NCBI RefSeq assembly: GCF_000427685.1
Contig: NZ_KE386573.1
Location: 1,286,938 to 1,350,937, forward strand
DNA length: 64,000 bases
Direction of reading: 5' to 3'
Source of the DNA: Haloplanus natans DSM 17983
GTDB taxonomy: Archaea > Halobacteriota > Halobacteria > Halobacteriales > Haloferacaceae
Numbering within the stretch: position 1 is the stretch's first letter; each line of letters starts with the position of its first letter. The position numbers and the translations under genes are program-made. Below, in pieces: positions 1 to 64,000 of this stretch. The notes beneath the pieces were generated by a model. That model had not been told where the DNA came from, made no database searches, and worked only from the letters and a program-made list of their open reading frames with translations.

Positions 1-1
1 C

Positions 2-490
2 ATCGAAGCCGGGCCGTTCATCGAGGCGTTCGTCGTCATCATCGCGCTCCCGCTGACGCTCGCGTGGGCGACCGAATACTGGGCGGAGCGCTCCGAACGT
101 GGCGCCCAGTGGCAGGACACGATGGGCCGGTTGCCGGTGCCGATGATGGGGGCGACGCTGTTCGTCGTGATCGCCTCCCAACTCCCGCGGGTGCAGGATT
201 CGATCGGACAGGTCGCGGCGGTCGTCCCCGTCTACGTGGCGTTTCTGGTCATCATGCCGCTGCTCGGTCGGTTCGTGGCGGGTGTGCTCGGGATGGAGGC
301 CGGCGAGAGCCGTGCGCTCGTGTTCACCGCTGTCACGCGGAACTCGCTGGTCGTTCTTCCGCTGGCGCTCGCGCTCCCGTCGGGCTATGCGCTCGCACCA
401 GCGCTCGTGGTCACCCAGACGCTCGTCGAACTGACGGGGATGGTTGTCCTCACACGAATCGTCCCGGCCTGGTTAGTCCCGGATTCTTGA
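2..490 (+). CDS. ACR3/bile-acid-symporter-type permease, C-terminal part (5' end outside window)
   Basis: The reading frame is open from base 2 and ends at 490, leaving about 162 residues without the N-terminus. The visible part is a chain of hydrophobic segments (near IEAFVVIIALPLTLAWA, MMGATLFVVIA, VVPVYVAFLVIM, SLVVLPLALALP) separated by short polar loops, as in an inner-membrane transporter. The TAVTRNSLVVLPLALALP stretch is like the ACR3 arsenite efflux and bile acid:Na+ symporter superfamily. The substrate cannot be read from this fragment. It is convergent with the ribosomal operon; the 227 bases between it and secY hold nothing I can support. Confidence 0.6.
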   Translation: MEAGPFIEAFVVIIALPLTLAWATEYWAERSERGAQWQDTMGRLPVPMMGATLFVVIASQLPRVQDSIGQVAAVVPVYVAFLVIMPLLGRFVAGVLGMEAGESRALVFTAVTRNSLVVLPLALALPSGYALAPALVVTQTLVELTGMVVLTRIVPAWLVPDS

Positions 491-717
491 TCTCGATGCC
501 GATCGGAGTGATTGAGTCACAATCGCGGGGGTGGGTTACCGGCGCTCGTGGTGTTCGCCAACGAAGCCGACCGTGAGGAGGAACTCGTCGAACCGCTCGA
601 CGGTCTCGGCTGCATCCAGTTGATCGAAGAGATCCGTCACGCCGACTATCGAGCGAAGGCGGAACGCGGGGCAGTCGCTCACGAGGGGTGAATACGTTAA
701 AGAAGTCCAGATGTTCG

Positions 718-2187
718 TTACTCCGAGCCGAACATCTGGCGCATCATCGGATGCATCTCCATCAACTGCTCTTCGGCGATCTCCTCGTACAGTTTGTACG
801 TGATGGAGACGGTGAGCAGGAGGCCGGTCCCGGAGACCTGCCCGATGGTACCGAGCATGTTGGCGCCGACGGCGAGCAAGCCGACGAGCGCGCCGCCGAT
901 GACGGTCACCTGTGGGATGTAACGCTCCATGACCTTCTCGATGACCTGCGGGTTGCGCCGGAAGCCCGGAATCTGCATCCCGGAGTTCTGGATCTGCTGG
1001 GCGGTCGCCTCCGGGCCCATCCCGGTGGTCTCCACCCAGAAGATGGCGAAGATGGCGCCGCCGACGACCATGACGAAGAGGTCGAGCCCCACCCGGATCA
1101 CGATCTGCCACGGTTCGGCCGCGGTCCCGGCGAGCCACCACATCCAGTCGGTGCGCGATTGGATCGGTGCCAGGTAGTAGAACAGCCCGGCGGTGGGCTG
1201 GCCGTTACTGTACTGCCCGAGCCACGCTGGCATCGCGGTCCACGTGCTGTTGAGGATGCGCCCGGCGAACTGGATGTTCGCCTGCAGGGCGCGCACGAGG
1301 ATCATGGGCAGGACGCTGGCGTAGATGAGTTTCACCGGGAAGCGACCGCGAGCGCCCTTGACGCGGGCGTGCGAGAGGGGAATCTCGACGCGAACGCTCT
1401 CGGCGTAGACGACGATACCGAAGATGAGCACCGTCGTCACCAGCGCGAGCAACTGCCCCTGGCCGAGCAGGAGTGCCTGAAGCCCCTGTGCGGTGAGGGG
1501 CGAGGCGATCTCCTGGGCGCCGGTCAGGATGGCGAACCACGTCGGGAAGAAGCCGGGCGTGCCGCCCAGGCCCTCCCACGCGAACAGCCCGCCGACGAGC
1601 TGTTGGCTCACGCCGGCGATGATGAACAGTCCAACGCCGGACCCGACGCCCCACTTGCTGACGATTTCGTCCATGAACAGGATGAGGATACCACCGACGG
1701 CGATCTGGACGAACAGCAGGGCCTGGACGCCGCCGAGACCGATATTCAGCGACTGGCCGACGGCGGGGTCGGCCGGCAGGAAGTTGCCGGCGAAGACCAT
1801 CGGCAGCCCGGTCAGACAGATCATGACGACCACCAGCAGCTTCTGGAGGCCCTGATACAGCACCTGATCGCGGGGGTCGTCCGTGTCGAGGCCGAGCAGA
1901 TCGGCCCCGCCGAGTAGCTGCAAAACGATGCTCGCCGTGACGATGGGGCCGATCCCCAACTGGAGGATCGAGCCCTGTGACCCGGCGAGGATCGACCGGA
2001 AGCGGCCGAACAGGTCGCTCTGCGTGCCGGCGTCCAGCCCGAACAGCTGGACGTTCGTCAGGAAAAAATACAACACGAGAATGCCCGCGGTCCAGCCGAG
2101 CTTCCGCCGGAAGGGGACGTGCCCCTCCGGCCGCGCGACTGACGGCATCCGCGTCAGCACCGGTTCGGCGGTCTCCTTCCATCCCAT
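718..2187 (-). CDS. secY: preprotein translocase subunit SecY
   Basis: This is the channel subunit of the SecYE-beta translocon in the cell membrane, which moves unfolded proteins out of or into the membrane. The 489-residue product starts MGWKETAEPVLTRMPSVARP, typical for archaeal SecY, and has about ten hydrophobic helices. There is a plug-like segment after helix 1 and an archaeal-type loop insert before the last helices. It is the last gene of the ribosomal operon, 3 bases after the uL15 stop codon, so it is probably co-translated with the ribosomal proteins. Length is normal for haloarchaea. Confidence 0.97.
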   Translation of the reverse strand: MGWKETAEPVLTRMPSVARPEGHVPFRRKLGWTAGILVLYFFLTNVQLFGLDAGTQSDLFGRFRSILAGSQGSILQLGIGPIVTASIVLQLLGGADLLGLDTDDPRDQVLYQGLQKLLVVVMICLTGLPMVFAGNFLPADPAVGQSLNIGLGGVQALLFVQIAVGGILILFMDEIVSKWGVGSGVGLFIIAGVSQQLVGGLFAWEGLGGTPGFFPTWFAILTGAQEIASPLTAQGLQALLLGQGQLLALVTTVLIFGIVVYAESVRVEIPLSHARVKGARGRFPVKLIYASVLPMILVRALQANIQFAGRILNSTWTAMPAWLGQYSNGQPTAGLFYYLAPIQSRTDWMWWLAGTAAEPWQIVIRVGLDLFVMVVGGAIFAIFWVETTGMGPEATAQQIQNSGMQIPGFRRNPQVIEKVMERYIPQVTVIGGALVGLLAVGANMLGTIGQVSGTGLLLTVSITYKLYEEIAEEQLMEMHPMMRQMFGSE

Positions 2188-2190
2188 GGG

Positions 2191-2685
2191 TTACTCCTCG
2201 TCCGACTCCTCGGAGTCGTCCGCCTTCTCGGCTTCGGCCGCCTCGCCGCGTTCGGAGAGGGCCGCGCTTCCGCCGGCGGATTCGATCTTTTCGACCGCGC
2301 TCGCGGTGAACGCGTCGGCGACGACCGACAGTTCGTTGCGGACCTGTCCGTCACCGAGCACCTTCACCACGTCGGCCTCGTAGCCGTCGTCGACCACGTC
2401 GCGGGCGTCGATGTGGTAGCCGTCGCCCGTCTCCTCGGCAACCCCGTCGGCGACGTAGAGGACGGCGTTCTCGTCGAGTTCCTGCACCGTCACCTCGACG
2501 ACGTCGTCTTTCGCGCTCTCGGGGCGCTTGAAGCCGTGTTTGCCGATCGGTTCGTAGTTGTGGAACTCGTGTTTGGAGCGGCCCGCGCGGCCGCGACCGC
2601 CACGGTGACCGGCGCCGCGCCGGTTCTTGTGGGTGCCGCCACCGTGTGTCCTGGAGCCGCGCTGGCGTTTTTTCTTGTTCGTCAT
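2191..2685 (-). CDS. rpl15: ribosomal protein uL15
   Basis: This is a large-subunit protein binding 23S rRNA. It is 164 residues, starting MTNKKKRQRGSRTHGGGTHK, the basic Gly/Arg-rich loop of archaeal uL15, followed by a globular domain and an acidic haloarchaeal tail (EKADDSEESDEE). The frame is open further upstream, but the ATG at 2685 overlaps the uL30 stop by four bases (ATGA) and matches the family N-terminus, so it is chosen. It is co-transcribed with secY. Confidence 0.96.
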   Translation of the reverse strand: MTNKKKRQRGSRTHGGGTHKNRRGAGHRGGRGRAGRSKHEFHNYEPIGKHGFKRPESAKDDVVEVTVQELDENAVLYVADGVAEETGDGYHIDARDVVDDGYEADVVKVLGDGQVRNELSVVADAFTASAVEKIESAGGSAALSERGEAAEAEKADDSEESDEE

Positions 2686-3146
2686 CGCATGGCCTCCAGC
2701 AGTCGGTCGATCTCCTCGGTGGAGTGTTTGCCGAGTTGTCCGCTCTCGACGGTCGGGTGCTTGACGCCCTCGTGGCCACCACGCGGCGGGTGAAGCCGGA
2801 TCGATGGGGAGAGCCCCTCGTCGCGGAGCGTCGTCTCCTCGTCGACCAGCGCCGCCGCCAACTCGTCCACGCCGTCGTAGTCGGTGTTGGCCGCGGTCCA
2901 CTCGTCGTCGATGTCGACCGAGCCTTCGAGGGGTTCGGCACGACGACGGATGAGCGTCGCCACCACGTCGGCCGACGGTTCGCCGTGGGCGACGTAGTCG
3001 TTCACCTTCGTGATCATGCCGCGATAGGTGTCCGTCTCGGGCACCAGCGTACACTGGTTGACGGCGTGCAGGTTGAGCATCGAGAGCGTATCCTGCACGT
3101 CACCGGAGATGTTCACCTCGCCGCGGATCTGGACGAGCGCTTCCAT
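2682..3146 (-). CDS. rpl30: ribosomal protein uL30
   Basis: This large-subunit protein of 154 residues ([19 protein letters not shown]) is of the long archaeal/eukaryal uL30 type, not the 60-residue bacterial form. The ATG at 3146 overlaps the uS5 stop (TGATG). A GTG one codon earlier (3149) is possible but would deepen the overlap. The end overlaps uL15 by four bases, which suggests translational coupling. Confidence 0.95.
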   Translation of the reverse strand: MEALVQIRGEVNISGDVQDTLSMLNLHAVNQCTLVPETDTYRGMITKVNDYVAHGEPSADVVATLIRRRAEPLEGSVDIDDEWTAANTDYDGVDELAAALVDEETTLRDEGLSPSIRLHPPRGGHEGVKHPTVESGQLGKHSTEEIDRLLEAMR

Positions 3147-3796
3147 CACTCGTTCACCTCGCGCTGCTTGCGTCGCGCCCGCTGGGGCGTCCGCGACTGC
3201 GACGCGTTCTGGAGCGCGTTGTACGTCGCCTTCGCGAGGTTGACGGTCGTCCGGGTGTTACCGTTGGACTTCGTCCAGGCGTCCTGAACGCCCGCGAGTT
3301 CGAGGATGTTCCGCACCGTGGGTGCGGCTGCCAGCCCCAGCCCCTGCGGGGCGGGAATGATCTCGACGGTGACCGAGCCGGCTTTGCCCGTCGCCTTCCG
3401 GGTCAGGGAGTTGACGCCGCCCGCGCGGTCCTCCCAGGACCCCGAGCCACGGTCGACCTCGATGATGTTCAGCTTGGCAACGTCGATGGCCTTCTGGATG
3501 GCGGAGCCGACCTGATCGTCACGGGCCTCGGCGTAGCCGAGGTAGCCGTCGCGGTTGCCCACTGCGACGACACACCGGAACTTCACCCGGCGCCCGGAGT
3601 CGGTCATGCGCTGGACCATGTTGATGTCGAGCACCTCGTCGTCCAGCCCCGGAAGGAGCTGATCGACGATTTCGGCCTCCTTCAGCGGGAGACCGGACTC
3701 CAGTGCTGCCTTCATCGACGAGATGTCGCCGTCCTGTACCTTGCGGCCGAGCCGCGTGCGCGGTTCCCAGCCGTCGCCGTAATCGTTACTGCTCAT
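3146..3796 (-). CDS. rps5: ribosomal protein uS5
   Basis: This small-subunit protein helps keep decoding accurate. The 216-residue product has the double-stranded RNA-binding-like S5 domain (around [18 protein letters not shown]) and the S5 C-terminal domain ([20 protein letters not shown]). Length and N-terminus ([17 protein letters not shown]) match haloarchaeal uS5. It overlaps uL18 by 11 bases and uL30 by one base. Confidence 0.97.
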
Positions 3797-4346
3797 TGTC
3801 CTCCATCAGTCGTTCGCGCACTTCGTCGAAGTGCTCGGGAAGCGCCGTCGCGTCGAAGTCGCCGCCGTACAGCGGTTCGTCCAGCTGTTCGGCGTACTCG
3901 GCGATATGCTCGCCTCGGTTTCGCGACCAGTCCGCGAGGACGCTCTCGCTGTGCGGAATCTCGAGTCCCGCGTCGATTGCGCCTTCCTGTACTGCGAACA
4001 CCTTGTTGCCCGGCGTCGCCGTGTTGAGACCGATGTCGAGGACGGCCTCCGTGAGGCCGGCATCGAGCGCCCGCATCCCCGCGAGATACCCCGTCAGGTA
4101 CGCGCTGGGGAGGTTGCCCGTCGGGGCGTCCCAGCCGTACTCGGCGAGGTCCTCGGAGGAGGCGGCCGCGTGTGTCTCGTCACCGCTCGGACCGGGAGTG
4201 ATCAGCTGCGCCCTGACGTGCCGGTTGCTCACGCGAGCAACCAGGCGTGGCTTGCCGGATTTCAGCAGGCGCAACCTCTGGTGGTAGTCGGTTCGGTCCT
4301 CGCGGCGGCGCCGCATCGGGACCTTGTATCGTGGGCCTGTTGCCAT
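3786..4346 (-). CDS. rpl18: ribosomal protein uL18
   Basis: This is a 5S rRNA-binding protein of the central protuberance. The 186-residue product starts [20 protein letters not shown], the diagnostic archaeal uL18 start, with the conserved region [20 protein letters not shown]. It overlaps the eL19 stop by one base and extends 11 bases into uS5. Confidence 0.97.
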
Positions 4347-4804
4347 CAGTCGTTCACCTCAACGTCGTAGTTGTTCTCGATGTACGCTTCGAGTCGCGCC
4401 ACGCTCTCGAACTCCCCACCGCCAGCCTTGTTGTAGAGCTCGCGGTACTGGGTGCGGTCGAGGGGGCCGTCGTCGCGCAACTCGCGCAGACGACGCCGCT
4501 GGGCACGGATTCGACTCGTCCAGTTCGCCTTTTCGTTCTCGCGCGCGCCGGCCGTCCCGCGACGGGTGCCGGCGCCGGTCCGATGACCGTACGCCTGCTT
4601 GTCCGCCCGTTCGCGGGCACGGCCACGCGAGTTGTTCGACGCGTCTTTCTGCTGGATCGTGCCCTGATCGACCAGGTCACGGATGTCCTCGCGGGTGATC
4701 GCGTCCGCGATTTCGCCCTGCGCTTCGGGGTCGAACCAGACGCGGTCCTTGCCAACGTCGAGTACGTCGGCCGCGAGCCGTTTCTGTGCGCTCAGATCCG
4801 TCAT
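4346..4804 (-). CDS. rpl19e: ribosomal protein eL19
   Basis: This large-subunit protein is found only in archaea and eukaryotes. The 152-residue product starts [20 protein letters not shown] and has the basic central helix segment ([20 protein letters not shown]) that lies in rRNA. It overlaps eL32 by four bases (ATGA). Confidence 0.96.
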
Positions 4805-5523
4805 GCTTTGTCCTCCGTCTCGACTTCGACCTCGACGTACGTCGGGTTGAGGACGCGAATCTCGCGGTCCTCACAGACGTCTTCGATCCGCTCGCGCTTG
4901 CGTCCGCCCACGCCGCTCGCGATGCGAACGGCCTCGCTGTCGGGGTCGACCCCCTCCAGGTCGTCCGTGTTGTGGACTCGAACCTCCTCGAAGCCGCTCG
5001 GGTGCAGGCCACGGGCGGCCGCCGGCGAGCGGTAGCCCGCCTCGACGGTCGCGCCCTTGCCTTTGATCCCGCGGCGCTGTTTCGAGAGGTTCCCGCGCGG
5101 CTGTCGCCACGAGGTCGGGGTGCGCTTTTTCTTGTGGTAGTCTTGCCGGTTGAACTGTGGCTTGCCCTGCCGGCGCTTCTGAACGAGCGCCCGGGCGGCC
5201 TCGTCGTCGAGGTCCGGGGTCTTGTCGGCGTGGCCGCGGGGACGGAGTTCCGTCTCTACGTCCTCGCTTTCCTCGACGTCCTCCTCGATCTCCTCTTCGA
5301 CTTCGGCTTCGGTCTCCTCGCTGACTTCGAGACCACCCACGTCCGCTTTGATCCGTGCGGCGAGGGCGTTGCCGACGCCGTCGATGTCGGCGAGTTCGGA
5401 CTGGCTCGCAGCCTTGAGGTCCTCGATGGACTCGTAGCCGGCGTCGCGGAGCGCCTCGGCCTTCGAGGGGCCGACACCACCGATGTCTTCGATCTCTTGG
5501 ATGTCGTCTTCTGCGTCGCTCAT
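4801..5523 (-). CDS. rpl32e: ribosomal protein eL32 with N-terminal helix-hairpin-helix extension
   Basis: This archaeal/eukaryal large-subunit protein has 240 residues, about 100 more than the core eL32 family. Residues 1-60 form a helix-hairpin-helix unit ([19 protein letters not shown] and [13 protein letters not shown]) like that of Rad51/RadA. An acidic Glu-rich linker (about 68-95) follows. The eL32 core starts near [20 protein letters not shown]. The HhH extension is a known haloarchaeal feature; its role on the ribosome is not shown by the sequence. Confidence 0.95.
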
Positions 5524-6060
5524 CTACGCGCCACCTGCCTTCGGTTTCTTCGTGATGTAGACGCCGTCCTGGAAGACGCGGGTGTCCTTGTCGTTGACCC
5601 GCGTCAACTGTTCGATGTCGGCGGCGGTCTGTCCGACGGCCTCCTTGTCGGGGCCGGAGAGGCTGATCTCCTCGCCGTCGACCTGTACCTCCGTGTCGCC
5701 GCGGATCGGAACCGTCCGCGGCGCGCGTTCGCCGAGGAAGTTCTCGATGACGACCTCGTCGCCCTCGACGGTGACCTGCATCGGGAAGTGAGCGTAGAAG
5801 ATTTCCATCTGATACTCCCACCCCTCGGTCACGCCGTGGAGCATGTTCTGGACGTGGCTCTCGAAGGTGCCGACCGTCGAACGCGTGCTGGCGTCGTCGG
5901 CCTCACTCTCGATTACCACGTGGTCGCCCTCGACGGACACCGACACGTCGGGGTACCAGAGGCGTCGCGTGACGCTCCCGTTCGGTCCCTCGACGGTCAG
6001 GTCGAGATGGTCCATCTCGGCGGACACGTCGTCCGGAATCTCGAGTTCTGTTCGGTTCAT
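5524..6060 (-). CDS. rpl6: ribosomal protein uL6
   Basis: This large-subunit protein lies near the factor-binding site. It is 178 residues and starts MNRTELEIPDDVSAEMDHLD, with two repeated uL6 domains. The ATG at 6060 is chosen over a longer upstream frame because it fits the family start and lies 2 bases after the uS8 stop codon. It ends one base before the eL32 start codon. Confidence 0.96.
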   Translation of the reverse strand: MNRTELEIPDDVSAEMDHLDLTVEGPNGSVTRRLWYPDVSVSVEGDHVVIESEADDASTRSTVGTFESHVQNMLHGVTEGWEYQMEIFYAHFPMQVTVEGDEVVIENFLGERAPRTVPIRGDTEVQVDGEEISLSGPDKEAVGQTAADIEQLTRVNDKDTRVFQDGVYITKKPKAGGA

Positions 6061-6062
6061 TG

Positions 6063-6455
6063 TTAGTAGACGTACGCGATCACCTGGCCACCGATGCCCC
6101 GTTCGCGGGCCTCGTAGTGGCTCATGACGCCGTGACTGGTCGTGACGACGAGTGCCCCGTAGTCGCGGGCGGGGAGATACCGTTTCTCCCACTTTTCGTA
6201 CTCGTCGGCGCCCGCCGAGTAGCGGGGCTTGACGACGCCACACTGGTTGATCGCACCTTTCAGTTCGATCTCGAAGCGACCGGACTTGCCGTCGTCGACG
6301 AACTCGAAGCCGTCGATGTACCCGCGGTCGTAGAAGACCTCGAGTACCGATCCGATCACGTTCGAGGCGGGCTGTACCGTGTGGGACAGATGTCCCACGC
6401 TCTCGGCGTTGTCGAGTCCCGAGAGCGCGTTCGAGAGGGGGTCGTTCCCTGCCAT
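6063..6455 (-). CDS. rps8: ribosomal protein uS8
   Basis: This primary 16S rRNA-binding protein has 130 residues (MAGNDPLSNALSGLDNAESV). The C-terminal signature VTTSHGVMSHYEARERGIGG is typical of uS8. The ATG at 6455 is 2 bases downstream of the uS14 stop; the longer upstream frame belongs to no known uS8. Confidence 0.96.
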   Translation of the reverse strand: MAGNDPLSNALSGLDNAESVGHLSHTVQPASNVIGSVLEVFYDRGYIDGFEFVDDGKSGRFEIELKGAINQCGVVKPRYSAGADEYEKWEKRYLPARDYGALVVTTSHGVMSHYEARERGIGGQVIAYVY

Positions 6456-6457
6456 TG

Positions 6458-6640
6458 TTATCGATACTTCTTGAAGCCCATGTCGCGTGCGACCTCTCGG
6501 AAGCACTGCCGACACAGGAAGATGTCGTATTTGCCGACGAGTCCCTGCTTGCGCCCGCACCGACGACACTGGTGTCGGTCGCCGGTTCGGGGCGAGGCGT
6601 GCTCGCCGGTCACGTCCTGTTCGTCCTGTGATTCACTCAT
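6458..6640 (-). CDS. rps14: ribosomal protein uS14 (zinc-binding type)
   Basis: This is a 60-residue small-subunit protein with a four-cysteine zinc site, CRRC at about 25-28 and CRQC at about 43-46, and the conserved end RDMGFKKYR. It overlaps uL5 by four bases. Confidence 0.96.
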
Positions 6641-7164
6641 TCTGTCACCTCGACGTCGAAGTTGGATTCGAGGAACGACACCGCGTCCGCGGCGTCGAGG
6701 CGGTGCCCCGACGGGATCGAGCGCGACACCTTATCGCGCTTTGCGACGCGGTAGCCCGGCCGCACCAGGTTGACCGTCACGTCGAGCCCGTAGATCCCGA
6801 CGTTCGGGTCGTACTCCTGACTCGGGAACTCGGTGTGTTCCTCGATACCGAAGCTGAAGTTGCCGGTCTCGTCGAACTGCGAGGCCGAGAGATCGACCAG
6901 CGCGAGCGCCGTCTCGAGGAACTCCTCGGCGGCCTCGTCGCGCAGCGTCACCTTCGCACCGATGGGGTCGCCCTCGCGGATGTTGAACTCCTGGACGGTC
7001 CGCTTGGCGCTCGTCCGTACGCTCCGCTGGCCGGTCACGGCCTCCAGAATGTCCTCGGCGTCCGCGAGTTCGCGACCGCCTTCGCCGACGCCCATGTGGA
7101 CGACGACTTTTTCGATTCGCGGTTCGCGCATCTCGTGGAACTCGGCGGATTCGGCGTCGCTCAT
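6637..7164 (-). CDS. rpl5: ribosomal protein uL5
   Basis: This 5S rRNA-binding protein has 175 residues, with the conserved [20 protein letters not shown] near the start and [19 protein letters not shown] in the middle. It overlaps eS4 and uS14 by four bases each. Confidence 0.97.
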
Positions 7165-7868
7165 TCGTCAGCCTCCTCGGTGAAGTTCTCGTCGATCACG
7201 ACGACGTACTCCTCGACCGTCTCGAAGCCCTCGTCGTCGTCCTGGGAGACGGTGACGACGTTGTCGCCGCTACCGGGCGTGACGGTGATGTCCTCGATCG
7301 TACCGATCTCGCCGGCGTGGCTGCCGGCGACGGCGGTCACGAGTGCACCCTCCTCGTAGACGAAGTGGGCGACGATGTCTTTGGTCTCGTTGTCGACGAC
7401 GAGCGAGTCGCCGGTGGCGTACTCCGTCCCCGCGTCGACGCGAACGTTCGCGCCGTCGTGGAGCGTCAACTGGATGTCGCCGCCGGTGACCTGCGTCTTG
7501 CGGGCGATCTTGCCGAGGCGGCTTCCGGCCGCGTCGGCGTCGACGGGCGTCAGCGCCAGCCGACCGCCTTCGTCCGGGAACACTCGGTAGAACTCCTCAC
7601 GCTCGGGGAACGCGAGGATGTCGAACATCCCGATGGGGCGTTCGACGCTCGACGGCACGTCGCCGTTGACGTAGACGCCGCCCTCGTTGAGCGCGTAGTT
7701 GGCTTCCTTCCGCGAGTCGACGTAGCCGAGCACGTCCCGCAGGACGATGAGCAGGGGAACCCCCGCCTCGCCGTGCGGACCGGCGTCGGCCTTGACCGTC
7801 CACGTCGCGGTCTTCCGTTCGACCGGCCAGGACTTCGGGACCGAGAGTCGTTTCTGATGTCGCGTCAT
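7161..7868 (-). CDS. rps4e: ribosomal protein eS4
   Basis: This archaeal/eukaryal small-subunit protein has 235 residues. The start [20 protein letters not shown] is diagnostic. An S4-like RNA-binding domain (about 40-100) is followed by the eS4 core and a KOW motif ([20 protein letters not shown]). It overlaps both neighbours by four bases. Confidence 0.97.
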
Positions 7869-8218
7869 TCGCTATCCTCCAGTCGCGCCCGTCTGCGGTC
7901 GTCCTCCAGATCGAGGTCGGTCACACGGAGGTTGCTCGCGTCGAGCGGCCGGGGCACTTCTTCGCCGTCGGCCTTCTCGACGGTCACATCCTCGACGTGG
8001 ACGACGCCGTCTTTGAGATCCACCGCGATCACGTCGGCTTCCTCGCCGGCGTGGTCGCCGCGGAGCACTTCGACGGTGTCGCCCGCGTTGACGCGAACCG
8101 ATCGCTGGCCGTACTCCTCTCGGAGGTCGTCCGCGAGCGTGGCCTTGACCTGTTCGTGTCGCTCGTGCAGGGGCGCCGTTCGTGTCTGCGTGCGCTGTTT
8201 GCGTGGCTGTCGAGTCAT
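7865..8218 (-). CDS. rpl24: ribosomal protein uL24
   Basis: This is a large-subunit assembly protein of 117 residues with a basic N-terminus ([20 protein letters not shown]) and a KOW motif ([20 protein letters not shown]). It overlaps uL14 by four bases. Confidence 0.96.
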
Positions 8219-8613
8219 ACGATCATCGTTGCCGTGGATGCGATGCTCCCGAAGCGTTCGGCGACTTCCCGCGCGACGGGACCCTTGATCTCGGTCCCGC
8301 GAGGCTCTTCCATGTCGTCGATGACGACGGCGGCGTTGTCCTCGAATTTGACGCGCGTGCCGCTGGGGCGGCGGATGGGCTTGCGCTGGCGGACGACGAC
8401 CGCCTCCAGCACCTGCCGGCGCATTTCCGGCGTGCCCTTGGTGACCGAAACGGTCACCTTATCGCCGATGCCCGCTTTGGGGTGTCGGTTCTTGGTTCCG
8501 GAGTAGCCCGCGACGCTGATGACCTTCAGCTGGCGTGCGCCCGTGTTGTCGGCGCAGTTGATCAGCGATCCCTTGGCGAGGCCACGAGTGACGTCGGCTT
8601 TCAGCGCCTCCAT
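8215..8613 (-). CDS. rpl14: ribosomal protein uL14
   Basis: This large-subunit interface protein has 132 residues ([20 protein letters not shown]). The ATG at 8613 overlaps the uS17 stop (TGATG). A GTG one codon upstream (8616) would add a single residue and is less likely. Confidence 0.96.
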
Positions 8614-8939
8614 CACGCGTCACCTCCCAGTTTCTCGACGACCACGTGTGATTTGGTCTTCGAGAGGGGTCGGGTCTCCGCGATGCGGACCGTGTCGCCT
8701 TCCTCCAGGCCCAGACACGGGGGTGCGTGGGCCGGAACGCGACTCCGGCGTTTCATGTATCGGTCGTACTTCGGAACGCGAACGTCGTATTCGCGCTCGA
8801 CGACGACCGTCTTTTCCATTGCTGTGGAGGCGACCGTGCCCTCCAGCGTCTGCCCGCGCACGGACAACGAGCCGTGGAACGGACAGTGCTGGTCGGAACA
8901 GGCCTCCTCCGGTTCGGTTACGTTCAGTCCTATCGCCAT
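8613..8939 (-). CDS. rps17: ribosomal protein uS17
   Basis: This 16S rRNA-binding protein has 108 residues, [20 protein letters not shown], with a Cys pair (C14 and C19) typical of archaeal uS17 and an OB-fold core ([20 protein letters not shown]). The ATG at 8939 lies inside the end of rnp1 (10-base overlap); the longer upstream frame is not uS17-like. Confidence 0.96.
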
Positions 8940-9313
8940 GTGGATACACCTGCCTTCTCGGTTCGCAAGGCGGGTCGTGAGAGCAGTCGTGCGCCATCCA
9001 CCGTAACGTAGGCCACGTCCTCGCAACCGGCAGACTGACCAGTTCGGCTGGCAGTTTCCGACGGAAGTTCGGACGCGGTCCCCGACGCCTTCTCGGCGTC
9101 GGCGGCTTCATCTGTACGCGGTAGGGCAAACTCGAATGTCGTCCCCTGCTTGGGGAGTCGCCACACCCGATCCCCCTCGACGACGAGCGTCCGCATCGTC
9201 TCGCTAACGACGCGGCCGTTGATCCCGACTGCGTCGGGATTCGTCGACTCGACGACCCGCGCGTGCAGGCCGACGAGTTCGTGTCGGGTCAGGGTCTCGG
9301 GTGTGAGCGCCAT
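8930..9313 (-). CDS. rnp1: RNase P protein subunit 1 (Rnp1/Pop4/Rpp29 family)
   Basis: This is one of the archaeal RNase P proteins, which mature tRNA 5' ends. The 127-residue product has the family core [40 protein letters not shown] and a short Sm-like barrel end (FEFALP). An insertion of about 30 Ala/Glu/Ser-rich residues precedes the last strand region ([20 protein letters not shown]). Its place between uL29 and uS17 is the standard archaeal position. The ATG at 9313 overlaps the uL29 stop. Confidence 0.92.
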
Positions 9314-9516
9314 CAGATATCGCCCTCTTCGCGCTGGATCGTCTTGATCCGCGCGATGGTCTTTTTCAGTTCGCCGGGTCGAGAGGGGTTGTCGGGCATC
9401 CCGCCGGCGGCCTGGACGGCCTTGGCGTTCAGCAGTTCCGTCTCGAGTTCCTCGAGTTCCGCCTCGCGTTCGGCGGGCGTCATGTCGCGAATCTCCGCAA
9501 CGTGTAGGATCGCCAT
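9313..9516 (-). CDS. rpl29: ribosomal protein uL29
   Basis: This 67-residue helical protein near the exit tunnel (MAILHVAEIRDMTPAERE) has the conserved end GELKKTIARIKTIQREEG. The ATG at 9516 overlaps the uS3 stop by one base, so this start is preferred to the much longer open frame upstream. Confidence 0.95.
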   Translation of the reverse strand: MAILHVAEIRDMTPAEREAELEELETELLNAKAVQAAGGMPDNPSRPGELKKTIARIKTIQREEGDI

Positions 9517-10445
9517 TATGCGTCCTCCTCCTCGTCGGCGGCTTCCATCTCTTCGACGAGATCGGCCGCCTCGTCCATCGTCTCCTCGTCGACCTCTTCG
9601 TCGACATCCTCGTCGGACGCCTCGGCCTCGGCGTCGTCGGATTCGTCGGCGTCCTCGTCGGGCAGTTCCTCCTCGACGACTTCCTCGACGATCTCCTCGT
9701 CGAGGCTCTCCTCGATGTCGTCGGGCGTCTCGGTCGGGACGTCGACCTCCTCGCCTTCGCTGACGTCGGGGATCTCCTCGGGCTCTTCCTCGAGGAGTTC
9801 CTCGACGCCGCCGCCGGTTTCGGCCGCCTGCTCGACGGGTTCGATATCGGCGTCCTCGGCGATTTCGAAGTCGTCCGGGAGTTCGGCGCCCGGCGGGATG
9901 ATCTTCACCGTCACGCCGATGGTGCCGAGTTTCATCACGGCGACGCCTTGGCCCTCGTCCACGATGGACTCGGCGGGTTCGCCGTTGTGCTTGATGTAGC
10001 CCCGGTTGAACTTCTCGACGCGGCTCCGCGCGCCGGTGACCTTCCCGGACAGGACGATCTCGGCGCCGAGGGCGCCGGCTTCCATGATTCGGTCGATGGT
10101 CGTGTGGCCCGCCTTGCGGAAGTACCAGCCACGCTCTAAGGCATTGGCCAGTCGGTCCGCGACGATGCGGGCGTTCAGATCCGGTTCGTCGACTTCCTGC
10201 ACGTCGATCTGGGGGTCGTCGAGGTCGAACCGCTCCTCGAGTTCCGTGGTCACCTTCCGGATGTTCTTCCCACCCTTGCCGATGACCATTCCGGGCTTTT
10301 CGGCCTTGAGGACGATCTGGGTCCCCATCGGGGTCTTGGCGACGTCCATGCCGCCGTAGCCCGCGCGGCCGAGTTCGTCCGCGAAGAACTCGTCGATCTG
10401 GGAGCGCTGCAGTCCGTTCTCGATGAACTGGTGTTCGTCTGCCAT
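9516..10445 (-). CDS. rps3: ribosomal protein uS3 with long acidic C-terminal tail
   Basis: This small-subunit protein lies at the mRNA entry site. The 309-residue product contains a KH domain (GMVIGKGGKNIRKVTTELEE, about 52-71) and the uS3 C-terminal domain up to PGAELPDDFE. Roughly the last 110 residues are almost only Glu, Asp, Ala and Val, a haloarchaeal extension that makes it much longer than the 210-240 residues usual elsewhere. It overlaps uL22 by one base. Confidence 0.96.
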   Translation of the reverse strand: MADEHQFIENGLQRSQIDEFFADELGRAGYGGMDVAKTPMGTQIVLKAEKPGMVIGKGGKNIRKVTTELEERFDLDDPQIDVQEVDEPDLNARIVADRLANALERGWYFRKAGHTTIDRIMEAGALGAEIVLSGKVTGARSRVEKFNRGYIKHNGEPAESIVDEGQGVAVMKLGTIGVTVKIIPPGAELPDDFEIAEDADIEPVEQAAETGGGVEELLEEEPEEIPDVSEGEEVDVPTETPDDIEESLDEEIVEEVVEEELPDEDADESDDAEAEASDEDVDEEVDEETMDEAADLVEEMEAADEEEDA

Positions 10446-10906
10446 TATTCCTCACCCTCCTCGATGATCAGTTCCACGTCACAGAGCGTCGTGTTCCACG
10501 GGTCCGCGCGACCGAACGCGCGGGGTTTCCGGCCCTGTCGTTCGCCGACCTTGTGGGCGGCGACGTGTTTGATCGTCATAGATTCGCCCTCGAAGCCCTG
10601 TTCGTCCGCGTTGTTGCGGGCGTTCTCGATGAGCTTCAGGAAGTCCTTGCTGGCCTTCTCGGGGTAGCGACCGGCGTCCCAGCCGTCGATGTCGCTCCGG
10701 TGACCGACCCCGGAGTTGTGCTGTTTGAACGGAACGGACCGTTCCTCGTCGACGACTGCCTGGAGATACTCCTCGGCGTCGGCGACGGTCTCTCCTTTGA
10801 TCGCGCGGGCGACGGCCTTGCTGTGCTTGAGGCTGATGGGCCGCTCTCGGAGCATCGCCTTGGCGGTCGTCTCCGGGTCGGCCTCGACGCTGTAGTTGAT
10901 TCCCAT
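10445..10906 (-). CDS. rpl22: ribosomal protein uL22
   Basis: This large-subunit protein lines the exit tunnel. It has 153 residues (MGINYSVEADPETTAKAMLR), with the family region RPISLKHSKAVARAIKGETV and the C-terminal QGRKPRAFGRADPWNTTLCD. It follows uS19 after 3 bases. Confidence 0.96.
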   Translation of the reverse strand: MGINYSVEADPETTAKAMLRERPISLKHSKAVARAIKGETVADAEEYLQAVVDEERSVPFKQHNSGVGHRSDIDGWDAGRYPEKASKDFLKLIENARNNADEQGFEGESMTIKHVAAHKVGERQGRKPRAFGRADPWNTTLCDVELIIEEGEE

Positions 10907-10909
10907 GTG

Positions 10910-11332
10910 TTACTTGAGTGGCACGAACTTCGAGGACCGGGTCGCGCCGATGCCGGCCTGGCCGTGCTCGACCGAGGTTCGGGTGAGCTGGAACTCGCCG
11001 AGGTAGTGGCCGATCATCTCGGGCTCTACCTGGACGCGCTGGAACTCCTGGCCGTTGTAGACCGAGAAGGTCAGTCCCACGAACTCGGGCACGATGGGCA
11101 TATCACGGAGGTGGGTTCGGATCGGGTCGTTCGCCGTCTCCTCCTCGCCCGCGTCCCGTGCCGTCTCGAGCAGCTTCTCGTGTTCGACCGAGAGCCCTCG
11201 GGTGATGGTTCGCCGCATTCGAGCGGGGAGCAGTTCCGCAACCTCGTCGAGCGACATCGACTGCAGCTCGTCGAGCGTGTGACCGCGGTAGGTGAACTCA
11301 CCTTCGCGGCCGGTTCGGTATTCCGAGCTCAT
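10910..11332 (-). CDS. rps19: ribosomal protein uS19
   Basis: This small-subunit head protein has 140 residues, [20 protein letters not shown], with the conserved [20 protein letters not shown] and [12 protein letters not shown] segments. The start overlaps the uL2 stop (TAATG). Confidence 0.96.
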
Positions 11333-12054
11333 TATTTGTTCCCTCCGCGTCCGGTTCGCTTCGAGGCGATGTCACCCACTTTCCGTCCCGGCGGAGCGTT
11401 CCGCGAGACGGATTTGGGTTTGCCGGGGTGTTGCCGGCCGCCGCCACCGAACGGGTGGTCGACGGCGTTCATCGCGACCCCGCGAACGCGCGGCCACTTC
11501 GTGCCGCGCGCTTTCATCTTGTGATGCTTGTTGCCGGCCTTGACGAACGGCTTCTCCGTCCGCCCGCCACCCGCGACCACGCCGATAGTGGCGCGACACT
11601 GCGGGTTGAGGCGCTTGACCTGGCCGCTCGGTAGCTTCACGACCGCCACGCGCTTGTCGTGGGTCATGAGCTGGGCGCTCGTGCCGGAGGCGCGGGCGAA
11701 CTTGCCGCCGTCGCCAGGGCTGCTCTCGACGTTACAGACCGGGACTCCTTCCGGAATCTCGGCCAGCGGGAGCGTGTTCCCCGGCTTGATCTCCGCGGAG
11801 ACACCGACCTGGATCGTCTCGCCGACCGTCACGCCCTCGGGGGCGAGCACCAGCCGCTGGTCCCCGTCCTCGAACTCCACCGCGGCGATGGGCGCCGAGC
11901 GGGCCGGATCGTGTTCGATGTCGACGATCTCGCCGCTGATCGTGTCGCGCTCTTCGTCCTTCTTGTGACTGAGTTCGGCCTTGTAGCGGTGGCTGGGGGC
12001 ACGGAAGGTTGGCCCACCACGACCACGCCGCTGGCCCTGAATGCGTCGTCCCAT
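11332..12054 (-). CDS. rpl2: ribosomal protein uL2
   Basis: This core 23S rRNA-binding protein is needed for subunit joining and peptidyl transfer. The 240-residue product starts [20 protein letters not shown]. The C-terminal signature [20 protein letters not shown] contains the conserved catalytic-region His. Confidence 0.97.
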
Positions 12055-12055
12055 C

Positions 12056-12310
12056 TTAGAACACCCCGATTCGCGAGGCGATTTCCTGTGCGTCGTCGTC
12101 GGCCGAGAGGGCGACGACCGCCTTCTTCTCGCCGCGAGCGGTGATCTGCGTGTTCACTTTCGTGATCGTCACGTCGTAGCGGCTCTCGATGGCCTCGCTG
12201 ATCTCCGATTTGTTCGCGTCGATGTCGACGATGAACTGGAGCTTGTTGTCGAAGTCCATCTCGTCCATCGCCTTCTCGGTGACCAGCGGATGCTCGATGA
12301 TCGAGCTCAT
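12056..12310 (-). CDS. rpl23: ribosomal protein uL23
   Basis: This exit-site protein that docks SRP and chaperones has 84 residues, MSSIIEHPLVTEKAMDEMDF, ending TARGEKKAVVALSADDDAQE. It overlaps uL4 by four bases and is separated from uL2 by one base. Confidence 0.96.
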   Translation of the reverse strand: MSSIIEHPLVTEKAMDEMDFDNKLQFIVDIDANKSEISEAIESRYDVTITKVNTQITARGEKKAVVALSADDDAQEIASRIGVF

Positions 12311-13053
12311 CGGTCGGCCACCTCCGCGACGGCGCTCTCGGTCCAGATCGTCAAGCGGCCGGCGTGCGTGCCGGGCGCCAGTTCCTCGGCGTTGACCTCC
12401 GCGGCCGTCGTCACGTCCGCGCCGGCGAGGTTGCGGGCCGCCGTCGACGGCTCCTCGCTCGTCACGAACAGGATCGACTTGGGCTCGCGGTACTTCCGGC
12501 CACGGGCCTTACCCTGCCCGGCTTTGACCGTCCGGCCGTCGTCGGCGCGTTCGACGTCCGCGTCGACGCCGAGCGCTTCGAGGAGGTCGACGACCTCGCG
12601 GGTCTTGACCAGATCCTCGAAGTCGTCGCTGACGACGAGCGGGAGGTCGAGATCCGTATCGAACGCGTGCCCACGCTCGGCCACGCGCTCGGCGTCGGTC
12701 GTCGCCGCGATGGCCGACCGGATCGCGAGTTTGCGCTCCTTGTCGTTGATTCCCTTGCCCTGGTCCTTCTCCGCTTTCGGCGGGTGCGCCTTGCGCCCGC
12801 CGACCGTCTGGGGCACGCGGGCGCCCTGCCCGTTCTCCCGGGGCACGTGGGCCATCCCGCGGCCGCTGCCGAAGGACTCAGCCGGGGTTCGCAGCCCGGC
12901 GTAGGGGTCGGCACCGTACGCCTGTTTTCGGTTCGCCTGGGCGGCCAGGACGGCACGCTTGATGAGATCCGGCCGGTAGGCCGTCTCGAAGACCTCGGGG
13001 AGGTCCACCGTGCCCGCATCCTCGCCGTTCAGATCGCGTACTGTTGCTTGCAT
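12307..13053 (-). CDS. rpl4: ribosomal protein uL4
   Basis: This large-subunit protein has a loop reaching into the exit tunnel. The 248-residue product carries the archaeal segment YAGLRTPAESFGSGRGMAHV and the basic tunnel loop (RENGQGARVPQTVGGRKAHP). It follows uL3 after 3 bases. Confidence 0.96.
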   Translation of the reverse strand: MQATVRDLNGEDAGTVDLPEVFETAYRPDLIKRAVLAAQANRKQAYGADPYAGLRTPAESFGSGRGMAHVPRENGQGARVPQTVGGRKAHPPKAEKDQGKGINDKERKLAIRSAIAATTDAERVAERGHAFDTDLDLPLVVSDDFEDLVKTREVVDLLEALGVDADVERADDGRTVKAGQGKARGRKYREPKSILFVTSEEPSTAARNLAGADVTTAAEVNAEELAPGTHAGRLTIWTESAVAEVADR

Positions 13054-13056
13054 ATG

Positions 13057-14073
13057 TTATCCCTGATTGGATGCGGTCGACACGTAACGCACCTCGGGGT
13101 CGAGGCGCGGCTGGTCGTTCGGTCGGACGGCCGGGCGAAAGCGCAGGAGGCGCTGGTCCGGCCCCGGCAGCGAGCCCTTGACGAGCGCGTACGGCCCATC
13201 GACCTCGCCGTAGTTGACGAAGCCACCGTCGACGGACGGCTCGCTGCCCTCACCGATATCGATGAGGCGCTTGTTGAGTTCCGTCCGCTGGTGGTAGCCC
13301 GTCTGGCCCTGCTGGGGGACGGTCGAACGCACGCGGGACGGGTTCCACGGCCCGAGGTTCCCGATGCGTCGCCGCCAGCCCTGCCGGGCGTGCTTGCCCT
13401 TCCGCTTCTGGACGCCCCAGCGCTTGACGGGGCCCTGAGTTCCCTTCCCTTTCGTGATGCCGCTCGCGTCCATGTACTCGCCGGCGCGGAACACGTCCGA
13501 CATGGCGTGTTCGCCGCCCTCGGCGAGGAGGTCGAGCGCGAAATCGGCGCGCTCGGAGAGCGCTCCGCCGCCGATTCGCGTCTCCATCACGTCCGGCTTC
13601 TTTTTCGGGACGTTCGCCAGGTCGCTCGGGACCGTATGCGTGATCATCCGCAGGTCGTCGACCTCACCGTCCTCGACGGCCTCGCGGAGCGCGTCGGCGT
13701 CCGGCTCGAAGCTGTTGTCCGCCGGCAGGTCGAGCGTGCGCGAGAGTTCCGGATGGAACTCGTCGGTCCACACTTCGGTTGCCGGCTTCAGTCCGTACGA
13801 CGTATCTTCGTAGGCTCGCAGGGCAACGGCGCGCATCGGCGGCGTCTCGACGACGGTCACCGGGACCGACTCCTCCATTCCTTCGCGGGGGGAGTTGGCC
13901 TCGTCGTTGACCATGACGACGTGGGTCATGCCGGCTTTGTAGCCGGCGAACCCCTGCAGCGCGGGGGCGCCGTCGTCGTCGGGCCACGAGCGAATACGCG
14001 GGACTTCACTGGTCACGCGTTTGCGCGGACCGAATCCCATCGAGCCTTTTCGTGGTCTGCTTGGTTGTGGCAT
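13057..14073 (-). CDS. rpl3: ribosomal protein uL3
   Basis: This is an early-assembly protein near the peptidyl transferase centre. The 338-residue product starts MPQPSRPRKGSMGFGPRKRV. It has the uL3 signature GTQGPVKRWGVQKRKGKHAR and the end segment VNYGEVDGPYALVKGSLPGP. Four bases separate it from the SPOUT gene. Confidence 0.97.
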   Translation of the reverse strand: MPQPSRPRKGSMGFGPRKRVTSEVPRIRSWPDDDGAPALQGFAGYKAGMTHVVMVNDEANSPREGMEESVPVTVVETPPMRAVALRAYEDTSYGLKPATEVWTDEFHPELSRTLDLPADNSFEPDADALREAVEDGEVDDLRMITHTVPSDLANVPKKKPDVMETRIGGGALSERADFALDLLAEGGEHAMSDVFRAGEYMDASGITKGKGTQGPVKRWGVQKRKGKHARQGWRRRIGNLGPWNPSRVRSTVPQQGQTGYHQRTELNKRLIDIGEGSEPSVDGGFVNYGEVDGPYALVKGSLPGPDQRLLRFRPAVRPNDQPRLDPEVRYVSTASNQG

Positions 14074-14077
14074 GGAT

Positions 14078-14926
14078 TTACTCCGTGAGTGTCAGGGGCG
14101 CGAGCGACGCGAACATCGCTTCCTCGGTTCGCACCGTCTCGCTTCCCTGTCGCGGAATCGTATTCAGCCAGAGATCGAACCCCGGATCGGGTTCGACGCC
14201 CTCGCCGCCGCCGGCGGCTACTTCCTCGACAGCCACGTCGAGGATGGCCGGAAGGCCGCGCCCGGGCGCCCCGAAGGCGACCGTCAGATCACCGTCGCCG
14301 ATCCGCCCGACGAGTTCCGTCAGGCGACCGACCGACAGTTCCGTCCCGTGGACGGAGGTGGCGATCCGAACCCCGGCGTCGGGGCGGGCCAGCACGTCCG
14401 GCAGGTCCGCGCGTTGGACCTCGAACCCCGGCAGGGGTTCGTCGACGATCCGTGCGCGGACCGGCTCTCTCGAAGAGATCCTGATGGCGACGCGCTCCCC
14501 CTCCTTGACTTCCAGTCCGTCCGGAGTGAGGAGGGAGATCGGGTGTTGCAGTCCGCAATTGACCCGAACGCGGCCGTCAGGTCCGACCTCGGTCACGATT
14601 CCCTCTTGTAACGACCCCGGACGCTCCGGTCCGGAGCCGGTCCGTGACGAGACGCGAAGGGGCGGCAACACGCCGACGTACTCCAGTTCGTCCCGCGTCC
14701 CCCACGCCTCGGTTTTGAGGTATGGGGGCGTCGCGGCGTACCGCAGGACCGTCTCGACGAACCCGCCTCCCCATCGGCGCTCGCCGTCCCGATCCGGGAA
14801 GACGACCAGCCGATCCGCCCGAAACACCGTCGCCGCGCGGGCGACGTAACCGAGTTTGCGAGTTGCCTCGCGTTTGTCCTCGGCTTCCCGGACGAGGGAA
14901 GACGGCACGAGCACGCTGAACGTCAT
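14078..14926 (-). CDS. SPOUT-superfamily RNA methyltransferase (COG2106 type)
   Basis: This is a predicted S-adenosylmethionine-dependent RNA methyltransferase of 282 residues in the archaeal/eukaryal family that includes human SPOUT1/CENP-32. Its start (MTFSVLVPSSLVREAEDKRE) with KLGYVARAATVFRADRLVVF and its C-terminal VAFGAPGRGLPAILD fit a SPOUT Rossmann fold and SAM-binding loop. The middle (EGIVTEVGPDGRVRVNCGLQ) is an inserted beta-barrel-like domain. It is the first gene of the ribosomal operon, its usual haloarchaeal position, which suggests an rRNA target. The exact modified base is unknown here. Confidence 0.85.
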   Translation of the reverse strand: MTFSVLVPSSLVREAEDKREATRKLGYVARAATVFRADRLVVFPDRDGERRWGGGFVETVLRYAATPPYLKTEAWGTRDELEYVGVLPPLRVSSRTGSGPERPGSLQEGIVTEVGPDGRVRVNCGLQHPISLLTPDGLEVKEGERVAIRISSREPVRARIVDEPLPGFEVQRADLPDVLARPDAGVRIATSVHGTELSVGRLTELVGRIGDGDLTVAFGAPGRGLPAILDVAVEEVAAGGGEGVEPDPGFDLWLNTIPRQGSETVRTEEAMFASLAPLTLTE

Positions 14927-14980
14927 GCCGGGCCGTTTCGCGTCACGTCACTAGACTGTAAGGGTCGTACCGTATCCTCC

Positions 14981-14989
14981 GGTAAAAGG
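14981..14989 (-). promoter_or_regulatory. candidate TATA box of the ribosomal operon
   Basis: An A/T-rich CCTTTTACC on the minus strand lies about 55 bases before the SPOUT start codon. It is the only TATA-like element in the GC-rich stretch above the operon. It would imply a leader of about 30 bases. This is position and composition only. Confidence 0.3.
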
Positions 14990-15110
14990 GTAGCGAAAGC
15001 GCGCGGGCGACTGTGAGGGCCTGACACGGCTCAAAACGGCATTTCGTGGGGGGCTGTCACACGGCATTCGTCCCCACGCAGGCGGCCATTCGAGGCGGGA
15101 TTTCGGAACC

Positions 15111-15120
15111 CTTAATAATC
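15111..15120 (+). promoter_or_regulatory. TATA box of the tRNA-Gly gene
   Basis: CTTAATAATC lies 28-37 bases before the mature 5' end of the tRNA, in otherwise GC-rich DNA. The spacing is normal for archaeal transcription starting a few bases before the tRNA. Confidence 0.55.
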
Positions 15121-15147
15121 CGTCCCGGCTTGGTCCCAATGCGAAGG

Positions 15148-15218
15148 GCGCTGGTAGTGTAGTGGTATCACGTGACCTTGCCATGGTCACAACCTGGGTT
15201 CAAATCCCAGCCAGCGCA
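15148..15218 (+). tRNA. tRNA-Gly (anticodon GCC)
   Basis: The gene is 71 bases with no intron. The acceptor stem GCGCTGG pairs with CCAGCGC, followed by an A discriminator base. The anticodon arm reads GTGACC-TTGCCAT-GGTCAC with anticodon GCC, and the T arm is CTGGGTTCAAATCCCAG. CCA is not encoded. Confidence 0.95.
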
Positions 15219-15326
15219 TTTTTCGGATTCTACGGTCGACGAGCGGAGCGAGTCTGCCGAATCCGAAAATCGCCTCCCGGGATTTGAATCGGGGAGTGAC
15301 GCGAACGCAGTGAGCGAAACGACCGT

Positions 15327-15349
15327 GGTTCAATATCCCAGCCAGCGCA
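15327..15349 (+). repeat. partial copy of the tRNA-Gly 3' end
   Basis: GGTTCAATATCCCAG plus CCAGCGCA repeats the T arm and acceptor 3' strand of tRNA-Gly, with a T inserted or changed in the loop, about 131 bases downstream of the tRNA. The following bases (TTTC) also resemble those after the tRNA (TTTT). Such direct repeats of a tRNA end are left by tyrosine-recombinase integration and excision. Confidence 0.6.
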
Positions 15350-15491
15350 TTTCTGCCGACGCCAACCAACGAGTAGCACGAGACGCGAACGACGTGAGCG
15401 TCTCGGAATGGCGAACGGCGCAGCCGTGAGCCAGCGACCCGCGTCACGAGGCGAAATCGTCTCCTGTGGATCTGACCTTCACCGCCCTATG

Positions 15492-16406
15492 TCACCAGCC
15501 TCGTAGCCCGGCCTCGAAGACGACCACGACGGTCCGGTTCGCGAGCAGGAGGCTCGCGTAGGCAACGGCGGGGACGAGAAGCGAGTCGGTGCGGTCGTAG
15601 GCCGCGGCGGCGACGGCGAGCGTCGCGAGTTGGGCGAGCGCGAACAGCCCACCGGCCAGCGTGTCGACGCCCGCGACGCCCGAGAGGACGACGAACGCGA
15701 GAGCGGGGGCGACGGCGGCGTAGCGTTGGGAGTTCCGATTCGCCCGTCGGCCCGCGAACGCGGCGGCCCCGAGGAGAACGGCGAAGACGGCGACGCCGGC
15801 GAGTCGCCCGCGGTCGGGCAGCGTCGCCAACCCGCCGGCGTCGCCCACCAGCAGGAAGCCGGCGACGAGCGTGGTCAGGACGACGGCCGCGTCGCCGTCG
15901 ACGACGCGGGCAGCACTCCCCTGTACGAGGAGCTGACAGGTCACGACGAGTGCGGGCACGCCGACGAGGAGGCCGAGGCCGGCGACGAGCAGGAGCGGCC
16001 CGAGGGGCGCGTCGGCGGCGACGGCCGTCTTCGTCAGGGCGGTGTACGGGACGCCGGTGGCGACGCCGACGAGTTTGGTCGCGGCGACGAACAGGAGGGG
16101 GGTCAGCGCGGCGGCGGCGAGGGCGGGCAGGTCGCTCGCGGCCGGGAGTGTCCGGCCCACGTCGGCGTCGCGGATGCGGGCGTACGCGCCGGCAAACAGG
16201 AGGAGCCCGACGAGAGAGAGGAGCCCGCTCACGAGGCCGGTTGCCAGCAGGCCGCCGTCAACCGACGGAGCTACCACAGTGGAGAGGACCCCGCGGACGA
16301 GTCGCGCCCAGAGGGCCAGACAGACGAGCGCGACCGTGAGGGCACCGAATTCGACGGCCAGTGGTGTGGTGGGGAACGTCGACTGGGAATCGATGTGGAG
16401 GGACAT
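15492..16406 (-). CDS. polytopic membrane protein, possibly a degenerate CPBP-type protein
   Basis: The 304-residue product starts MSLHIDSQSTFPTTPLAVEF (ATG at 16406). The longer upstream frame is rejected because its extra residues look like untranslated DNA. About eight or nine hydrophobic segments of Ala, Leu, Val and Gly fill the sequence. The end (AAAYDRTDSLLVPAVAYASL) recalls the YxRTGSLLxPIxAH motif of CPBP intramembrane proteases, but the expected His is missing, so catalysis is doubtful. It is followed, 131 bases further, by the broken DUF309 gene on the same strand. Confidence 0.6.
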   Translation of the reverse strand: MSLHIDSQSTFPTTPLAVEFGALTVALVCLALWARLVRGVLSTVVAPSVDGGLLATGLVSGLLSLVGLLLFAGAYARIRDADVGRTLPAASDLPALAAAALTPLLFVAATKLVGVATGVPYTALTKTAVAADAPLGPLLLVAGLGLLVGVPALVVTCQLLVQGSAARVVDGDAAVVLTTLVAGFLLVGDAGGLATLPDRGRLAGVAVFAVLLGAAAFAGRRANRNSQRYAAVAPALAFVVLSGVAGVDTLAGGLFALAQLATLAVAAAAYDRTDSLLVPAVAYASLLLANRTVVVVFEAGLRGW

Positions 16407-16537
16407 GCGGTCGCCTTCCGCGGCGACGTACTTAGTCGTCGCCGTGGCAGTATCAGTCCGGATACTTGCCGCGGGGTTCGCGGACGGCTCCGTCCCTCGT
16501 GCGGATAGGTATCGTCTCACAGTTACAATAAACACTA

Positions 16538-16848
16538 TCAGTCGAGCGCGTCGGCGTACGCGAAGTCGACCTCGGTGGCGTCGGTGCACTCACCGTCGAG
16601 CGAAATCCGCCACCCGTGCAGCGCCGTCGGGTCCTCCAGCGCCGCGCGGAGCCGTGCCCGCACGTCGTCGACGTCGACGCCGTAGAAGTCGCGGGGGATG
16701 CCGTGGAGATATTGCAGCGCCGTCTCGAACAGGGAGCGCATACCGTCGTCGTTCTCGAAGTCGAAGTGTTTGTACGCGCCCGCGGCCGCCTGCACCATGC
16801 CGTGGAGGAAGGCGCTCTCGGTGGTGCCGGAGCCGTAGTTGTACCACT
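16538..16848 (-). pseudogene. C-terminal fragment of DUF309 gene, cut by the island
   Basis: The minus-strand frame encodes [20 protein letters not shown] and onward to YADALD and aligns residue by residue with the C-terminal two thirds of the intact DUF309 protein at 44809-45303. Identity is lost upstream of the Trp codon at 16844-16846. The matching N-terminal part lies 28 kb away at 45313-45516 on the same strand. The fragment lacks a proper start; an internal ATG at 16798 could give 86 residues. DUF309 proteins are small helical proteins with no firmly known activity. Confidence 0.85.
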
Positions 16849-16933
16849 TGTCCTTCGGGATTGTTTGGATAGGTGTAACTAATCCCTAGCTATAAGAGAG
16901 CAGAGTGACTCTCTTGGAGAGAGGCGTGCCACC

Positions 16934-18229
16934 ATGGCGAAATCAATGCGGGAGCGATACGAAACCGCCCGAAAGCGAATCGAGAACGACGAGGACGTGA
17001 GCGACGAGGAGAGGCAGCTAATACTCGAATTTTTAGATGCGAACGACTCCCGTCGGAACACCTACCAAATGCCCGATGGAAAGGTCAAGGAAGACGGGAC
17101 GCTCGCTCGCTACGCACGGGCGCTCTGCCGCGTGGCACGGGACTTGGAACCGGAGCTGACTGAAGCTACTGCCTACGACATCAACTCCATGATGGACGCC
17201 TATCTCAACGGTAATGTTGCTGGCGTCAAGGATGGGGGATTAAAAAGTAGCACTGTGCGGAACTTTCAGGGCCCTACTCGCCGCTTCTACCTCTACCACG
17301 ATGAGTTAGGAGTTGACCGGGAGGAGATTCACTTTGCTGAACAAGACGAGTCTTCCGTCGACGAGCGGGATATGTTCTCCAAGGAGGATGTGCAGGCCCT
17401 CCGCGAAGAAGCCAAACGCCGCGGTTCTCGGGACATCTGTCTCGTCGATCTACTCCTCTACACCGGTCAACGACGGAGCGCGATTTTAAATCTCAGGCTC
17501 AAGGACGTGAAACCGGAAGATGGGATCTTCTATCTCAACGACGACGATGGTGACCTCAAGGGTGCGAAAGGCAAACGACCCCTCTTAGGTGCCAATAAGG
17601 CCGTTCGTGACTGGGTGCGACAACATCCGACCGGCGATCCGGACGATTATCTCATCACGCACAAACACGATCAGAGCAATCGTGACGGCGTGGAGCCGGG
17701 AGACAAGCTAGATCCGAGTACCTTGTATCGACAGCTCCAGCGAATCGGGGACGCAGCCGGTGTGGACAAGCCAGTGAACGCTCACAACTTCCGCCACTAC
17801 TTCGTGACGGTGGGTAAGCGGGACTATGGCATGGACAACGACAATATAAAGCACCTGATTGGACACGAACCGGACAGCAAGGTGATGGAACGCACCTATG
17901 CTCACCTCACTGATGAGGATCACATTGAGGCCGCCGAGGTGGCTCAGGGACTCCGCGATCCCGACGAGGACAGTCCGCTCACGCCGCCAGTGTGTGATCG
18001 CTGCGGGGAACCATTAGAGGGAGATTGGAAGTCCTGCCCCTATTGTGGGTTGGTGTACTCACCGGATGCCAAAGAGGTGGAGGACAAGGTCAGCACCGAT
18101 GTAAAAGAGTCCTACAAGCAAACAGACCCCGACGATACGGAGACGCAAGCGAAGATAGACAAGCTGGATGAACTGTTGGATGATCCCGACGTGAAAGCCG
18201 CCCTTCTGGAGAAATTAGCCGACGAGTGA
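16934..18229 (+). CDS. tyrosine recombinase (integrase) with C-terminal zinc ribbon
   Basis: This enzyme likely integrates and excises the island. The 431 residues comprise an N-terminal SAM-like core-binding region (about 50-135) and a catalytic domain with Arg near 180 (LLLYTGQRRSAILNLR), HNFRHYF (His294, Arg297), GHEPDSKVMERTYAHL (His311) and nucleophile Tyr322. After it comes a four-Cys zinc ribbon (CDRCGE and CPYCGL, Cys354, 357, 368, 371) and a charged helical tail. All catalytic residues are present. The TATA-like CTAGCTATAAG at 16882-16892 precedes it. It is the first gene of the island. Confidence 0.93.
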   Translation: MAKSMRERYETARKRIENDEDVSDEERQLILEFLDANDSRRNTYQMPDGKVKEDGTLARYARALCRVARDLEPELTEATAYDINSMMDAYLNGNVAGVKDGGLKSSTVRNFQGPTRRFYLYHDELGVDREEIHFAEQDESSVDERDMFSKEDVQALREEAKRRGSRDICLVDLLLYTGQRRSAILNLRLKDVKPEDGIFYLNDDDGDLKGAKGKRPLLGANKAVRDWVRQHPTGDPDDYLITHKHDQSNRDGVEPGDKLDPSTLYRQLQRIGDAAGVDKPVNAHNFRHYFVTVGKRDYGMDNDNIKHLIGHEPDSKVMERTYAHLTDEDHIEAAEVAQGLRDPDEDSPLTPPVCDRCGEPLEGDWKSCPYCGLVYSPDAKEVEDKVSTDVKESYKQTDPDDTETQAKIDKLDELLDDPDVKAALLEKLADE

Positions 18230-18298
18230 TCGGGTGAGCGTTACTCCGGACGGGGTCAATAGTTAGAGTAACTCATTCTTCGGAATCAGTTTCTGTTA

Positions 18299-19367
18299 GA
18301 GGGTGTCATAGAACGAGTAGCACACCAAAGAGCAGGGTGGACGCTGAGGTGGAATGAGTTCAGCGACCCTGCAAGACGACCCTTCGGTAGAGACGTTCTT
18401 CAATGTCGCGGAGACCGAGACCCTAGCGTTGTTTGAGCATCTCTCCTTCGAGTTTCTCGAAGAGTTCGACGTGTTCGCCCCGGCGGAGACGGGGCGAACA
18501 CGAGAGCACGAGCCACCAGAGCTGATGCGTGGCTTCCTCCACTGCTACTACAAGGACATCTACGGGATTCGTCCGGTTGAACGAGAGCTTCGGAACACGG
18601 TTGTCTGGCTGAGTTGTGGGTTCGATCGACCGCCGTCCAGAGACGCGGTCGATCGCTTTCTCACCGACCTCGAACACGTCGTTGACGAGGTGTTCGACCA
18701 CCTCGTCGAGCAGGCCGCTCGGCGCGGCCTGCTCGACTTGACCTACTGCATCGATTCGACCGATGTGAGGGCGATGCCCGCCGATCAAGATGCGTCGAAG
18801 TGCTACGATCCAACCGACGACGAATACTACTACGGCTACGGCTGTACGATCGTCTCGACCGGGCAAAAGATCCCGATCGCAGCGGAGTTCACAGAGAGTA
18901 AGCAAGCACCAGAGGAGACGGCGATGCGCGTCACGCGTGACGCGCTCGCCGTCGAACAGCCGATCTGGATGGTCGGTGACAGCGCCTACGACACGCTCGA
19001 CTGGCACGACCACCTGCTGGCCGCAGGTGTCGTGCCAGTCGTTCCGTACAACCCACGAAACACCGACGACCCGAAAGACATCGAATACAGGGTCGAAGAC
19101 CGCATTGAACAACACAGCGAGGACGTTCAACTGAAGCAGTCCACGTTGGATGAGACGTACAACCGCCGTACTGGAGTCGAACGAACCAATGAATCAGTGA
19201 AGGACCGCGGCCTCGGGCGAACGCACGCCCGAGGCCGCGTCCACGCACGGGCGTAAGTATTCCTCGCGCTGTGCCTTCGCCTCGTTGTCGCTATCACCAA
19301 CTACGAACGCGGAGACAATCCGGGAAGCACGATCATCACGGTGTGAGAAGAGTTCTATGACACCCTC
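18299..19367 (+). mobile_element. ISH11-like insertion sequence (IS5 family), 1069 bp
   Basis: Perfect 16-base inverted repeats GAGGGTGTCATAGAAC occur at 18299-18314 and, inverted, at 19352-19367. They frame a single transposase frame. Size and protein match what I remember of ISH11. No clear target duplication is seen, and the gene on the right side starts abruptly at the IS edge, so one flank may have been lost. Confidence 0.85.
18354..19346 (+). pseudogene. ISH11-like transposase with late nonsense codon
   Basis: The DDE transposase frame (MSSATLQDDPSVETFFNVAE) contains IDSTDVRAMP and VGDSAYDT for the two Asp and GVERTNESVK for the Glu region. It stops at TAA, 19254-19256, after GRVHARA. 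Reading on in the same frame gives VFLALCLRLVVAITNYERGD and a normal end at 19346 within the right repeat region, so the TAA is probably a mutated Gln codon (CAA). The last 30 residues are lost; the catalytic residues remain, so partial activity cannot be excluded. Confidence 0.8.
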
Positions 19368-20681
19368 AGCCTCTACACCAAAAACGAGGGCGAAGGTGTT
19401 CCGAGGTACGGCCCCCCAACGTTCTTCGAAGGTGACGACACCCTCCCTCGTCTCTCCGACGTCGAACGGGTAAGTGATCGGTACGATCCGCAAGTCGGGA
19501 GGACTACTATCGGAGTGGGCGACGATATCCACGCTTCCGGGCTAGTCGGCAGTCCGATACCACCCAGTACGACCGATCTACTCGGGATACTTCGCGAGCC
19601 CGATGTCGAAGTCCAATCCGTAGAGTGTGGGGGGTTGTCCCGGTGGTTCGATGTAGCTACGGAGAAATGCGACGATCTGCATGACCACGGGGTAGAGCAA
19701 GCTGCCTACAAAGTGTACTCGGTCCAGAAGTTCTTCGAACGGCTGCCCGTGTTACCGCAGCAGTACAACGAGTGGATTCGCCGCGAGTACGCCGACGGAA
19801 AACGCTACCTCCCCGAGACCACCGACGGCATACTCGAAGATCTAGAGACGTACGGTGGTCAGATAGACGATCTCCAGGCCCCTGCTTCTATATTCGGCGC
19901 CGTGAAGGCCCTGACCGAAATTGAGGAGGGGCTTCGGAAGGAGAACCCGATGTTCGAACGAATCCGTGACGAAGTCTCCGACGCTGTAGACGAGGGGTAC
20001 CGACTGGGAATCTTCTGCCCACGGAAGAGTTGGGTACACATGCTTGAGGAAGCGCTACGGGGAGAAGGATTCGCGGACGACGTAGTCGGTTGGAACGTCG
20101 TGATTCTGAACAGTGACACTGTCCGCGACGCCCCACCTTGTCGACGACTCTTATTCACGGGATCGCAGCGTCCACAGTACGCCGGATTCTATCTCCACCC
20201 ACGAGCCAAAGAAACCGTGGTCCTCTCGTACGATGGTCGCTGGGCCGACACAGTCGAGAGACACGCCAAACAGTACGTCCGTCAACTGAACGTAGCGACG
20301 TCGGGGTCACGCGAGAGACCGTATCCCGTTCCGAGTTCGGATGCGGGCCGTCCAACCGAGGTCGAAACCGGCAGTGGTGGACAGCTCGATACTGGTGAAA
20401 CGTCGGAGAGCGGTATTCCCCAGAAAGGCGAGGCAAACACTCCGAAGGTGGATGTCGGCGACCTAGACGGCGAGAAATTGCGCCGTCTAACACAGCTGGC
20501 GGAACTCGCACCAACGAAGAACAGCGAACTCGCCGATGCGTGGGGATGCGACTCGGGATCGGAGGTTTATCAGTATCTCTCGTCCCACCTGGAGGAGTAC
20601 TACACGCGAAACGAAGACAAGCTCATCGTGCCGACGGAGAAAGGCGAGCGTATGGTTGAAGAGGTCGTAGACGACCAATAA
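19368..20681 (+). pseudogene. C-terminal remnant of a large protein, truncated by the IS
   Basis: The frame is open from the first base after the IS and looks coding throughout (SLYTKNEGEGVPRYGPPTFF, then LPRLSDVERVSDRYDP), giving about 437 residues to the stop at 20681. A GTG at 19515 could give a 388-residue product. The middle (DEGYRLGIFCPRKSWVHMLE, then RRLLFTGSQRPQYAGFYLHP) is like the second RecA-type domain of a helicase-like protein, possibly DrmE-like, but I cannot confirm a family. The end resembles a winged helix (TKNSELADAWGCDSGSEVYQ). No 5' part is recognisable left of the IS. Confidence 0.6.
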
Positions 20682-20939
20682 GTCATCTCTTGATCTTGTC
20701 GGTGCCGATGGCTTGGATCACCGCGGACTACTTCGGACATAATCTCTATCAGCGGTCATGGCTCATCTCATTATCCGAGATATTGATAAACACCGATCAT
20801 TTCGTCAACTTCCAGCTATCGCACCGAACTGAAGGTTCCGGCAGTCCTTCGGATTTGCGCTACCAGAAGTCGTCCGCCCGGCTCCCCGTGGCAATGATAA
20901 GCCGGTATAACTTAATCCCCCTCTTGTGTGGCTGTGGGT

Positions 20940-23483
20940 ATGCATAGCACTCTGCGGATTCGCGACTACGTGTTCGACACGAGTGCGCTTCGCGGTGCGG
21001 TTGAAACGATCGATTTGAATGAAGCGTCAGTTGAGGAAGGGTACTCCGAAGACGCAGTCTACGCGCTTTTTGACTACTTCTGTGACTGGGGACCTGTCAG
21101 AGAGAGCGATATCAATGTATCCGTATCTGAGGAATTGGCCAGCGTATCCGGAGGAGAGCGGGAGGCGTTGTTCAATGACTGTTGTGATCGATTAGCGGAG
21201 AATTTGCGGGGACAATATTCGATGGGGACGGATGCAGAGTCAATCGCACGAGTTGCGTCGATACTCGCGTCGGACAAACCTGTTACGGGGAAGTACGACT
21301 TCTTGTTACGACATCTCTGGCAATTTTCGAAGCACCTTGCGGAGTTTGATCCGAAAGAAAATCAAGCGATCAGCGGGGTGCAAGAGTTTTTGAATGCGAC
21401 TCGGAACCTGCCACAGGAGTTCTTGCAGGCGAAAGAGAGTCAGTATGCCGGATCAGTGAAGGTGAACAAGATCCGGTACCGGTTACTGAAGAAATTCCAC
21501 GTCGACGGGAAAATCGACGTATCGGTATTGGACAACATCAAGACAGAGGTGAAACAAGAGGATGGTGAGTCGATTCTACAAAATTGGCGTGACTATACGA
21601 TCCTCGGACAAATCTACTACGACTATTTCAAGCCCAGATTAGATCACTATCTCCAGACACTCGCGAATCGGATCGTGGACGAGTTCAGCGAGTTGGAACT
21701 CACCACCCACATCGTGAATTTCCAGGGTGCGCAGAGTTACCTCAACGATTTTGCTTGGATTGCAGCTCATACGCCGCCATCACGCTCGCAAAAGGACAAG
21801 TATCAACTCTATCTCGGCATTCACGCGTCTCACCTCCGGTACGGACTCCACGTGGGTAGTAATCTGCGAGAGGGAGACTGGGAAACCGGTCGAGATCTCG
21901 ATCAGGTTGAGGACCCATCCACGATACGCTTTGAAGAAGTCGTCGACAAACTCCGATCCGTCGAACGAGACTTTCGCCGGTTAGAGGGGTTGGAGATGGG
22001 AGAAGGGGACGAGGAGATAGAAATCGAACGGCCGAGCCAAGCGGACGAGATCGCTCGCCAACTGAACACGAAGAAGCAGGTGGTCTTCTACGGTCCGCCG
22101 GGCACCGGTAAAACCTTCGTCGCACAGCAGTTCGCTCACTGGTGGACGGCCGAGCAGGACGTGGACACGACGACCGGCAAGCGCGTCCGCACAGTCACGT
22201 TCCATCCCTCGTTCACGTACGAGGACTTCGTTGAGGGGCTGTCGGCGGAAGCCACCGAAGAAGGCAACGTCGCTTACGAGGTACAAGACGGAATTCTCAA
22301 GCAAATCTGCAAGGCTGCTCGTGCAGACTATCAACAAACACCGGAAGGCGAGGAACCACTGCGGTACGTGCTGATCATCGACGAAATCAACCGCGGAAAC
22401 CTCGCACAGATATTCGGCGAGACGATCACGCTATTTGAGGCTGACAAGCGTGGGGTCGTGTCGACACAGCTTGCACACTCCGGTCAAGAGTTCACGATCC
22501 CACCGAACCTCTACGTGATCGGCACGATGAATACGGCTGACCGGTCGATCGCGCTCGTCGACGCTGCGTTACGCCGTCGATTCCGATTTATCGCGTGCCC
22601 GCCGGAGTTCGACAAGATCATTGAGGAATACGACTTGCCGGCTGATCCGCTCCAAGAGAGTGACGGGTTTGAGTCGTTACTGTGGTTGTCGATTGTGGCA
22701 CTCCGGGAAATGAACGATCGAATCGTCAGATCGGCTGATCTCGGGAAAGGAAAGCAAATCGGCCACACACGGTTGTTCGGGGTTGAGACGATCGATGATA
22801 TCCGTGATGTATGGCGATTTGATATTTTACCACTGCTGGAGGAGTACTACTTTGGACAGTTCGACCGGATCCAACAGGAGCTCTTCGATAGTGCAGGTGG
22901 CGAGCTCTTCGACTGGGAGCGGAAACAAATTCGTGATTTCACGGTTCAGGATCTCAGTGATGCCCTAGCTGCGTTTGCTGACGGTGACGTTGAGATGACG
23001 TACACTGAATTGAACACAAATTCGTCGACGAACTCTCGCAAACGGTGGGATCAAGAATCATTCTTTGAGGAGGTCAAGTCTTCGTTTGACCAAGAGGTAG
23101 TGGATGTGTATCGCGATTTCTACGAATTTGGGACTGTTGAGGCGGATGTCGTTGGCTATGGATCCGGGAACCAAATAGGAGCGGTTCAGTTCTACTGGGA
23201 CGAGTATCACCAAGGGGACTATCTCGTCTATGAACTTCGGACAGACGGCACGCTGCAGTTCCGGTTCTGGGGGCGACAGGATTACGATCCAGAACTCTTT
23301 GAGGGAATCGTACACGATATTAATCCATTACTTGACGAGCCGATCGATGTTGAGTACGTGATGTCGGATGAATTCACTCGCCTCCAGATTCCGATAGAAC
23401 GACTACAAGGAGACGAAGATCGAGAATTAGTGAAGGAGGCGATCCGTGACTTCGTTCAAAATTGTGCGACCCGATCTTTGTGA
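20940..23483 (+). CDS. mcrB: McrB-type AAA+ GTPase of a type IV restriction system
   Basis: McrB is the motor and recognition subunit that assembles on modified DNA and activates the McrC nuclease. The 847 residues have an N-terminal helical region of about 370 residues (probably the DNA-recognition part), then Walker A GPPGTGKT near 385, the McrB signature FTYEDFVEGL, Walker B LIIDEINRG near 478, and GTMNTADRSIALVDAALRRR near 525. About 200 extra residues after the AAA module (from WDQESFFEEV on) are not part of the usual McrB. ATG 20940 is chosen: a TATA box (GGTATAACTTAA, 20903-20914) lies about 30 bases before it. The stop is 6 bases before mcrC. Confidence 0.9.
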   Translation: MHSTLRIRDYVFDTSALRGAVETIDLNEASVEEGYSEDAVYALFDYFCDWGPVRESDINVSVSEELASVSGGEREALFNDCCDRLAENLRGQYSMGTDAESIARVASILASDKPVTGKYDFLLRHLWQFSKHLAEFDPKENQAISGVQEFLNATRNLPQEFLQAKESQYAGSVKVNKIRYRLLKKFHVDGKIDVSVLDNIKTEVKQEDGESILQNWRDYTILGQIYYDYFKPRLDHYLQTLANRIVDEFSELELTTHIVNFQGAQSYLNDFAWIAAHTPPSRSQKDKYQLYLGIHASHLRYGLHVGSNLREGDWETGRDLDQVEDPSTIRFEEVVDKLRSVERDFRRLEGLEMGEGDEEIEIERPSQADEIARQLNTKKQVVFYGPPGTGKTFVAQQFAHWWTAEQDVDTTTGKRVRTVTFHPSFTYEDFVEGLSAEATEEGNVAYEVQDGILKQICKAARADYQQTPEGEEPLRYVLIIDEINRGNLAQIFGETITLFEADKRGVVSTQLAHSGQEFTIPPNLYVIGTMNTADRSIALVDAALRRRFRFIACPPEFDKIIEEYDLPADPLQESDGFESLLWLSIVALREMNDRIVRSADLGKGKQIGHTRLFGVETIDDIRDVWRFDILPLLEEYYFGQFDRIQQELFDSAGGELFDWERKQIRDFTVQDLSDALAAFADGDVEMTYTELNTNSSTNSRKRWDQESFFEEVKSSFDQEVVDVYRDFYEFGTVEADVVGYGSGNQIGAVQFYWDEYHQGDYLVYELRTDGTLQFRFWGRQDYDPELFEGIVHDINPLLDEPIDVEYVMSDEFTRLQIPIERLQGDEDRELVKEAIRDFVQNCATRSL

Positions 23484-23489
23484 TATCAT

Positions 23490-24734
23490 ATGACATCCAT
23501 CTCAGGTGGAGCGTCAACGATTGAACTCAAGGAGCATGACCAATCAGAACCACTCGACTTGTCTGAGGATGTTCTCGATACTATCGACTCTAGGATCAAC
23601 GAGTCCACGACGCGATTGGATTACGAGTATACCGAGAATGGGTGTGTCCGGCTCCAGACATCGTCGTACGTGGGTCTCGTTGCGTTGCCGGACGGGAGAC
23701 AGATCCGAATCAGACCGAAAGCTGCAGGTGGGAATTTCCTGCGGCTCTTGTTGTATGCTCATGGCGCGACAGCGGCAACGATAGATGATACAGTAACAGC
23801 GCTTCAAGGAGAATTGTTTTTAGATGCAATTGGGTCACTCTTTCTGGATCGTTTGCAGGAAGTCGTCAAGCGTGGGCTCGGAAAGGAGTATCTGACGACA
23901 GAAGCGCGAGAGGAGTATCTTCGTGGCCGCCTCGACGTCCACCGACAGTTGTCCCGTGGGAACGTGGCGACGACCAAGTTCGAGATTGAGTACGAGAAGT
24001 TGACACACGATACGGTTCAAAATCAAACGATCCTCTACGCGACACATCTGTTGACCCGGCTGGTAACTAATCGATCTCTACAAGGTGCGCTCAGACAACG
24101 GGAACAGCAACTTCGACGGGAAGTCACATTACGGCCGGTACAAGCCTCGGAGTTAGAGACGATCCATTTGGATCGTCTTGACGCGTACTACGAAGATATA
24201 CTTCGCCTTTCGCGTCTAGTTATCCAATCAATATTCGTGGATAATCTGCAAGGTGGGGCTCAAGAAACCTATGGACTGTTAGTAAATATGAATCGCATCT
24301 TTGAGGCAGTCGTAGAGCGTGCTGCGATAGATGCGGTCTCAAGAAAAGACGAGTGGCAAGTCGAAGGGCAGGCGCAGGTTAACGGGCTCGTCACCGGGGG
24401 GCCGCCCAGCATAAATATGTATCCTGATTTTGTACTCCGCGATCAACAGGGCACGGTACAACTTGTAGGGGATGCGAAATGGAAAACGGGGCGACCCAGT
24501 CAATCAGACATCTACCAAATGACGTCCTACCAACTGGCGGACGACGTTTCAGGACTACTTCTCTATCCCTCACAGAACGGGGCTATGGAAACGGAATACC
24601 AAGTTGATGACCGATTATCACTGCATCTCCGAGAATTACCTACTGGACAAGATGCTGCAAATTTCACAACCTTCGTTGCAGAATTGTCAAATGCAATAGC
24701 ACGTGAATTTGCACGACTTACCTCGTATCCGTAG
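23490..24734 (+). CDS. mcrC: McrC-type nuclease subunit
   Basis: McrC partners McrB and cuts DNA. The 414 residues start with a beta-rich domain (VRLQTSSYVGLVALPDGRQI, near 50-75) typical of McrC N-termini that contact the McrB ring. They end with a PD-(D/E)XK nuclease domain: MYPDFVLRD near 310 and LVGDAKWK near 327 give the Asp and the Asp-x-Lys. Both active-site elements are intact. It is the second gene of the mcrBC operon. The two genes are more AT-rich than the ribosomal genes, in line with transfer. Confidence 0.9.
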   Translation: MTSISGGASTIELKEHDQSEPLDLSEDVLDTIDSRINESTTRLDYEYTENGCVRLQTSSYVGLVALPDGRQIRIRPKAAGGNFLRLLLYAHGATAATIDDTVTALQGELFLDAIGSLFLDRLQEVVKRGLGKEYLTTEAREEYLRGRLDVHRQLSRGNVATTKFEIEYEKLTHDTVQNQTILYATHLLTRLVTNRSLQGALRQREQQLRREVTLRPVQASELETIHLDRLDAYYEDILRLSRLVIQSIFVDNLQGGAQETYGLLVNMNRIFEAVVERAAIDAVSRKDEWQVEGQAQVNGLVTGGPPSINMYPDFVLRDQQGTVQLVGDAKWKTGRPSQSDIYQMTSYQLADDVSGLLLYPSQNGAMETEYQVDDRLSLHLRELPTGQDAANFTTFVAELSNAIAREFARLTSYP

Positions 24735-24974
24735 TCTTGCTCGCTTAACACGCGAGTAAAAAAAACCAATATCACAGATAGCAGATACAGACCCCGTCCG
24801 TTTCGATGACGAGCGATTGGTCTGTTCTGACGATCTTTGAGAGGTTGTCTGTGGTATTGATCGGATATGGCGCTCGTTAGTCTAACTCTCGGCGGTCTTC
24901 ACGGTCGGATTCGGTGTACTGACCGGATCCGGTTTCCGTGTATTCGACATCGTCTGCACGACAGTGAACGCAAG

Positions 24975-25165
24975 ATGTTTGATGTGATCGAAGGAGACAG
25001 TATGGGCGAGTATTTAGGCACCGGCAGTCTCTTTTGAAAATCGCGAACGAATTTCAGAACCAGATAGATGTTCCCAATATCATCGAAGACGCACGACTCG
25101 ACGTCGAAACAGCCGTTGACGACACCGGTGTTCTGTCTCGAGTCACGCGACTTGTCCGAGGATAG
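24975..25165 (+). pseudogene. remnant of an unidentified gene
   Basis: A short frame MFDVIEGDSMGEYLGTGSLF ends at a TGA. A second frame overlapping it (LKIANEFQNQIDVPNIIEDA, then TGVLSRVTRLVRG) runs to 25165. Together they read like the C-terminal end of one protein broken by a frameshift (GTGSLL-LKIANEF). The last stop is 5 bases before the next gene. The rest of 24735-24974 shows no coding sequence. Parent family unknown. Confidence 0.35.
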
Positions 25166-25170
25166 CATAC

Positions 25171-27231
25171 ATGTCTGACCATTCATCTATCCGGCAGTTC
25201 GACGGGACGCTAGTCACGGCACAGTTCGGGGACAAAAACGTCGAACGGACAGCACGGGACGAATACCGGACGCTTCTCGACGAGCACGATTCTGTGGATG
25301 TGCTCGTCATCACGGGTGCGCCGACGAGTACGGATACGTTCAGGGAGACGTTAGGTGAGGACCTCCCCGGTGCGGCGACGCCGTACGTGACCTCTCTCGT
25401 CGTTCAGGCGACCGATGTCCTCAATCAGACCGACGATCGCGTCATCCTCTCCGACGCGCTACGGCGAGAACTCCTTCACCGATTCCTCGAAGACTACGAG
25501 TGGGAAACAGAGTACCTTCAACGGGCGTCTGAACAGCCGCCGTTCATCGAGGACGTGGACGCCGTAATGAGCACGATCTCCTGGCAGACAGTCACACCCG
25601 AAGAAACCCCGGAACTCCGTGACATCACGGCTGCGCTCGATGCGTTCCACGAGTGGCTGGCCGAACACGGTCACATGGAACGCGGGCAACTCATCTCGGA
25701 AGCGCTCGATGTGCTCTCCGGCGATGCCCGCGGCGATGTCGTCGATTTCGAGGCGGTGCTCGCAGTCGAGTTTGAAGAGTTCTTTCCGCTCGACCGTGCG
25801 TATCTCGACGCGCTCGCAGGAAGCTGTGACCTCGTCTGTATCGCCGAAGAGAACGCGAGTGTACGCCGCACATGGGTCGAGACAGGGCCCGTTACGGACT
25901 ACGTCTCCTTCAACGAGTCCCGACACGGAGCGTCAGAGACGCCGTCGACACGACCGGCTGCCACAGCAGCGTATTTCGCCGACGAGGCGGTCCCGGAAGA
26001 CCCAGAAACTGGATCGGTGTCCGTCCTCGCTACGGACTCCAGTGACGAGCAACTCGCCGAGGTTGCCAACGAGATCGAAGCCCTCGTCGGGCAGTCGTGC
26101 TGGAAGTACGATGACATCGCTGTCGCCACGAAGCAAAGTGGGAGTACCGTTACGGACACCATCGAAGCACTCGAACGCGCTGGGATTCCGACGGAATCGA
26201 CGACCGTGACTGGGTTCGGTGATGACCCAGCGATTCGGGAACTCCTCGCTGCCGTTCGACATCTCGCCGCAGATGGGGAAGATGAGAGACCCGATCATGG
26301 CCCGGACCTCGATACGGAGCGCTTGGATCGCGTCAGCGAGATAGACAGCCTCGAAGAGGGGGTCCGCTGGTGGGCGACGGATTCGGGGTTGAAAGAGCGA
26401 ATCGCGGAGCGCGCGACGCCGCTGGACGCACGGGCGCAGTTCGGGAACGTCAAGCGGGCGTTCCGGATGGCGGAGTTCCTCGAAGATACTTCGTTCGTAG
26501 ATGCGACATGGGCGTCCTTCGAGGAGATGCTCGAACGCGCCCACGAGTACGCACCGCAACAAAACCAGACGAGTGCGACGGAACTCGACGGTGGTGTCCG
26601 CGTAGACCATCTGCAGGCGATTAAGAACGAGTCGTTCCGTGCGGTGTTTCTCGTGAACCTCGTCGATAGCGAGTACCCGGGTGACCCGTTCCTGACGCGG
26701 TTGTTCCCGACCGAGCGGGTCGCGGCGATGCCGGACTACCCCGGTGTTACGGACCTCGACGAGCCGGACGTGGATTCGACGTTCCCGACGAGGTCAACGG
26801 CGTCGAGTCGACCGTTCGCGCGGTATCACACGGAACACGCGCGGCGACGCCTGGCGATTGGGGCTGGTGCTGCGGACGAGCATCTGTACTGTTGTCTGTA
26901 CGAGTTCGAGGACACCGCACTCGAAGAGCGTGCGCAGGCGTCGCGGTTTCTCACAGAGGTGTACGACCGCCTGCCGTGGGTCACCGACGCCGACGATTCC
27001 CACATTACGAGCGAGCAAGCGGCAGAGGACTTCCTGTTGTCGCGGGTTGACGACGCGCTCGCGGCGGTTCGTCGCGCGAACAGTCAGGACGTGACGGTGT
27101 CGCTCGACGAGGTGGAAGCTGAACTCGGTGAGATTCAGGATCTGCTCGATAAGAGCGGTGCGCGCGGGGAGGACCTTCGGCGAGCGTTGCGTGCGCGTGT
27201 CGAGTTCGCTAACGGGGAGGTGCGGCGATGA
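25171..27231 (+). CDS. AddB-like inactive-helicase subunit of a helicase-nuclease complex
   Basis: The 686-residue protein has the layout of AddB/RexB-type UvrD-like proteins: an N-terminal region without Walker A Lys, a 1B/2B-like helical middle, and a late region GGVRVDHLQAIKNESFRAVF with VNLVDSEYPGDPF, which matches motif V/VI-like segments of the family. The nuclease domain that ends bacterial AddB is absent; it is supplied by the next gene, which overlaps by four bases. It probably acts as the structural, DNA-scanning partner of the true helicase at 28130-31567. Function is inferred from layout and operon. Confidence 0.65.
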   Translation: MSDHSSIRQFDGTLVTAQFGDKNVERTARDEYRTLLDEHDSVDVLVITGAPTSTDTFRETLGEDLPGAATPYVTSLVVQATDVLNQTDDRVILSDALRRELLHRFLEDYEWETEYLQRASEQPPFIEDVDAVMSTISWQTVTPEETPELRDITAALDAFHEWLAEHGHMERGQLISEALDVLSGDARGDVVDFEAVLAVEFEEFFPLDRAYLDALAGSCDLVCIAEENASVRRTWVETGPVTDYVSFNESRHGASETPSTRPAATAAYFADEAVPEDPETGSVSVLATDSSDEQLAEVANEIEALVGQSCWKYDDIAVATKQSGSTVTDTIEALERAGIPTESTTVTGFGDDPAIRELLAAVRHLAADGEDERPDHGPDLDTERLDRVSEIDSLEEGVRWWATDSGLKERIAERATPLDARAQFGNVKRAFRMAEFLEDTSFVDATWASFEEMLERAHEYAPQQNQTSATELDGGVRVDHLQAIKNESFRAVFLVNLVDSEYPGDPFLTRLFPTERVAAMPDYPGVTDLDEPDVDSTFPTRSTASSRPFARYHTEHARRRLAIGAGAADEHLYCCLYEFEDTALEERAQASRFLTEVYDRLPWVTDADDSHITSEQAAEDFLLSRVDDALAAVRRANSQDVTVSLDEVEAELGEIQDLLDKSGARGEDLRRALRARVEFANGEVRR

Positions 27232-28133
27232 GCCGGGAATCCCTCTCGCCGTCGCGGTTGGCGACCTACGCGACATGTCCCCGACTGTACGATTACCGGT
27301 ACGTGCAGGACGTGAACGCGCCGGACCGTACCGAACTCTACCTCAACCAGGGGACGATTTACCACGAGACTATCGAGGACGTGTGCGAGGCGACCAGCCG
27401 CGACGACGACCCAGAAGTGATTCACGACCGGGCGCTGCGGATTTTCGACGCGAAGTGGGACGAACACAGCAGTGCGGACGACTACGAATCACGAGCACAC
27501 CGGGAGTACCAACGTGCTGAGAACCGGGCTGCGATAGAGTCGTTCTTCGCTCCCGATGGCGGCGTCGGCATCGACCACGCTCGCCACTCAGTCGCTACGG
27601 AGTGCTGGGTCGAGTGCGAAGTAGATGGGCGAGGGCTCCACGGGAAAGCAGACAACGTTATCCGGACTGACGACGGCCTGCACATCTTCGACTACAAGCG
27701 GAACACACGCGGAATGCTCTCCGACGGGACAGCCGAGTACCTCGGCGACCATCTCGACGGGGAGGCGCACGAGCCGAAGCGCGTGCGAAACGCGTTCCAG
27801 ACGGCAACGTACATCGAGGGTGTGAAGGACGAACCGTTCTACGAGGATGGGATGGAGGTTCGATTCAGTTTCTACGGCCTGCTCAACAAAACGTCGTTCG
27901 AGAGCACTCCCACCGGATACGACGTGTCCGCTCGCGGGTGGTCACGAGAAACGACTGAGATTTACGACGATCACTACGACACGATCTGGGCACTCATTCG
28001 CGCTACACACGACGGCATCACGAGCGAGGCCTACGAGCCGGAGCCGTTCGAGCTCATCAACGAGGAGGCATGCCCGGACTGTGACTATCGAGAGATGTGT
28101 GCGGACCGCTTGTCGACGGAGGTGCGCCGATGA
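27228..28133 (+). CDS. PD-(D/E)XK nuclease with Fe-S cluster motif (AddB/Cas4-like)
   Basis: The 301-residue RecB-family nuclease has the full motif set: TCPRLYDYRY (Cys17), GTIYHETIED with the His, GRGLHGKADNV with the Asp, IFDYKRN with Asp-x-Lys near 155-160, and QTATY. Cys282, 285 and 291 (CPDCDYREMC) together with Cys17 make the four-Cys Fe-S site of AddB and Cas4. It corresponds to the detached C-terminal nuclease domain of AddB. It overlaps both neighbours by four bases, so the three proteins are probably made together. Confidence 0.85.
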   Translation: MSRESLSPSRLATYATCPRLYDYRYVQDVNAPDRTELYLNQGTIYHETIEDVCEATSRDDDPEVIHDRALRIFDAKWDEHSSADDYESRAHREYQRAENRAAIESFFAPDGGVGIDHARHSVATECWVECEVDGRGLHGKADNVIRTDDGLHIFDYKRNTRGMLSDGTAEYLGDHLDGEAHEPKRVRNAFQTATYIEGVKDEPFYEDGMEVRFSFYGLLNKTSFESTPTGYDVSARGWSRETTEIYDDHYDTIWALIRATHDGITSEAYEPEPFELINEEACPDCDYREMCADRLSTEVRR

Positions 28134-31100
28134 GCGACGACAGTGACGAGCACCCGTCGTGGTTCCCGGTCCCGGAAGAGGACGTCTCCCCAGAGCCCCA
28201 GCAGCGGGCCATCATCGATTCGGACGCGTACCCGATGCGAGTGCTCGCCGGGGCAGGGACGGGGAAGACGTTCACGATGGTGCGCAAAATCGAGCACCTC
28301 ATCGACGAGGAGGACGTGTCCCCCGACCGGATTCTCGCGTTGACGTTCACGAACAACGCCGCGGACTCGATGCGTGAGAAACTCAACGCGAAACTCGGCG
28401 CGGCCGGGTACGACATCGACGCGTACACGTATCACTCGATCTGCAACGAGATCCTCACCGACTACGCGTACGAAGCAGGAATCGACCCGGACTTCGAGGT
28501 CGCCACGGACGCCGAGAAGTACGCCATTGTGCTGGACGTTCTGGACGACATCAAGTATCGGTCGGTCAAACCCAACGTGTACGGGAGCGACGGGTACGCG
28601 TCAGGAGCCGCGTCGAAGCTGCTCGACTTCATCGGATCGATGAAACGCAGCGGCATCACGCCCGACGACATCGACGCTTTCCTCGGCCCTGCCGACCGCG
28701 TCTACGAACTCGCCGATCTCTCGGAGCGCGTCGAGAACATTGCCAGCGACCATCTCGGCGGCCGGTCCGTGTCGAGCGTGCTGGATTCGCTTCCAGACGC
28801 ACGCGCTGACCTCGTCGCTGAGCGCGACGCGCTCGGGACAGACGGAATGGAGGCCAGCGTCCACGACTTCATCGACCGCCTCGTGGATCTCTGCGACGAG
28901 CTGGAAGCAGCGTTCGAAGCCCACGAGACAGGCGACCGGGAGTTACCGGAAAACGCGTACAAGCTCCCGAAATACCTGCTCGGAGGGTACGCGAGCGGTG
29001 CGCCGACAGGCATCCCGGACGACCTCGATCTCGAACTCACCGACCACCTCGACTCGTTCCTCTCGGACTGCCTCACGGCCCGAGACCTGACGGCGGGCTA
29101 TGCGGCCTACGAGCGTGAACTCGACGAGCGGGACCTCATCGACTTCGACGGCCTCGTCGTGGAGACGGCCGCACTGATGGACTCGCCGGTTGGCGAGGAA
29201 ATCGCTGACCGATGGGACTACGTGTTCTGTGACGAGTTCCAGGACACCGACCGGCTGCAGTTCGACCTCGTCACGTCGCTGGTCACCGACGACAACCTGT
29301 TCGTCGTTGGTGATGACGATCAGGCGATCTACGAGTGGCGTGGCGCGAACGTCGCCAACATCACTAACGAACTCGACCGCGCGTTCGCCGCGCTCGAAGA
29401 TGAACCGTTAGAAGAGAACTTCCGGTCCCGACAGCCGATCCTCAACCTGGCGAACGAAGCAATTCAGAAGCTCGACCACCGCGAACGACACAAGACACTG
29501 CAACGCGTCGACGAACCCGAGTACGATGGCGACACCGTCGCCACCGTCGAGCTCCCGGACGATGACGATGCGGACGGCGCGATCCAGCTTCGCACCGTCG
29601 TCCAGAATCTGCTGAGCGGCGCAGCAGACAACCTCGACGAGGCGTACGACCCGGGCGACATTGCCCTGCTTGTCCGGAAGAACGACCACGCGAAGCCGGT
29701 CATCGAGGAGTTCGAGGATGCCGGCATCCCGTACCAGGTTGCTGGTGATCTGGCTACGGAATCAGTCGGCGTCGGCACCGTGACTGCCTACCTGAAGGCG
29801 CTCGCACGGCCCGAAGACGAGGTGAGCTGGAATCGCATCCTCCTGATGCGGTACCGGCTCTGCGATGCGGATCTCCGTACGCTCAACGCGGGCGACGACT
29901 CGCTCGTTGACACGCTCCGCGAGACGCCACTCGACGAGTTCGAGGACCCCGACCGCGTCGCGGAGGCCCGTGAGCACGTCACGGAACTGCTCGATATTCG
30001 AGACTCGGCGTCGCTCAGTCACCTATACCGCGAGCTTACGGACATCACGAACATCGAGTGGTACCTCAGCGAGCAGGAACGCCGAGACCTCGCCCAGCTG
30101 GAGGACGTCATCGAACAGTACGGGGACAGTGCCGTCCAACCACCGCTCACGCCGGCATTCATCGATTCACTCGAACACTACGACTCCCTGTTCGACGAGA
30201 GCGGCTCGACACCGACGAGTCAGCCGGACGTCGCCGACGACGCCGTCAACGTGATGACCATCCACAAGAGTAAGGGCCTGGACTTCCCGGTCGTCCTCAT
30301 CCCGCAAGTCACCGCCGACGAGTGGTCACCGAGTTCACGTACCTACGACGCACTCGAAATCGGCCTCTCGGACGGCCCAGAGGTGGCGTTCGCAGAGGAC
30401 TTCGTCGAACGTGACGCCCGCGAAACCCGTCGTGTGTTCCACGTCGGGATCACACGCGCCGAGGACATCCTCGTATTGCAGGGTGGACGAGAGGAAGCCG
30501 ACCCCGACGAAACGCATCCGATGGTAGAGGCGGTCGACGGCATTCTGCCATCCCGAACCCCGTGGGGACCGGAGCGGGGGAACCTTCCGATCTGGACCGA
30601 CGTGCAAGCATGCCTCCCGGACGAGGCGGTCGACTGGAGCGACACGCTGGCCAGCGAGACCGTCGGGAAGATCGGCGGCACAATCAGACACGACGGCGAC
30701 GAACTCTCGGTCGAGGGAGCGCCCGACCGCCTGTTGAACCTCGCAACGGCATCCATCGACGGAGACCTCACGACGGACGGTGAGCGATCGACGCTCCAGG
30801 TCGAATCGTTGACTGGGGCCTCGGCACCGTATCCGTCGATCTCACACAGCTACACGTCGCTGACGGCCTACGAGGAATGCCCGCGCAGTCATTACCTCGA
30901 ATACGTGGTCAACGCTTTCCCCGACTATCGGAGATCCACACGCGATGATGAAGACGGCGTGTCACAACGCGATATCGGCGTGCTCTTCCACGACACTGCG
31001 GAGCAAGCCGCGAACCGGTCGATTCGTGATCGGGACGCGTGGTACGAAATCTGCGAACGACTCGCCAGCCAGCGCCGAGCGGAAGACGCACTCCCGGCTG

Positions 31101-31567
31101 CGAACGCGTGCATCGATCGGTACTTTGAGTTGGCGTTGAGCGATTACGAAATCGTGGACGCGGAACGAGAGTTCGAACTCGATCTTGATGGACACGAACT
31201 CGTGGGATACATCGACGCCGTCTACCGGCTGCCAGACGGTGAGTTACTCGTCATCGATTACAAGGCGACCGAACGGTATCGGAACCTGCAGGAGGATAAG
31301 CAACTCCCGATCTACCTGTTGGCCTGCCGCGACCTGTACGACGAACCAGTCTCACGCGCAGGCTACGCCTACGTCGGCGACATCGGACCGAACGTCGAGA
31401 CGCGTTCGTTCGACGAATCGGAACTTCGTGCGGTTGAGGACGACATCGTGACCAAGATGGATAGAATCTCGAATTCGTCGTTCGAAGAGTATCGCGACGG
31501 TGAACACTGCCAGTGGTGTCGACACAACCAGCTTCCGTGTGCCCCACCATCGCTACGGAGCGACTGA
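28130..31567 (+). CDS. AddA-like UvrD-family helicase-nuclease
   Basis: The 1145-residue protein is an SF1A helicase: Walker A VLAGAGTGKTFTMVRKIEHL near 40, Walker B FCDEFQDTDRLQ near 367, GDDDQAIYEWRG near 400, NVMTIHKSKGLDFP near 711 and FHVGITRAED near 770. The C-terminal RecB nuclease domain shows CPRSHYLEYV (Cys near 916), GYIDAVYR, LVIDYKATE near 1044, and CQWCRHNQLPC, which completes a Fe-S site. ATG 28130 overlaps the previous stop (ATGA); a longer frame from 28097 is rejected. With the two genes before it, it forms an AddAB-like double-nuclease motor for DNA-end processing, in repair or in destroying foreign DNA. Confidence 0.88.
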   Translation: MSDDSDEHPSWFPVPEEDVSPEPQQRAIIDSDAYPMRVLAGAGTGKTFTMVRKIEHLIDEEDVSPDRILALTFTNNAADSMREKLNAKLGAAGYDIDAYTYHSICNEILTDYAYEAGIDPDFEVATDAEKYAIVLDVLDDIKYRSVKPNVYGSDGYASGAASKLLDFIGSMKRSGITPDDIDAFLGPADRVYELADLSERVENIASDHLGGRSVSSVLDSLPDARADLVAERDALGTDGMEASVHDFIDRLVDLCDELEAAFEAHETGDRELPENAYKLPKYLLGGYASGAPTGIPDDLDLELTDHLDSFLSDCLTARDLTAGYAAYERELDERDLIDFDGLVVETAALMDSPVGEEIADRWDYVFCDEFQDTDRLQFDLVTSLVTDDNLFVVGDDDQAIYEWRGANVANITNELDRAFAALEDEPLEENFRSRQPILNLANEAIQKLDHRERHKTLQRVDEPEYDGDTVATVELPDDDDADGAIQLRTVVQNLLSGAADNLDEAYDPGDIALLVRKNDHAKPVIEEFEDAGIPYQVAGDLATESVGVGTVTAYLKALARPEDEVSWNRILLMRYRLCDADLRTLNAGDDSLVDTLRETPLDEFEDPDRVAEAREHVTELLDIRDSASLSHLYRELTDITNIEWYLSEQERRDLAQLEDVIEQYGDSAVQPPLTPAFIDSLEHYDSLFDESGSTPTSQPDVADDAVNVMTIHKSKGLDFPVVLIPQVTADEWSPSSRTYDALEIGLSDGPEVAFAEDFVERDARETRRVFHVGITRAEDILVLQGGREEADPDETHPMVEAVDGILPSRTPWGPERGNLPIWTDVQACLPDEAVDWSDTLASETVGKIGGTIRHDGDELSVEGAPDRLLNLATASIDGDLTTDGERSTLQVESLTGASAPYPSISHSYTSLTAYEECPRSHYLEYVVNAFPDYRRSTRDDEDGVSQRDIGVLFHDTAEQAANRSIRDRDAWYEICERLASQRRAEDALPAANACIDRYFELALSDYEIVDAEREFELDLDGHELVGYIDAVYRLPDGELLVIDYKATERYRNLQEDKQLPIYLLACRDLYDEPVSRAGYAYVGDIGPNVETRSFDESELRAVEDDIVTKMDRISNSSFEEYRDGEHCQWCRHNQLPCAPPSLRSD

Positions 31568-31592
31568 TTGCTCTCCGAAGATAGGTATCTTC

Positions 31593-31641
31593 GGTTCTGC
31601 TGAACCTCTCAGAAACTGTTAGGAACAGCGTGCTGAGCAGT
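31593..31641 (+). repeat. solo IS-like terminal sequence
   Basis: This 49-base segment (starting GGTTCTGCTGAACC and containing TTAGGAACAGCGTGCTGA) matches the repeat at 39210-39257 at roughly three quarters of positions. No transposase is near. It is probably the left-over end of a deleted insertion element; the rest of 31568-31792 shows no gene. Confidence 0.45.
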
Positions 31642-31792
31642 GAAATCGTATACAGCACCCAGCGCCCTGCGTATTTCAGCCGAAGAAACCTGACTCAAAC
31701 TTAGCATGGAAGTATGAACGTAGTGCCCGACTGGAGAGAAAGATCTATGTAGTGACCCCCGTCCTGACGTAGGTTAATGGGAGTCACGCGAG

Positions 31793-33181
31793 ATGAGGGT
31801 AGGTATGGGTGAGAATATCCTAGAGTTGGATACGGAACGGATAGAGAACTTCATCGACCGGTATCTGGAGCTCGAACGCCGAGCCCAGCAGCCGTATGGC
31901 GTGTTTTCGTTCCTATCCGGGCGTCGGGAGAAAAAATATCAACAGACACTCGAGTATTTCTTGGATCCGAACAAGCCACACGGTTTCGGGGACACGCTTC
32001 TGGAAGTGTTCTTGGAGGTTGTTGGTGCCCCTAAATTGAATCTTGCAGCCCAACATGTCGAAATCGAGGAAGAGGTACACGTCGCAGACGACGATTCCGA
32101 GGGTCGTATCGACCTCGTCATCTGTGGCGGGCAGGCTCTGGATGACCACCCAGACTGGGCAGTCTTCCTGGAACTGAAAGTCGGGGCCGATGAGAACGAG
32201 AATCAGACACCAACATACGCCGCAGCAGACAATTGGCAATTCACGTGGTTCGACAGAACCGAAATCACGGTCGACGAACTCGACGAAACCTATGTCTACG
32301 TGAAGAAAGCGCAGGCAAACCCGCCTGAATCCTGCGAATTCGACGCGGTTGATTGGAGGACAGTCGCAGAAACATTCGATCATCGACTCCAGGGCTCGCT
32401 GTTCCAGTACCCGAACCGAAGCGTCATCCAGCTCACCGATTTCATTCGATCGCTACAGGAGACTGAGAACATGGACTCACCACTCGACGAAGACGAACTC
32501 GCCGAACGCCTCAAACTGTTCTTCGAATACGACGACGTCATCCAGCAGGTGGAACAAGCGCACAGGCAGTTCGAGAACGATTTCGACGACGTCAGCACCC
32601 ACCTCACAGCTCGGTGGGGAGACAGAATTCGGGACCGGTTCGATGTGGCGGAGTCCGGGTGGAAGATTCGGTCGAACGACAGCCCGAAGTGGCAAGGATT
32701 GATGCCGGAGTACTGGGATCAGGACCCGTTTGGCTGGGATAGTACCGTCGCACTGTACTTCCGGATCCCATCCACGACTGAGCACCTGCGAAAGCAAGAA
32801 CTCTCGTTCCGGTTGCGGCTGCCACCGCAGCGCAAAGTCCACAAGCAGACTTTCGAAGGAGATAGATCGTTCAATAGCGTGTTCACTGGGAAGTGTACAG
32901 GGGAGTATGAAGAGGGCATCCGTGTAGAGCTAGAGAAACTGGACGTGGACGAGATTACCCTAGGGAGGGCTTCTACGCTGTTCACCAAGACCTACGACCT
33001 CGATCCAGAGAACTTGGTCTCGTCTTATTTCGCCCAGGTTACTACTGCCGTCGACGAGTTTTGCAGTGAGAGTTCACAGTTGTTGAGGCTCCTGAACTCG
33101 GTGTTCGAAGAATCGTACGAGGACGTGTTCGGTGAACCGCCGGCTGGTGAGTTCTCAGGTACTCTGTCGAAACGGGAGTAG
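31793..33181 (+). CDS. PD-(D/E)XK nuclease superfamily protein
   Basis: The 462-residue protein has an N-terminal nuclease fold: KKYQQTLEYFLDPNKPHGFG (near 44-63) opens the domain, and GRIDLVICGG near 104 with AVFLELKVGADENENQ near 124 provide the Asp and the Glu-x-Lys followed by Gln. This matches the PD-(D/E)XK group common in prokaryotic defence islands. Residues 230-462 form a separate helical and beta region of unknown role. ATG at 31805 (MGENILELD) is an alternative start. It is a single gene, convergent with the PIN-like gene. Confidence 0.75.
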   Translation: MRVGMGENILELDTERIENFIDRYLELERRAQQPYGVFSFLSGRREKKYQQTLEYFLDPNKPHGFGDTLLEVFLEVVGAPKLNLAAQHVEIEEEVHVADDDSEGRIDLVICGGQALDDHPDWAVFLELKVGADENENQTPTYAAADNWQFTWFDRTEITVDELDETYVYVKKAQANPPESCEFDAVDWRTVAETFDHRLQGSLFQYPNRSVIQLTDFIRSLQETENMDSPLDEDELAERLKLFFEYDDVIQQVEQAHRQFENDFDDVSTHLTARWGDRIRDRFDVAESGWKIRSNDSPKWQGLMPEYWDQDPFGWDSTVALYFRIPSTTEHLRKQELSFRLRLPPQRKVHKQTFEGDRSFNSVFTGKCTGEYEEGIRVELEKLDVDEITLGRASTLFTKTYDLDPENLVSSYFAQVTTAVDEFCSESSQLLRLLNSVFEESYEDVFGEPPAGEFSGTLSKRE

Positions 33182-33221
33182 TCAACAGAGAGTCTCTTCC
33201 ACCTAGGCAAGGGCGGGATTA

Positions 33222-34253
33222 CTATTCTTTCAGTTCCTCGTACGACTCGACGATCGAGAGATCGCCCACTAACTTCTCGTCGAGTTTCGGACTGCGCGCA
33301 TCGAGCTCGACCCGCTCGTGTTGCCAATCCAGTTCGTCCTTACCGCGCCACACGCCGTAGACGGTCACGCTCGGCAGTTCGACGACGCCGAACACGATGG
33401 CCAGCATGTAGAGCAACAGTTCGACATCGCGCCACGTCGCCGTAGTTTTGTCGGGGAGCTGATCGGGAAAATCGACACGCTGACCGAGCAGTCGATGCGC
33501 CCGCGCCCGTTCGACGAAGTTTCGATCGTTGCTGAACAGCAGGATATCGCTCCGATAGTCGCGATCGTACTCGTCGTACGCAGCGATGATCTCCTCGTCC
33601 CCCTGCTCGCTCTGCACTTCGACCGCCTGCTCGATGTCCCGGATCCGCCGATACGTAAGCAAGCCGAGGCGGCCGATGCGCGCCGAACCCAGTGGCTGGT
33701 TCCAGTACTCCTCGTAGACGGGGCCGAACGCCTCGACGAACGGATCGGTGTCGTGGCACTTGTCGTCCCAGGTCAGTTCGTCGCGAACACCAGTGGCGAG
33801 CACGAACCCGTTCACGTCGCCGACGCTGTCGCCGCCGTGAAGACCGAGCACGCGGTCGATCCGCCACGGCATGAGGTTCGTGTCGAAGCCAGCGAACGCG
33901 GGGGGATGCCCGGCCATCAGATCCGGATCGCCGTAGCGATTTAGGAACGTCTCGACCTCGTCGCGATTGGCGATGTCGACGATCCCACTCGCCAGAATCG
34001 CCTTGAGATACTCGTCTACCGCAGGGAGATCCTCGTACACTCGTTCCGGGTACTGACGGCCGATCTCTTCCCGTGCCGTCGCGTACTTCTCGACACCACT
34101 CGAAAACTCGATCGTCGCGTCGTCGCTGCCGCCGAGATCGACTGTCAAGAGTTCGCCGAGTTCGTCTGAAGGGTGTTCGACGGCGAATCTCGCATCGCCG
34201 CGATCGGCGAGTCGGTTCAACAGGATCGTGAGGTGCTCCCGTTTGATCCGCAT
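33222..34253 (-). CDS. PIN-like nuclease, partner of a CARF-like protein
   Basis: The 343-residue protein has a region of unknown fold (1-115) and then a PIN-like domain: FAGFDTNLMPWRIDRVLGLH (Asp124), FVLATGVRDELTW (Glu159) and DILLFSNDRNFVERARAHRL (Asp243). These acidic residues and the SNDRNF pattern are the PIN active-site layout. The C-terminal half ends with a hydrophobic helix (LYMLAIVFGVVELP). Its ATG overlaps the stop of the CARF-like gene (TGATG), so both are probably translated together. I infer an RNase or DNase controlled by the CARF-like sensor. Confidence 0.7.
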   Translation of the reverse strand: MRIKREHLTILLNRLADRGDARFAVEHPSDELGELLTVDLGGSDDATIEFSSGVEKYATAREEIGRQYPERVYEDLPAVDEYLKAILASGIVDIANRDEVETFLNRYGDPDLMAGHPPAFAGFDTNLMPWRIDRVLGLHGGDSVGDVNGFVLATGVRDELTWDDKCHDTDPFVEAFGPVYEEYWNQPLGSARIGRLGLLTYRRIRDIEQAVEVQSEQGDEEIIAAYDEYDRDYRSDILLFSNDRNFVERARAHRLLGQRVDFPDQLPDKTTATWRDVELLLYMLAIVFGVVELPSVTVYGVWRGKDELDWQHERVELDARSPKLDEKLVGDLSIVESYEELKE

Positions 34254-34723
34254 CAGAACACCTCCGTGAAGTCGATGAGTTCGATGGCCGGTCGGGGAAT
34301 CGTCGGAAACGACTCGCCGAAGTACTCGCCGTCGACGTGCGTGTAGTAGAGGTGGTCGACGTCGTACTCGAAACCCGCCCGGAAGCTGATGATCGACCAG
34401 AACTTCCGCCCGGGCGTGACGTCGATGGCGACGCTCGCGGCCGCGTCAGTGCTGGCTTCGAGCGCCGTCTTCAGATACTCGATGATCGCCTGAAAGTCGC
34501 GCTCGTCGGCGATCGTCTCGACCGTGATCGACGGCTCGCTCCCGCCGTGAGCGGTCACGACCGTCTTCATGAGCGATGTCGCGGCGTCGGTCACGTCCGC
34601 GATCACCGGATTGTTGAGCACATAGATGTCGGTCGGCACGAACTCGTCGTGACACGCGGCGGCGAGTGGATTCACCACGGGTGCGACGCTCGTGCTTCCG
34701 TTCGTGATCCACACCCGTTCCAT
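34253..34723 (-). CDS. CARF-like ligand-sensing protein
   Basis: The 156-residue single-domain protein shows the CARF pattern: a first strand and loop MERVWITNGSTSVAPVVNPL, a second strand TDIYVLNNP, a helix after DERDFQAIIEYLKTALE, and the hallmark loop AIDVTPGRKFWSIISF (101-110), like the TGGTK loop that binds cyclic oligoadenylates in CRISPR type III effectors. The strand VDHLYYTHVD follows, as in Card1/Can2-type CARFs. The ATG at 34723 is chosen because it starts directly with strand 1; a GTG at 34762 is possible. There is no CRISPR array or cas gene in the window. Confidence 0.65.
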   Translation of the reverse strand: MERVWITNGSTSVAPVVNPLAAACHDEFVPTDIYVLNNPVIADVTDAATSLMKTVVTAHGGSEPSITVETIADERDFQAIIEYLKTALEASTDAAASVAIDVTPGRKFWSIISFRAGFEYDVDHLYYTHVDGEYFGESFPTIPRPAIELIDFTEVF

Positions 34724-34881
34724 ACGCCACTGCAGTACGGCGACTGTGTTAACGATTTTCACAGTGCGTTTCGACTGGCACTACCGCCCACGCCCCAGCT
34801 TGACCCTACTACTTTGTACGGCGGACACGATGACCCGACACCGGCGTGTCGACGGTGACGACACGCGGAGGATGATTCTCG

Positions 34882-35811
34882 ATGAAAGCCACTGATCGTG
34901 CCGAAGGCGCCTTACTGGGACTCGCGTGCGGCGATGCCCTAGGTCGTCCGGTCGAGTTCCGATCACCACGGCGTATCGAACGGGAGTACGGACGACTCGA
35001 CGAGATGGTGGGCGACGGCACCCATCGCAAACCACCAGGCACCATCACGGATGACACCGAACTGGCGCTTCGGATCGCCCGCAGTCTCGTCGAGACGGGC
35101 ACGTTCGACGGCGCGGACGTCGCCGACCGGTTCGTCGAGTGGTACCGGAGCGACCCGTTCGACATCGGCGGGCTCACTGCCGACGCTCTCCGACTGATCG
35201 ATCAGGGACACGCGTGGGACGATGCTGGACAAACCTGCTGGGAGGCGCGTCCGGAGGGACAGAACGCGGGTAACGGAAGCGTCATGCGCTGTGCGCCCTA
35301 CGCACTCGCCTTCGATGACGACGCATCCGCGCTGGTGACTGCGAGTACGGCCTCCTCTCGGATCACCCACGCCGACCCGCGGTGTACGTACGGCTGTGCC
35401 GTGCTGAACCTCACGATCGCGAATTGTCTGCATGACCGCTCGCAACCGCTCGCGGCCGCGCTGGAAACTGTCCGTGCCGACGCCCCCGACGAACTCGTAG
35501 ACGCGCTCGAACCGATCGTTGCGGGCGCGGAACCAGAGCCGCTCTCGAACAGCGGCTACGTCGTTCACACGCTCCAGACGGCACTCTACGAGGCATTCAC
35601 AGCCGAGGAGGTCAGTGAGGCGATCGTCGCCGCGGTCAATCGAGGTGGTGACGCCGACACGCTCGGCGCCGTCTCCGGGACAGTCGCAGGAGCCCGATTC
35701 AGCGCGTCGTCACTCCCGCCTGCGTGGCGCGATGCGATCGACGAGGCCGCCGAGCTTCGTGACCTCGCCCGCGAACTGTTCGAGGGAACGTATAAACCGG
35801 CGTCGTCCTGA
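34882..35811 (+). CDS. ADP-ribosylglycohydrolase family protein
   Basis: The 309-residue DraG/ARH-type enzyme would remove ADP-ribose from proteins or nucleic acids. Motifs: GALLGLACGDALGRPVEF near 9, TITDDTELALRIARSLVE near 54 (metal-binding TDDT), GNGSVMRCAPYALAF near 130, THADPRCTYGCAVLN and NRGGDADTLGAVSGTVAGAR near 253 (the second metal motif GGDADT). All metal ligands are present, so it should be active. It is divergent from the CARF-like gene with about 158 bases between them; a shared role is only suggested by position. Confidence 0.9.
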   Translation: MKATDRAEGALLGLACGDALGRPVEFRSPRRIEREYGRLDEMVGDGTHRKPPGTITDDTELALRIARSLVETGTFDGADVADRFVEWYRSDPFDIGGLTADALRLIDQGHAWDDAGQTCWEARPEGQNAGNGSVMRCAPYALAFDDDASALVTASTASSRITHADPRCTYGCAVLNLTIANCLHDRSQPLAAALETVRADAPDELVDALEPIVAGAEPEPLSNSGYVVHTLQTALYEAFTAEEVSEAIVAAVNRGGDADTLGAVSGTVAGARFSASSLPPAWRDAIDEAAELRDLARELFEGTYKPASS

Positions 35812-35901
35812 ACGCCGCTCTGGGACTCTCGTGCCGGTACGCGTACCGCGGATCCCACACGGCCTCTGGTCTTATTACGTTGGCCGACGAACGAATCGGT
35901 T

Positions 35902-36015
35902 GTGACCGAACGTCCAGGAGAAGACGCCGACGCGGACGAAATAGCAGCGTGGATGGAGGCTGATTTCGGCGAAGCTCTGGCTGAGGGAGTAAAAAAGGCG
36001 CTCAGTGACGAGTAG
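35902..36015 (+). CDS. small acidic protein, 37 residues
   Basis: A GTG-started frame encodes MTERPGEDADADEIAAWMEA and ends GVKKALSDE. A TATA-like CTTATTA at 35871-35877 lies 25-31 bases before the GTG, the spacing of haloarchaeal leaderless genes, and the composition is typical of haloarchaeal proteins. It has no family that I recognise. The remaining bases to 36314 hold only the palindrome listed separately. Confidence 0.4.
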   Translation: MTERPGEDADADEIAAWMEADFGEALAEGVKKALSDE

Positions 36016-36231
36016 CTACTGATCTCATCCGACCCGAAATCGAGGCCAATCAAAGGGCGTGGCACCCGCTACTCGGATTCTCGTTATCGATCACTCTTTC
36101 AACACGATGACTGCGTACATCCCCCACCCCAGAACCCACAGATAGCGGCTCGGCGGTAAGTAGCAGCCACCGGGTATCCCCCGGTCGGTCACCGTCCCCG
36201 AGCGACCCGGTGTGGGGGTTGGGGGCACCGT

Positions 36232-36253
36232 AGGGCGATCCTAGGATCGCCCT
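36232..36253. repeat. 22-base perfect palindrome
   Basis: The 22 bases from AGGGCGATC through CTAG to GATCGCCCT read the same on both strands. They lie 62 bases before the 36315 start codon, within a G-run-rich stretch (GTGGGGGTTGGGGG). It could be an operator for a dimeric repressor, a cruciform, or part of a terminator for the small upstream gene. Confidence 0.6.
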
Positions 36254-36314
36254 TGGATTCACCTAGGGCAGACGTAGGGAGAAGCTTGACTGGGACGTAG
36301 ACCGAACTCCCTAC

Positions 36315-36767
36315 ATGGGGCTCGTCAATCGTCTCCGAGGACTGTTCAGCGACCACGACTCGGAGGAGAGCGTGCAGTACGAACTGCTTCGGATGACGAA
36401 AAACGGCGGCTGGGAGAAACCTGGCCAAGTCAAGGTCGTGGGAGAGGGTGAGATCTACATCGGCCCGGATATCGACAAGCCTCAGAGTGACGATGATTGG
36501 CCGATCGACGGCAACCCCGGTCGCTATCGCTTGGTTCGACGGGTGAACGGGCGAATTGACAGCGACGTGTGGAGCTACGAGACCGACGATGCGGATGCGT
36601 ATTACCGGCGCGAGCGCGAGAAAGACCGGCAACGAGAGAAACTCCGGGAGATGAGCTTCGAGGAAGTGGAACGCGAGTTTTTCGATGGCCCGGAGGAGCT
36701 GGACAAACACGATTTCGACGAAATCAGGGAACGCTACGAGGAACTTCGAGAGCAGCGATCTGGCTAA
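36315..36767 (+). CDS. hypothetical protein, 150 residues
   Basis: It begins MGLVNRLRGLFSDHDSEESV. A compact beta-rich middle (VQYELLRMTKNGGWEKPGQV, later RYRLVRRVNGRIDSDVWSYE) is followed by a long charged helix (YYRREREKDRQREKLREMSF) and an acidic end, probably a coiled coil. No known family, active site or membrane segment is seen. Codon use is haloarchaeal, and a stop 56 bases before the convergent nuclease gene closes the frame. Confidence 0.65.
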   Translation: MGLVNRLRGLFSDHDSEESVQYELLRMTKNGGWEKPGQVKVVGEGEIYIGPDIDKPQSDDDWPIDGNPGRYRLVRRVNGRIDSDVWSYETDDADAYYRREREKDRQREKLREMSFEEVEREFFDGPEELDKHDFDEIRERYEELREQRSG

Positions 36768-36822
36768 TTCGACCACCGGGTATCGAACAGTCCCCGATCG
36801 TCCTCGTTCTCATCTCTGCTCG

Positions 36823-37794
36823 TCACTCAGCGTGGCGTGCTTCGATCTCGTCGCGCAGCCGACCGAGAACCGTCGTTTGCCACTGCTGATGGATTTCCCA
36901 TTCATCCATGGTTTCGAGGTCGAGCCCTTCCCGCTCGACGACCAGCTTGTATGGCGGCTCGCCGTCGGGCGTCGCCCACACCCACGTTCCGGTCGAACTG
37001 ACATTGCGTTCGATCTCGTCTCGACTCTCGATGAGCCGCTGGTAGAGTGTGGGCGGCGCTGCTTTACGAAAGTGAATTCGTACTTTGGAAACCTCGTCGG
37101 TCGAATTGACGACGAGTTCTGGCAGTACCCCGCTGACCGGAATGGCTCGCCCTTGCTTGTGAACCGCGCCGGAACGGGGCCGTACGTTCGTGTCGATTAC
37201 GTCGCTCGTCGACTCGTCGACGAGTTTTGCCCAGTAGCGTCGCTGATGTTGCTGGAGCGGCGATTCGTCATCCGAGCGTGCCGGCGTTTCGGGGACGACT
37301 CGATCAAAGCCGAGTGCACTGATATCGCCCGCATTGCTCCGTACGCTCGTCTCGACGACCTGCAAATCGAGCCCTCGCGTCTGCGGCGCAAGCCAAGCGA
37401 CGGTCTCGTAGATACGTGAGTCGAGTTCGGCATCGGTCAGCCACACGAGGACGTCAGCATCAGCGAGGTTTCCGTAGTGGATGAGTTTCCCGAGATGGTT
37501 CAGAGCGCTCGTCTTGTTGCGGTCGAACTGGGCCTCAACGACCACATCGACGAAACGCTCACCATCGTATCCCCGGGCGACGATATCCGCTCGGTATCCG
37601 TCGTACTCTCCATCATACGGCACCTCTGGTCTCAGGTTCCAGAGTTCGACTCCGATCGTCCGTTCGAGTTGGTCGTGGTACGGCTGGTGCGCGTCGAGTG
37701 CTTCGAGGTTCGCTCGACCAGCCAGCCACTTGGTGAACGATTCCTCGTCGCAGTAGTCTCCGACGCGGGCGGCGTAGGGTTCTCGCCGTGTCAT
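36823..37794 (-). CDS. PD-(D/E)XK nuclease-like protein paired with CBS-HEPN gene
   Basis: The 323-residue protein carries YRADIVARGYDGERFVDVVV followed by EAQFDRNKTSALNHLGKLIH near 68-103. The Asp, the Glu-x-Gln and the SxxHLGKL pattern resemble the DUF4268-type and NucS-like PD-(D/E)XK nucleases; Gln in place of the catalytic Lys occurs in that group. A C-terminal domain (VVNSTDEVSKVRIHFRKAAP, and WVWATPDGEPPYKLVVEREG) is separate. Its ATG overlaps the stop of the CBS-HEPN gene by four bases, indicating a two-gene operon. Confidence 0.65.
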   Translation of the reverse strand: MTRREPYAARVGDYCDEESFTKWLAGRANLEALDAHQPYHDQLERTIGVELWNLRPEVPYDGEYDGYRADIVARGYDGERFVDVVVEAQFDRNKTSALNHLGKLIHYGNLADADVLVWLTDAELDSRIYETVAWLAPQTRGLDLQVVETSVRSNAGDISALGFDRVVPETPARSDDESPLQQHQRRYWAKLVDESTSDVIDTNVRPRSGAVHKQGRAIPVSGVLPELVVNSTDEVSKVRIHFRKAAPPTLYQRLIESRDEIERNVSSTGTWVWATPDGEPPYKLVVEREGLDLETMDEWEIHQQWQTTVLGRLRDEIEARHAE

Positions 37795-38573
37795 TCGTTC
37801 TGCAAAGCCAGCAATTCATCGATAAGACTGTACTGATCCAGCAGATTGGTCACGGTTCGCCCGGACTCCGTGAGTCCCTGCTCCGTATTCTGCAGGATCG
37901 GCGTCGCGTGTGCGACATCGTTGCGCAGTTCGGTGACCGCACTGAGCCGGCTGCTCGCTTGGTGACCGGCGTCGAATCCGAGCGCCTCCGAGCACCGCTC
38001 GCTACTGGCGACGATCGTCACCAATGTCGAGAACTGAACGTAGTGAATCGGGTCGAGTGCCACTCCGGCTGCCTTGGCGTCAGCCAGACGCGAATCGATG
38101 TCATCTAACACGTCAGGTGGGATCGGTGCCGTCTCCTGCCACTCGGGGGCGTGCTCGAGTATCATCTCGCGAAGGATCTGCTCCAGTCGCGAGAGTTTGG
38201 TGTACAGGTGCTGATACACCGGTTCGGTATTGAGATCGGCACGAGTGAGAACTCCCGTGACTTCGCTCCGGTCCGCGAGGTAGTAGAACGGGCGCTCGTA
38301 CAACGCCTCCAACACTTCGTCCAGCGGCGCATCTCCGGCGATGAGTACGTCGACAGTAAGCGACTCTATGCTGTCATCGAGCGACGCATCTGCTGGGGCG
38401 TCTGCCACAGCATCTCGTGTCACGTACCCGACCGGACGGCCATCCTCGTACACCGGCGCCGAGTCGTAATCCCGGTCGTCGAGCCACTCCGCCGCCTGCG
38501 CCACATCACCCGCAATGGGACAGGATTCTGGATCCGGCGTTGCGATTACACCTGCAGTACAGGCATCCGGCAT
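37791..38573 (-). CDS. CBS-domain pair fused to a HEPN-like domain
   Basis: The 260-residue protein starts with two CBS repeats: YDSAPVYEDGRPVGYVTRDA at about 36-55 and ERPFYYLADRSEVTGVLTRA at about 93-112. CBS pairs usually bind adenine nucleotides. From residue 118 the protein is helical and contains ELRNDVAHATPI, an Arg-x4-His motif (Arg217, His222) that is the active site of HEPN RNases. This suggests a nucleotide-sensing RNase. It is the first gene of an operon with the PD-(D/E)XK protein. A TATA box lies about 26 bases before the ATG. Confidence 0.6.
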   Translation of the reverse strand: MPDACTAGVIATPDPESCPIAGDVAQAAEWLDDRDYDSAPVYEDGRPVGYVTRDAVADAPADASLDDSIESLTVDVLIAGDAPLDEVLEALYERPFYYLADRSEVTGVLTRADLNTEPVYQHLYTKLSRLEQILREMILEHAPEWQETAPIPPDVLDDIDSRLADAKAAGVALDPIHYVQFSTLVTIVASSERCSEALGFDAGHQASSRLSAVTELRNDVAHATPILQNTEQGLTESGRTVTNLLDQYSLIDELLALQNE

Positions 38574-38593
38574 AGTTCGTCCTCTGTATGGAT

Positions 38594-38603
38594 TCTTATA
38601 ATA
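38594..38603 (-). promoter_or_regulatory. TATA box of the CBS-HEPN operon
   Basis: CTATTATAAG on the minus strand is centred about 26 bases before the ATG at 38573. The distance predicts a leaderless transcript, usual in haloarchaea. Confidence 0.5.
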
Positions 38604-38649
38604 GCGACCCCAAAATTGATTACCTACAAAAATTAAATATGGGTTAGAA

Positions 38650-38982
38650 ATGCTCAGTAGGAATACTTATCTCGTCTACGACTGTATCCCGTACGACGAG
38701 GTATCGGAACTGCTTCCTCTCTCTTCGCTCCCCAGTGAGGCAGTCGTCCGCGACGCGGCCGCTGTCGAACTGGTCGAGACGATATCCAACGAGAGGATCC
38801 TCGCGGTGTCGCCAGTGAGCATGGCGACGGGATATTTACTCGCTCAAAAACCGTTCACGGTGGTGAAGCTCCACCGCCTCTCCAAAAAAAATACGACTCC
38901 GGAACTCAGCGACGGATACGAGGTGCTAGTGCTGGGTCGTCCCCGAGATCGTCGGAACCATTCACTCAGCGAGTACGCCTGA
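38650..38982 (+). CDS. hypothetical protein, 110 residues
   Basis: The frame MLSRNTYLVYDCIPYDEVSE has alternating strands and helices (ERILAVSPVSMATGYLLAQK, KPFTVVKLHRLSKK, DGYEVLVLGRPRDRR), so it is probably a small alpha/beta domain. The A/T-rich ACAAAAATTAAATAT at 38625-38639 may be its promoter. It is divergent from the CBS-HEPN operon. No family recognised. The 230 bases after it hold no gene. Confidence 0.5.
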   Translation: MLSRNTYLVYDCIPYDEVSELLPLSSLPSEAVVRDAAAVELVETISNERILAVSPVSMATGYLLAQKPFTVVKLHRLSKKNTTPELSDGYEVLVLGRPRDRRNHSLSEYA

Positions 38983-39209
38983 TACTGTCGTCCTGTCGCG
39001 TCGTCAGTAGCGTCACACTGCGATTGATCAGATGATGTCCTTAGAGGGAGCGGGTATGAGATGTTTCCACTTTGATCAGCATCGTGCCCCTCAGAATCAG
39101 CGCGCTGCCTGTCGTCGATCACTCGGTGTGTTTCGTGAACGACCTACCACCCCAACACGGCGTGTCCACAGACGATCCCCGACGATCAAGTGACCACTTT
39201 TCAGATTTT

Positions 39210-40435
39210 GGCTCTGTTGAAATCCTTAACAACTGATAGGAACCGCGTGCGGAATAGGGAGAGAGAGTGGATGCAGCAACACGACAATACCGGCCCTCTG
39301 TCAGCGCCAGACTCTGAGTTAGCTATTCGCCTCAACGAAGATCGGGTGAAACGTATCTGTAAGAGTCAGTAATTCATCCACGATCGCGTCAACATAGGTG
39401 TCAAAAGAACTATCTTGGATTACGGCTTCATGACCTATCTTCTTTGACCCGATATTCACCTTCCGGTCAAGACGCCATCTGTAGTCTGGAAGTGCCCCCC
39501 TATGCTCTGAAGCTATCGTTTTCAGCCACTCTCGTTCCGCCTCTGTAAGCTCGTCTAAACTTTTGATTTGTAAACGGACGGTCGTACGGCCTGTCGCCCC
39601 GGTTTCGCCGACAAAGACATCGTATCGGATCGCATCGTGATGCTCTGGATGTGTTGATTTGAACGAAGTACGTTTATTGTACCCTGTGTACTCGAGATCT
39701 CGTTCGAGATGTCGTATCTCCGTCTCACTCAGGAACTGGTCTTCAATTCTACGGAGCGTATCGGTTGCGTCGGCTGTATTCGACGTGCGTGATTTCGTCA
39801 GTGCCGCTTCAAACACAGACCCGAGGAAATCGCCACCATCGTATGAACCACTCTTGATTTGTTCAAGAACGTCCTCATAGTAGATGATCGAATCGAACTC
39901 TGCTTCATCTTCCGTTGATACGTAGCTCTCTGGGGCTAGCAAACAGACTGTGTACGAGTCCCAGCCGTCACGTTCGACACGGAACTCTCCCCGGTTGTAG
40001 TATCGTTCGATCTGGTTCGGTTGCTTCTCGGCGGAGATTTTGTTCTCCACCAGTACGATATGTCGATCTCCAGTCGATGTGAGGAATCCGAACTCAATAT
40101 CGGATTCACCTTCTCCGGCGTAACTCGCGTGTAGGACTCCCCCAATGTACCCTACGATATCGAGAGCGGAATCGGTCTGGGAGACAAACCAATGCCTAAA
40201 CGAATCAGAGGTCTCTACCAACTGAGCTACCGAAAAATCGACATCGTGCTCCCCCACACTTCCGAATGAGGTACCCTGTTCGATCTTCATGTGCGACAAT
40301 GTAGAGAGACGGTTGATGATGATTTCCCCCGATTGATCCGGTAAGTCTCTCCGGCGATACGCTTGGCCGACACACACCCTGTATTCCGCACTCTTACTGA
40401 ACCCTGTCAGTAACTGAGGTATTCAACAAGGCTCA
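39210..40435. mobile_element. nuclease gene framed by imperfect IS-like inverted repeats
   Basis: The left end (from GGCTCTGTTGAAATCC to GTGCGGAATA, 39210-39256) is found inverted at 40382-40435: TGTTGAA occurs at 39215-39221 and inverted at 40422-40428, and GTGCGGAATA at 39247-39256 and inverted at 40382-40391. The stretches between differ in length by five bases and are only partly alike. Between them lies one nuclease gene and no transposase. It looks like a transposon-end pair carrying a cargo gene, or a nested element whose transposase was replaced. Confidence 0.5.
39319..40290 (-). CDS. PD-(D/E)XK nuclease superfamily protein
   Basis: The 323-residue protein starts MKIEQGTSFGSVGEHDVDFS (ATG 40290; an upstream in-frame start at 40377 is inside the inverted-repeat region and is rejected). 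The nuclease core is GESDIEFGFLTSTGDRHIVL followed by VENKISAEKQPNQIERYY: Asp64, Glu82-Asn-Lys84 and Gln90. The C-terminal half is a second domain (GRTTVRLQIKSLDELTEAER and PDYRWRLDRKVNIGSKKIGH) that may bind DNA or a target. It is AT-richer than chromosomal genes. It lies inside the inverted-repeat unit, without partners in its operon. Confidence 0.7.
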   Translation of the reverse strand: MKIEQGTSFGSVGEHDVDFSVAQLVETSDSFRHWFVSQTDSALDIVGYIGGVLHASYAGEGESDIEFGFLTSTGDRHIVLVENKISAEKQPNQIERYYNRGEFRVERDGWDSYTVCLLAPESYVSTEDEAEFDSIIYYEDVLEQIKSGSYDGGDFLGSVFEAALTKSRTSNTADATDTLRRIEDQFLSETEIRHLERDLEYTGYNKRTSFKSTHPEHHDAIRYDVFVGETGATGRTTVRLQIKSLDELTEAEREWLKTIASEHRGALPDYRWRLDRKVNIGSKKIGHEAVIQDSSFDTYVDAIVDELLTLTDTFHPIFVEANS

Positions 40436-40720
40436 GACTTTGGAATGTAGGGCACATAGGGAATTCATACTCGGAGGAGTGGGATGAGGTAGACGTACAG
40501 GAGTGCTAGCGATCGGAGCGCCGGTTAGCTGCGTTTCATAATCAGGTTCTACGACCGCAAGAACAGCGGTATCACGGAAATCGAGTAGCAAATGTCCCGT
40601 GACTGCGACGGTCGGGTTGTGGCCCCGTGTCCCGTAAGTGACCCGCTCGCCGTCGCTATCGGGCCATCTGCGACTGTTCTCAACGAAGCGATCAATCAGG
40701 CTTCCGTTGCGTGAAGCCAA
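40433..40720 (-). CDS. possible small or truncated gene
   Basis: The 95-residue frame MASRNGSLIDRFVENSRRWP, with HNPTVAVTGHLLLDFRDTAV, has plausible protein composition up to about residue 75, but its end (PHPTPPSMNSLCALHSKV) runs into the IS-like repeat at 40435. It may be a gene cut by that insertion. No family recognised. Confidence 0.3.
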   Translation of the reverse strand: MASRNGSLIDRFVENSRRWPDSDGERVTYGTRGHNPTVAVTGHLLLDFRDTAVLAVVEPDYETQLTGAPIASTPVRLPHPTPPSMNSLCALHSKV

Positions 40721-41117
40721 TCACCAGACGGGGACCAATTATGAACACGACGCTCAATCTGAGAGTGGGCGGTGTCGCATCGTCCCCTACGCTCGTCGGC
40801 GCTCACGACCCATCTTCCAGCCGATTTCGACGGTTGACTTCGTCAGCTGCCCGACCTAGTTCTGGTGTTAGCGGGTAGACCGATGCTTCTTGCGGATACT
40901 ACGGACGAGTATGATACCATGTGAGCAACTCTAACCTTGATGGAAACGGCGCTTCACCCCGTTTTAATACCTGAATCCGATTATGAAGAAAGGTTCATTC
41001 GAGCCAATCGAAACGTGACGAAACTAAGATACTGAACACAGTCTGGGAATATAGTGCTAAGTGAATAACTATACTTCGAGACGCCATAGAGTCGTGAGCA
41101 CAAAATCCAGTTGACTG
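40721..41117. other. AT-rich stretch without a clear gene
   Basis: About 400 bases of low GC with several stops in all frames. GTTTTAATACC at 40961-40971 is TATA-like but lies too far (about 145 bases) from the next ATG to be its usual promoter. I see no repeat or RNA gene. Confidence 0.4.
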
Positions 41118-42155
41118 ATGTTTCCAACCAGTGGCCGTGGAGCACGAGAGGGCAAGCAAATCAGACCGTGGGCGAAGGAGGGGATGCCAGAGGCACTCTA
41201 TTACCTCTCACAGATGGATTTACAGTACGCACTCTACGAGTGGCTCTCGCAATTCGGCACGTGCTACTGTGAAGTTGGCGGTATCGACGGTCGGATCGAC
41301 CTTGTCTGGCAACAGAAACAGCGTGGCCCAAGGCGGACGGTTGGGTTGGAAGTCAAGAACCACATGGGCTCGCTCAACACAGTAAAGCGGCAATTGGAAA
41401 AATACGAAGACTGGTTGCTATCTGATGTTGTCGGTGGGAGGCCAATTACGCCTGACGGAACGGTTGCAAGGACATCAACGCCACTATTCGATGAGGTCTG
41501 GCTCGTCACAATGCGGCGCGAATCACTCCGTGAATACGAGTGGGCATCGGGACAACTTCACTACAATCATCAAGAGCGCAAGCTTGAATATGCGATTACA
41601 CCCGATAACGGCAACGACACTGGCCTCTCGCAGGTCGAGTTAACCCCATATACCGGCGAACAGCAGACGACGGCACGAATTGCACAGTTCTACCGTCGGC
41701 ATGGCTACTGGGTCTCTGCCGAAGTGCCGGTGACGAGACCAGCACAGCGCCAGATTCGTGATTGTGAGGTCAAACGACGAGATCCGAAGTCTCAAATCGA
41801 TCTGATCGTCGTCAAACGCGACGCTGTTCCCCCGATCACACCAAATACCAGAATTCACGGTATCGAAGTCAAATCTCGGTTTGACGCCTCGACGCGGTCC
41901 CGACTTCGCGAGCAACTGGACACGTATCTTGAATCCGGCGTCTGCTCACATGTCTCGATTGCAGTGCCCTCCGAACACGTTGTGGCAGCTTGTGAGTTCG
42001 CTACCGAAGTCGACGAGCGTGTCGGTGTACTTGCAGTACGATCCAACGATCGAGTCGATGAGGTTAGCCCTCCCACCCGCCAGCCCTTCAGGAAGCTCCC
42101 TGTTCTAAAGCGAGCCCATGATGGGCGCTTCATATCTCATCTCTGGAACCCGTGA
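41118..42155 (+). CDS. protein with two tandem PD-(D/E)XK nuclease domains
   Basis: The 345-residue protein contains the core motif twice. First: YCEVGGIDGRIDLVWQQ near 54-68 and VGLEVKNHMGSLNTVKRQLE near 75-94. Second: KSQIDLIVVKRDA near 225-237 and HGIEVKSRFDASTRSRLREQ near 247-266. Each has the Asp on a strand, then Glu-x-Lys and a following basic helix ending in QLxxY. Both appear catalytically complete. Single-chain tandem nucleases may cut both strands or act as an internal dimer. It is a single gene with start ATG 41118; a later in-frame ATG (MPEALYY, 41184) is possible. Confidence 0.75.
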   Translation: MFPTSGRGAREGKQIRPWAKEGMPEALYYLSQMDLQYALYEWLSQFGTCYCEVGGIDGRIDLVWQQKQRGPRRTVGLEVKNHMGSLNTVKRQLEKYEDWLLSDVVGGRPITPDGTVARTSTPLFDEVWLVTMRRESLREYEWASGQLHYNHQERKLEYAITPDNGNDTGLSQVELTPYTGEQQTTARIAQFYRRHGYWVSAEVPVTRPAQRQIRDCEVKRRDPKSQIDLIVVKRDAVPPITPNTRIHGIEVKSRFDASTRSRLREQLDTYLESGVCSHVSIAVPSEHVVAACEFATEVDERVGVLAVRSNDRVDEVSPPTRQPFRKLPVLKRAHDGRFISHLWNP

Positions 42156-42357
42156 TGAGCCGTAATGCGTCTGTAGAAGGATGACAAATACAGCTGATCG
42201 TCGAACTCTCGAGAGGCTAAGCTGATCTGCAGCCGACATCGGGACAGGCCTAGTGAGTAGACGCTCTGTATGCAGTACGACCGCAGGAACATATTAATTC
42301 CCGATCATTTCTCCGACAGTATTCGAGCATCGGACCCAATCTTAGCGCCACTTCTGA

Positions 42358-43083
42358 TCACGTATCCGCCGAATACGAGGGAAGATTAAATTCACGTCCG
42401 ATCCGAGGTGCGAGGAGCTGCTGGGCCATCTCCGGATCGAGATATGTCGGATCGTCCAAGAGTCGCGCCATCAGTACAAGCGATCGGCCAAGTGATAGGG
42501 TGTCGGATTGCTCTTCTTCGTTCACGACTGGAAGGTTGATATCTTCGAACGCCTCTAACAGCCGATCGAGATCACTCACGAGGAGGCGCTTGATCGCCTC
42601 GTACTCGACGGCAGATAACGAGCGCTCAGTCGCAATTTTCTCTGCAACTGCGTCGGGGTCGACCTGAGACTGCGTTTCGATCGTAACTGTCGCCGTTCCG
42701 CTGGTAAACGGCCCCTCCAGCTCCTGATCGAGCGCCCGAAGCAGGCCGTACTCAACGAGCTGTTCGAACGGAATGCCGATGTCTCGCGAACCGGCGTAGA
42801 GGAATGTGATTGCCCCAATAACACCGGACATCTCGTCTTCGCGGAGTGGCAAGTCGTCCGACTCGGCGTCATCATCCGTCAACGGATGAAGTTCGGCGAA
42901 CACTTGTTTCCGATCTTCCGGATCGAGCTCCTTGGAGAGCAGTTCGAGATCCTTCAGCGAATTCCGGATGCGCTTCCGCATCCGGTAGCGAGTATTGGTC
43001 TCGGACTGTTCCACCTCGTACTCCACCTCTCCGCGAAGATATTCTCTCTGGGCGGACGTCAGGAGGGCAGGATCACGATTCAT
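42358..43083 (-). CDS. hypothetical haloarchaeal mobile-element protein (same family as 60761-61594)
   Basis: The 241-residue protein begins MNRDPALLTSAQREYLRGEV with TNTRYRMRKRIRNSLKDLEL, a pattern (LT, Arg-x-Tyr, then RYRxRxRIxxS) also present in the protein at 60761-61594. The rest is mainly helical and acidic, with no enzyme motif. The A/T-rich TTAGTAAATAATC about 25 bases before the ATG is a good TATA box. Such proteins recur in haloarchaeal plasmids and proviruses; the function is unknown, and a nucleic-acid-binding helix is my guess. Confidence 0.65.
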   Translation of the reverse strand: MNRDPALLTSAQREYLRGEVEYEVEQSETNTRYRMRKRIRNSLKDLELLSKELDPEDRKQVFAELHPLTDDDAESDDLPLREDEMSGVIGAITFLYAGSRDIGIPFEQLVEYGLLRALDQELEGPFTSGTATVTIETQSQVDPDAVAEKIATERSLSAVEYEAIKRLLVSDLDRLLEAFEDINLPVVNEEEQSDTLSLGRSLVLMARLLDDPTYLDPEMAQQLLAPRIGREFNLPSYSADT

Positions 43084-43382
43084 ACACAGCTTTTGATTAT
43101 TTACTAACTAAGTTTTTGTGACCATAGGTAGCAACCACGCAAGATGATCCGAGCAGTTGAATCGACACGAACAGAGAAGCGCCCGTCAAACCGATACCGT
43201 CGACGTACTCGGCGTGGCAAGTCAGTGGAACAGGCACCCAGTTACCGTACCGAGCGGCGTCTACTGATCTCCGCGCGATTCAGACGCTCTAATTCACAAG
43301 GGGGATCTGGTCATTTGACTCCAAGAGAGCAATCGTGTAGAACTGACGAGTGCGACCATGCAGCCACCGAGGTGAGCGACTG

Positions 43383-43589
43383 ATGACTGCTGGCCTCAGT
43401 TGCCCAACTTGTGATCGGTCGACACTCGAATCAGTCTCTGAAGACGCTATGTACGAGTGTGCGAACTGTGGGCAACGGACTCACGTCGTCAGGGCTGCCC
43501 GCGAGGATCTAGAAGATTTAGCGACTTCCGATCTTCCCTGTTCAGATATCGCTGAAACGCTGTTAGCGATCGTTCAAGAGAATGGATAA
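43383..43589 (+). CDS. small zinc-ribbon protein, 68 residues
   Basis: MTAGLSCPTCDRSTLE and MYECANCGQRTHVV form two CxxC knuckles (Cys7, 10, 25, 28), a zinc ribbon. An acidic helix follows (REDLEDLATSDLPCSDIAET). Small single zinc ribbons are common in haloarchaea and may bind DNA or proteins. The ATG is preceded by a possible upstream frame ending with an ATGA overlap, which I do not accept as a gene. Confidence 0.6.
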   Translation: MTAGLSCPTCDRSTLESVSEDAMYECANCGQRTHVVRAAREDLEDLATSDLPCSDIAETLLAIVQENG

Positions 43590-43691
43590 CCGTCGTCTGC
43601 GTGCTAATGAGGCCGTGTTGGGTCTGACCCGGAACGACAACTCTGCTTCCCTGTTTCGCTTTCGTAGCTGGTCAACACGAGATTCCACTAA

Positions 43692-44042
43692 TCAGAAGCT
43701 GTCTTGGACGGCATCCATCTTGCACTGAACACAGAGGTCGTCGAAGATACAGCCGACGTTGTCGTAGGGGCAGACGTGGTCTTCAGTTTCGACCGAGAGG
43801 CGGCGTTTCTGCTGTCGCCATTCGACCTCCCAAGCGTCGATAGACATCTCGCTGGAGGTGAAGACGATCTCGCCATCACGGTTCTCGATTTTCGCAACCG
43901 TCCCTGGCGCGAGTTCCTCTTTCACGACCGCGATGGCTTCCTCGTAGGACTGACAGTCGCGCCGCTCTCGGTCCGTGTCGAGCAAGACGACCGTGATCGA
44001 ACGATCAGTCGTCTCGGTCGGGTCAGGGCCTCGTGTCACCAT
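43692..44042 (-). CDS. hypothetical protein, 116 residues, with C-terminal Cys cluster
   Basis: MVTRGPDPTETTDRSITVVL opens a small alpha/beta protein (SYEEAIAVVKEELAPGTVAK, IENRDGEIVFTSSEMSIDAW). The end HVCPYDNVGCIFDDLCVQCK has four Cys and a His that could bind zinc or an Fe-S cluster. No family recognised. It is monocistronic, with its start 157 bases from the divergent phosphatase start at 44199. Confidence 0.55.
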   Translation of the reverse strand: MVTRGPDPTETTDRSITVVLLDTDRERRDCQSYEEAIAVVKEELAPGTVAKIENRDGEIVFTSSEMSIDAWEVEWRQQKRRLSVETEDHVCPYDNVGCIFDDLCVQCKMDAVQDSF

Positions 44043-44198
44043 GTACAGCCGTCTCTTAGAGAATAATAAATTCTCGCCTGCTGGGAGGGTCGGTCGAAAG
44101 GAGACGACAGGAGAAACAGAAATAATAGCTCAAGCGTCAAGCAACGGGAGACAGACGCCATAGATAGGTATTACACTCGAGCGGTCGATTCACGCACG

Positions 44199-44690
44199 AT
44201 GTACAATTTCGCTCCAGCGGCCGAGGACGAACGGATCGTCTTCGGCGCCTGTCGTCCGAATCACCCACGACGAGCGCCACCGGACAGTTCGGTCGACGAT
44301 TGGGTGCGATATATGCAGGAACGAGACGTCGAACGCGTCTGCTGTCTGCTCGACGAGACACAGCTGAGCGAGTACGACGACCCCCTCGACATCTACGTGG
44401 CGGCGTTCGGTGAGGATCGCGTGAGGCACGCGCCGATCGAGGATTTCAGCGTCGTCGACCGGCAGACGCTCCACGAGACGATCCTGCCGTTTCTCGACGC
44501 GTCGACCGCCGCCTCGGAACGAGTCGTCGTCCACTGTTCGGCGGGCTCGGGCCGAACGGGACACGTGCTGGCGCTCTGGCTGGCACACGATCGAGGCTGT
44601 AGCGTCGAGGACGCCGTCGCCGAAGTACGTCGAATGGGACGTCGGCCGCTCGAGGCCGCGAGTAGGGCAGACTTGCGCGCGTTGCTGTAG
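44199..44690 (+). CDS. dual-specificity-type protein phosphatase
   Basis: The 163-residue protein has the Cys-based phosphatase loop VVVHCSAGSGRTGHVLALWL with His112, Cys113 and Arg119 (HCx5R) and a general-acid-like Asp in the APIEDFSVVD segment (near 82). This is the fold of small archaeal and plant DSP-like phosphatases that remove phosphate from Tyr or Ser/Thr. Its substrate is unknown. It starts about 118 bases before the intact DUF309 gene on the same strand, at the right end of the island. Confidence 0.85.
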   Translation: MYNFAPAAEDERIVFGACRPNHPRRAPPDSSVDDWVRYMQERDVERVCCLLDETQLSEYDDPLDIYVAAFGEDRVRHAPIEDFSVVDRQTLHETILPFLDASTAASERVVVHCSAGSGRTGHVLALWLAHDRGCSVEDAVAEVRRMGRRPLEAASRADLRALL

Positions 44691-44808
44691 TAGACTGTCA
44701 TACCGGATGCGGTAACGCCTCTCAGCTGTGAAATCCGATCTCCCGCCAACAGTGCTCACGATAGGATCGGTCGGTGCGATTAGGTAGCTTGGACGACTAC
44801 TCACCCAT

Positions 44809-45303
44809 ATGGACGATCACACCCGAGACGACACTGTGGGCCCCCCAACCTCGGGAGATCCCTCCGGGTGGGATACCGGCCGTGGACCATCTAACGGGTG
44901 GGAACACGGCACGCTCCGACGAGCAGTAATTCACGGCGTCCGTCTCTACAACGCCGGCGAGTACCACGAGGCGCATGATTGTTTTGAAGCAGAGTGGTAC
45001 AACTACGGAAGCGGGTCGACGGAGAGCGCCTTCCTCCACGGGATGGTCCAAGTTGCCGCGGGCGCCTACAAACACGTCGACTTCGAGAACGACGACGGCA
45101 TGCGCTCGCTGTTCGAGACAGCGCTCCAGTATCTCCACGGCGTGCCTGGCGACTACTATGGTGTGAACGTCGACGACGTGCGGGCGACCCTACAGGCTGC
45201 GCTCGACGATCCGGACGCACTCGATGGCTGGAAAATCGAGCTCGATGGCGACCGCCCCGTCGCGATGGACCACGACCGTGAGTACGCCGAGCGGCTGGAG
45301 TAA
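44809..45303 (+). CDS. intact DUF309 protein carried by the island
   Basis: The 164-residue protein [20 protein letters not shown] contains the complete DUF309 helical core: [75 protein letters not shown]. The His/Glu/Trp pattern is the family hallmark; the biochemical role is unknown. It is clearly similar to, but not identical with, the two fragments flanking the island, and it is on the opposite strand. It ends 10 bases from the N-terminal fragment, tail to tail. It can supply the function lost by the insertion. Confidence 0.88.
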
Positions 45304-45312
45304 CCGCTGGGA

Positions 45313-45516
45313 TTAATTGGTACTTCTGAAATCAATCTCGAAGCAGTCGTGAGATTCGTGAAACGCGCCGGAGTTGTAGAGCCGGACGCCGTGGACGACG
45401 GCCTTGCGGAGCGTCCCGTGTTCCCACCCGTTCGACTCGCCGCGGTCGGCCCGCCAGCCGGTCGGGTCGCCCGAGACGGGTGGGCCGACGGTGTAATCGC
45501 GGGTGTGATCGTCCAT
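45313..45516 (-). pseudogene. N-terminal fragment of the split DUF309 gene
   Basis: The frame [20 protein letters not shown] runs through [20 protein letters not shown] and then leaves the family with IDFRSTN and a stop. Up to Phe-Glu it aligns with residues 1-60 of the intact protein (44809-45303); its natural continuation is the fragment at 16538-16848. The ATG at 45516 matches the start of the intact copy. It is divergent from the aspartoacylase-like gene, probably the original chromosomal arrangement. Confidence 0.85.
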
Positions 45517-45627
45517 AGTGGCTGCAGGCGGTCCACGGAGGTAATGGCTACGGCGTGTGCCTGTGCGGCAATCACGCGCCGCGACGGGACGGAAACGCAC
45601 TTGAACGCCCGCGGCTAGATGTCGGTA

Positions 45628-46473
45628 ATGAGGATTCGAGAGTTCGGCGAGGACCCCGAGGTGGCGGTCGTTGCCGGGGTCCACGGCGACGAACCCTGTG
45701 GCCCGGACGCGGTCGAGTCGTTGCTTGCGGAGCCGCCGGCGTTCGAGCGGCCGGTGAAGTTCGTCGTCGCCAACGAGAAGGCTCTCGACCGCGGCGTGCG
45801 CTACCTAGACGAGGACCTCAACCGGGCGTTCCCGGGCGACGCCGACGCGGCGAGCCACGAAGGGCGGCTGGCCCGCCGACTCGTGACCGAACTCGACGGC
45901 TGTGCGACCCTCGCTCTCCACTCGACGCAGTCGTACGCGGGGCCGTTCGCGCTGGTGGATACGGTCGACCCCGAGACGGCGGGGATCTGCGCTCGCCTGC
46001 CGGTCGACGCGGTGGTGGAGACGGACGCGTACGCCGGCGGTCGGTTGATCGACTACCCCCGGACGGTCGAGGTGGAGTGTGGGCTCCAGTGGTCGGAGGG
46101 GGCCGTCGAAAACGCCGCGGAACTCGTCCGGGCGTTTCTGGCGGCGACGGGGGTGCTGGCGGACCCGGGCCGCGACCCCCGCGACGACGTGCCGGTCTTT
46201 CGCCTCGCCGGGCGCGTGTCGAAAGCGTCGGCCGACGAGTACGAGGTGTTCGTCGAGAACTTCGAGCGCGTGCCGGACGGCGTCCCCTTCGCCGCGGCCG
46301 ACGGCGAGAAGTGTGTGGCCGAGGAGCCGTTCTATCCGATCCTGATGTCCGCGGGCGGGTACGAAGATGTCTTCGGGTACGCGGGCGAGCGTGTGGGCCG
46401 ACTGGCCGATTACGAGGTGTCCTCGCGTGGCGCGAGTTCGACCAGCGTCAGGTCGCGGTCGAGCATACAGTAG
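45628..46473 (+). CDS. succinylglutamate desuccinylase/aspartoacylase-like amidohydrolase
   Basis: The 281-residue zinc enzyme is related to the M14 carboxypeptidases. [19 protein letters not shown] near 16 gives the His and Glu zinc ligands, [17 protein letters not shown] near 97 the second His, and VEVECGLQW near 149 the catalytic Glu. [11 protein letters not shown] supplies the substrate-binding Asn-Arg. It should hydrolyse an N-acyl amino acid or similar amide; the substrate is unknown. ATG 45628 ([10 protein letters not shown]) is preferred to ATG 45619 because family members begin there. The last 64 bases overlap the convergent UPF0179 gene. Confidence 0.82.
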
Positions 46474-46865
46474 TCGTGGGGCGGGTCGCCGAGCACCTCG
46501 TCGATGCGGTATTCGGCGTCGAAGTCGACCCCGTCCGGGACGCAGTAGGCGTGGCTGGGGCAGTCGGTGTACGGACACGAACCGGCGAGTGTCGCCTTGC
46601 TTCCGGCGTAGGCGACTTTCGATGGGACGTTCGCGGGGACGGGCGCCGGTTCGACTTCGACGGCGCGAACGCCGCCGTCGTGGACCGCACAATCGAGCGT
46701 CTGGGCGTTCTCGCGAACGTCCGTGATCCGGTACCGCGTCCCCGGTGAGAGATCGAGGCATTGGCTGCGGTACGGGCAGCCCTCGCACGCGCTCGATTCA
46801 CCACGGAAGACGAACTCGCGGCCGACCTCGGCGAGACGCGTCCCGATGAGCGTGACCTCGGACAT
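46410..46865 (-). CDS. UPF0179 family protein
   Basis: The 151-residue archaeal conserved protein starts MSEVTLIGTRLAEVGREFVF. It has several Cys motifs, CEGCPYRSQC near 28-37, CPYTDCPSHAYC near 98-109, and a single Cys in HDYCMLD, which suggest a metal site. Its biochemical role is unknown. ATG 46865 is chosen; the open frame upstream is low-complexity Thr/Ser and unlike the family. Confidence 0.85.
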   Translation of the reverse strand: MSEVTLIGTRLAEVGREFVFRGESSACEGCPYRSQCLDLSPGTRYRITDVRENAQTLDCAVHDGGVRAVEVEPAPVPANVPSKVAYAGSKATLAGSCPYTDCPSHAYCVPDGVDFDAEYRIDEVLGDPPHDYCMLDRDLTLVELAPREDTS

Positions 46866-46890
46866 GGGGAGTCGTTCTCGGTCAGGGTGG

Positions 46891-47271
46891 TTAAGCCTCG
46901 CGACCGACGAGTTCGTCGAGGCGGTCGAAGTAGTCCTCACGGGGGACCTGGTAGGCGCCGCGGTAGTCGACATCGCCGGCCGCGAACGCGCGAGCGAGGT
47001 CGAGAGCGGCCTTGGCGCCCGCCTCGCGGGTATCGGCCGTCTCCACCCGCGCCTCGACTTCCGGTTCGAGAAACAGCGTGATCGTCCAGCCGTCGTCCCG
47101 ACGGGCTCCGGGGCGGCGGCGGGGCGACCCCGGCGAGACGTATATCGTCGGGAGACAGGGGGCCGGGAACGCGTCGGTGTCGAACACGTCCGGCCGGTAG
47201 GCCAGGATCGCCCGACCGCCCGCCTCCTCGTGCCAGAGCGTCCACCCCGCGGGGAGGTCGTCGAAGCTCAT
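46891..47271 (-). CDS. DUF5820-like haloarchaeal protein
   Basis: The 126-residue protein MSFDDLPAGWTLWHEEAGGR contains the conserved AYRPDVFDTDAFPAPCLPTI, TITLFLEPEVEARVE and YRGAYQVPREDYFDRLDELV segments. It is soluble, with no catalytic motif visible, and function is unknown. Only 25 bases separate it from the UPF0179 gene on the same strand, so both may be co-transcribed. ATG 47271 starts where the family does. Confidence 0.7.
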   Translation of the reverse strand: MSFDDLPAGWTLWHEEAGGRAILAYRPDVFDTDAFPAPCLPTIYVSPGSPRRRPGARRDDGWTITLFLEPEVEARVETADTREAGAKAALDLARAFAAGDVDYRGAYQVPREDYFDRLDELVGREA

Positions 47272-47658
47272 ATTTCCCTCTCGTCCCGGCGAGCGTATAG
47301 TCCCCCCGGCACGAGGGGCCGCGCGAACGACCTCCGATCCTAACCGTTCGTCTTCGCGCAGACGGCACGCCGAATGGTCTCGAATCGGGAGGCACCGTCC
47401 GAATCGGTCGTGACGGACATGGACGACTCCTCGGGTGGACCGAAACAAGATTTATGTATGCTGAATACTGACAGTGTTTATAGTCTCGGTTACCAGCGGA
47501 CCGAGCAGCCGTCGGTCGGACGCCCCGCCATCCCCTCGCCGCTCCAACGACCAGCATCCCGCGGTCGGGCGTGTCTTGTGGTATGCAGTGCCACACCATG
47601 CGACGATCGGTGGCCGGGCGACTGACGGGCGCGCTCGGGTCCGAGACTTCGAGAGACA
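47272..47658. other. 387-base intergenic region with promoter candidates for the PrkA operon
   Basis: There is no gene. AAGATTTATGTATG at 47448-47461 and GTGTTTATAGTC at 47473-47484 are two TATA-like elements in GC-rich DNA. The second would give a leader of about 150 bases before prkA at 47659, long for haloarchaea, so leader-based control is possible. Confidence 0.45.
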
Positions 47659-49725
47659 ATGACGAAGGAAACCCTCGAAGACCTCAGCCAGCATTACAAG
47701 GAATCGGTTCCGGCGGACCTCCGCGAAGCGAAGGCGTTCGACTGGTATCTGGACGAGGTGTACGACGATCCGCGGATCGCCCGAAACGCCCACCAGCGCG
47801 TCGCCGACATGTTCGACTACTACGGGACGGAGTACGACGAGGATGCCGGCGTCGTCGAGTACCTCATGGCCTCGGAGGATCCCTTACACGACGGGGAGAA
47901 CACCTTCTACGGCCGCGAGGTTCACGAGTCGATCCACGAGTTCGTCAACAAGGTAAAAAGCGGCGCCCGGGGGCTCGGCCCGGAGAAACGCATCAAGCTC
48001 CTGCTCGGCCCCGTCGGCTCCGGCAAGTCGCATTTCGACTGGATGGTCCGGCGATACTTCGAGGACTACACCATGGACGACGAGGGTCGGATGTACACCT
48101 TCCGGTGGACCAACCTCTGTGACATCGTCCGCGATCAGGACCCCGCGGACGATACGGTCGTCTCACCGATGAACCAGGACCCCATCGTGCTCCTCCCGCA
48201 GGAACAGCGCGACCGGGTGTTAGAGCGGTTGAACGAGGAACTCGACGCGCCCTACACCGTCCGCAACGAGCAGTCGCTCGACCCCGCGAGCGAGTTCTAC
48301 ATGGACCGCCTGCTGGCCCACTACGACGACGACCTGAAGGCCGTCCTCGACAACCACGTCGAAGTCGTTAGGCTGGTCGCCTCCGAGAACAAGCGCCAGT
48401 GTGTCGAGACGTTCGAGCCGAAGGACAAGAAAAATCAGGACGAGACGGAACTGACAGGCGACGTCAACTACTCGAAAATTGCCATCTACGGCGAGTCGGA
48501 CCCGCGCGCGTTCGACTACTCCGGCGCCTTCTGTAACGCCAATCGCGGGCTGTTCAGCGGGGAGGAGTTGCTGAAGCTTCAGCGGGAGTTCCTCTACGAC
48601 TTCCTGCACGCCTCACAGGAGCAGACGATCAAGCCGAAAAACAACCCCCGCATCGACATCGACCAGGTGATCGTCGGCCGCACCAACATGCCCGAATACC
48701 GGGACAAGAAGGGCGACGAGAAGATGGAGGCGTTCAACGACCGAACGAAGCGGATCGACTTCCCGTACGTCCTCGAGTACTCCGAGGAGGCCGAAATCTA
48801 CCGGAAGATGCTCCGAAACGCGGACGTACCGGACATGCACATCGAACCCCACGCGATGGAGATGGCGGGGCTGTTCGGCGTACTCACCCGTATCACGGAG
48901 CCAAACGGCGAGAACGTCACACTCGTCCAGAAGGCCAAGGCCTACAACGGCGAAATCGACGAGGCGGACGACGTGGACGTAAAGAAACTGCGCGAGGAGG
49001 GCGAACAGTCGGCCGATATCGCCGAGGGGATGGACGGCGTCTCCGCGCGGTTCATCGGTGACGAAATCGCCGAGGCAATCATGGATGCCACCCACCGCGG
49101 TCGCGCGTACCTCTCGCCGCTCTCGGTGTTCACCCACTTCGAGCGCAACCTGGAAAATCACGGCTCCATCCCCGAGGAGAACGTCGAGCGCTACCACCGC
49201 TATCTCGAACTCGTACGCGAGGAGTACAAGGAGCGCGCCATCGAGGACGTTCGCCACGCCCTCGCGTACGACGTGGACGAAATCCAGCGCCAGGGCGAGA
49301 AGTACATGGATCACGTGATGGCGTACATCGACGACGCGACCGTGACCGACGAACTCACCGGACGCGAACAGGAGCCGGACGAGACGTTCCTGCGCTCCGT
49401 CGAGGAGAAGTTGGAGATTCCGAGCGACCGGAAAGACGACTTCCGCCAGGAGGTGTCGAACTGGGTCAGCCGGCGCGCACGCGAGGGCGAGGGCTTCGAC
49501 CCGCAGGACAACGACCGGCTGCGCCGCGCACTGGAGCGCAAGCTCTGGGAAGACAAGAAACACAACATCAACTTTTCCGCGCTGGTGTCGGCGAACGAAC
49601 TCGACGACGACGAGCGGAGTGCGTGGGTCGACGCGTTGATCGAACAGGGCTACTCCCGCGAGGGTGCCCAGGAAGTGCTGGAGTTCGCCGGCGCGGAGGT
49701 CGCAAAGAGCGAACTGGAAGGATGA
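47659..49725 (+). CDS. PrkA-type serine protein kinase (first copy)
   Basis: The 688 residues begin MTKETLEDLSQHYKESVPAD. An AAA-like domain has Walker A LLLGPVGSGKSHFDWMVRRY near 114-133, and a C-terminal kinase-like region follows. DEVIVGRTNMPEYRDKKGDE-type residues (DQVIVGRTNMPEYRD near 335) and RIDFPYVLEYSEEAEIYRKM match PrkA/YeaG. This kinase family responds to stress and starvation. It heads an operon with a second PrkA-like gene, a DUF444 gene and spoVR, the standard haloarchaeal module; it overlaps the next gene by four bases. Confidence 0.92.
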   Translation: MTKETLEDLSQHYKESVPADLREAKAFDWYLDEVYDDPRIARNAHQRVADMFDYYGTEYDEDAGVVEYLMASEDPLHDGENTFYGREVHESIHEFVNKVKSGARGLGPEKRIKLLLGPVGSGKSHFDWMVRRYFEDYTMDDEGRMYTFRWTNLCDIVRDQDPADDTVVSPMNQDPIVLLPQEQRDRVLERLNEELDAPYTVRNEQSLDPASEFYMDRLLAHYDDDLKAVLDNHVEVVRLVASENKRQCVETFEPKDKKNQDETELTGDVNYSKIAIYGESDPRAFDYSGAFCNANRGLFSGEELLKLQREFLYDFLHASQEQTIKPKNNPRIDIDQVIVGRTNMPEYRDKKGDEKMEAFNDRTKRIDFPYVLEYSEEAEIYRKMLRNADVPDMHIEPHAMEMAGLFGVLTRITEPNGENVTLVQKAKAYNGEIDEADDVDVKKLREEGEQSADIAEGMDGVSARFIGDEIAEAIMDATHRGRAYLSPLSVFTHFERNLENHGSIPEENVERYHRYLELVREEYKERAIEDVRHALAYDVDEIQRQGEKYMDHVMAYIDDATVTDELTGREQEPDETFLRSVEEKLEIPSDRKDDFRQEVSNWVSRRAREGEGFDPQDNDRLRRALERKLWEDKKHNINFSALVSANELDDDERSAWVDALIEQGYSREGAQEVLEFAGAEVAKSELEG

Positions 49726-51974
49726 CGGACTACATTCGCGCGGGCGACGAGGAACTCTCCGGCGCGTACGAGGAGCCGATGAGCCTGGAGGCGTACGTCG
49801 AGCGGGTGCTCTCGAACCCCTCTATCGCCTCCCACGCCCCGAAATACCTCCTCGAAGCCATCGAGTCGATGGGGACGCGGACGGTGATCGAGGAGGGCGA
49901 GGAGCGCGAACGCTACCGCTTTTTCGACGACCCCGCCAACGACGGCGAACACGCCATCCTCGGCAACACGGCGGTGTTGAACGGGTTCGTCGACGATCTG
50001 CGGACCATCGCGGCCGACCGGGGTAAACGCGAGAAGATTATCTGGTTCGACGGACCGACGGCGACGGGGAAATCGGAGCTCAAGCGGTGTCTCATCAACG
50101 GCCTCCGGGAGTACTCCAAGACCGACGCCGGACGACGCTACACGGTCGAGTGGAACGTCGCCAGCGCCACCGAGGATCGCGGCCTGAGCTACGGCGACGG
50201 GATCGACCGCGAGGACGACTGGTACGAGAGCCCCGTCCAATCCCACCCGCTGTCGGTGTTTCCCGAGGGCGTCCGGTCGTCGTTGCTCGACGACCTCAAC
50301 GAGGCGGACCAGCTCCCGACCCGCGTCGAGGCCGACCTCGATCCGTTCTGCCGCGAGGCGTACGACCTGCTCGAGGAGCGCTACCGGCGCAACGGGGGGA
50401 CGAACCTCTTCTCCTCGCTCACCGATCCACGCCACCTCAGGGTGAAAAACTACGTCGTCGACGTGGGCAAGGGGATCGGGGTCCTCCACTCGGAGGACGA
50501 CGGCTCGCCGAAGGAGCGACTGGTCGGCTCGTGGATGCCCGGGATGCTCCGCGAACTCGATTCGCGGGGTCGGAAGAACCCACAGGCGTTCTCCTACGAC
50601 GGCGTGCTCTCGCAGGGCAACGGCCTGTTGACGGTCGTCGAGGACGCGTCCCAGCACGCCGACCTGCTCCGAAAGCTCCTGAACGTGCCCGACGAGGGGC
50701 GCGTCAAACTGGACAAGGGCATCGGAATGGACATCGACACACAGTTGCTCATCATCTCGAACCCCGACCTGGACGTGGAGCTCGACCAGTACGCGGACCG
50801 CAACGGGCGCGACCCGCTGAAGGCGCTCAAGCGTCGTCTCGACAAACACGAGTTCGGCTATCTGACCAACCTCTCGCTGGAGGCGGAGCTGATCCGTCGG
50901 GAACTGACCAGCGAGACGGCGGTCTGGGAGGCCGAGGGGTACGCCGACCTCGAATCGCGGGTTCGGGAGGGGCTGACGCTGTCGATGCGTGACGGGCGCG
51001 GCGGCGCCGTCGAGCGCGAACTCGCCCCCCACACGATCGAGGCGGCGGCGCTTTACAGCGTCGTCACCCGACTGGACGGCGAGGACACGCCGGGCAGTCG
51101 CGGGCTCGTCGACAAGGCGCTTCTGTTCGATCAGGGCTACCTGCAGGAAGGCGACGAACGGATCGACGCCGACGAGTTCGACTTCGACGGCGACGACGGT
51201 AGCCACGGCGTCCCCGTCACCTACACGCGGGACGTGATCGCCGACCTGCTCCAAGGGGACGCCGACCGCCAACATCCCGACCTGCCGGTCGAGCGGGTCG
51301 TCATGCCCGACGACGTGCTCGACGCGATGGCCGAAGGACTCTCCGATGCTCCCGTCTTCTCGCGGGCCGAGGCCGCGGAGTACGAGAACCGCCTCGCGAT
51401 AGTCAAGAGTCACATCTACGACCGACAGGAGGCGGACGTGCTCGACGCGCTCTTAGCGGAGAAAGGCGTCGACGAGGCCACCGTCTCGGAGTACGTCGAA
51501 CACGTCTTCGCGTGGGCGAACGACGAGCAAGTCGACGCCGACCGTGGCCCGGTCGACCCCGATCCGCTCCTGATGAAGGTGTTCGAGACGGAGCATCTCG
51601 GCCGGTTCGGCGAGGACGCCTACAGCGGGGCGGCGCCGACCGACCGCGTCGAGGAGTTCCGCCGCGAGAAGGTCATCACGGCCATCAACCGCTACGCGTG
51701 GGAGAATCGGGACGAGGATTTCGCCATCGAGAACGTCGACGTGAGCGAGATTCCGGTGATCCGGGCCGTCCTCGACGCTCACGACTGGGGCGACGTGAAG
51801 CGGCTGTTCGAGGGGTTCGACCCCGCGCAGTGGACGGACCCGCCGTCGGAGACTGAGACCGAACGGCGCAAGGAGCGAACGATCGAGCACCTGCAGGCAC
51901 AGGGGTACACCCCCGCCTCGGCCGAACTGACCAGCCGCAAAGTGATGCGGGAGGTGAGCTACCGATGGGACTGA
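49722..51974 (+). CDS. PrkA-type serine protein kinase (second, divergent copy)
   Basis: The 750-residue protein starts [20 protein letters not shown]. The PrkA N-terminal domain is followed by Walker [21 protein letters not shown] near 106-125 and PrkA-like segments [20 protein letters not shown] and [20 protein letters not shown]. It is longer and more divergent than the first copy. Having two different PrkA proteins in tandem is the haloarchaeal norm and suggests a heteromeric kinase. ATG 49722 overlaps the first copy's stop by four bases; the longer upstream frame is rejected. Confidence 0.9.
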
Positions 51975-53281
51975 GAGAGGACCTCGACCGCTTCCGCGAA
52001 GTCGGCGAGCGACGGCGCGAGGATCTGAAGGAGTTCATCCGCTACGGTGACCTCGGCGGGAGCGATCCGGACAGCATCCAGATCCCGATCAAGGTGGTCG
52101 ACCTGCCGGAGTTCGCGTACGATCCGCGTGACCGCGGGGGCGTGGGACAGGGACAGGGCGGCACACCCGACGTGGGGCAGCCGGTGGGCCAGCCCCAGTC
52201 CGACGACGGCGACGGGGAGGACGGCGACCCCGGCGACGAGGCGGGCGACCACGAGTACTACGAGATGGACCCCGAGGAGTTCGCGGAGGAACTCGACGAG
52301 GAACTCGGCCTCGACCTGGAGCCGAAAGGGAAGGAAGTCGTCGAGGAGGTGGAAGGCGACTTCACCGAACTCACCCGCGCCGGCCCGAACAGCACACTCG
52401 ACTTCGAGCGCCTGTTCAAACAGGGGCTGAAACGCAAGCTGGCGATGGACTTCGACGAGGAGTTCGTCCGCGAGGCGATGCGGGTCGCGGGCGCGACACC
52501 CGGCGAGGTGTTCCGGTGGTGTCGCGAGGAGAACATCCTCGTCTCGCGGGCGTGGATCGAGGACCAGTGGGGGGACATCCCGGAGGACGAGCGCGGGCGC
52601 TGGGGGAGCTTCGAGGAGATGACCGAGTCCGTCGACCGGGAGACGACGCTCCAGCGCATCCGTCGCGAGGGGCTTCGCGAGGTGCCCTTCCGCCGCGAGG
52701 ACGAGCGGTACCGCCACCCCGAGGTGATCGAGAAGACGGAGAAAAACGTCGTCGTGGTGAACATCCGCGACGTATCCGGCAGTATGCGCGAGCAGAAACG
52801 CGAACTCGTCGAGCGGACGTTCACGCCTCTTGACTGGTATCTCACGGGCAAGTACGACCGCGCGGAGTTCGTCTACATCGCCCACGACGCCGAGGCGTGG
52901 GAAGTCGAGCGCGACGACTTCTTCGGCATCCGTTCCGGCGGCGGCACCCGCATCTCCTCGGCGTACGAACTCGCCGCAGGGATTTTAGAGGAGCGCTACC
53001 CGTGGGCGGAGTGGAACCGGTACGTCTTCGCCGCCGGTGACAGCGAGAACTCCAGCAACGACACTCGCGAGAACGTCGTGCCGCTGATGGAGGAGATTCC
53101 GGCGAATCTCCACGCGTACGTGGAGACCCAGCCGGGCGGGACGGCGATCAACGCCACCCACGCCGAGGAGGTCGAACGCGCCTTCGACGGCTCCGACGGC
53201 GTCGTCGTCGCGTACGTCTCCGATCCGGCGGACGTGACCGACGCCATCTACGAGATTCTGAGCACGGAGGACGACTCATGA
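51965..53281 (+). CDS. DUF444 (YeaH/YhbH) VWA-domain protein
   Basis: The 438-residue partner of PrkA contains an N-terminal charged region with a Gly/Gln/Asp-rich linker, then a von Willebrand A domain: [20 protein letters not shown] near 260 (MIDAS DxSGS) and [20 protein letters not shown] near 322. The end holds [16 protein letters not shown]. It probably scaffolds the kinase module. It overlaps the preceding kinase by ten bases and the spoVR gene by four. Confidence 0.92.
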
Positions 53282-55284
53282 GAGACGACCGCATCGACGC
53301 ACGGAAGGAAGCGACGCGCCTCACCGAACCGGTCGAGGAGGCGGGAAATCTGGCCCGGAAGCTCGGCCTCGACCCCTATCCGGTCAACTACTGGATCGTC
53401 GACCACGACGAGATGAACGAACTCATCGCGTACGGCGGGTTCCAGCGCCGCTACCCGCACTGGCGGTGGGGAATGGCCTACGACCGCCAACAGAAACAGG
53501 ACCAGTTCGGCATGGGCAAGGCGTTCGAAATCGTCAACAACGACAACCCCTCCCACGCCTTCCTGCAGGAGTCCAACTCGGTGGCCGACCAGAAGGCGGT
53601 CATCACGCACGTCGAAGCCCACGCCGACTTCTTCGCCAACAACGAGTGGTTCGGCCTCTTCGGCGACGGGCAGGGCGACGACCGGTCGGATCTCGACGCC
53701 GCGGCCATGCTCGAACGCCACGCGGAGACGATCAAGGGGTACGTCGAGGACCCCGAAATCGACCGCGAGGACGTAGAGCGGTTCATCGACGCCGTGCTCT
53801 GTCTGGAGGATACGATCGACCAGCACCGGGCGTTCGCCCGGGCCGGCGATCGGCGGGAACGGGACGCGCCGACAGACCTCCGGGAGCGACTGGACGAACT
53901 CGACGTCTCCGAGGACGTGCGCCGGCAGGCCTTCGACGAAGAGTGGCTGGACGAACTCGCCGAGGCCGAGCGCGCGGAGGCACGGCTCGAAGACCCCCAC
54001 GCCGACGTGCTCGCCTTCCTCATGGAACACGGCCGGCAGTACGACGAGGAGTCGGAGAAAGCCGTGGCGTTCGAGCCGTGGCAGAAAGACGTACTCGAAA
54101 TCCTGCGGACGGAGGCCTACTACTTCGCGGGCCAGAAGATGACGAAGGTGCTCAACGAGGGGTGGGCCAGCTACTGGGAGTCGCTGATGATGGGCGACGA
54201 GAACTTCGCCGACGACGACGAGTTCGTCACCTACGCCGACCACATGGCCCGCGTCCTCGGCTCGCCCGGTCTCAACCCCTACAAACTCGGCATGGAACTG
54301 TGGCAACACGTCGAGAACGTGACTAATCGGCGCGAGGTGGCGGACAAACTCCTCCGGGTCGAGGGCATCTCGTGGCGGAACTTCCACGACGTGATCGACT
54401 TCGACGACATCGAGGACCTGCTCGCGCCCGACGCCGCCATCGCGTCGATCACCCCGGAGACGCTCGAGGACCTCGATCCCGCGGACCCGCGGGTCGACGC
54501 CGACGCCCTCGACGCGGCACTGAACGGCGACATCGATATCGAGCAGTATCCCTGGAAAGTGCTAACCACCGCGGGACTGGCCGAGCGCCACTTCTCGCTG
54601 TGTAAGCCACAGAACCGCGGCTTCCTCCAGCGGATTCGCCGCTCCGAACTCGAACGGCTGGCGCGGTATATGTTCGACGACGCGAAGTACGATTCGGTCG
54701 CCGCCGCCATTGCGGACGTGGATTACGAGGCGGGCTGGCGGCGGATGCGCGAACTCCGCGAGAGCCACAACGACGTCACCTTCATCGACGCGTTCCTCTC
54801 CGAGGAGTTCGTGAGCGAGAACAACTACTTCACCTACGAGTTCTCGCAGGCGACCGGCGACTTCCGCGTCGCTTCGGACGTCGCCGCCGACGTGAAGACG
54901 AAGCTCCTGCTCCAGTTCACCAACTTCGGCAAACCAACCGTCGCCGTCTACGACGGCAACTTCGACAACCGCAACGAACTCCTCCTCGGGCACCAGTACA
55001 ACGGCATCAGTCTCGACGTGGAGCAGGCAAAGCGCGTGCTCGAACGCACCTACGACCTCTGGGGACGGCCGGTCAACCTCATGACCATCGTCAAGGAGTA
55101 CGACGAACACGAACTGGAGATCGCCCGCCGACGGAATCGCGAGCCGACGCCGACCGAGGTGGGCAAGCGCATCCGCTACGACGGGGATCGATTCGAGACG
55201 CACGACCTCGATCCGGAACTCGAAGAGCGGATCGCCGCCAACGACATCGACTACGACACGAAACCCGAGGACTGGCTGGCCTAG
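53278..55284 (+). CDS. SpoVR family protein
   Basis: The 668-residue protein shows the SpoVR/YcgB hallmarks: [20 protein letters not shown] near 30, [40 protein letters not shown] near 99 with the conserved His/Glu, [12 protein letters not shown] near 295, and [15 protein letters not shown] near 338. In bacteria the PrkA-DUF444-SpoVR module acts in starvation or sporulation; in archaea its role is not established. It is the last gene of the operon; its end overlaps the convergent downstream gene by four bases. Confidence 0.93.
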
Positions 55285-55865
55285 CGCTTCTTTGGCCCTT
55301 CGATCGGCGCGTTCCCGCCGCCGATGTGGTTCCGCCGCGCGCGCCGCGAGTGGATGCCCGCGAAGACGGCAAAGAGTCCGACGACCCCGACCGCGAGCGC
55401 CAGGTCCGGCAGTGCCGCGAACGGGTAGACGCCGAGCCACGCCGCGAGGATGATCAGGGACGCCACCGCCGACAGGCCAAGATAGAAGTCACACCACGGT
55501 ACGTCGTGTTCGCCGACGAGTTCGAGGTAAAGGTCGAGATCGGTCGCTCGATCCGCGAGCGTGATCGTCCCCTCGTCCCGGTCGTAGTCGACGATGCCGG
55601 CCTCGTCGAGTTTCGGGAGGTGGGTCTGGTGCAGCGAGGTGTAGACCCGCTTGCGCTGTTTGTAGTTTACGTCGTCTACGTCCACGTCGTTCTCCCACGC
55701 CGCGATCCGCTCGGCGAGGTCACGCAGAGACACCGACCCCGGGTTCCGATTGAGATAGTAGAGTACGTACCGCCGACGCTGATTGCTCAGCATCGAGAAT
55801 ATCGTGTCCTTCGAGAGCCGTTCCGGGCCGGATGGCCCCGACGGATCTGCGTTTTGAGTCGACAT
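55281..55865 (-). CDS. winged-helix membrane protein (haloarchaeal DUF7344-like)
   Basis: The 194-residue protein has an N-terminal winged-helix domain (IFSMLSNQRRRYVLYYLNRN, SLRDLAERIAAWENDVDVDD, TSLHQTHLPKLDEAGIVDYD). Two transmembrane helices follow (FYLGLSAVASLIILAAWLGV and LALAVGVVGLFAVFAGIHSR) before a short basic end. It looks like a membrane-tethered transcription regulator of a type repeated many times in haloarchaea. ATG 55865 (MSTQNADPS) is chosen over an upstream frame. Confidence 0.8.
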   Translation of the reverse strand: MSTQNADPSGPSGPERLSKDTIFSMLSNQRRRYVLYYLNRNPGSVSLRDLAERIAAWENDVDVDDVNYKQRKRVYTSLHQTHLPKLDEAGIVDYDRDEGTITLADRATDLDLYLELVGEHDVPWCDFYLGLSAVASLIILAAWLGVYPFAALPDLALAVGVVGLFAVFAGIHSRRARRNHIGGGNAPIEGPKKR

Positions 55866-56066
55866 TTGTTGGCGTAAGGCCGCGACGCTCGACAGAGGTG
55901 TCCACGAGAGCGAGGCCACCGTCCGAAACGATCCCCCCCGTGTGGACGACGCTCCGGTGCGTCGCCCCGACCACGTTCACACTCCTATGTGTCCGTTCGT
56001 ATCATAAAGTCATGGTTTGAGATTCACAGATCAATAATCCGTAACGAAGGGCGACATCTGTCGACA

Positions 56067-56095
56067 CGCTCGGTCGGGGGTTCGAACCACGGCAC
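56067..56095 (-). repeat. degenerate copy of the tRNA-Glu 3' end
   Basis: CGCTCGGTCGGGGGTTCGAA and the following bases correspond to the acceptor and T-arm 3' part of tRNA-Glu read on the minus strand, with several changes. It is the first of three such copies in 230 bases. Confidence 0.5.
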
Positions 56096-56156
56096 CGCGG
56101 ACCGTTCCCTGATTCGAATCCCTTTCTCCTGTTTTCACTCGCTCCGTTCAGAATCA

Positions 56157-56185
56157 TGCTCGGTCAGGGATTTGAACCACGGTCG
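56157..56185 (-). repeat. second partial copy of the tRNA-Glu 3' end
   Basis: TGCTCGGTCAGGGATTTGAA repeats exactly the 3' end seen at 56249 and continues with ACCACGG instead of ACCCTGG. It ends after the T arm. It probably marks an earlier integration at the same site. Confidence 0.6.
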
Positions 56186-56248
56186 CGGCGACGCCGCTCC
56201 CTGATTCAAATCCTTTCCCTGCGCGCTTTCCTCACTTCGTTCGAAAAG

Positions 56249-56297
56249 TGCTCGGTCAGGGATTTGAACCCTGGTCGTCGGCTCGAAAGGCCAACAT
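56249..56297 (-). repeat. 3' part of tRNA-Glu(UUC), attachment site of the right-hand element
   Basis: On the minus strand this reads TGTTGGCCTTTCGAGCCGAC, then a T arm CCAGGGTTCAAATCCCTG and ACCGAGCA. It is the haloarchaeal tRNA-Glu sequence from the anticodon arm (anticodon TTC) to the 3' end. The 5' half is missing and the bases beyond 56297 do not continue it. This is the pattern of a tRNA end displaced by integration, with the complete tRNA expected at the far end of the element, beyond 64000. Confidence 0.75.
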
Positions 56298-57145
56298 CCG
56301 CTTCCGCAGTTCTCACGGTGGATTGGCGTCACGGTCGGTTACTGTCCACTCCGATCAACGGGAGCGAACATCACAGTATCCCGACTTGGTGGTTTCAGAG
56401 TGAAAAAGATGCGTGCCGATGGCAGTCGGCCAATCGTGACTCAATGAGAAACGGGAGATAGGCAACATGGAGATTGGCAATCGTCTGCGACGGTAGGGCA
56501 CGTCCACGCGGGGGATACCGAACGGGCAACGGGATACGGGACGGTCGGGGTACTCCACAGTAATGTCGGATTGTCCCTGATTAGTGGCTACGGACAGCTG
56601 AGTAGTTTTTCGCCAAGAACACATATTGTCTCGCCCACTTCCTCGCCTACCCCAATACGGTTACACTGGATCGACGGCGTCGGCTCAGAGTCGGTCGGGG
56701 TGACGCCGTGGCCCAGGCGTTAACCAACATCGACCGTCAATACTACCTGCGTGTTGGTTAAGATACGATTCAGTCGGGGTGCAGTGAGGAAAGTGGTCGT
56801 GGTCGACGGCGCGGGCTTGCCGCACACGCTACCGGGGATAGCGTGTACGCCTACGCCGCGCACGTCGCCCGCACCGCATGACGGTGAGGGATTGAATGAG
56901 TCGGTGAACGAAACCGATGCATCGGGGGAGTGACCTACCCGTGCCCGATCCCGTACATGGTTTGATTAGACGGGTCGGGTTCCCCTTCTGGGGAGGCATT
57001 ACCCTACGGTTGTAGGTCACTACCCGTGATTTGGTAGGTAGTGACACGACAAAAATGTTAGCCAATCGCTACTAACCGACTCTGGATAATGGAACAGCCG
57101 CGAGAAAAAGGAGTTACGCGCCCGCCGTGACGTAGGTGGCCGTTT
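56298..57145. other. 848-base non-coding left end with two inverted repeats
   Basis: I see no credible gene. Two inverted repeats stand out: TTAACCAACA at 56720-56729 with TGTTGGTTAA at 56752-56761 (22-base loop), and GTCACTACC at 57016-57024 with GGTAGTGAC at 57037-57045 (12-base loop). They may be protein-binding sites, replication or excision signals of the element, or a terminator for the minus-strand gene that ends at 57146. Confidence 0.5.
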
Positions 57146-57588
57146 TCAACCGTTGGTCACGTCACAGAGGTGGACGGGGGTGTACGCCCCGTCGTGGGTC
57201 ATTTCCAACAGCCACGACACCGACCGTCTCTCACCGCTCGGGCGGCCGTCGTCATCAAGGATGATTAACTCCTCACCTTGAATCACGCCCCGCTCGGTGT
57301 CAACGTCGGCCTTGTAGACCGCCTTGAGGCAGTCGGCGTCGGGTAGGGCGGGGTATCGGATTGTCTCGTCGTTAGCATGGACTTCCAGCACCGATTCCTG
57401 GCTACCATCTTGGGTGACGATGATCGGCGCGTCTCCCTCAGCATCGGGGCAAAGGACTCTGAACCCGAACTGCGCCCGCAGTCTGGTTTTCAGTACCTTC
57501 TCGGCTATTTCGGAGGGTCGTCAGTGTCGGGGCGGGCTGGTTCAATGAACACTTCCTCGGGGTCGGCGTCGACTGGGTCAAGCGACAT
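57146..57588 (-). pseudogene. hypothetical gene with a frameshift
   Basis: From ATG 57588 the frame gives MSLDPVDADPEEVFIEPARP, then DTDDPPK and a stop. From the point before that stop another frame is open and clearly coding: SEIAEKVLKTRLRAQFGFRV, LCPDAEGDAPIIVTQDGSQE, then VLEVHANDETIRYPALPDAD to the stop at 57146. The second frame has no usable start of its own except a GTG at 57391 for an 81-residue piece. One missing base near 57509-57516 explains it. A TATA-like TTTTTA lies about 33 bases before the ATG. Family unknown; a true mutation, a sequencing error or -1 frameshifting are all possible. Confidence 0.6.
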
Positions 57589-57901
57589 TACAACCCCACA
57601 TTGGACGCGGGAGATTGTAAAAATTGTCACCTAAGTTATCCGTTCGTGGCGAACTTATTAGAGTGTTTTGGAGAGGTGAGGTAATCGGTAGACTACGTGT
57701 GCCTCTGCCGTCAATCCCCCCGTGAAAATAAGCTCATTGGGAGGGTCGATATGTCACGGGGGGAGGGGTTCGGTGTCTCTCTGAAAACGGGATTTAGACC
57801 CACCCCGTCAACACTTACGCGGAGAGAGGCGCGGAGCCACCCGTTCCAAATAATAAAATTTCACCCAAAATATCTTTAATTTATCTGGTCTTCTCGGTCG
57901 C
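57589..57901. other. AT-rich intergenic region
   Basis: 313 bases without a gene that I accept. A 60-residue plus-strand frame (57697-57879) has improbable composition. The A/T-rich AATAATAAAATTTCACCC near 57849-57866 and ATCTTTAATTTATC near 57880 may be the terminator or promoter region of the gene that ends at 57902. Confidence 0.4.
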
Positions 57902-58381
57902 TTACCACCGTTCACTTCTTTTTATTTTCTTGTAAAATTTGTCTGCGAGAAAAATCGATCCCATAATCCACCCGAACCCAAACACAAATTCAATAGATGC
58001 TGGAATGTGCGGTACAAGCAATCCGCCAATTACCATTAATCCAAACCCTACACAAAACGAAAGAAAACCCTCCGCACTCCCGTATTGTGTTTCCTCCTCG
58101 CCCGTCCGTCTTTGCCCCGTCGCTCGACTTCGGCCCCCACTGCTCTCTCCAGTGGGAATACGGTGGCCGTGGATGCTCTCGTGACAGCTCTTACAGACAG
58201 TCACGAGGTTTTGTGTGCGGTGGCTCCCACCCTTACTGACAGGTTGACGATGATGGGCGTGCAATTCAGCATTGCCGTGCCGACCACCTTGACGACCACA
58301 GTTCTGACACTGGTAGTTATCCCGCCTGTAGACGCGCTTTCGTCGTTGATCCCAGTCGTCGGGGTACTGACCCATAGCCAT
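57902..58381 (-). CDS. HNH endonuclease-like protein with C-terminal membrane segments
   Basis: The 159-residue protein has an N-terminal HNH domain: CQNCGRQGGRHGNAELHAHH near 24-43, then GGSHRTQNLVTVCKSCHESI near 51-70, giving two CxxC zinc pairs, the catalytic His-His and the Asn. After a Ser/Gly/Arg-rich linker there are two hydrophobic segments (FLSFCVGFGLMVIGGLLVPH and SIEFVFGFGWIMGSIFLADK), so the nuclease is probably attached to the membrane. That combination is unusual. The start may be ATG 58381 or ATG 58375. Confidence 0.75.
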   Translation of the reverse strand: MAMGQYPDDWDQRRKRVYRRDNYQCQNCGRQGGRHGNAELHAHHRQPVSKGGSHRTQNLVTVCKSCHESIHGHRIPTGESSGGRSRATGQRRTGEEETQYGSAEGFLSFCVGFGLMVIGGLLVPHIPASIEFVFGFGWIMGSIFLADKFYKKIKRSERW

Positions 58382-58636
58382 ATATCAACATGACAACTTT
58401 TCAATCTTAGTTTCAACTGGTATCGAACTTCGGGACTGCTCGGGTATCACCCGCCGTCTATCGACCGTCACTAATCCCCGAGTCGCGGGGTATCAGAGAA
58501 TAGCCTTTTCAGTCGCTGTCGTTGCCACTCATCGCCTGTTATTTTGCCACGGATAGGGACTGCGTCGTCGGTTCTGTTTCAATCGCCCTGTATCACACTC
58601 CGTGGACCAAGAAAATAGATCGGAAATATCTCAGAT

Positions 58637-59032
58637 TTAGCCGAAAAGGTTCGTTAAACGCTCTTTCAGCGGCTTGTACTGCCAGCCACATCGGTGACAT
58701 GTGAGGTAGTCGTCTTCCTCATAGCGTCGGACGTACTCTTCACAATTGGGGCAGGTTCCTTCTTTTCGAGTCGTCTCAAAATACTCAGACTTCGGTTTTG
58801 AAAAAACGTGGACATCAGTACCGTGAACAGATGAGACGACCATATAGACGTAATTGTCACCATGGTAGACGTTCTGCGGTCCACTAAACCCTGCTCCGAA
58901 ATGAAGACCGTCCGACTGTGCTACTTCGGTAATCCAGTCGTCAGGATTCGGATAATAATCCCAGCCCTCGCTCTCGACAGCCTCAATTAATTCTTCCTCG
59001 TCTTCTTGTCGTTTCCCGTGTCCGTTCGGCAT
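58637..59032 (-). CDS. hypothetical protein with C-terminal zinc ribbon
   Basis: The 131-residue protein MPNGHGKRQEDEEELIEAVE has a middle region like a small sandwich (GLHFGAGFSGPQNVYHGDNY, VYMVVSSVHGTDVHVFSKPK). It ends in a zinc ribbon with CPNCEEYVRRYEEDDYLTCH and CGW (Cys pairs near 95/98 and 112/115). A GTG at 59050 would add six residues. No family recognised. It is AT-rich and monocistronic. Confidence 0.6.
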   Translation of the reverse strand: MPNGHGKRQEDEEELIEAVESEGWDYYPNPDDWITEVAQSDGLHFGAGFSGPQNVYHGDNYVYMVVSSVHGTDVHVFSKPKSEYFETTRKEGTCPNCEEYVRRYEEDDYLTCHRCGWQYKPLKERLTNLFG

Positions 59033-59091
59033 TTGTATATCTATAACCACTACTCGTATTGTCTAAGTGAAATATTCTGTGGAAGGTTCAA

Positions 59092-59823
59092 CTACCACTT
59101 CCGCCTGAAACGGGTGATCAAGTTGAAGAACACCCGTCTGACTCCATTCGGAGAGGGTGCGAGGTGGTTATGATCGTCAGGAGAGCGGTGTCGACCAAGT
59201 GCTTGCTCAGTTTGCCGCCACGCCTCGGCAGTCGTCGCCATGTCGGGGTCGAGGACTGTCCCTCGGGGTATATCGTACTCCCAGAGCATCGACCGTCGGT
59301 CAAGATTCGAGATTCGTGTCGCGTAGGCATCGAACTGTGGATTGTACTGCTCTCGAACGTATCGACGGATATCGTCGAACTGTTCGCCTACATCGCGGAA
59401 GGCAACAGTAATGTGAAACTCGTAGAACCAGTCCTTATCGTAGCTCGGATAGCCCTCACAGATGGGACGGAGTTGGCGAGAGATTGACCGACGGAGGGAC
59501 CGTAATTCATGTGACGGGATGACGTTCGCGTAAATGACCTTCGTGTCGGGGAAAGTTCCGAAGCCGTCGATGCGGTACGGGACAGCGTCGAAGTCCTCAA
59601 AGGTATCCAAGAGGCGGCGTTTGACTTCGGGACCGTCGTTGGTGTCGTACGGCCCAAACAGCGTGATGTGTGGCACTGGACGGGGATCGACGGCCCCGCG
59701 AACACCGAACTCGTCGGCTACGTCGTAAATGGTGTCCCGAAGCCGTCGCTTCAGATGCCCGCCCGTGCGGACTTCGATCAAGTACCGTCCACCCATGCGT
59801 GGTAGTCTATCAGTCGTGAACAC
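59092..59823 (-). CDS. 2H phosphoesterase (2'-5' RNA ligase family)
   Basis: The 243-residue protein has the two HxT motifs of the 2H fold: VPHITLFGPYD with His52-Ile-Thr54 and YEFHITVAFRD with His137-Ile-Thr139. These enzymes cut or join 2'-5' or cyclic phosphodiester bonds in RNA or small nucleotides. On a mobile element, one possible role is hydrolysis of 2'-5'-linked or cyclic nucleotide signals, as some phage 2H enzymes do; this is inference. The basic C-terminus FFNLITRFRRKW may bind RNA. Confidence 0.8.
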   Translation of the reverse strand: MFTTDRLPRMGGRYLIEVRTGGHLKRRLRDTIYDVADEFGVRGAVDPRPVPHITLFGPYDTNDGPEVKRRLLDTFEDFDAVPYRIDGFGTFPDTKVIYANVIPSHELRSLRRSISRQLRPICEGYPSYDKDWFYEFHITVAFRDVGEQFDDIRRYVREQYNPQFDAYATRISNLDRRSMLWEYDIPRGTVLDPDMATTAEAWRQTEQALGRHRSPDDHNHLAPSPNGVRRVFFNLITRFRRKW

Positions 59824-59917
59824 ACGGGAGTTCTATGCTTCTTTCCCTGTGGTATCCCATAGTGAGCAGTCTCTCTGTCTTTACCTCCCTGTGCCGTCGA
59901 AAGAGAATAAGGTGGGG

Positions 59918-60193
59918 CTACCTGTCGCTGTCGACCGTCAGAACCATTCCTTCACTCTGTAGTCGCTCCCACGTTTTGGGATGAACCTTCGAGATGTGGT
60001 TACTGAGTCCGCGTTTTGTTTCCACTTCCCGATCACACTCGGGGCATCGGTATCTATCTTCCCGCTCGGCCAACGACTCACCGTGAGCGAGTTTATGATG
60101 TATCCGCATCCCACGCTCGTCCTCGAAGTCGTCACGTCCGCACGACGGACACCGAGTCGCGTCACGGAACTGCCCGAGGGTCTGCTGAGTCAT
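59918..60193 (-). CDS. C2H2-type zinc-finger protein, 91 residues
   Basis: MTQQTLGQFRDATRCPSCGR begins a first finger (CPSC with HHKLAH) and RYRCPECDREVETKRGLSNH a second (CPEC with HISKVH). Two such fingers in a small basic protein suggest DNA binding. Its ATG overlaps the stop of the HNH gene by four bases, so both are one operon. Confidence 0.75.
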   Translation of the reverse strand: MTQQTLGQFRDATRCPSCGRDDFEDERGMRIHHKLAHGESLAEREDRYRCPECDREVETKRGLSNHISKVHPKTWERLQSEGMVLTVDSDR

Positions 60194-60588
60194 GCGCCAC
60201 CTCCGTCAGTGACGGCAGTCGACTCTTGGGGCGCATCTATGGACTGCACGACTCGCTCGAAGTCCGCTTTCGGGATGCGCCAAACCTTCTCCTTGGCGTC
60301 GAATCGCGCTGTCGGTAGCTCCGAAAAGAATCGGAGATACGTCTTGAACGAGTCGCTACGCATTTGGCCTGTGCTACTGAACTGGACTGTGGGAGCCGTC
60401 GCCTCGTCGTGGGCCGCATCGTGGCACTGGCGACAGAGGAGGGCAAGGTTGGACAGCCTATCGGACCCACCTCGGCCACGCGGCACGATGTGATGCACGT
60501 CGAGGGTCGTGTCGGGACCAGAGGCACCACAGTTGACACACTGGCCTTGATCCCGCTCGATGACGGCTTCCCGCTTGTTTCGATTCAT
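60190..60588 (-). CDS. HNH endonuclease
   Basis: The 132-residue protein starts MNRNKREAVIERDQGQCVNC. The HNH core comprises CVNC, LDVHHIVPRGRGGSDRLSNL and CRQCHDAAH, with both CxxC pairs, the His-His and the Asn. The C-terminal part (FKTYLRFFSELPTARFDAKE, KVWRIPKADFERVVQSID) may recognise DNA. ATG 60588 is preferred; a GTG at 60603 is possible. The next gene of the operon is the zinc-finger gene. Confidence 0.8.
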   Translation of the reverse strand: MNRNKREAVIERDQGQCVNCGASGPDTTLDVHHIVPRGRGGSDRLSNLALLCRQCHDAAHDEATAPTVQFSSTGQMRSDSFKTYLRFFSELPTARFDAKEKVWRIPKADFERVVQSIDAPQESTAVTDGGGA

Positions 60589-60760
60589 CGTTGTTTCTAC
60601 CACGGACGGAATGGAAACCCCCGTTTACCCGCGATCTGGCTGTTGTCAGGTCAACAGAGGCCATTCAACCGTGGTATTGAGTCAACTATTCGTTACCTTT
60701 TTCCAAAAGTCTATCGAAGGTAGAGACGACGAAAATAGATTAACGTCGTATTTAGAAACT

Positions 60761-61594
60761 ATGGTAGCAGATAACAATAACACGTCCGATGACTTTGATG
60801 TTGAGACTCCAATTTGGAAACTTGACCCATCAGAACAGTTGATTGTAGGTAAGGTGATGCAAGCTAATGCAATCCGAATGCAAATCAACGGTATTTCAGA
60901 TGACGTAGTAGAGCCCGAGGATGTCGAGTGGGTGGCTGCTGACAGGCAGAGGGGAATACTGACGACCCGTGATAGAAGGTACATAAAGGACGAACTGGAA
61001 ATCGACAAACAAGCAGAAAGAGACTTGAGATACAGGATCAGACAAAGAATAAAACAATCAATTTACGATATTGAGGGAATATCTCAACTTTATGACCAAG
61101 ACGAGATAGATACTATATTCAACAACTTGGGCCCGTCAAATGTACATTTAGCGAAGGAAATATGCTCTTTCGGTCTGCGCTGTTGCTTGGCGATAGCGAA
61201 TAACACAGAGGGCTTGTCGGAGTCTGATCTGTTTGAGGCAATAATATCTTCTGCAATCAAGTCAAGTTACAGGTGGTCAAGTAAGGAGACAGTGGATTCT
61301 GCATCAGTAAACATAGATTTTGAAATCATAGAGTTTAGCCAACCAGAACTCAAAGAAAGAATACTAAACGGCGAAGCAAGTCGTGCCGAATTTGAGAAGT
61401 ATAGAAATCATGGGTCTGTTGGTACACTGATAGCTGAAGCTGAGGAACGTGGTTTAGAAGAGATTCGCGTGGATGATATGGGAATAGATGCCGTATATGA
61501 ACTGGACGAACTCAAAGATCAACGGAGAGAATTGAGAGGATCATCAATTTCACTCCAAACTTTAATTGATAATGTTGGAGACTATACTGAATAA
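60761..61594 (+). CDS. hypothetical mobile-element protein (same family as 42358-43083)
   Basis: The 277-residue protein begins MVADNNNTSDDFDVETPIWK. Near 70-105 it shows LTTRDRRYIKDELEIDKQAE and LRYRIRQRIKQSIYDIEGIS, the same Arg-rich pattern as the protein at 42358-43083. The remainder is helical and acidic without enzyme motifs. It is markedly AT-rich (many AAA, AAT, ATA codons) compared with its surroundings, which suggests a recent origin from another genome. A longer frame from 60560 is rejected because this ATG opens the regular coding sequence. Confidence 0.65.
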   Translation: MVADNNNTSDDFDVETPIWKLDPSEQLIVGKVMQANAIRMQINGISDDVVEPEDVEWVAADRQRGILTTRDRRYIKDELEIDKQAERDLRYRIRQRIKQSIYDIEGISQLYDQDEIDTIFNNLGPSNVHLAKEICSFGLRCCLAIANNTEGLSESDLFEAIISSAIKSSYRWSSKETVDSASVNIDFEIIEFSQPELKERILNGEASRAEFEKYRNHGSVGTLIAEAEERGLEEIRVDDMGIDAVYELDELKDQRRELRGSSISLQTLIDNVGDYTE

Positions 61595-61661
61595 TTATAA
61601 AATATGAATAAAATCCGCATAGGTGGGTGATGATTAGTCATCTGAAATTTGTCCCCACGAT

Positions 61662-62138
61662 CTACCCCTCTTGATCATCGATGATCACGTAGCGAGTAAT
61701 ATGAGCGAATCTTTGTATTTCTCCACAGAGCTTCCGCGATCTATATCTCAAACCCCACGCTACTGGATAGCCAGTCGTGGGAAGCCGCCCATGCGATTGC
61801 CCCACCTTCCAATTCAATTGACTGGGGATCACCCGTCTTGTCGTCCTCGCAGAAGGGCGCAAGCGACCAGTGTGGGCGTTGATTGGCGACATACTGCATG
61901 TCGCTGTCGTCACTGGGAACGGCTCATAGCCCCATTGCTCGGCTACATGGCACCACGTATCCTCGGAGACCTCGTCGGCCTTCGGGGGATGATGAAGCAC
62001 GACCCCCGCGTCTCTTTCCCCTGGTTCAACGGGATGATCGTCCGCAAACGCGCCCTTTGTATTTCGGACGTGTGAGTCGACGGCGGCTTTCGCAATGTCC
62101 ACGGACACCTCGTCCTCGGGAATCTCGTTCTCACTCAT
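61662..62138 (-). CDS. hypothetical protein, 158 residues
   Basis: MSENEIPEDEVSVDIAKAAV is followed by DDHPVEPGERDAGVVLHHPP and WCHVAEQWGYEPFPVTTATC; the second half is basic (RTTRRVIPSQLNWKVGQSHG). Its ATG overlaps the stop of the preceding gene by four bases, so it belongs to the replication operon. No family recognised. Confidence 0.55.
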   Translation of the reverse strand: MSENEIPEDEVSVDIAKAAVDSHVRNTKGAFADDHPVEPGERDAGVVLHHPPKADEVSEDTWCHVAEQWGYEPFPVTTATCSMSPINAHTGRLRPSARTTRRVIPSQLNWKVGQSHGRLPTTGYPVAWGLRYRSRKLCGEIQRFAHITRYVIIDDQEG

Positions 62139-62413
62139 GAGTTGTTAGCGTGAGCTTGGCATTTCTCACTGCCGCCGTCCCTAACGTGGACACTCATCGG
62201 GAGGCGGATGCAGTACCTGCCGTTATCCAACTGTTCAGCACATCGGCCACACTCCTCGGCCCGTTCGCGGGTTTTAGCACCCAACTTGAACTTTCTCCCG
62301 TCGCGTTTCGATAAGCCGAATTGTTCTCTCTCCTCTGCTGTGAGGGGGGCGCAATTGCCGTACTCGCTCCTCCACCGTTCATAGGGGCTATCGTCCCGTG
62401 TAATCCCGTCCAT
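62135..62413 (-). CDS. hypothetical protein, 92 residues
   Basis: MDGITRDDSPYERWRSEYGN starts a small charged protein with four or five Cys (ECGRCAEQLDNGRYC and EKCQAH), which could bind zinc. The start is 2 bases after the Rep stop codon. It probably accompanies replication; family unknown. Confidence 0.6.
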   Translation of the reverse strand: MDGITRDDSPYERWRSEYGNCAPLTAEEREQFGLSKRDGRKFKLGAKTRERAEECGRCAEQLDNGRYCIRLPMSVHVRDGGSEKCQAHANNS

Positions 62414-62415
62414 TA

Positions 62416-63546
62416 TTAACTGTCGTCGTCATCGGTTTCTTTGAATGCCTGTACGTCGCCGTAATCGGGGAAGCCCTCGGAAGTCGACACCCACTGCCTC
62501 GAAGACACCCACGCAGCCACGGCGCGGTCGATTTCCCATGGCTCGGTCGCTCCCGCAAGGGCAAGATGGGGCATCTGTTGGGCAACGTAGACAACACCGC
62601 GAGTCGGGGTTACGTCACGGAGTCCGTCGATGCCGTCCCCCTCATCGCCACACCTCGTCGCCAGCAGCGGATCGTGTTCGATTCGCACTGCATCGGTGTT
62701 GACAACGTCGTGAGCGTCCCAGGAAGCACGCGAACAGCGTTCAACGTGTTTGGCGACGGGGCGACGGAACATTTCGGGGCTTACGCTATCGTCGGGATCA
62801 GCAATCCAACAGTAGATGTGCAGGTGAGGCGTAACCCACTGTCGGGTTCCCGACGTGATGCGGGCATACTCGAAGTCGAAGTCGTGTTTTTGACCGAGGC
62901 TATACCGCAGGGAATCCATGACTGCTCCGACGTTGGCGTAGAGGTCTTCGGTGAGTTGCCACGGCGTCACCACCTTGCCGTTGTCGTCCGTGGGGGACAG
63001 TCGCAAGGACACCAACACCGTGGTTAGTCCTTCCATTTCGGCCCGCAGGTAGGCATCCCCGTCGAGTAGATTCGCGTACCACTGACGGGCACTTTCGACC
63101 TTGCTTGTTCGATTCGGTGTCTCACGGTTCGATCCGACCACTCGGCGGTACACTTCGCGGGCGGTCCCCCGCGTCATCGGTTGTGGAGTGGGGCACACCT
63201 CCGTCACGGGCGTTCCTCCGTTACCGAATGGGTCAACGTTGCAGTCACCACAGCCGCAACCGACGAAGGGAGCGGGGAGGCGTTCGGGATCGACACTCGG
63301 GGGAGCGATGAGTCCCTGATCGTACCTGCTCGGTGGGACTCGGTGGCTGTCGTCGCGGGGAGACGGTGGCTTTGGTGATGGTGGCTTTTCGGAGTAGGGA
63401 CATCTTGGCCCGCCCCCTTTGTCGTCACCATCTCCGACACCGCTACGGCCATCGTTTTCTCCCTCTCGATCCACGAACCGCGTGGGTGGATCGAGGGGTT
63501 CAGCCCCGCCGCTATCGGCGTAGAGGTCTTCGAGGGCGTCAAGCAT
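62416..63546 (-). CDS. rolling-circle replication initiator (HUH Rep)
   Basis: The 376-residue protein should nick the plus origin and start rolling-circle replication. The HUH motif is VTPHLHIYCWIADP (His241, His243). The tyrosine motif is RGVVYVAQQMPHLALA, with Tyr320 as nucleophile. The first 150 residues are Pro/Asp/Gly-rich and contain CGCGDC (about 97-102). This layout matches the Rep proteins of small haloarchaeal plasmids and pleolipoviruses. It lies 12 bases downstream of the HTH gene. No nick site was identified with certainty. Confidence 0.8.
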   Translation of the reverse strand: MLDALEDLYADSGGAEPLDPPTRFVDREGENDGRSGVGDGDDKGGGPRCPYSEKPPSPKPPSPRDDSHRVPPSRYDQGLIAPPSVDPERLPAPFVGCGCGDCNVDPFGNGGTPVTEVCPTPQPMTRGTAREVYRRVVGSNRETPNRTSKVESARQWYANLLDGDAYLRAEMEGLTTVLVSLRLSPTDDNGKVVTPWQLTEDLYANVGAVMDSLRYSLGQKHDFDFEYARITSGTRQWVTPHLHIYCWIADPDDSVSPEMFRRPVAKHVERCSRASWDAHDVVNTDAVRIEHDPLLATRCGDEGDGIDGLRDVTPTRGVVYVAQQMPHLALAGATEPWEIDRAVAAWVSSRQWVSTSEGFPDYGDVQAFKETDDDDS

Positions 63547-63558
63547 CCGCCGCGTCCC

Positions 63559-63792
63559 CTACCCATCGTCACCGATGATCCCTTCACCACGGAGTCGGCG
63601 CGACACCGTCGACTGACTAACCCCGAGGGCGTCGGCCATCTCGTCCTGGGTTAGACCCTCGTCGACATACAGGCGGTGGAGCAGGTCGGCGTCCCGTTGG
63701 GGAAATGGGTCATACCGTAACCGCTGTTGAACGTCGTCGGGTAATTCTGGATTCTGTTCATCGTCGGTCGCAGAGAGTCGTCCGAAAGACAT
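63559..63792 (-). CDS. HTH transcription regulator, 77 residues
   Basis: The small protein MSFGRLSATDDEQNPELPDD carries one helix-turn-helix at 47-68 (LTQDEMADALGVSQSTVSRR) of the sigma-70 region-4 or XRE type. It is the first gene of the rep operon and probably controls it. A TATA box (GGTATAGC, 63813-63820 on the minus strand) lies 20-28 bases before the ATG and an inverted repeat lies between them. Confidence 0.75.
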   Translation of the reverse strand: MSFGRLSATDDEQNPELPDDVQQRLRYDPFPQRDADLLHRLYVDEGLTQDEMADALGVSQSTVSRRLRGEGIIGDDG

Positions 63793-63799
63793 ACTCTAA

Positions 63800-63820
63800 T
63801 CTCCTTGGAGACGCTATACC
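63800..63820 (-). promoter_or_regulatory. promoter and candidate operator of the rep operon
   Basis: GGTATAGC is the TATA element. TCTCC at 63800-63804 and GGAGA at 63807-63811 form an inverted repeat with a two-base centre, exactly where transcription should start. A dimeric HTH protein bound here would block the promoter, so autorepression is likely. Confidence 0.5.
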
Positions 63821-64000
63821 GACGACTAAGGCCGTGACGGATACCCGATTCAAAGCCTTTATCCGAATCCCCAGTGTAGGAACAGACGCAGTTAGGTTCC
63901 CACGTAGCTCGGTGCTCACAACACCGAGGGAGATCCCACGTCGGTATCTTTTGTAGCATCGTGTCGCGTAGACTCGTCTCTCGTTTACCCATAGGCCACC

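Follow-up and report, generated by a model that had tools for sequence, protein, structure and literature searches.

DS-11, reported in the DefensePredictor study (PMC13092281, Science 2026), is an anti-phage system made of a single CBS-HEPN protein and validated in E. coli, and its defence is lost on replacement of Tyr157 in the CBS domain or of the HEPN catalytic residues. Anantharaman et al. 2013 (PMC3710099) had earlier predicted fusions of HEPN to CBS domains and proposed that they carry out ligand-controlled RNA decay. The architecture is thus already known and not new, and the remark in the original prediction that no named system has this make-up no longer holds.

The locus described here lies in the window, by which we mean the whole stretch of 64,000 nucleotides that was analysed. 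The features of the CBS-HEPN gene and its nearest neighbours are as follows, the small divergent gene being called c1.

34882-35811, plus strand: ADP-ribosylglycohydrolase gene (Pfam PF03747, 2.1e-72), 2 kb away and not in an operon with c1.
36823-37794, minus strand: DUF4268-like PD-(D/E)XK gene of the PADLOC PDC-S11 type, 323 aa (PADLOC and alignment).
37791-38573, minus strand: CBS-HEPN gene, 260 aa (open reading frame, Pfam, motif and AlphaFold2 model).
Residues ~6-58 of the CBS-HEPN protein: first CBS repeat (CBS1).
Residues ~64-115 of the CBS-HEPN protein: second CBS repeat (CBS2), in which Gly107-x-x-Thr110-Arg111-x-Asp113 is kept.
Residues ~117-259 of the CBS-HEPN protein: helical, predicted HEPN domain containing Arg217-x4-His222.
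38574-38649: AT-rich intergenic region of 76 bp between the divergent start codons of CBS-HEPN and c1.
38650-38982, plus strand: c1, 110 aa, found by clustering of the genes around CBS-HEPN, with which it lies head-to-head.

The two CBS repeats of the original prediction stand, as PF00571 exceeds the Pfam cut-off over two stretches of the protein (E 4.7e-8, 33.7 bits). CBS1 is degenerate. In CBS2, Gly107 and Arg111 are found in all 40 aligned homologues and Thr110 and Asp113 in 39 each; this G-x-x-T-R-x-D segment is what we take to be the usual nucleotide-contacting stretch of CBS domains. The C-terminal half contains the sequence LRNDVAH, spanning Arg217 to His222, with the arginine present in 40/40 and the histidine in 39/40 of the aligned homologues. 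R-x4-H is found in 65 of 67 distinct homologues; of the two exceptions, one copy (L068/L100) is disrupted at the motif, and the other (L176) reads LRNDVAY, with Tyr replacing His. Judged from these alignments, the conservation is far beyond chance and the motif is under selection. The disrupted copy, on a plasmid of Halorhabdus tiamatea (L100, 5864-9247), is split exactly 5' of RNDVAH by an insert of ~2.5 kb, so that the lost end lies 2.5 kb off, and its c1 is open.

Matches of the C-terminal half to HEPN-clan models are weak and below the Pfam cut-offs, but they recur: HEPN_RiboL-PSP matches 26 of the 40 members (best 0.0012), HEPN_Swt1 11 and Abi_2 six. The AlphaFold2 model, made with the 40 homologues, has a mean pLDDT of 91.8 and a pTM of 0.87, and shows the CBS pair followed by a confident five-helix domain (117-259), in which Arg217 sits towards the end of the 203-221 helix. 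In a Foldseek comparison of the whole model to the PDB, the top matches are CBS proteins, several of them bound to AMP, ADP, ATP or Ap4A; the HEPN half gave no HEPN match by fold among the best 50 matches listed, which were CBS proteins only. Taken together, the weak but convergent matches to several HEPN-clan models, the conserved motif and the five-helix model support the assignment of this domain as a predicted, RNase-like HEPN, in line with the motif reading that had been made from the window.

The resemblance to DS-11 begins with the domain order, CBS repeats and then HEPN in one protein, and it extends to the sequence. The NCBIfam model NF053863.1 spans both domains of the window protein (residues 22-225 aligned to model positions 92-287 of 305), and the DS-11 model matches 33 of the 40 haloarchaeal homologues, the best at 1.2e-9. 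However, the window protein scores 22.4 bits against an equivalog cut-off of 260 bits, lacks ~80 N-terminal residues of the model, and gives no match when the HEPN half alone is compared; this half by itself hardly matches DS-11. Because of this low score and the near absence of HEPN-half matches, the link to DS-11 is drawn from architecture and distant sequence similarity; membership was considered and ruled out on the same grounds, and the protein is kept as one that may work like DS-11. The bacterial relatives L188, L189, L192 and L193 were considered as DS-11 sequences on which Tyr157 could be mapped and were rejected, as they have no match to the DS-11 model at 0.01. With the fusions of Anantharaman et al. 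2013 (PMC3710099), the protein shares the domain combination and a presumed logic in which CBS senses a nucleotide and HEPN cuts RNA, although the published examples are bacterial, some carry an HD domain, and they came with neither a partner gene nor a defence test. A further difference is genetic: DS-11 is reported as a single gene without c1, whereas the haloarchaeal form has c1 head-to-head with it in 36 of 38 loci.

These loci come from a survey of 391 haloarchaeal genomes, in which canonical CBS-HEPN was defined as full-length with E of 3.5e-57 or better. Clustering of the surrounding genes revealed a single family with a recurrent position: its members, of 110-118 aa, lie on the opposite strand immediately upstream of CBS-HEPN, and this family is c1. 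This constant neighbour had been missed by the original prediction. In the 36 loci the two genes lie head-to-head within ~600 bp, and in the other two c1 is upstream in the same divergent orientation with inserted DNA between, 2.1 kb in one (G399) and ~8 kb in the other (G075). In Natronomonas gomsonensis c1 is absent within 6 kb but, oriented the same way, it occurs 12.6 kb upstream. By genome, both genes are present in 35 (or in 36 if G142, whose c1 is divergent, is counted), CBS-HEPN only in one (none with G142), c1 without canonical CBS-HEPN in 22, and neither in 333. Canonical CBS-HEPN without any c1 was therefore not found in the 391 genomes when the c1 of G142 is counted. The co-occurrence has a Fisher p of 1.1e-33, and the distances of the two families are correlated over 46 loci (Mantel r 0.944, a value reached in 0 of 2000 permutations); shared ancestry is ignored in both figures and inflates them. 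In the window, the 76-bp intergenic region must hold the promoters of both genes.

The c1 protein has no match in Pfam or PADLOC, and its model, an alpha/beta fold of fair quality (pLDDT 77.5), has no fold match in the PDB. Since the RNase-like gene is not found without c1 while c1 often occurs alone, c1 is possibly a partner of CBS-HEPN, as antitoxin or regulator, the word antitoxin being used here on the strength of this asymmetry. The arrangement resembles toxin-antitoxin systems of the HEPN-MNT type, in which an RNase-like HEPN gene is constantly accompanied by a small gene, and c1 shows the constant linkage of a small partner to the toxin gene that is asked of type II systems. It differs in that c1 is divergent and not co-operonic, no MNT or other Pfam family is recognised in it, and CBS-HEPN is a putative toxin. 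Should c1 indeed be an antitoxin or regulator, it would offer direct access to the way in which an RNase of this type is held off, and the haloarchaeal branch already adds to the bacterial one-gene DS-11 a small gene that accompanies the RNase-like gene with hardly an exception.

The reading that we favour, with moderate confidence, is that of a haloarchaeal DS-11-like, ligand-gated abortive-infection RNase with c1 as its divergent partner, the DUF4268 gene being independent of it. The CBS repeats would bind a ligand resembling an adenine nucleotide, with CBS2 the likeliest site, and a change of this ligand during infection would activate a HEPN dimer through Arg217 and His222. The activated HEPN domain would then cut RNA, and growth would stop. 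In the uninfected cell c1, expressed from the same 76-bp region, would keep the RNase off, most likely as an antitoxin or regulator.

It is possible, though we think it unlikely, that CBS-HEPN acts alone as DS-11 does, and that c1 belongs to an operon beside which CBS-HEPN settled, the promoter region being all that the two have in common. The operon in question consists of c1, c2 (89 aa, no family) and an ADP-ribosylglycohydrolase (c3), and it is found in many haloarchaeal genomes with or without CBS-HEPN across from it, for example at L036 (7608-9237), L138, L148 and L150. The palindrome AATGyyCATrGrrCATATAT is conserved upstream of c1 in loci of both kinds and is missing from the window clade, so that it is not specific to the pair; c1 must have some role without CBS-HEPN. 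The precedent of DS-11 as a one-gene system points the same way, as does the fact that no c1 adjoins the distant CBS-HEPN genes L041, L042 and L123-L127 or the bacterial L188-L193. This explanation has difficulty, however, with the constant presence of c1 beside the canonical gene, and with the window clade, which retains c1 even though c2 and c3 are not in an operon with it. It also sits poorly with the damaged copies, which are mostly of CBS-HEPN and not of c1. In a few cases (L043, L128 and L100) a broken CBS-HEPN lies next to an intact c1, and in G115 a truncated CBS-HEPN lies beside an open c1 frame; in L129 both are broken. The sole intact CBS-HEPN with a broken c1, in Haloquadratum walsbyi J07HQW1 (L177/G345), is in a genome with a second, intact c1 elsewhere.

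On its other side, CBS-HEPN overlaps the DUF4268-like gene by 4 bp (37791-37794, ATGA-type), as originally described, and because of this overlap the two are probably co-transcribed in the window. The nuclease assignment is also borne out. The protein matches PADLOC PDC-S11 at 1.1e-23 over nearly its full length (residues 17-320), while it stays under the cut-off for Pfam DUF4268 (19.3 vs 27 bits), and a D...E-x-Q core, a variant of PD-(D/E)XK, is aligned in ten sequences, namely the window protein and nine haloarchaeal homologues. In PADLOC this family is a single-gene candidate; CBS-HEPN is its neighbour in the window, and elsewhere in haloarchaea the two are not linked.

The original prediction had joined the two genes into one abortive-infection system consisting of a nucleotide sensor, an RNase and a DNase. 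The overlap makes this tempting, and remnants of the same junction in relatives whose CBS-HEPN is 68-71% identical to that of the window mean that the pairing predates this strain. Conservation of the pair across haloarchaea is nevertheless what is missing, in surveys of 99 and of 391 genomes, and this is an outcome that the original prediction had itself given as refuting it. Over the 391 genomes, an intact DUF4268 gene adjoins canonical CBS-HEPN in only one of the 38 loci, that of the window, and the one other close copy of the nuclease gene (in G047) is broken and unlinked to CBS-HEPN; the other haloarchaeal DUF4268 homologues do not adjoin CBS-HEPN. In the relatives just mentioned, the nuclease gene is reduced behind an intact CBS-HEPN to a remnant of 24-44 codons (Haloferacaceae archaeon XH8, Halobellus captivus, Halorubrum sp. 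CBA1125 and Haloarcula japonica), or is frameshifted and truncated (Haloquadratum sp. J07HQX50). Together with the single-gene entry in PADLOC, this makes a two-gene system very improbable. Because of these stubs and frameshifts, the joint transcript is read from the sequences as an ancestral accident of one clade, in which CBS-HEPN is kept without the nuclease, and by the same comparison the PDC-S11-type nuclease is a separate gene of the island, outside the conserved unit. In the favoured reading of a c1-partnered RNase, the nuclease would have joined the transcript in one lineage and be on its way to loss in relatives. Abortive infection itself remains the most plausible role from the sequence, given a CBS sensor fused to an RNase-like HEPN domain in a defence-rich island, and only the nuclease drops out of the system as first proposed.

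The surroundings of the locus in the window are rich in genes of defence type.

16934-19256, plus strand: phage-type integrase and DDE transposase, where the part rich in defence genes ends.
20928-24734, plus strand: McrB-like AAA protein (851 aa) and McrC (PF10117, 3.7e-52), forming a McrBC restriction system.
25171-31567, plus strand: run of three genes for a protein of 686 aa that has no match in Pfam, a PD-(D/E)XK protein of Cas4/AddB type, and a 1156-aa UvrD helicase with a C-terminal PD-(D/E)XK domain.
31793-33181, plus strand, and 39319-40377, minus strand: nuclease genes of PDDEXK_4 or PADLOC PDC-S26 type, flanking the CBS-HEPN region.
33222-34762, minus strand: split CARF/PIN pair, a CARF gene (PADLOC CARF_m1, 2.9e-56) overlapping by 1 base a gene that matches CARF_m1--CARF_PIN (9.8e-32).

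The integrase and transposase perhaps mark the border of a mobile island, and the three-gene run is possibly an AddAB-like or defence operon. The McrBC, CARF and PIN, and UvrD/PD-(D/E)XK genes fit, and support, a role of CBS-HEPN in defence. We also noticed that in Halosimplex salinum the CARF/PIN pair of the window recurs (L178, 395-1917), ~4 kb away from CBS-HEPN. Among the large neighbour proteins sampled at other CBS-HEPN loci, four of ten have a strong PADLOC match.

This context bears on whether CBS-HEPN might be a host regulator of RNA stability that responds to stress or energy charge and has no antiviral function. CBS domains sense AMP and ATP, the Foldseek and sequence matches include the ribosome-bound CBS proteins SriA and SriB of Methanosarcina, and ligand-controlled RNA decay is what was proposed for such fusions by Anantharaman et al. 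2013 (PMC3710099). Against such a housekeeping role, the distribution is patchy, with CBS-HEPN in ~1 genome in 10 and some copies on plasmids or disrupted; the neighbourhoods are variable and partly defence-rich, and a defence role has been published for the same architecture (DS-11, PMC13092281). We consider this explanation improbable. No phage-encoded copies of CBS-HEPN were found in the phage collection searched.

A gene for an ADP-ribosylglycohydrolase of the window's subfamily is found near CBS-HEPN at 13 loci, often as the third gene of the c1-c2-c3 operon. It was considered as an obligatory part of the system and rejected, given this limited number of loci and the occurrence of c1-c2-c3 without CBS-HEPN, and its link to the system is suggestive only. 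Its frequent presence does provide a testable guess at the signal. In its boldest form, which we regard as a long shot, haloarchaea would have a defence module built on a CBS-HEPN RNase gated by nucleotides, c1 would represent a new family of small partner proteins that restrain this RNase, and in many genomes the ADP-ribosylglycohydrolase would have joined the module. The CBS ligand could then be a signal derived from ADP-ribose or NAD, which the glycohydrolase would remove. If true, both the signalling pathway and the antitoxin family would be ones not described before.

Beyond the canonical family, distant bacterial relatives of CBS-HEPN occur in Nitrospirota, Actinomycetes and Lysobacter. 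Some distant CBS-HEPN proteins carry an N-terminal N6-methyltransferase-like domain (L042, 8514-10025; L044, 9067-10521; and L123-L127) with matches to PADLOC mad2 of up to 2.5e-14; no c1 adjoins them, and they are possibly MADS-like or modification-linked relatives. The genome of the window itself encodes a second, distant relative on another contig (L046, 8802-9611), a HEPN-like protein with the motif KFRNKVMH and an ADLN motif and with little CBS similarity otherwise.
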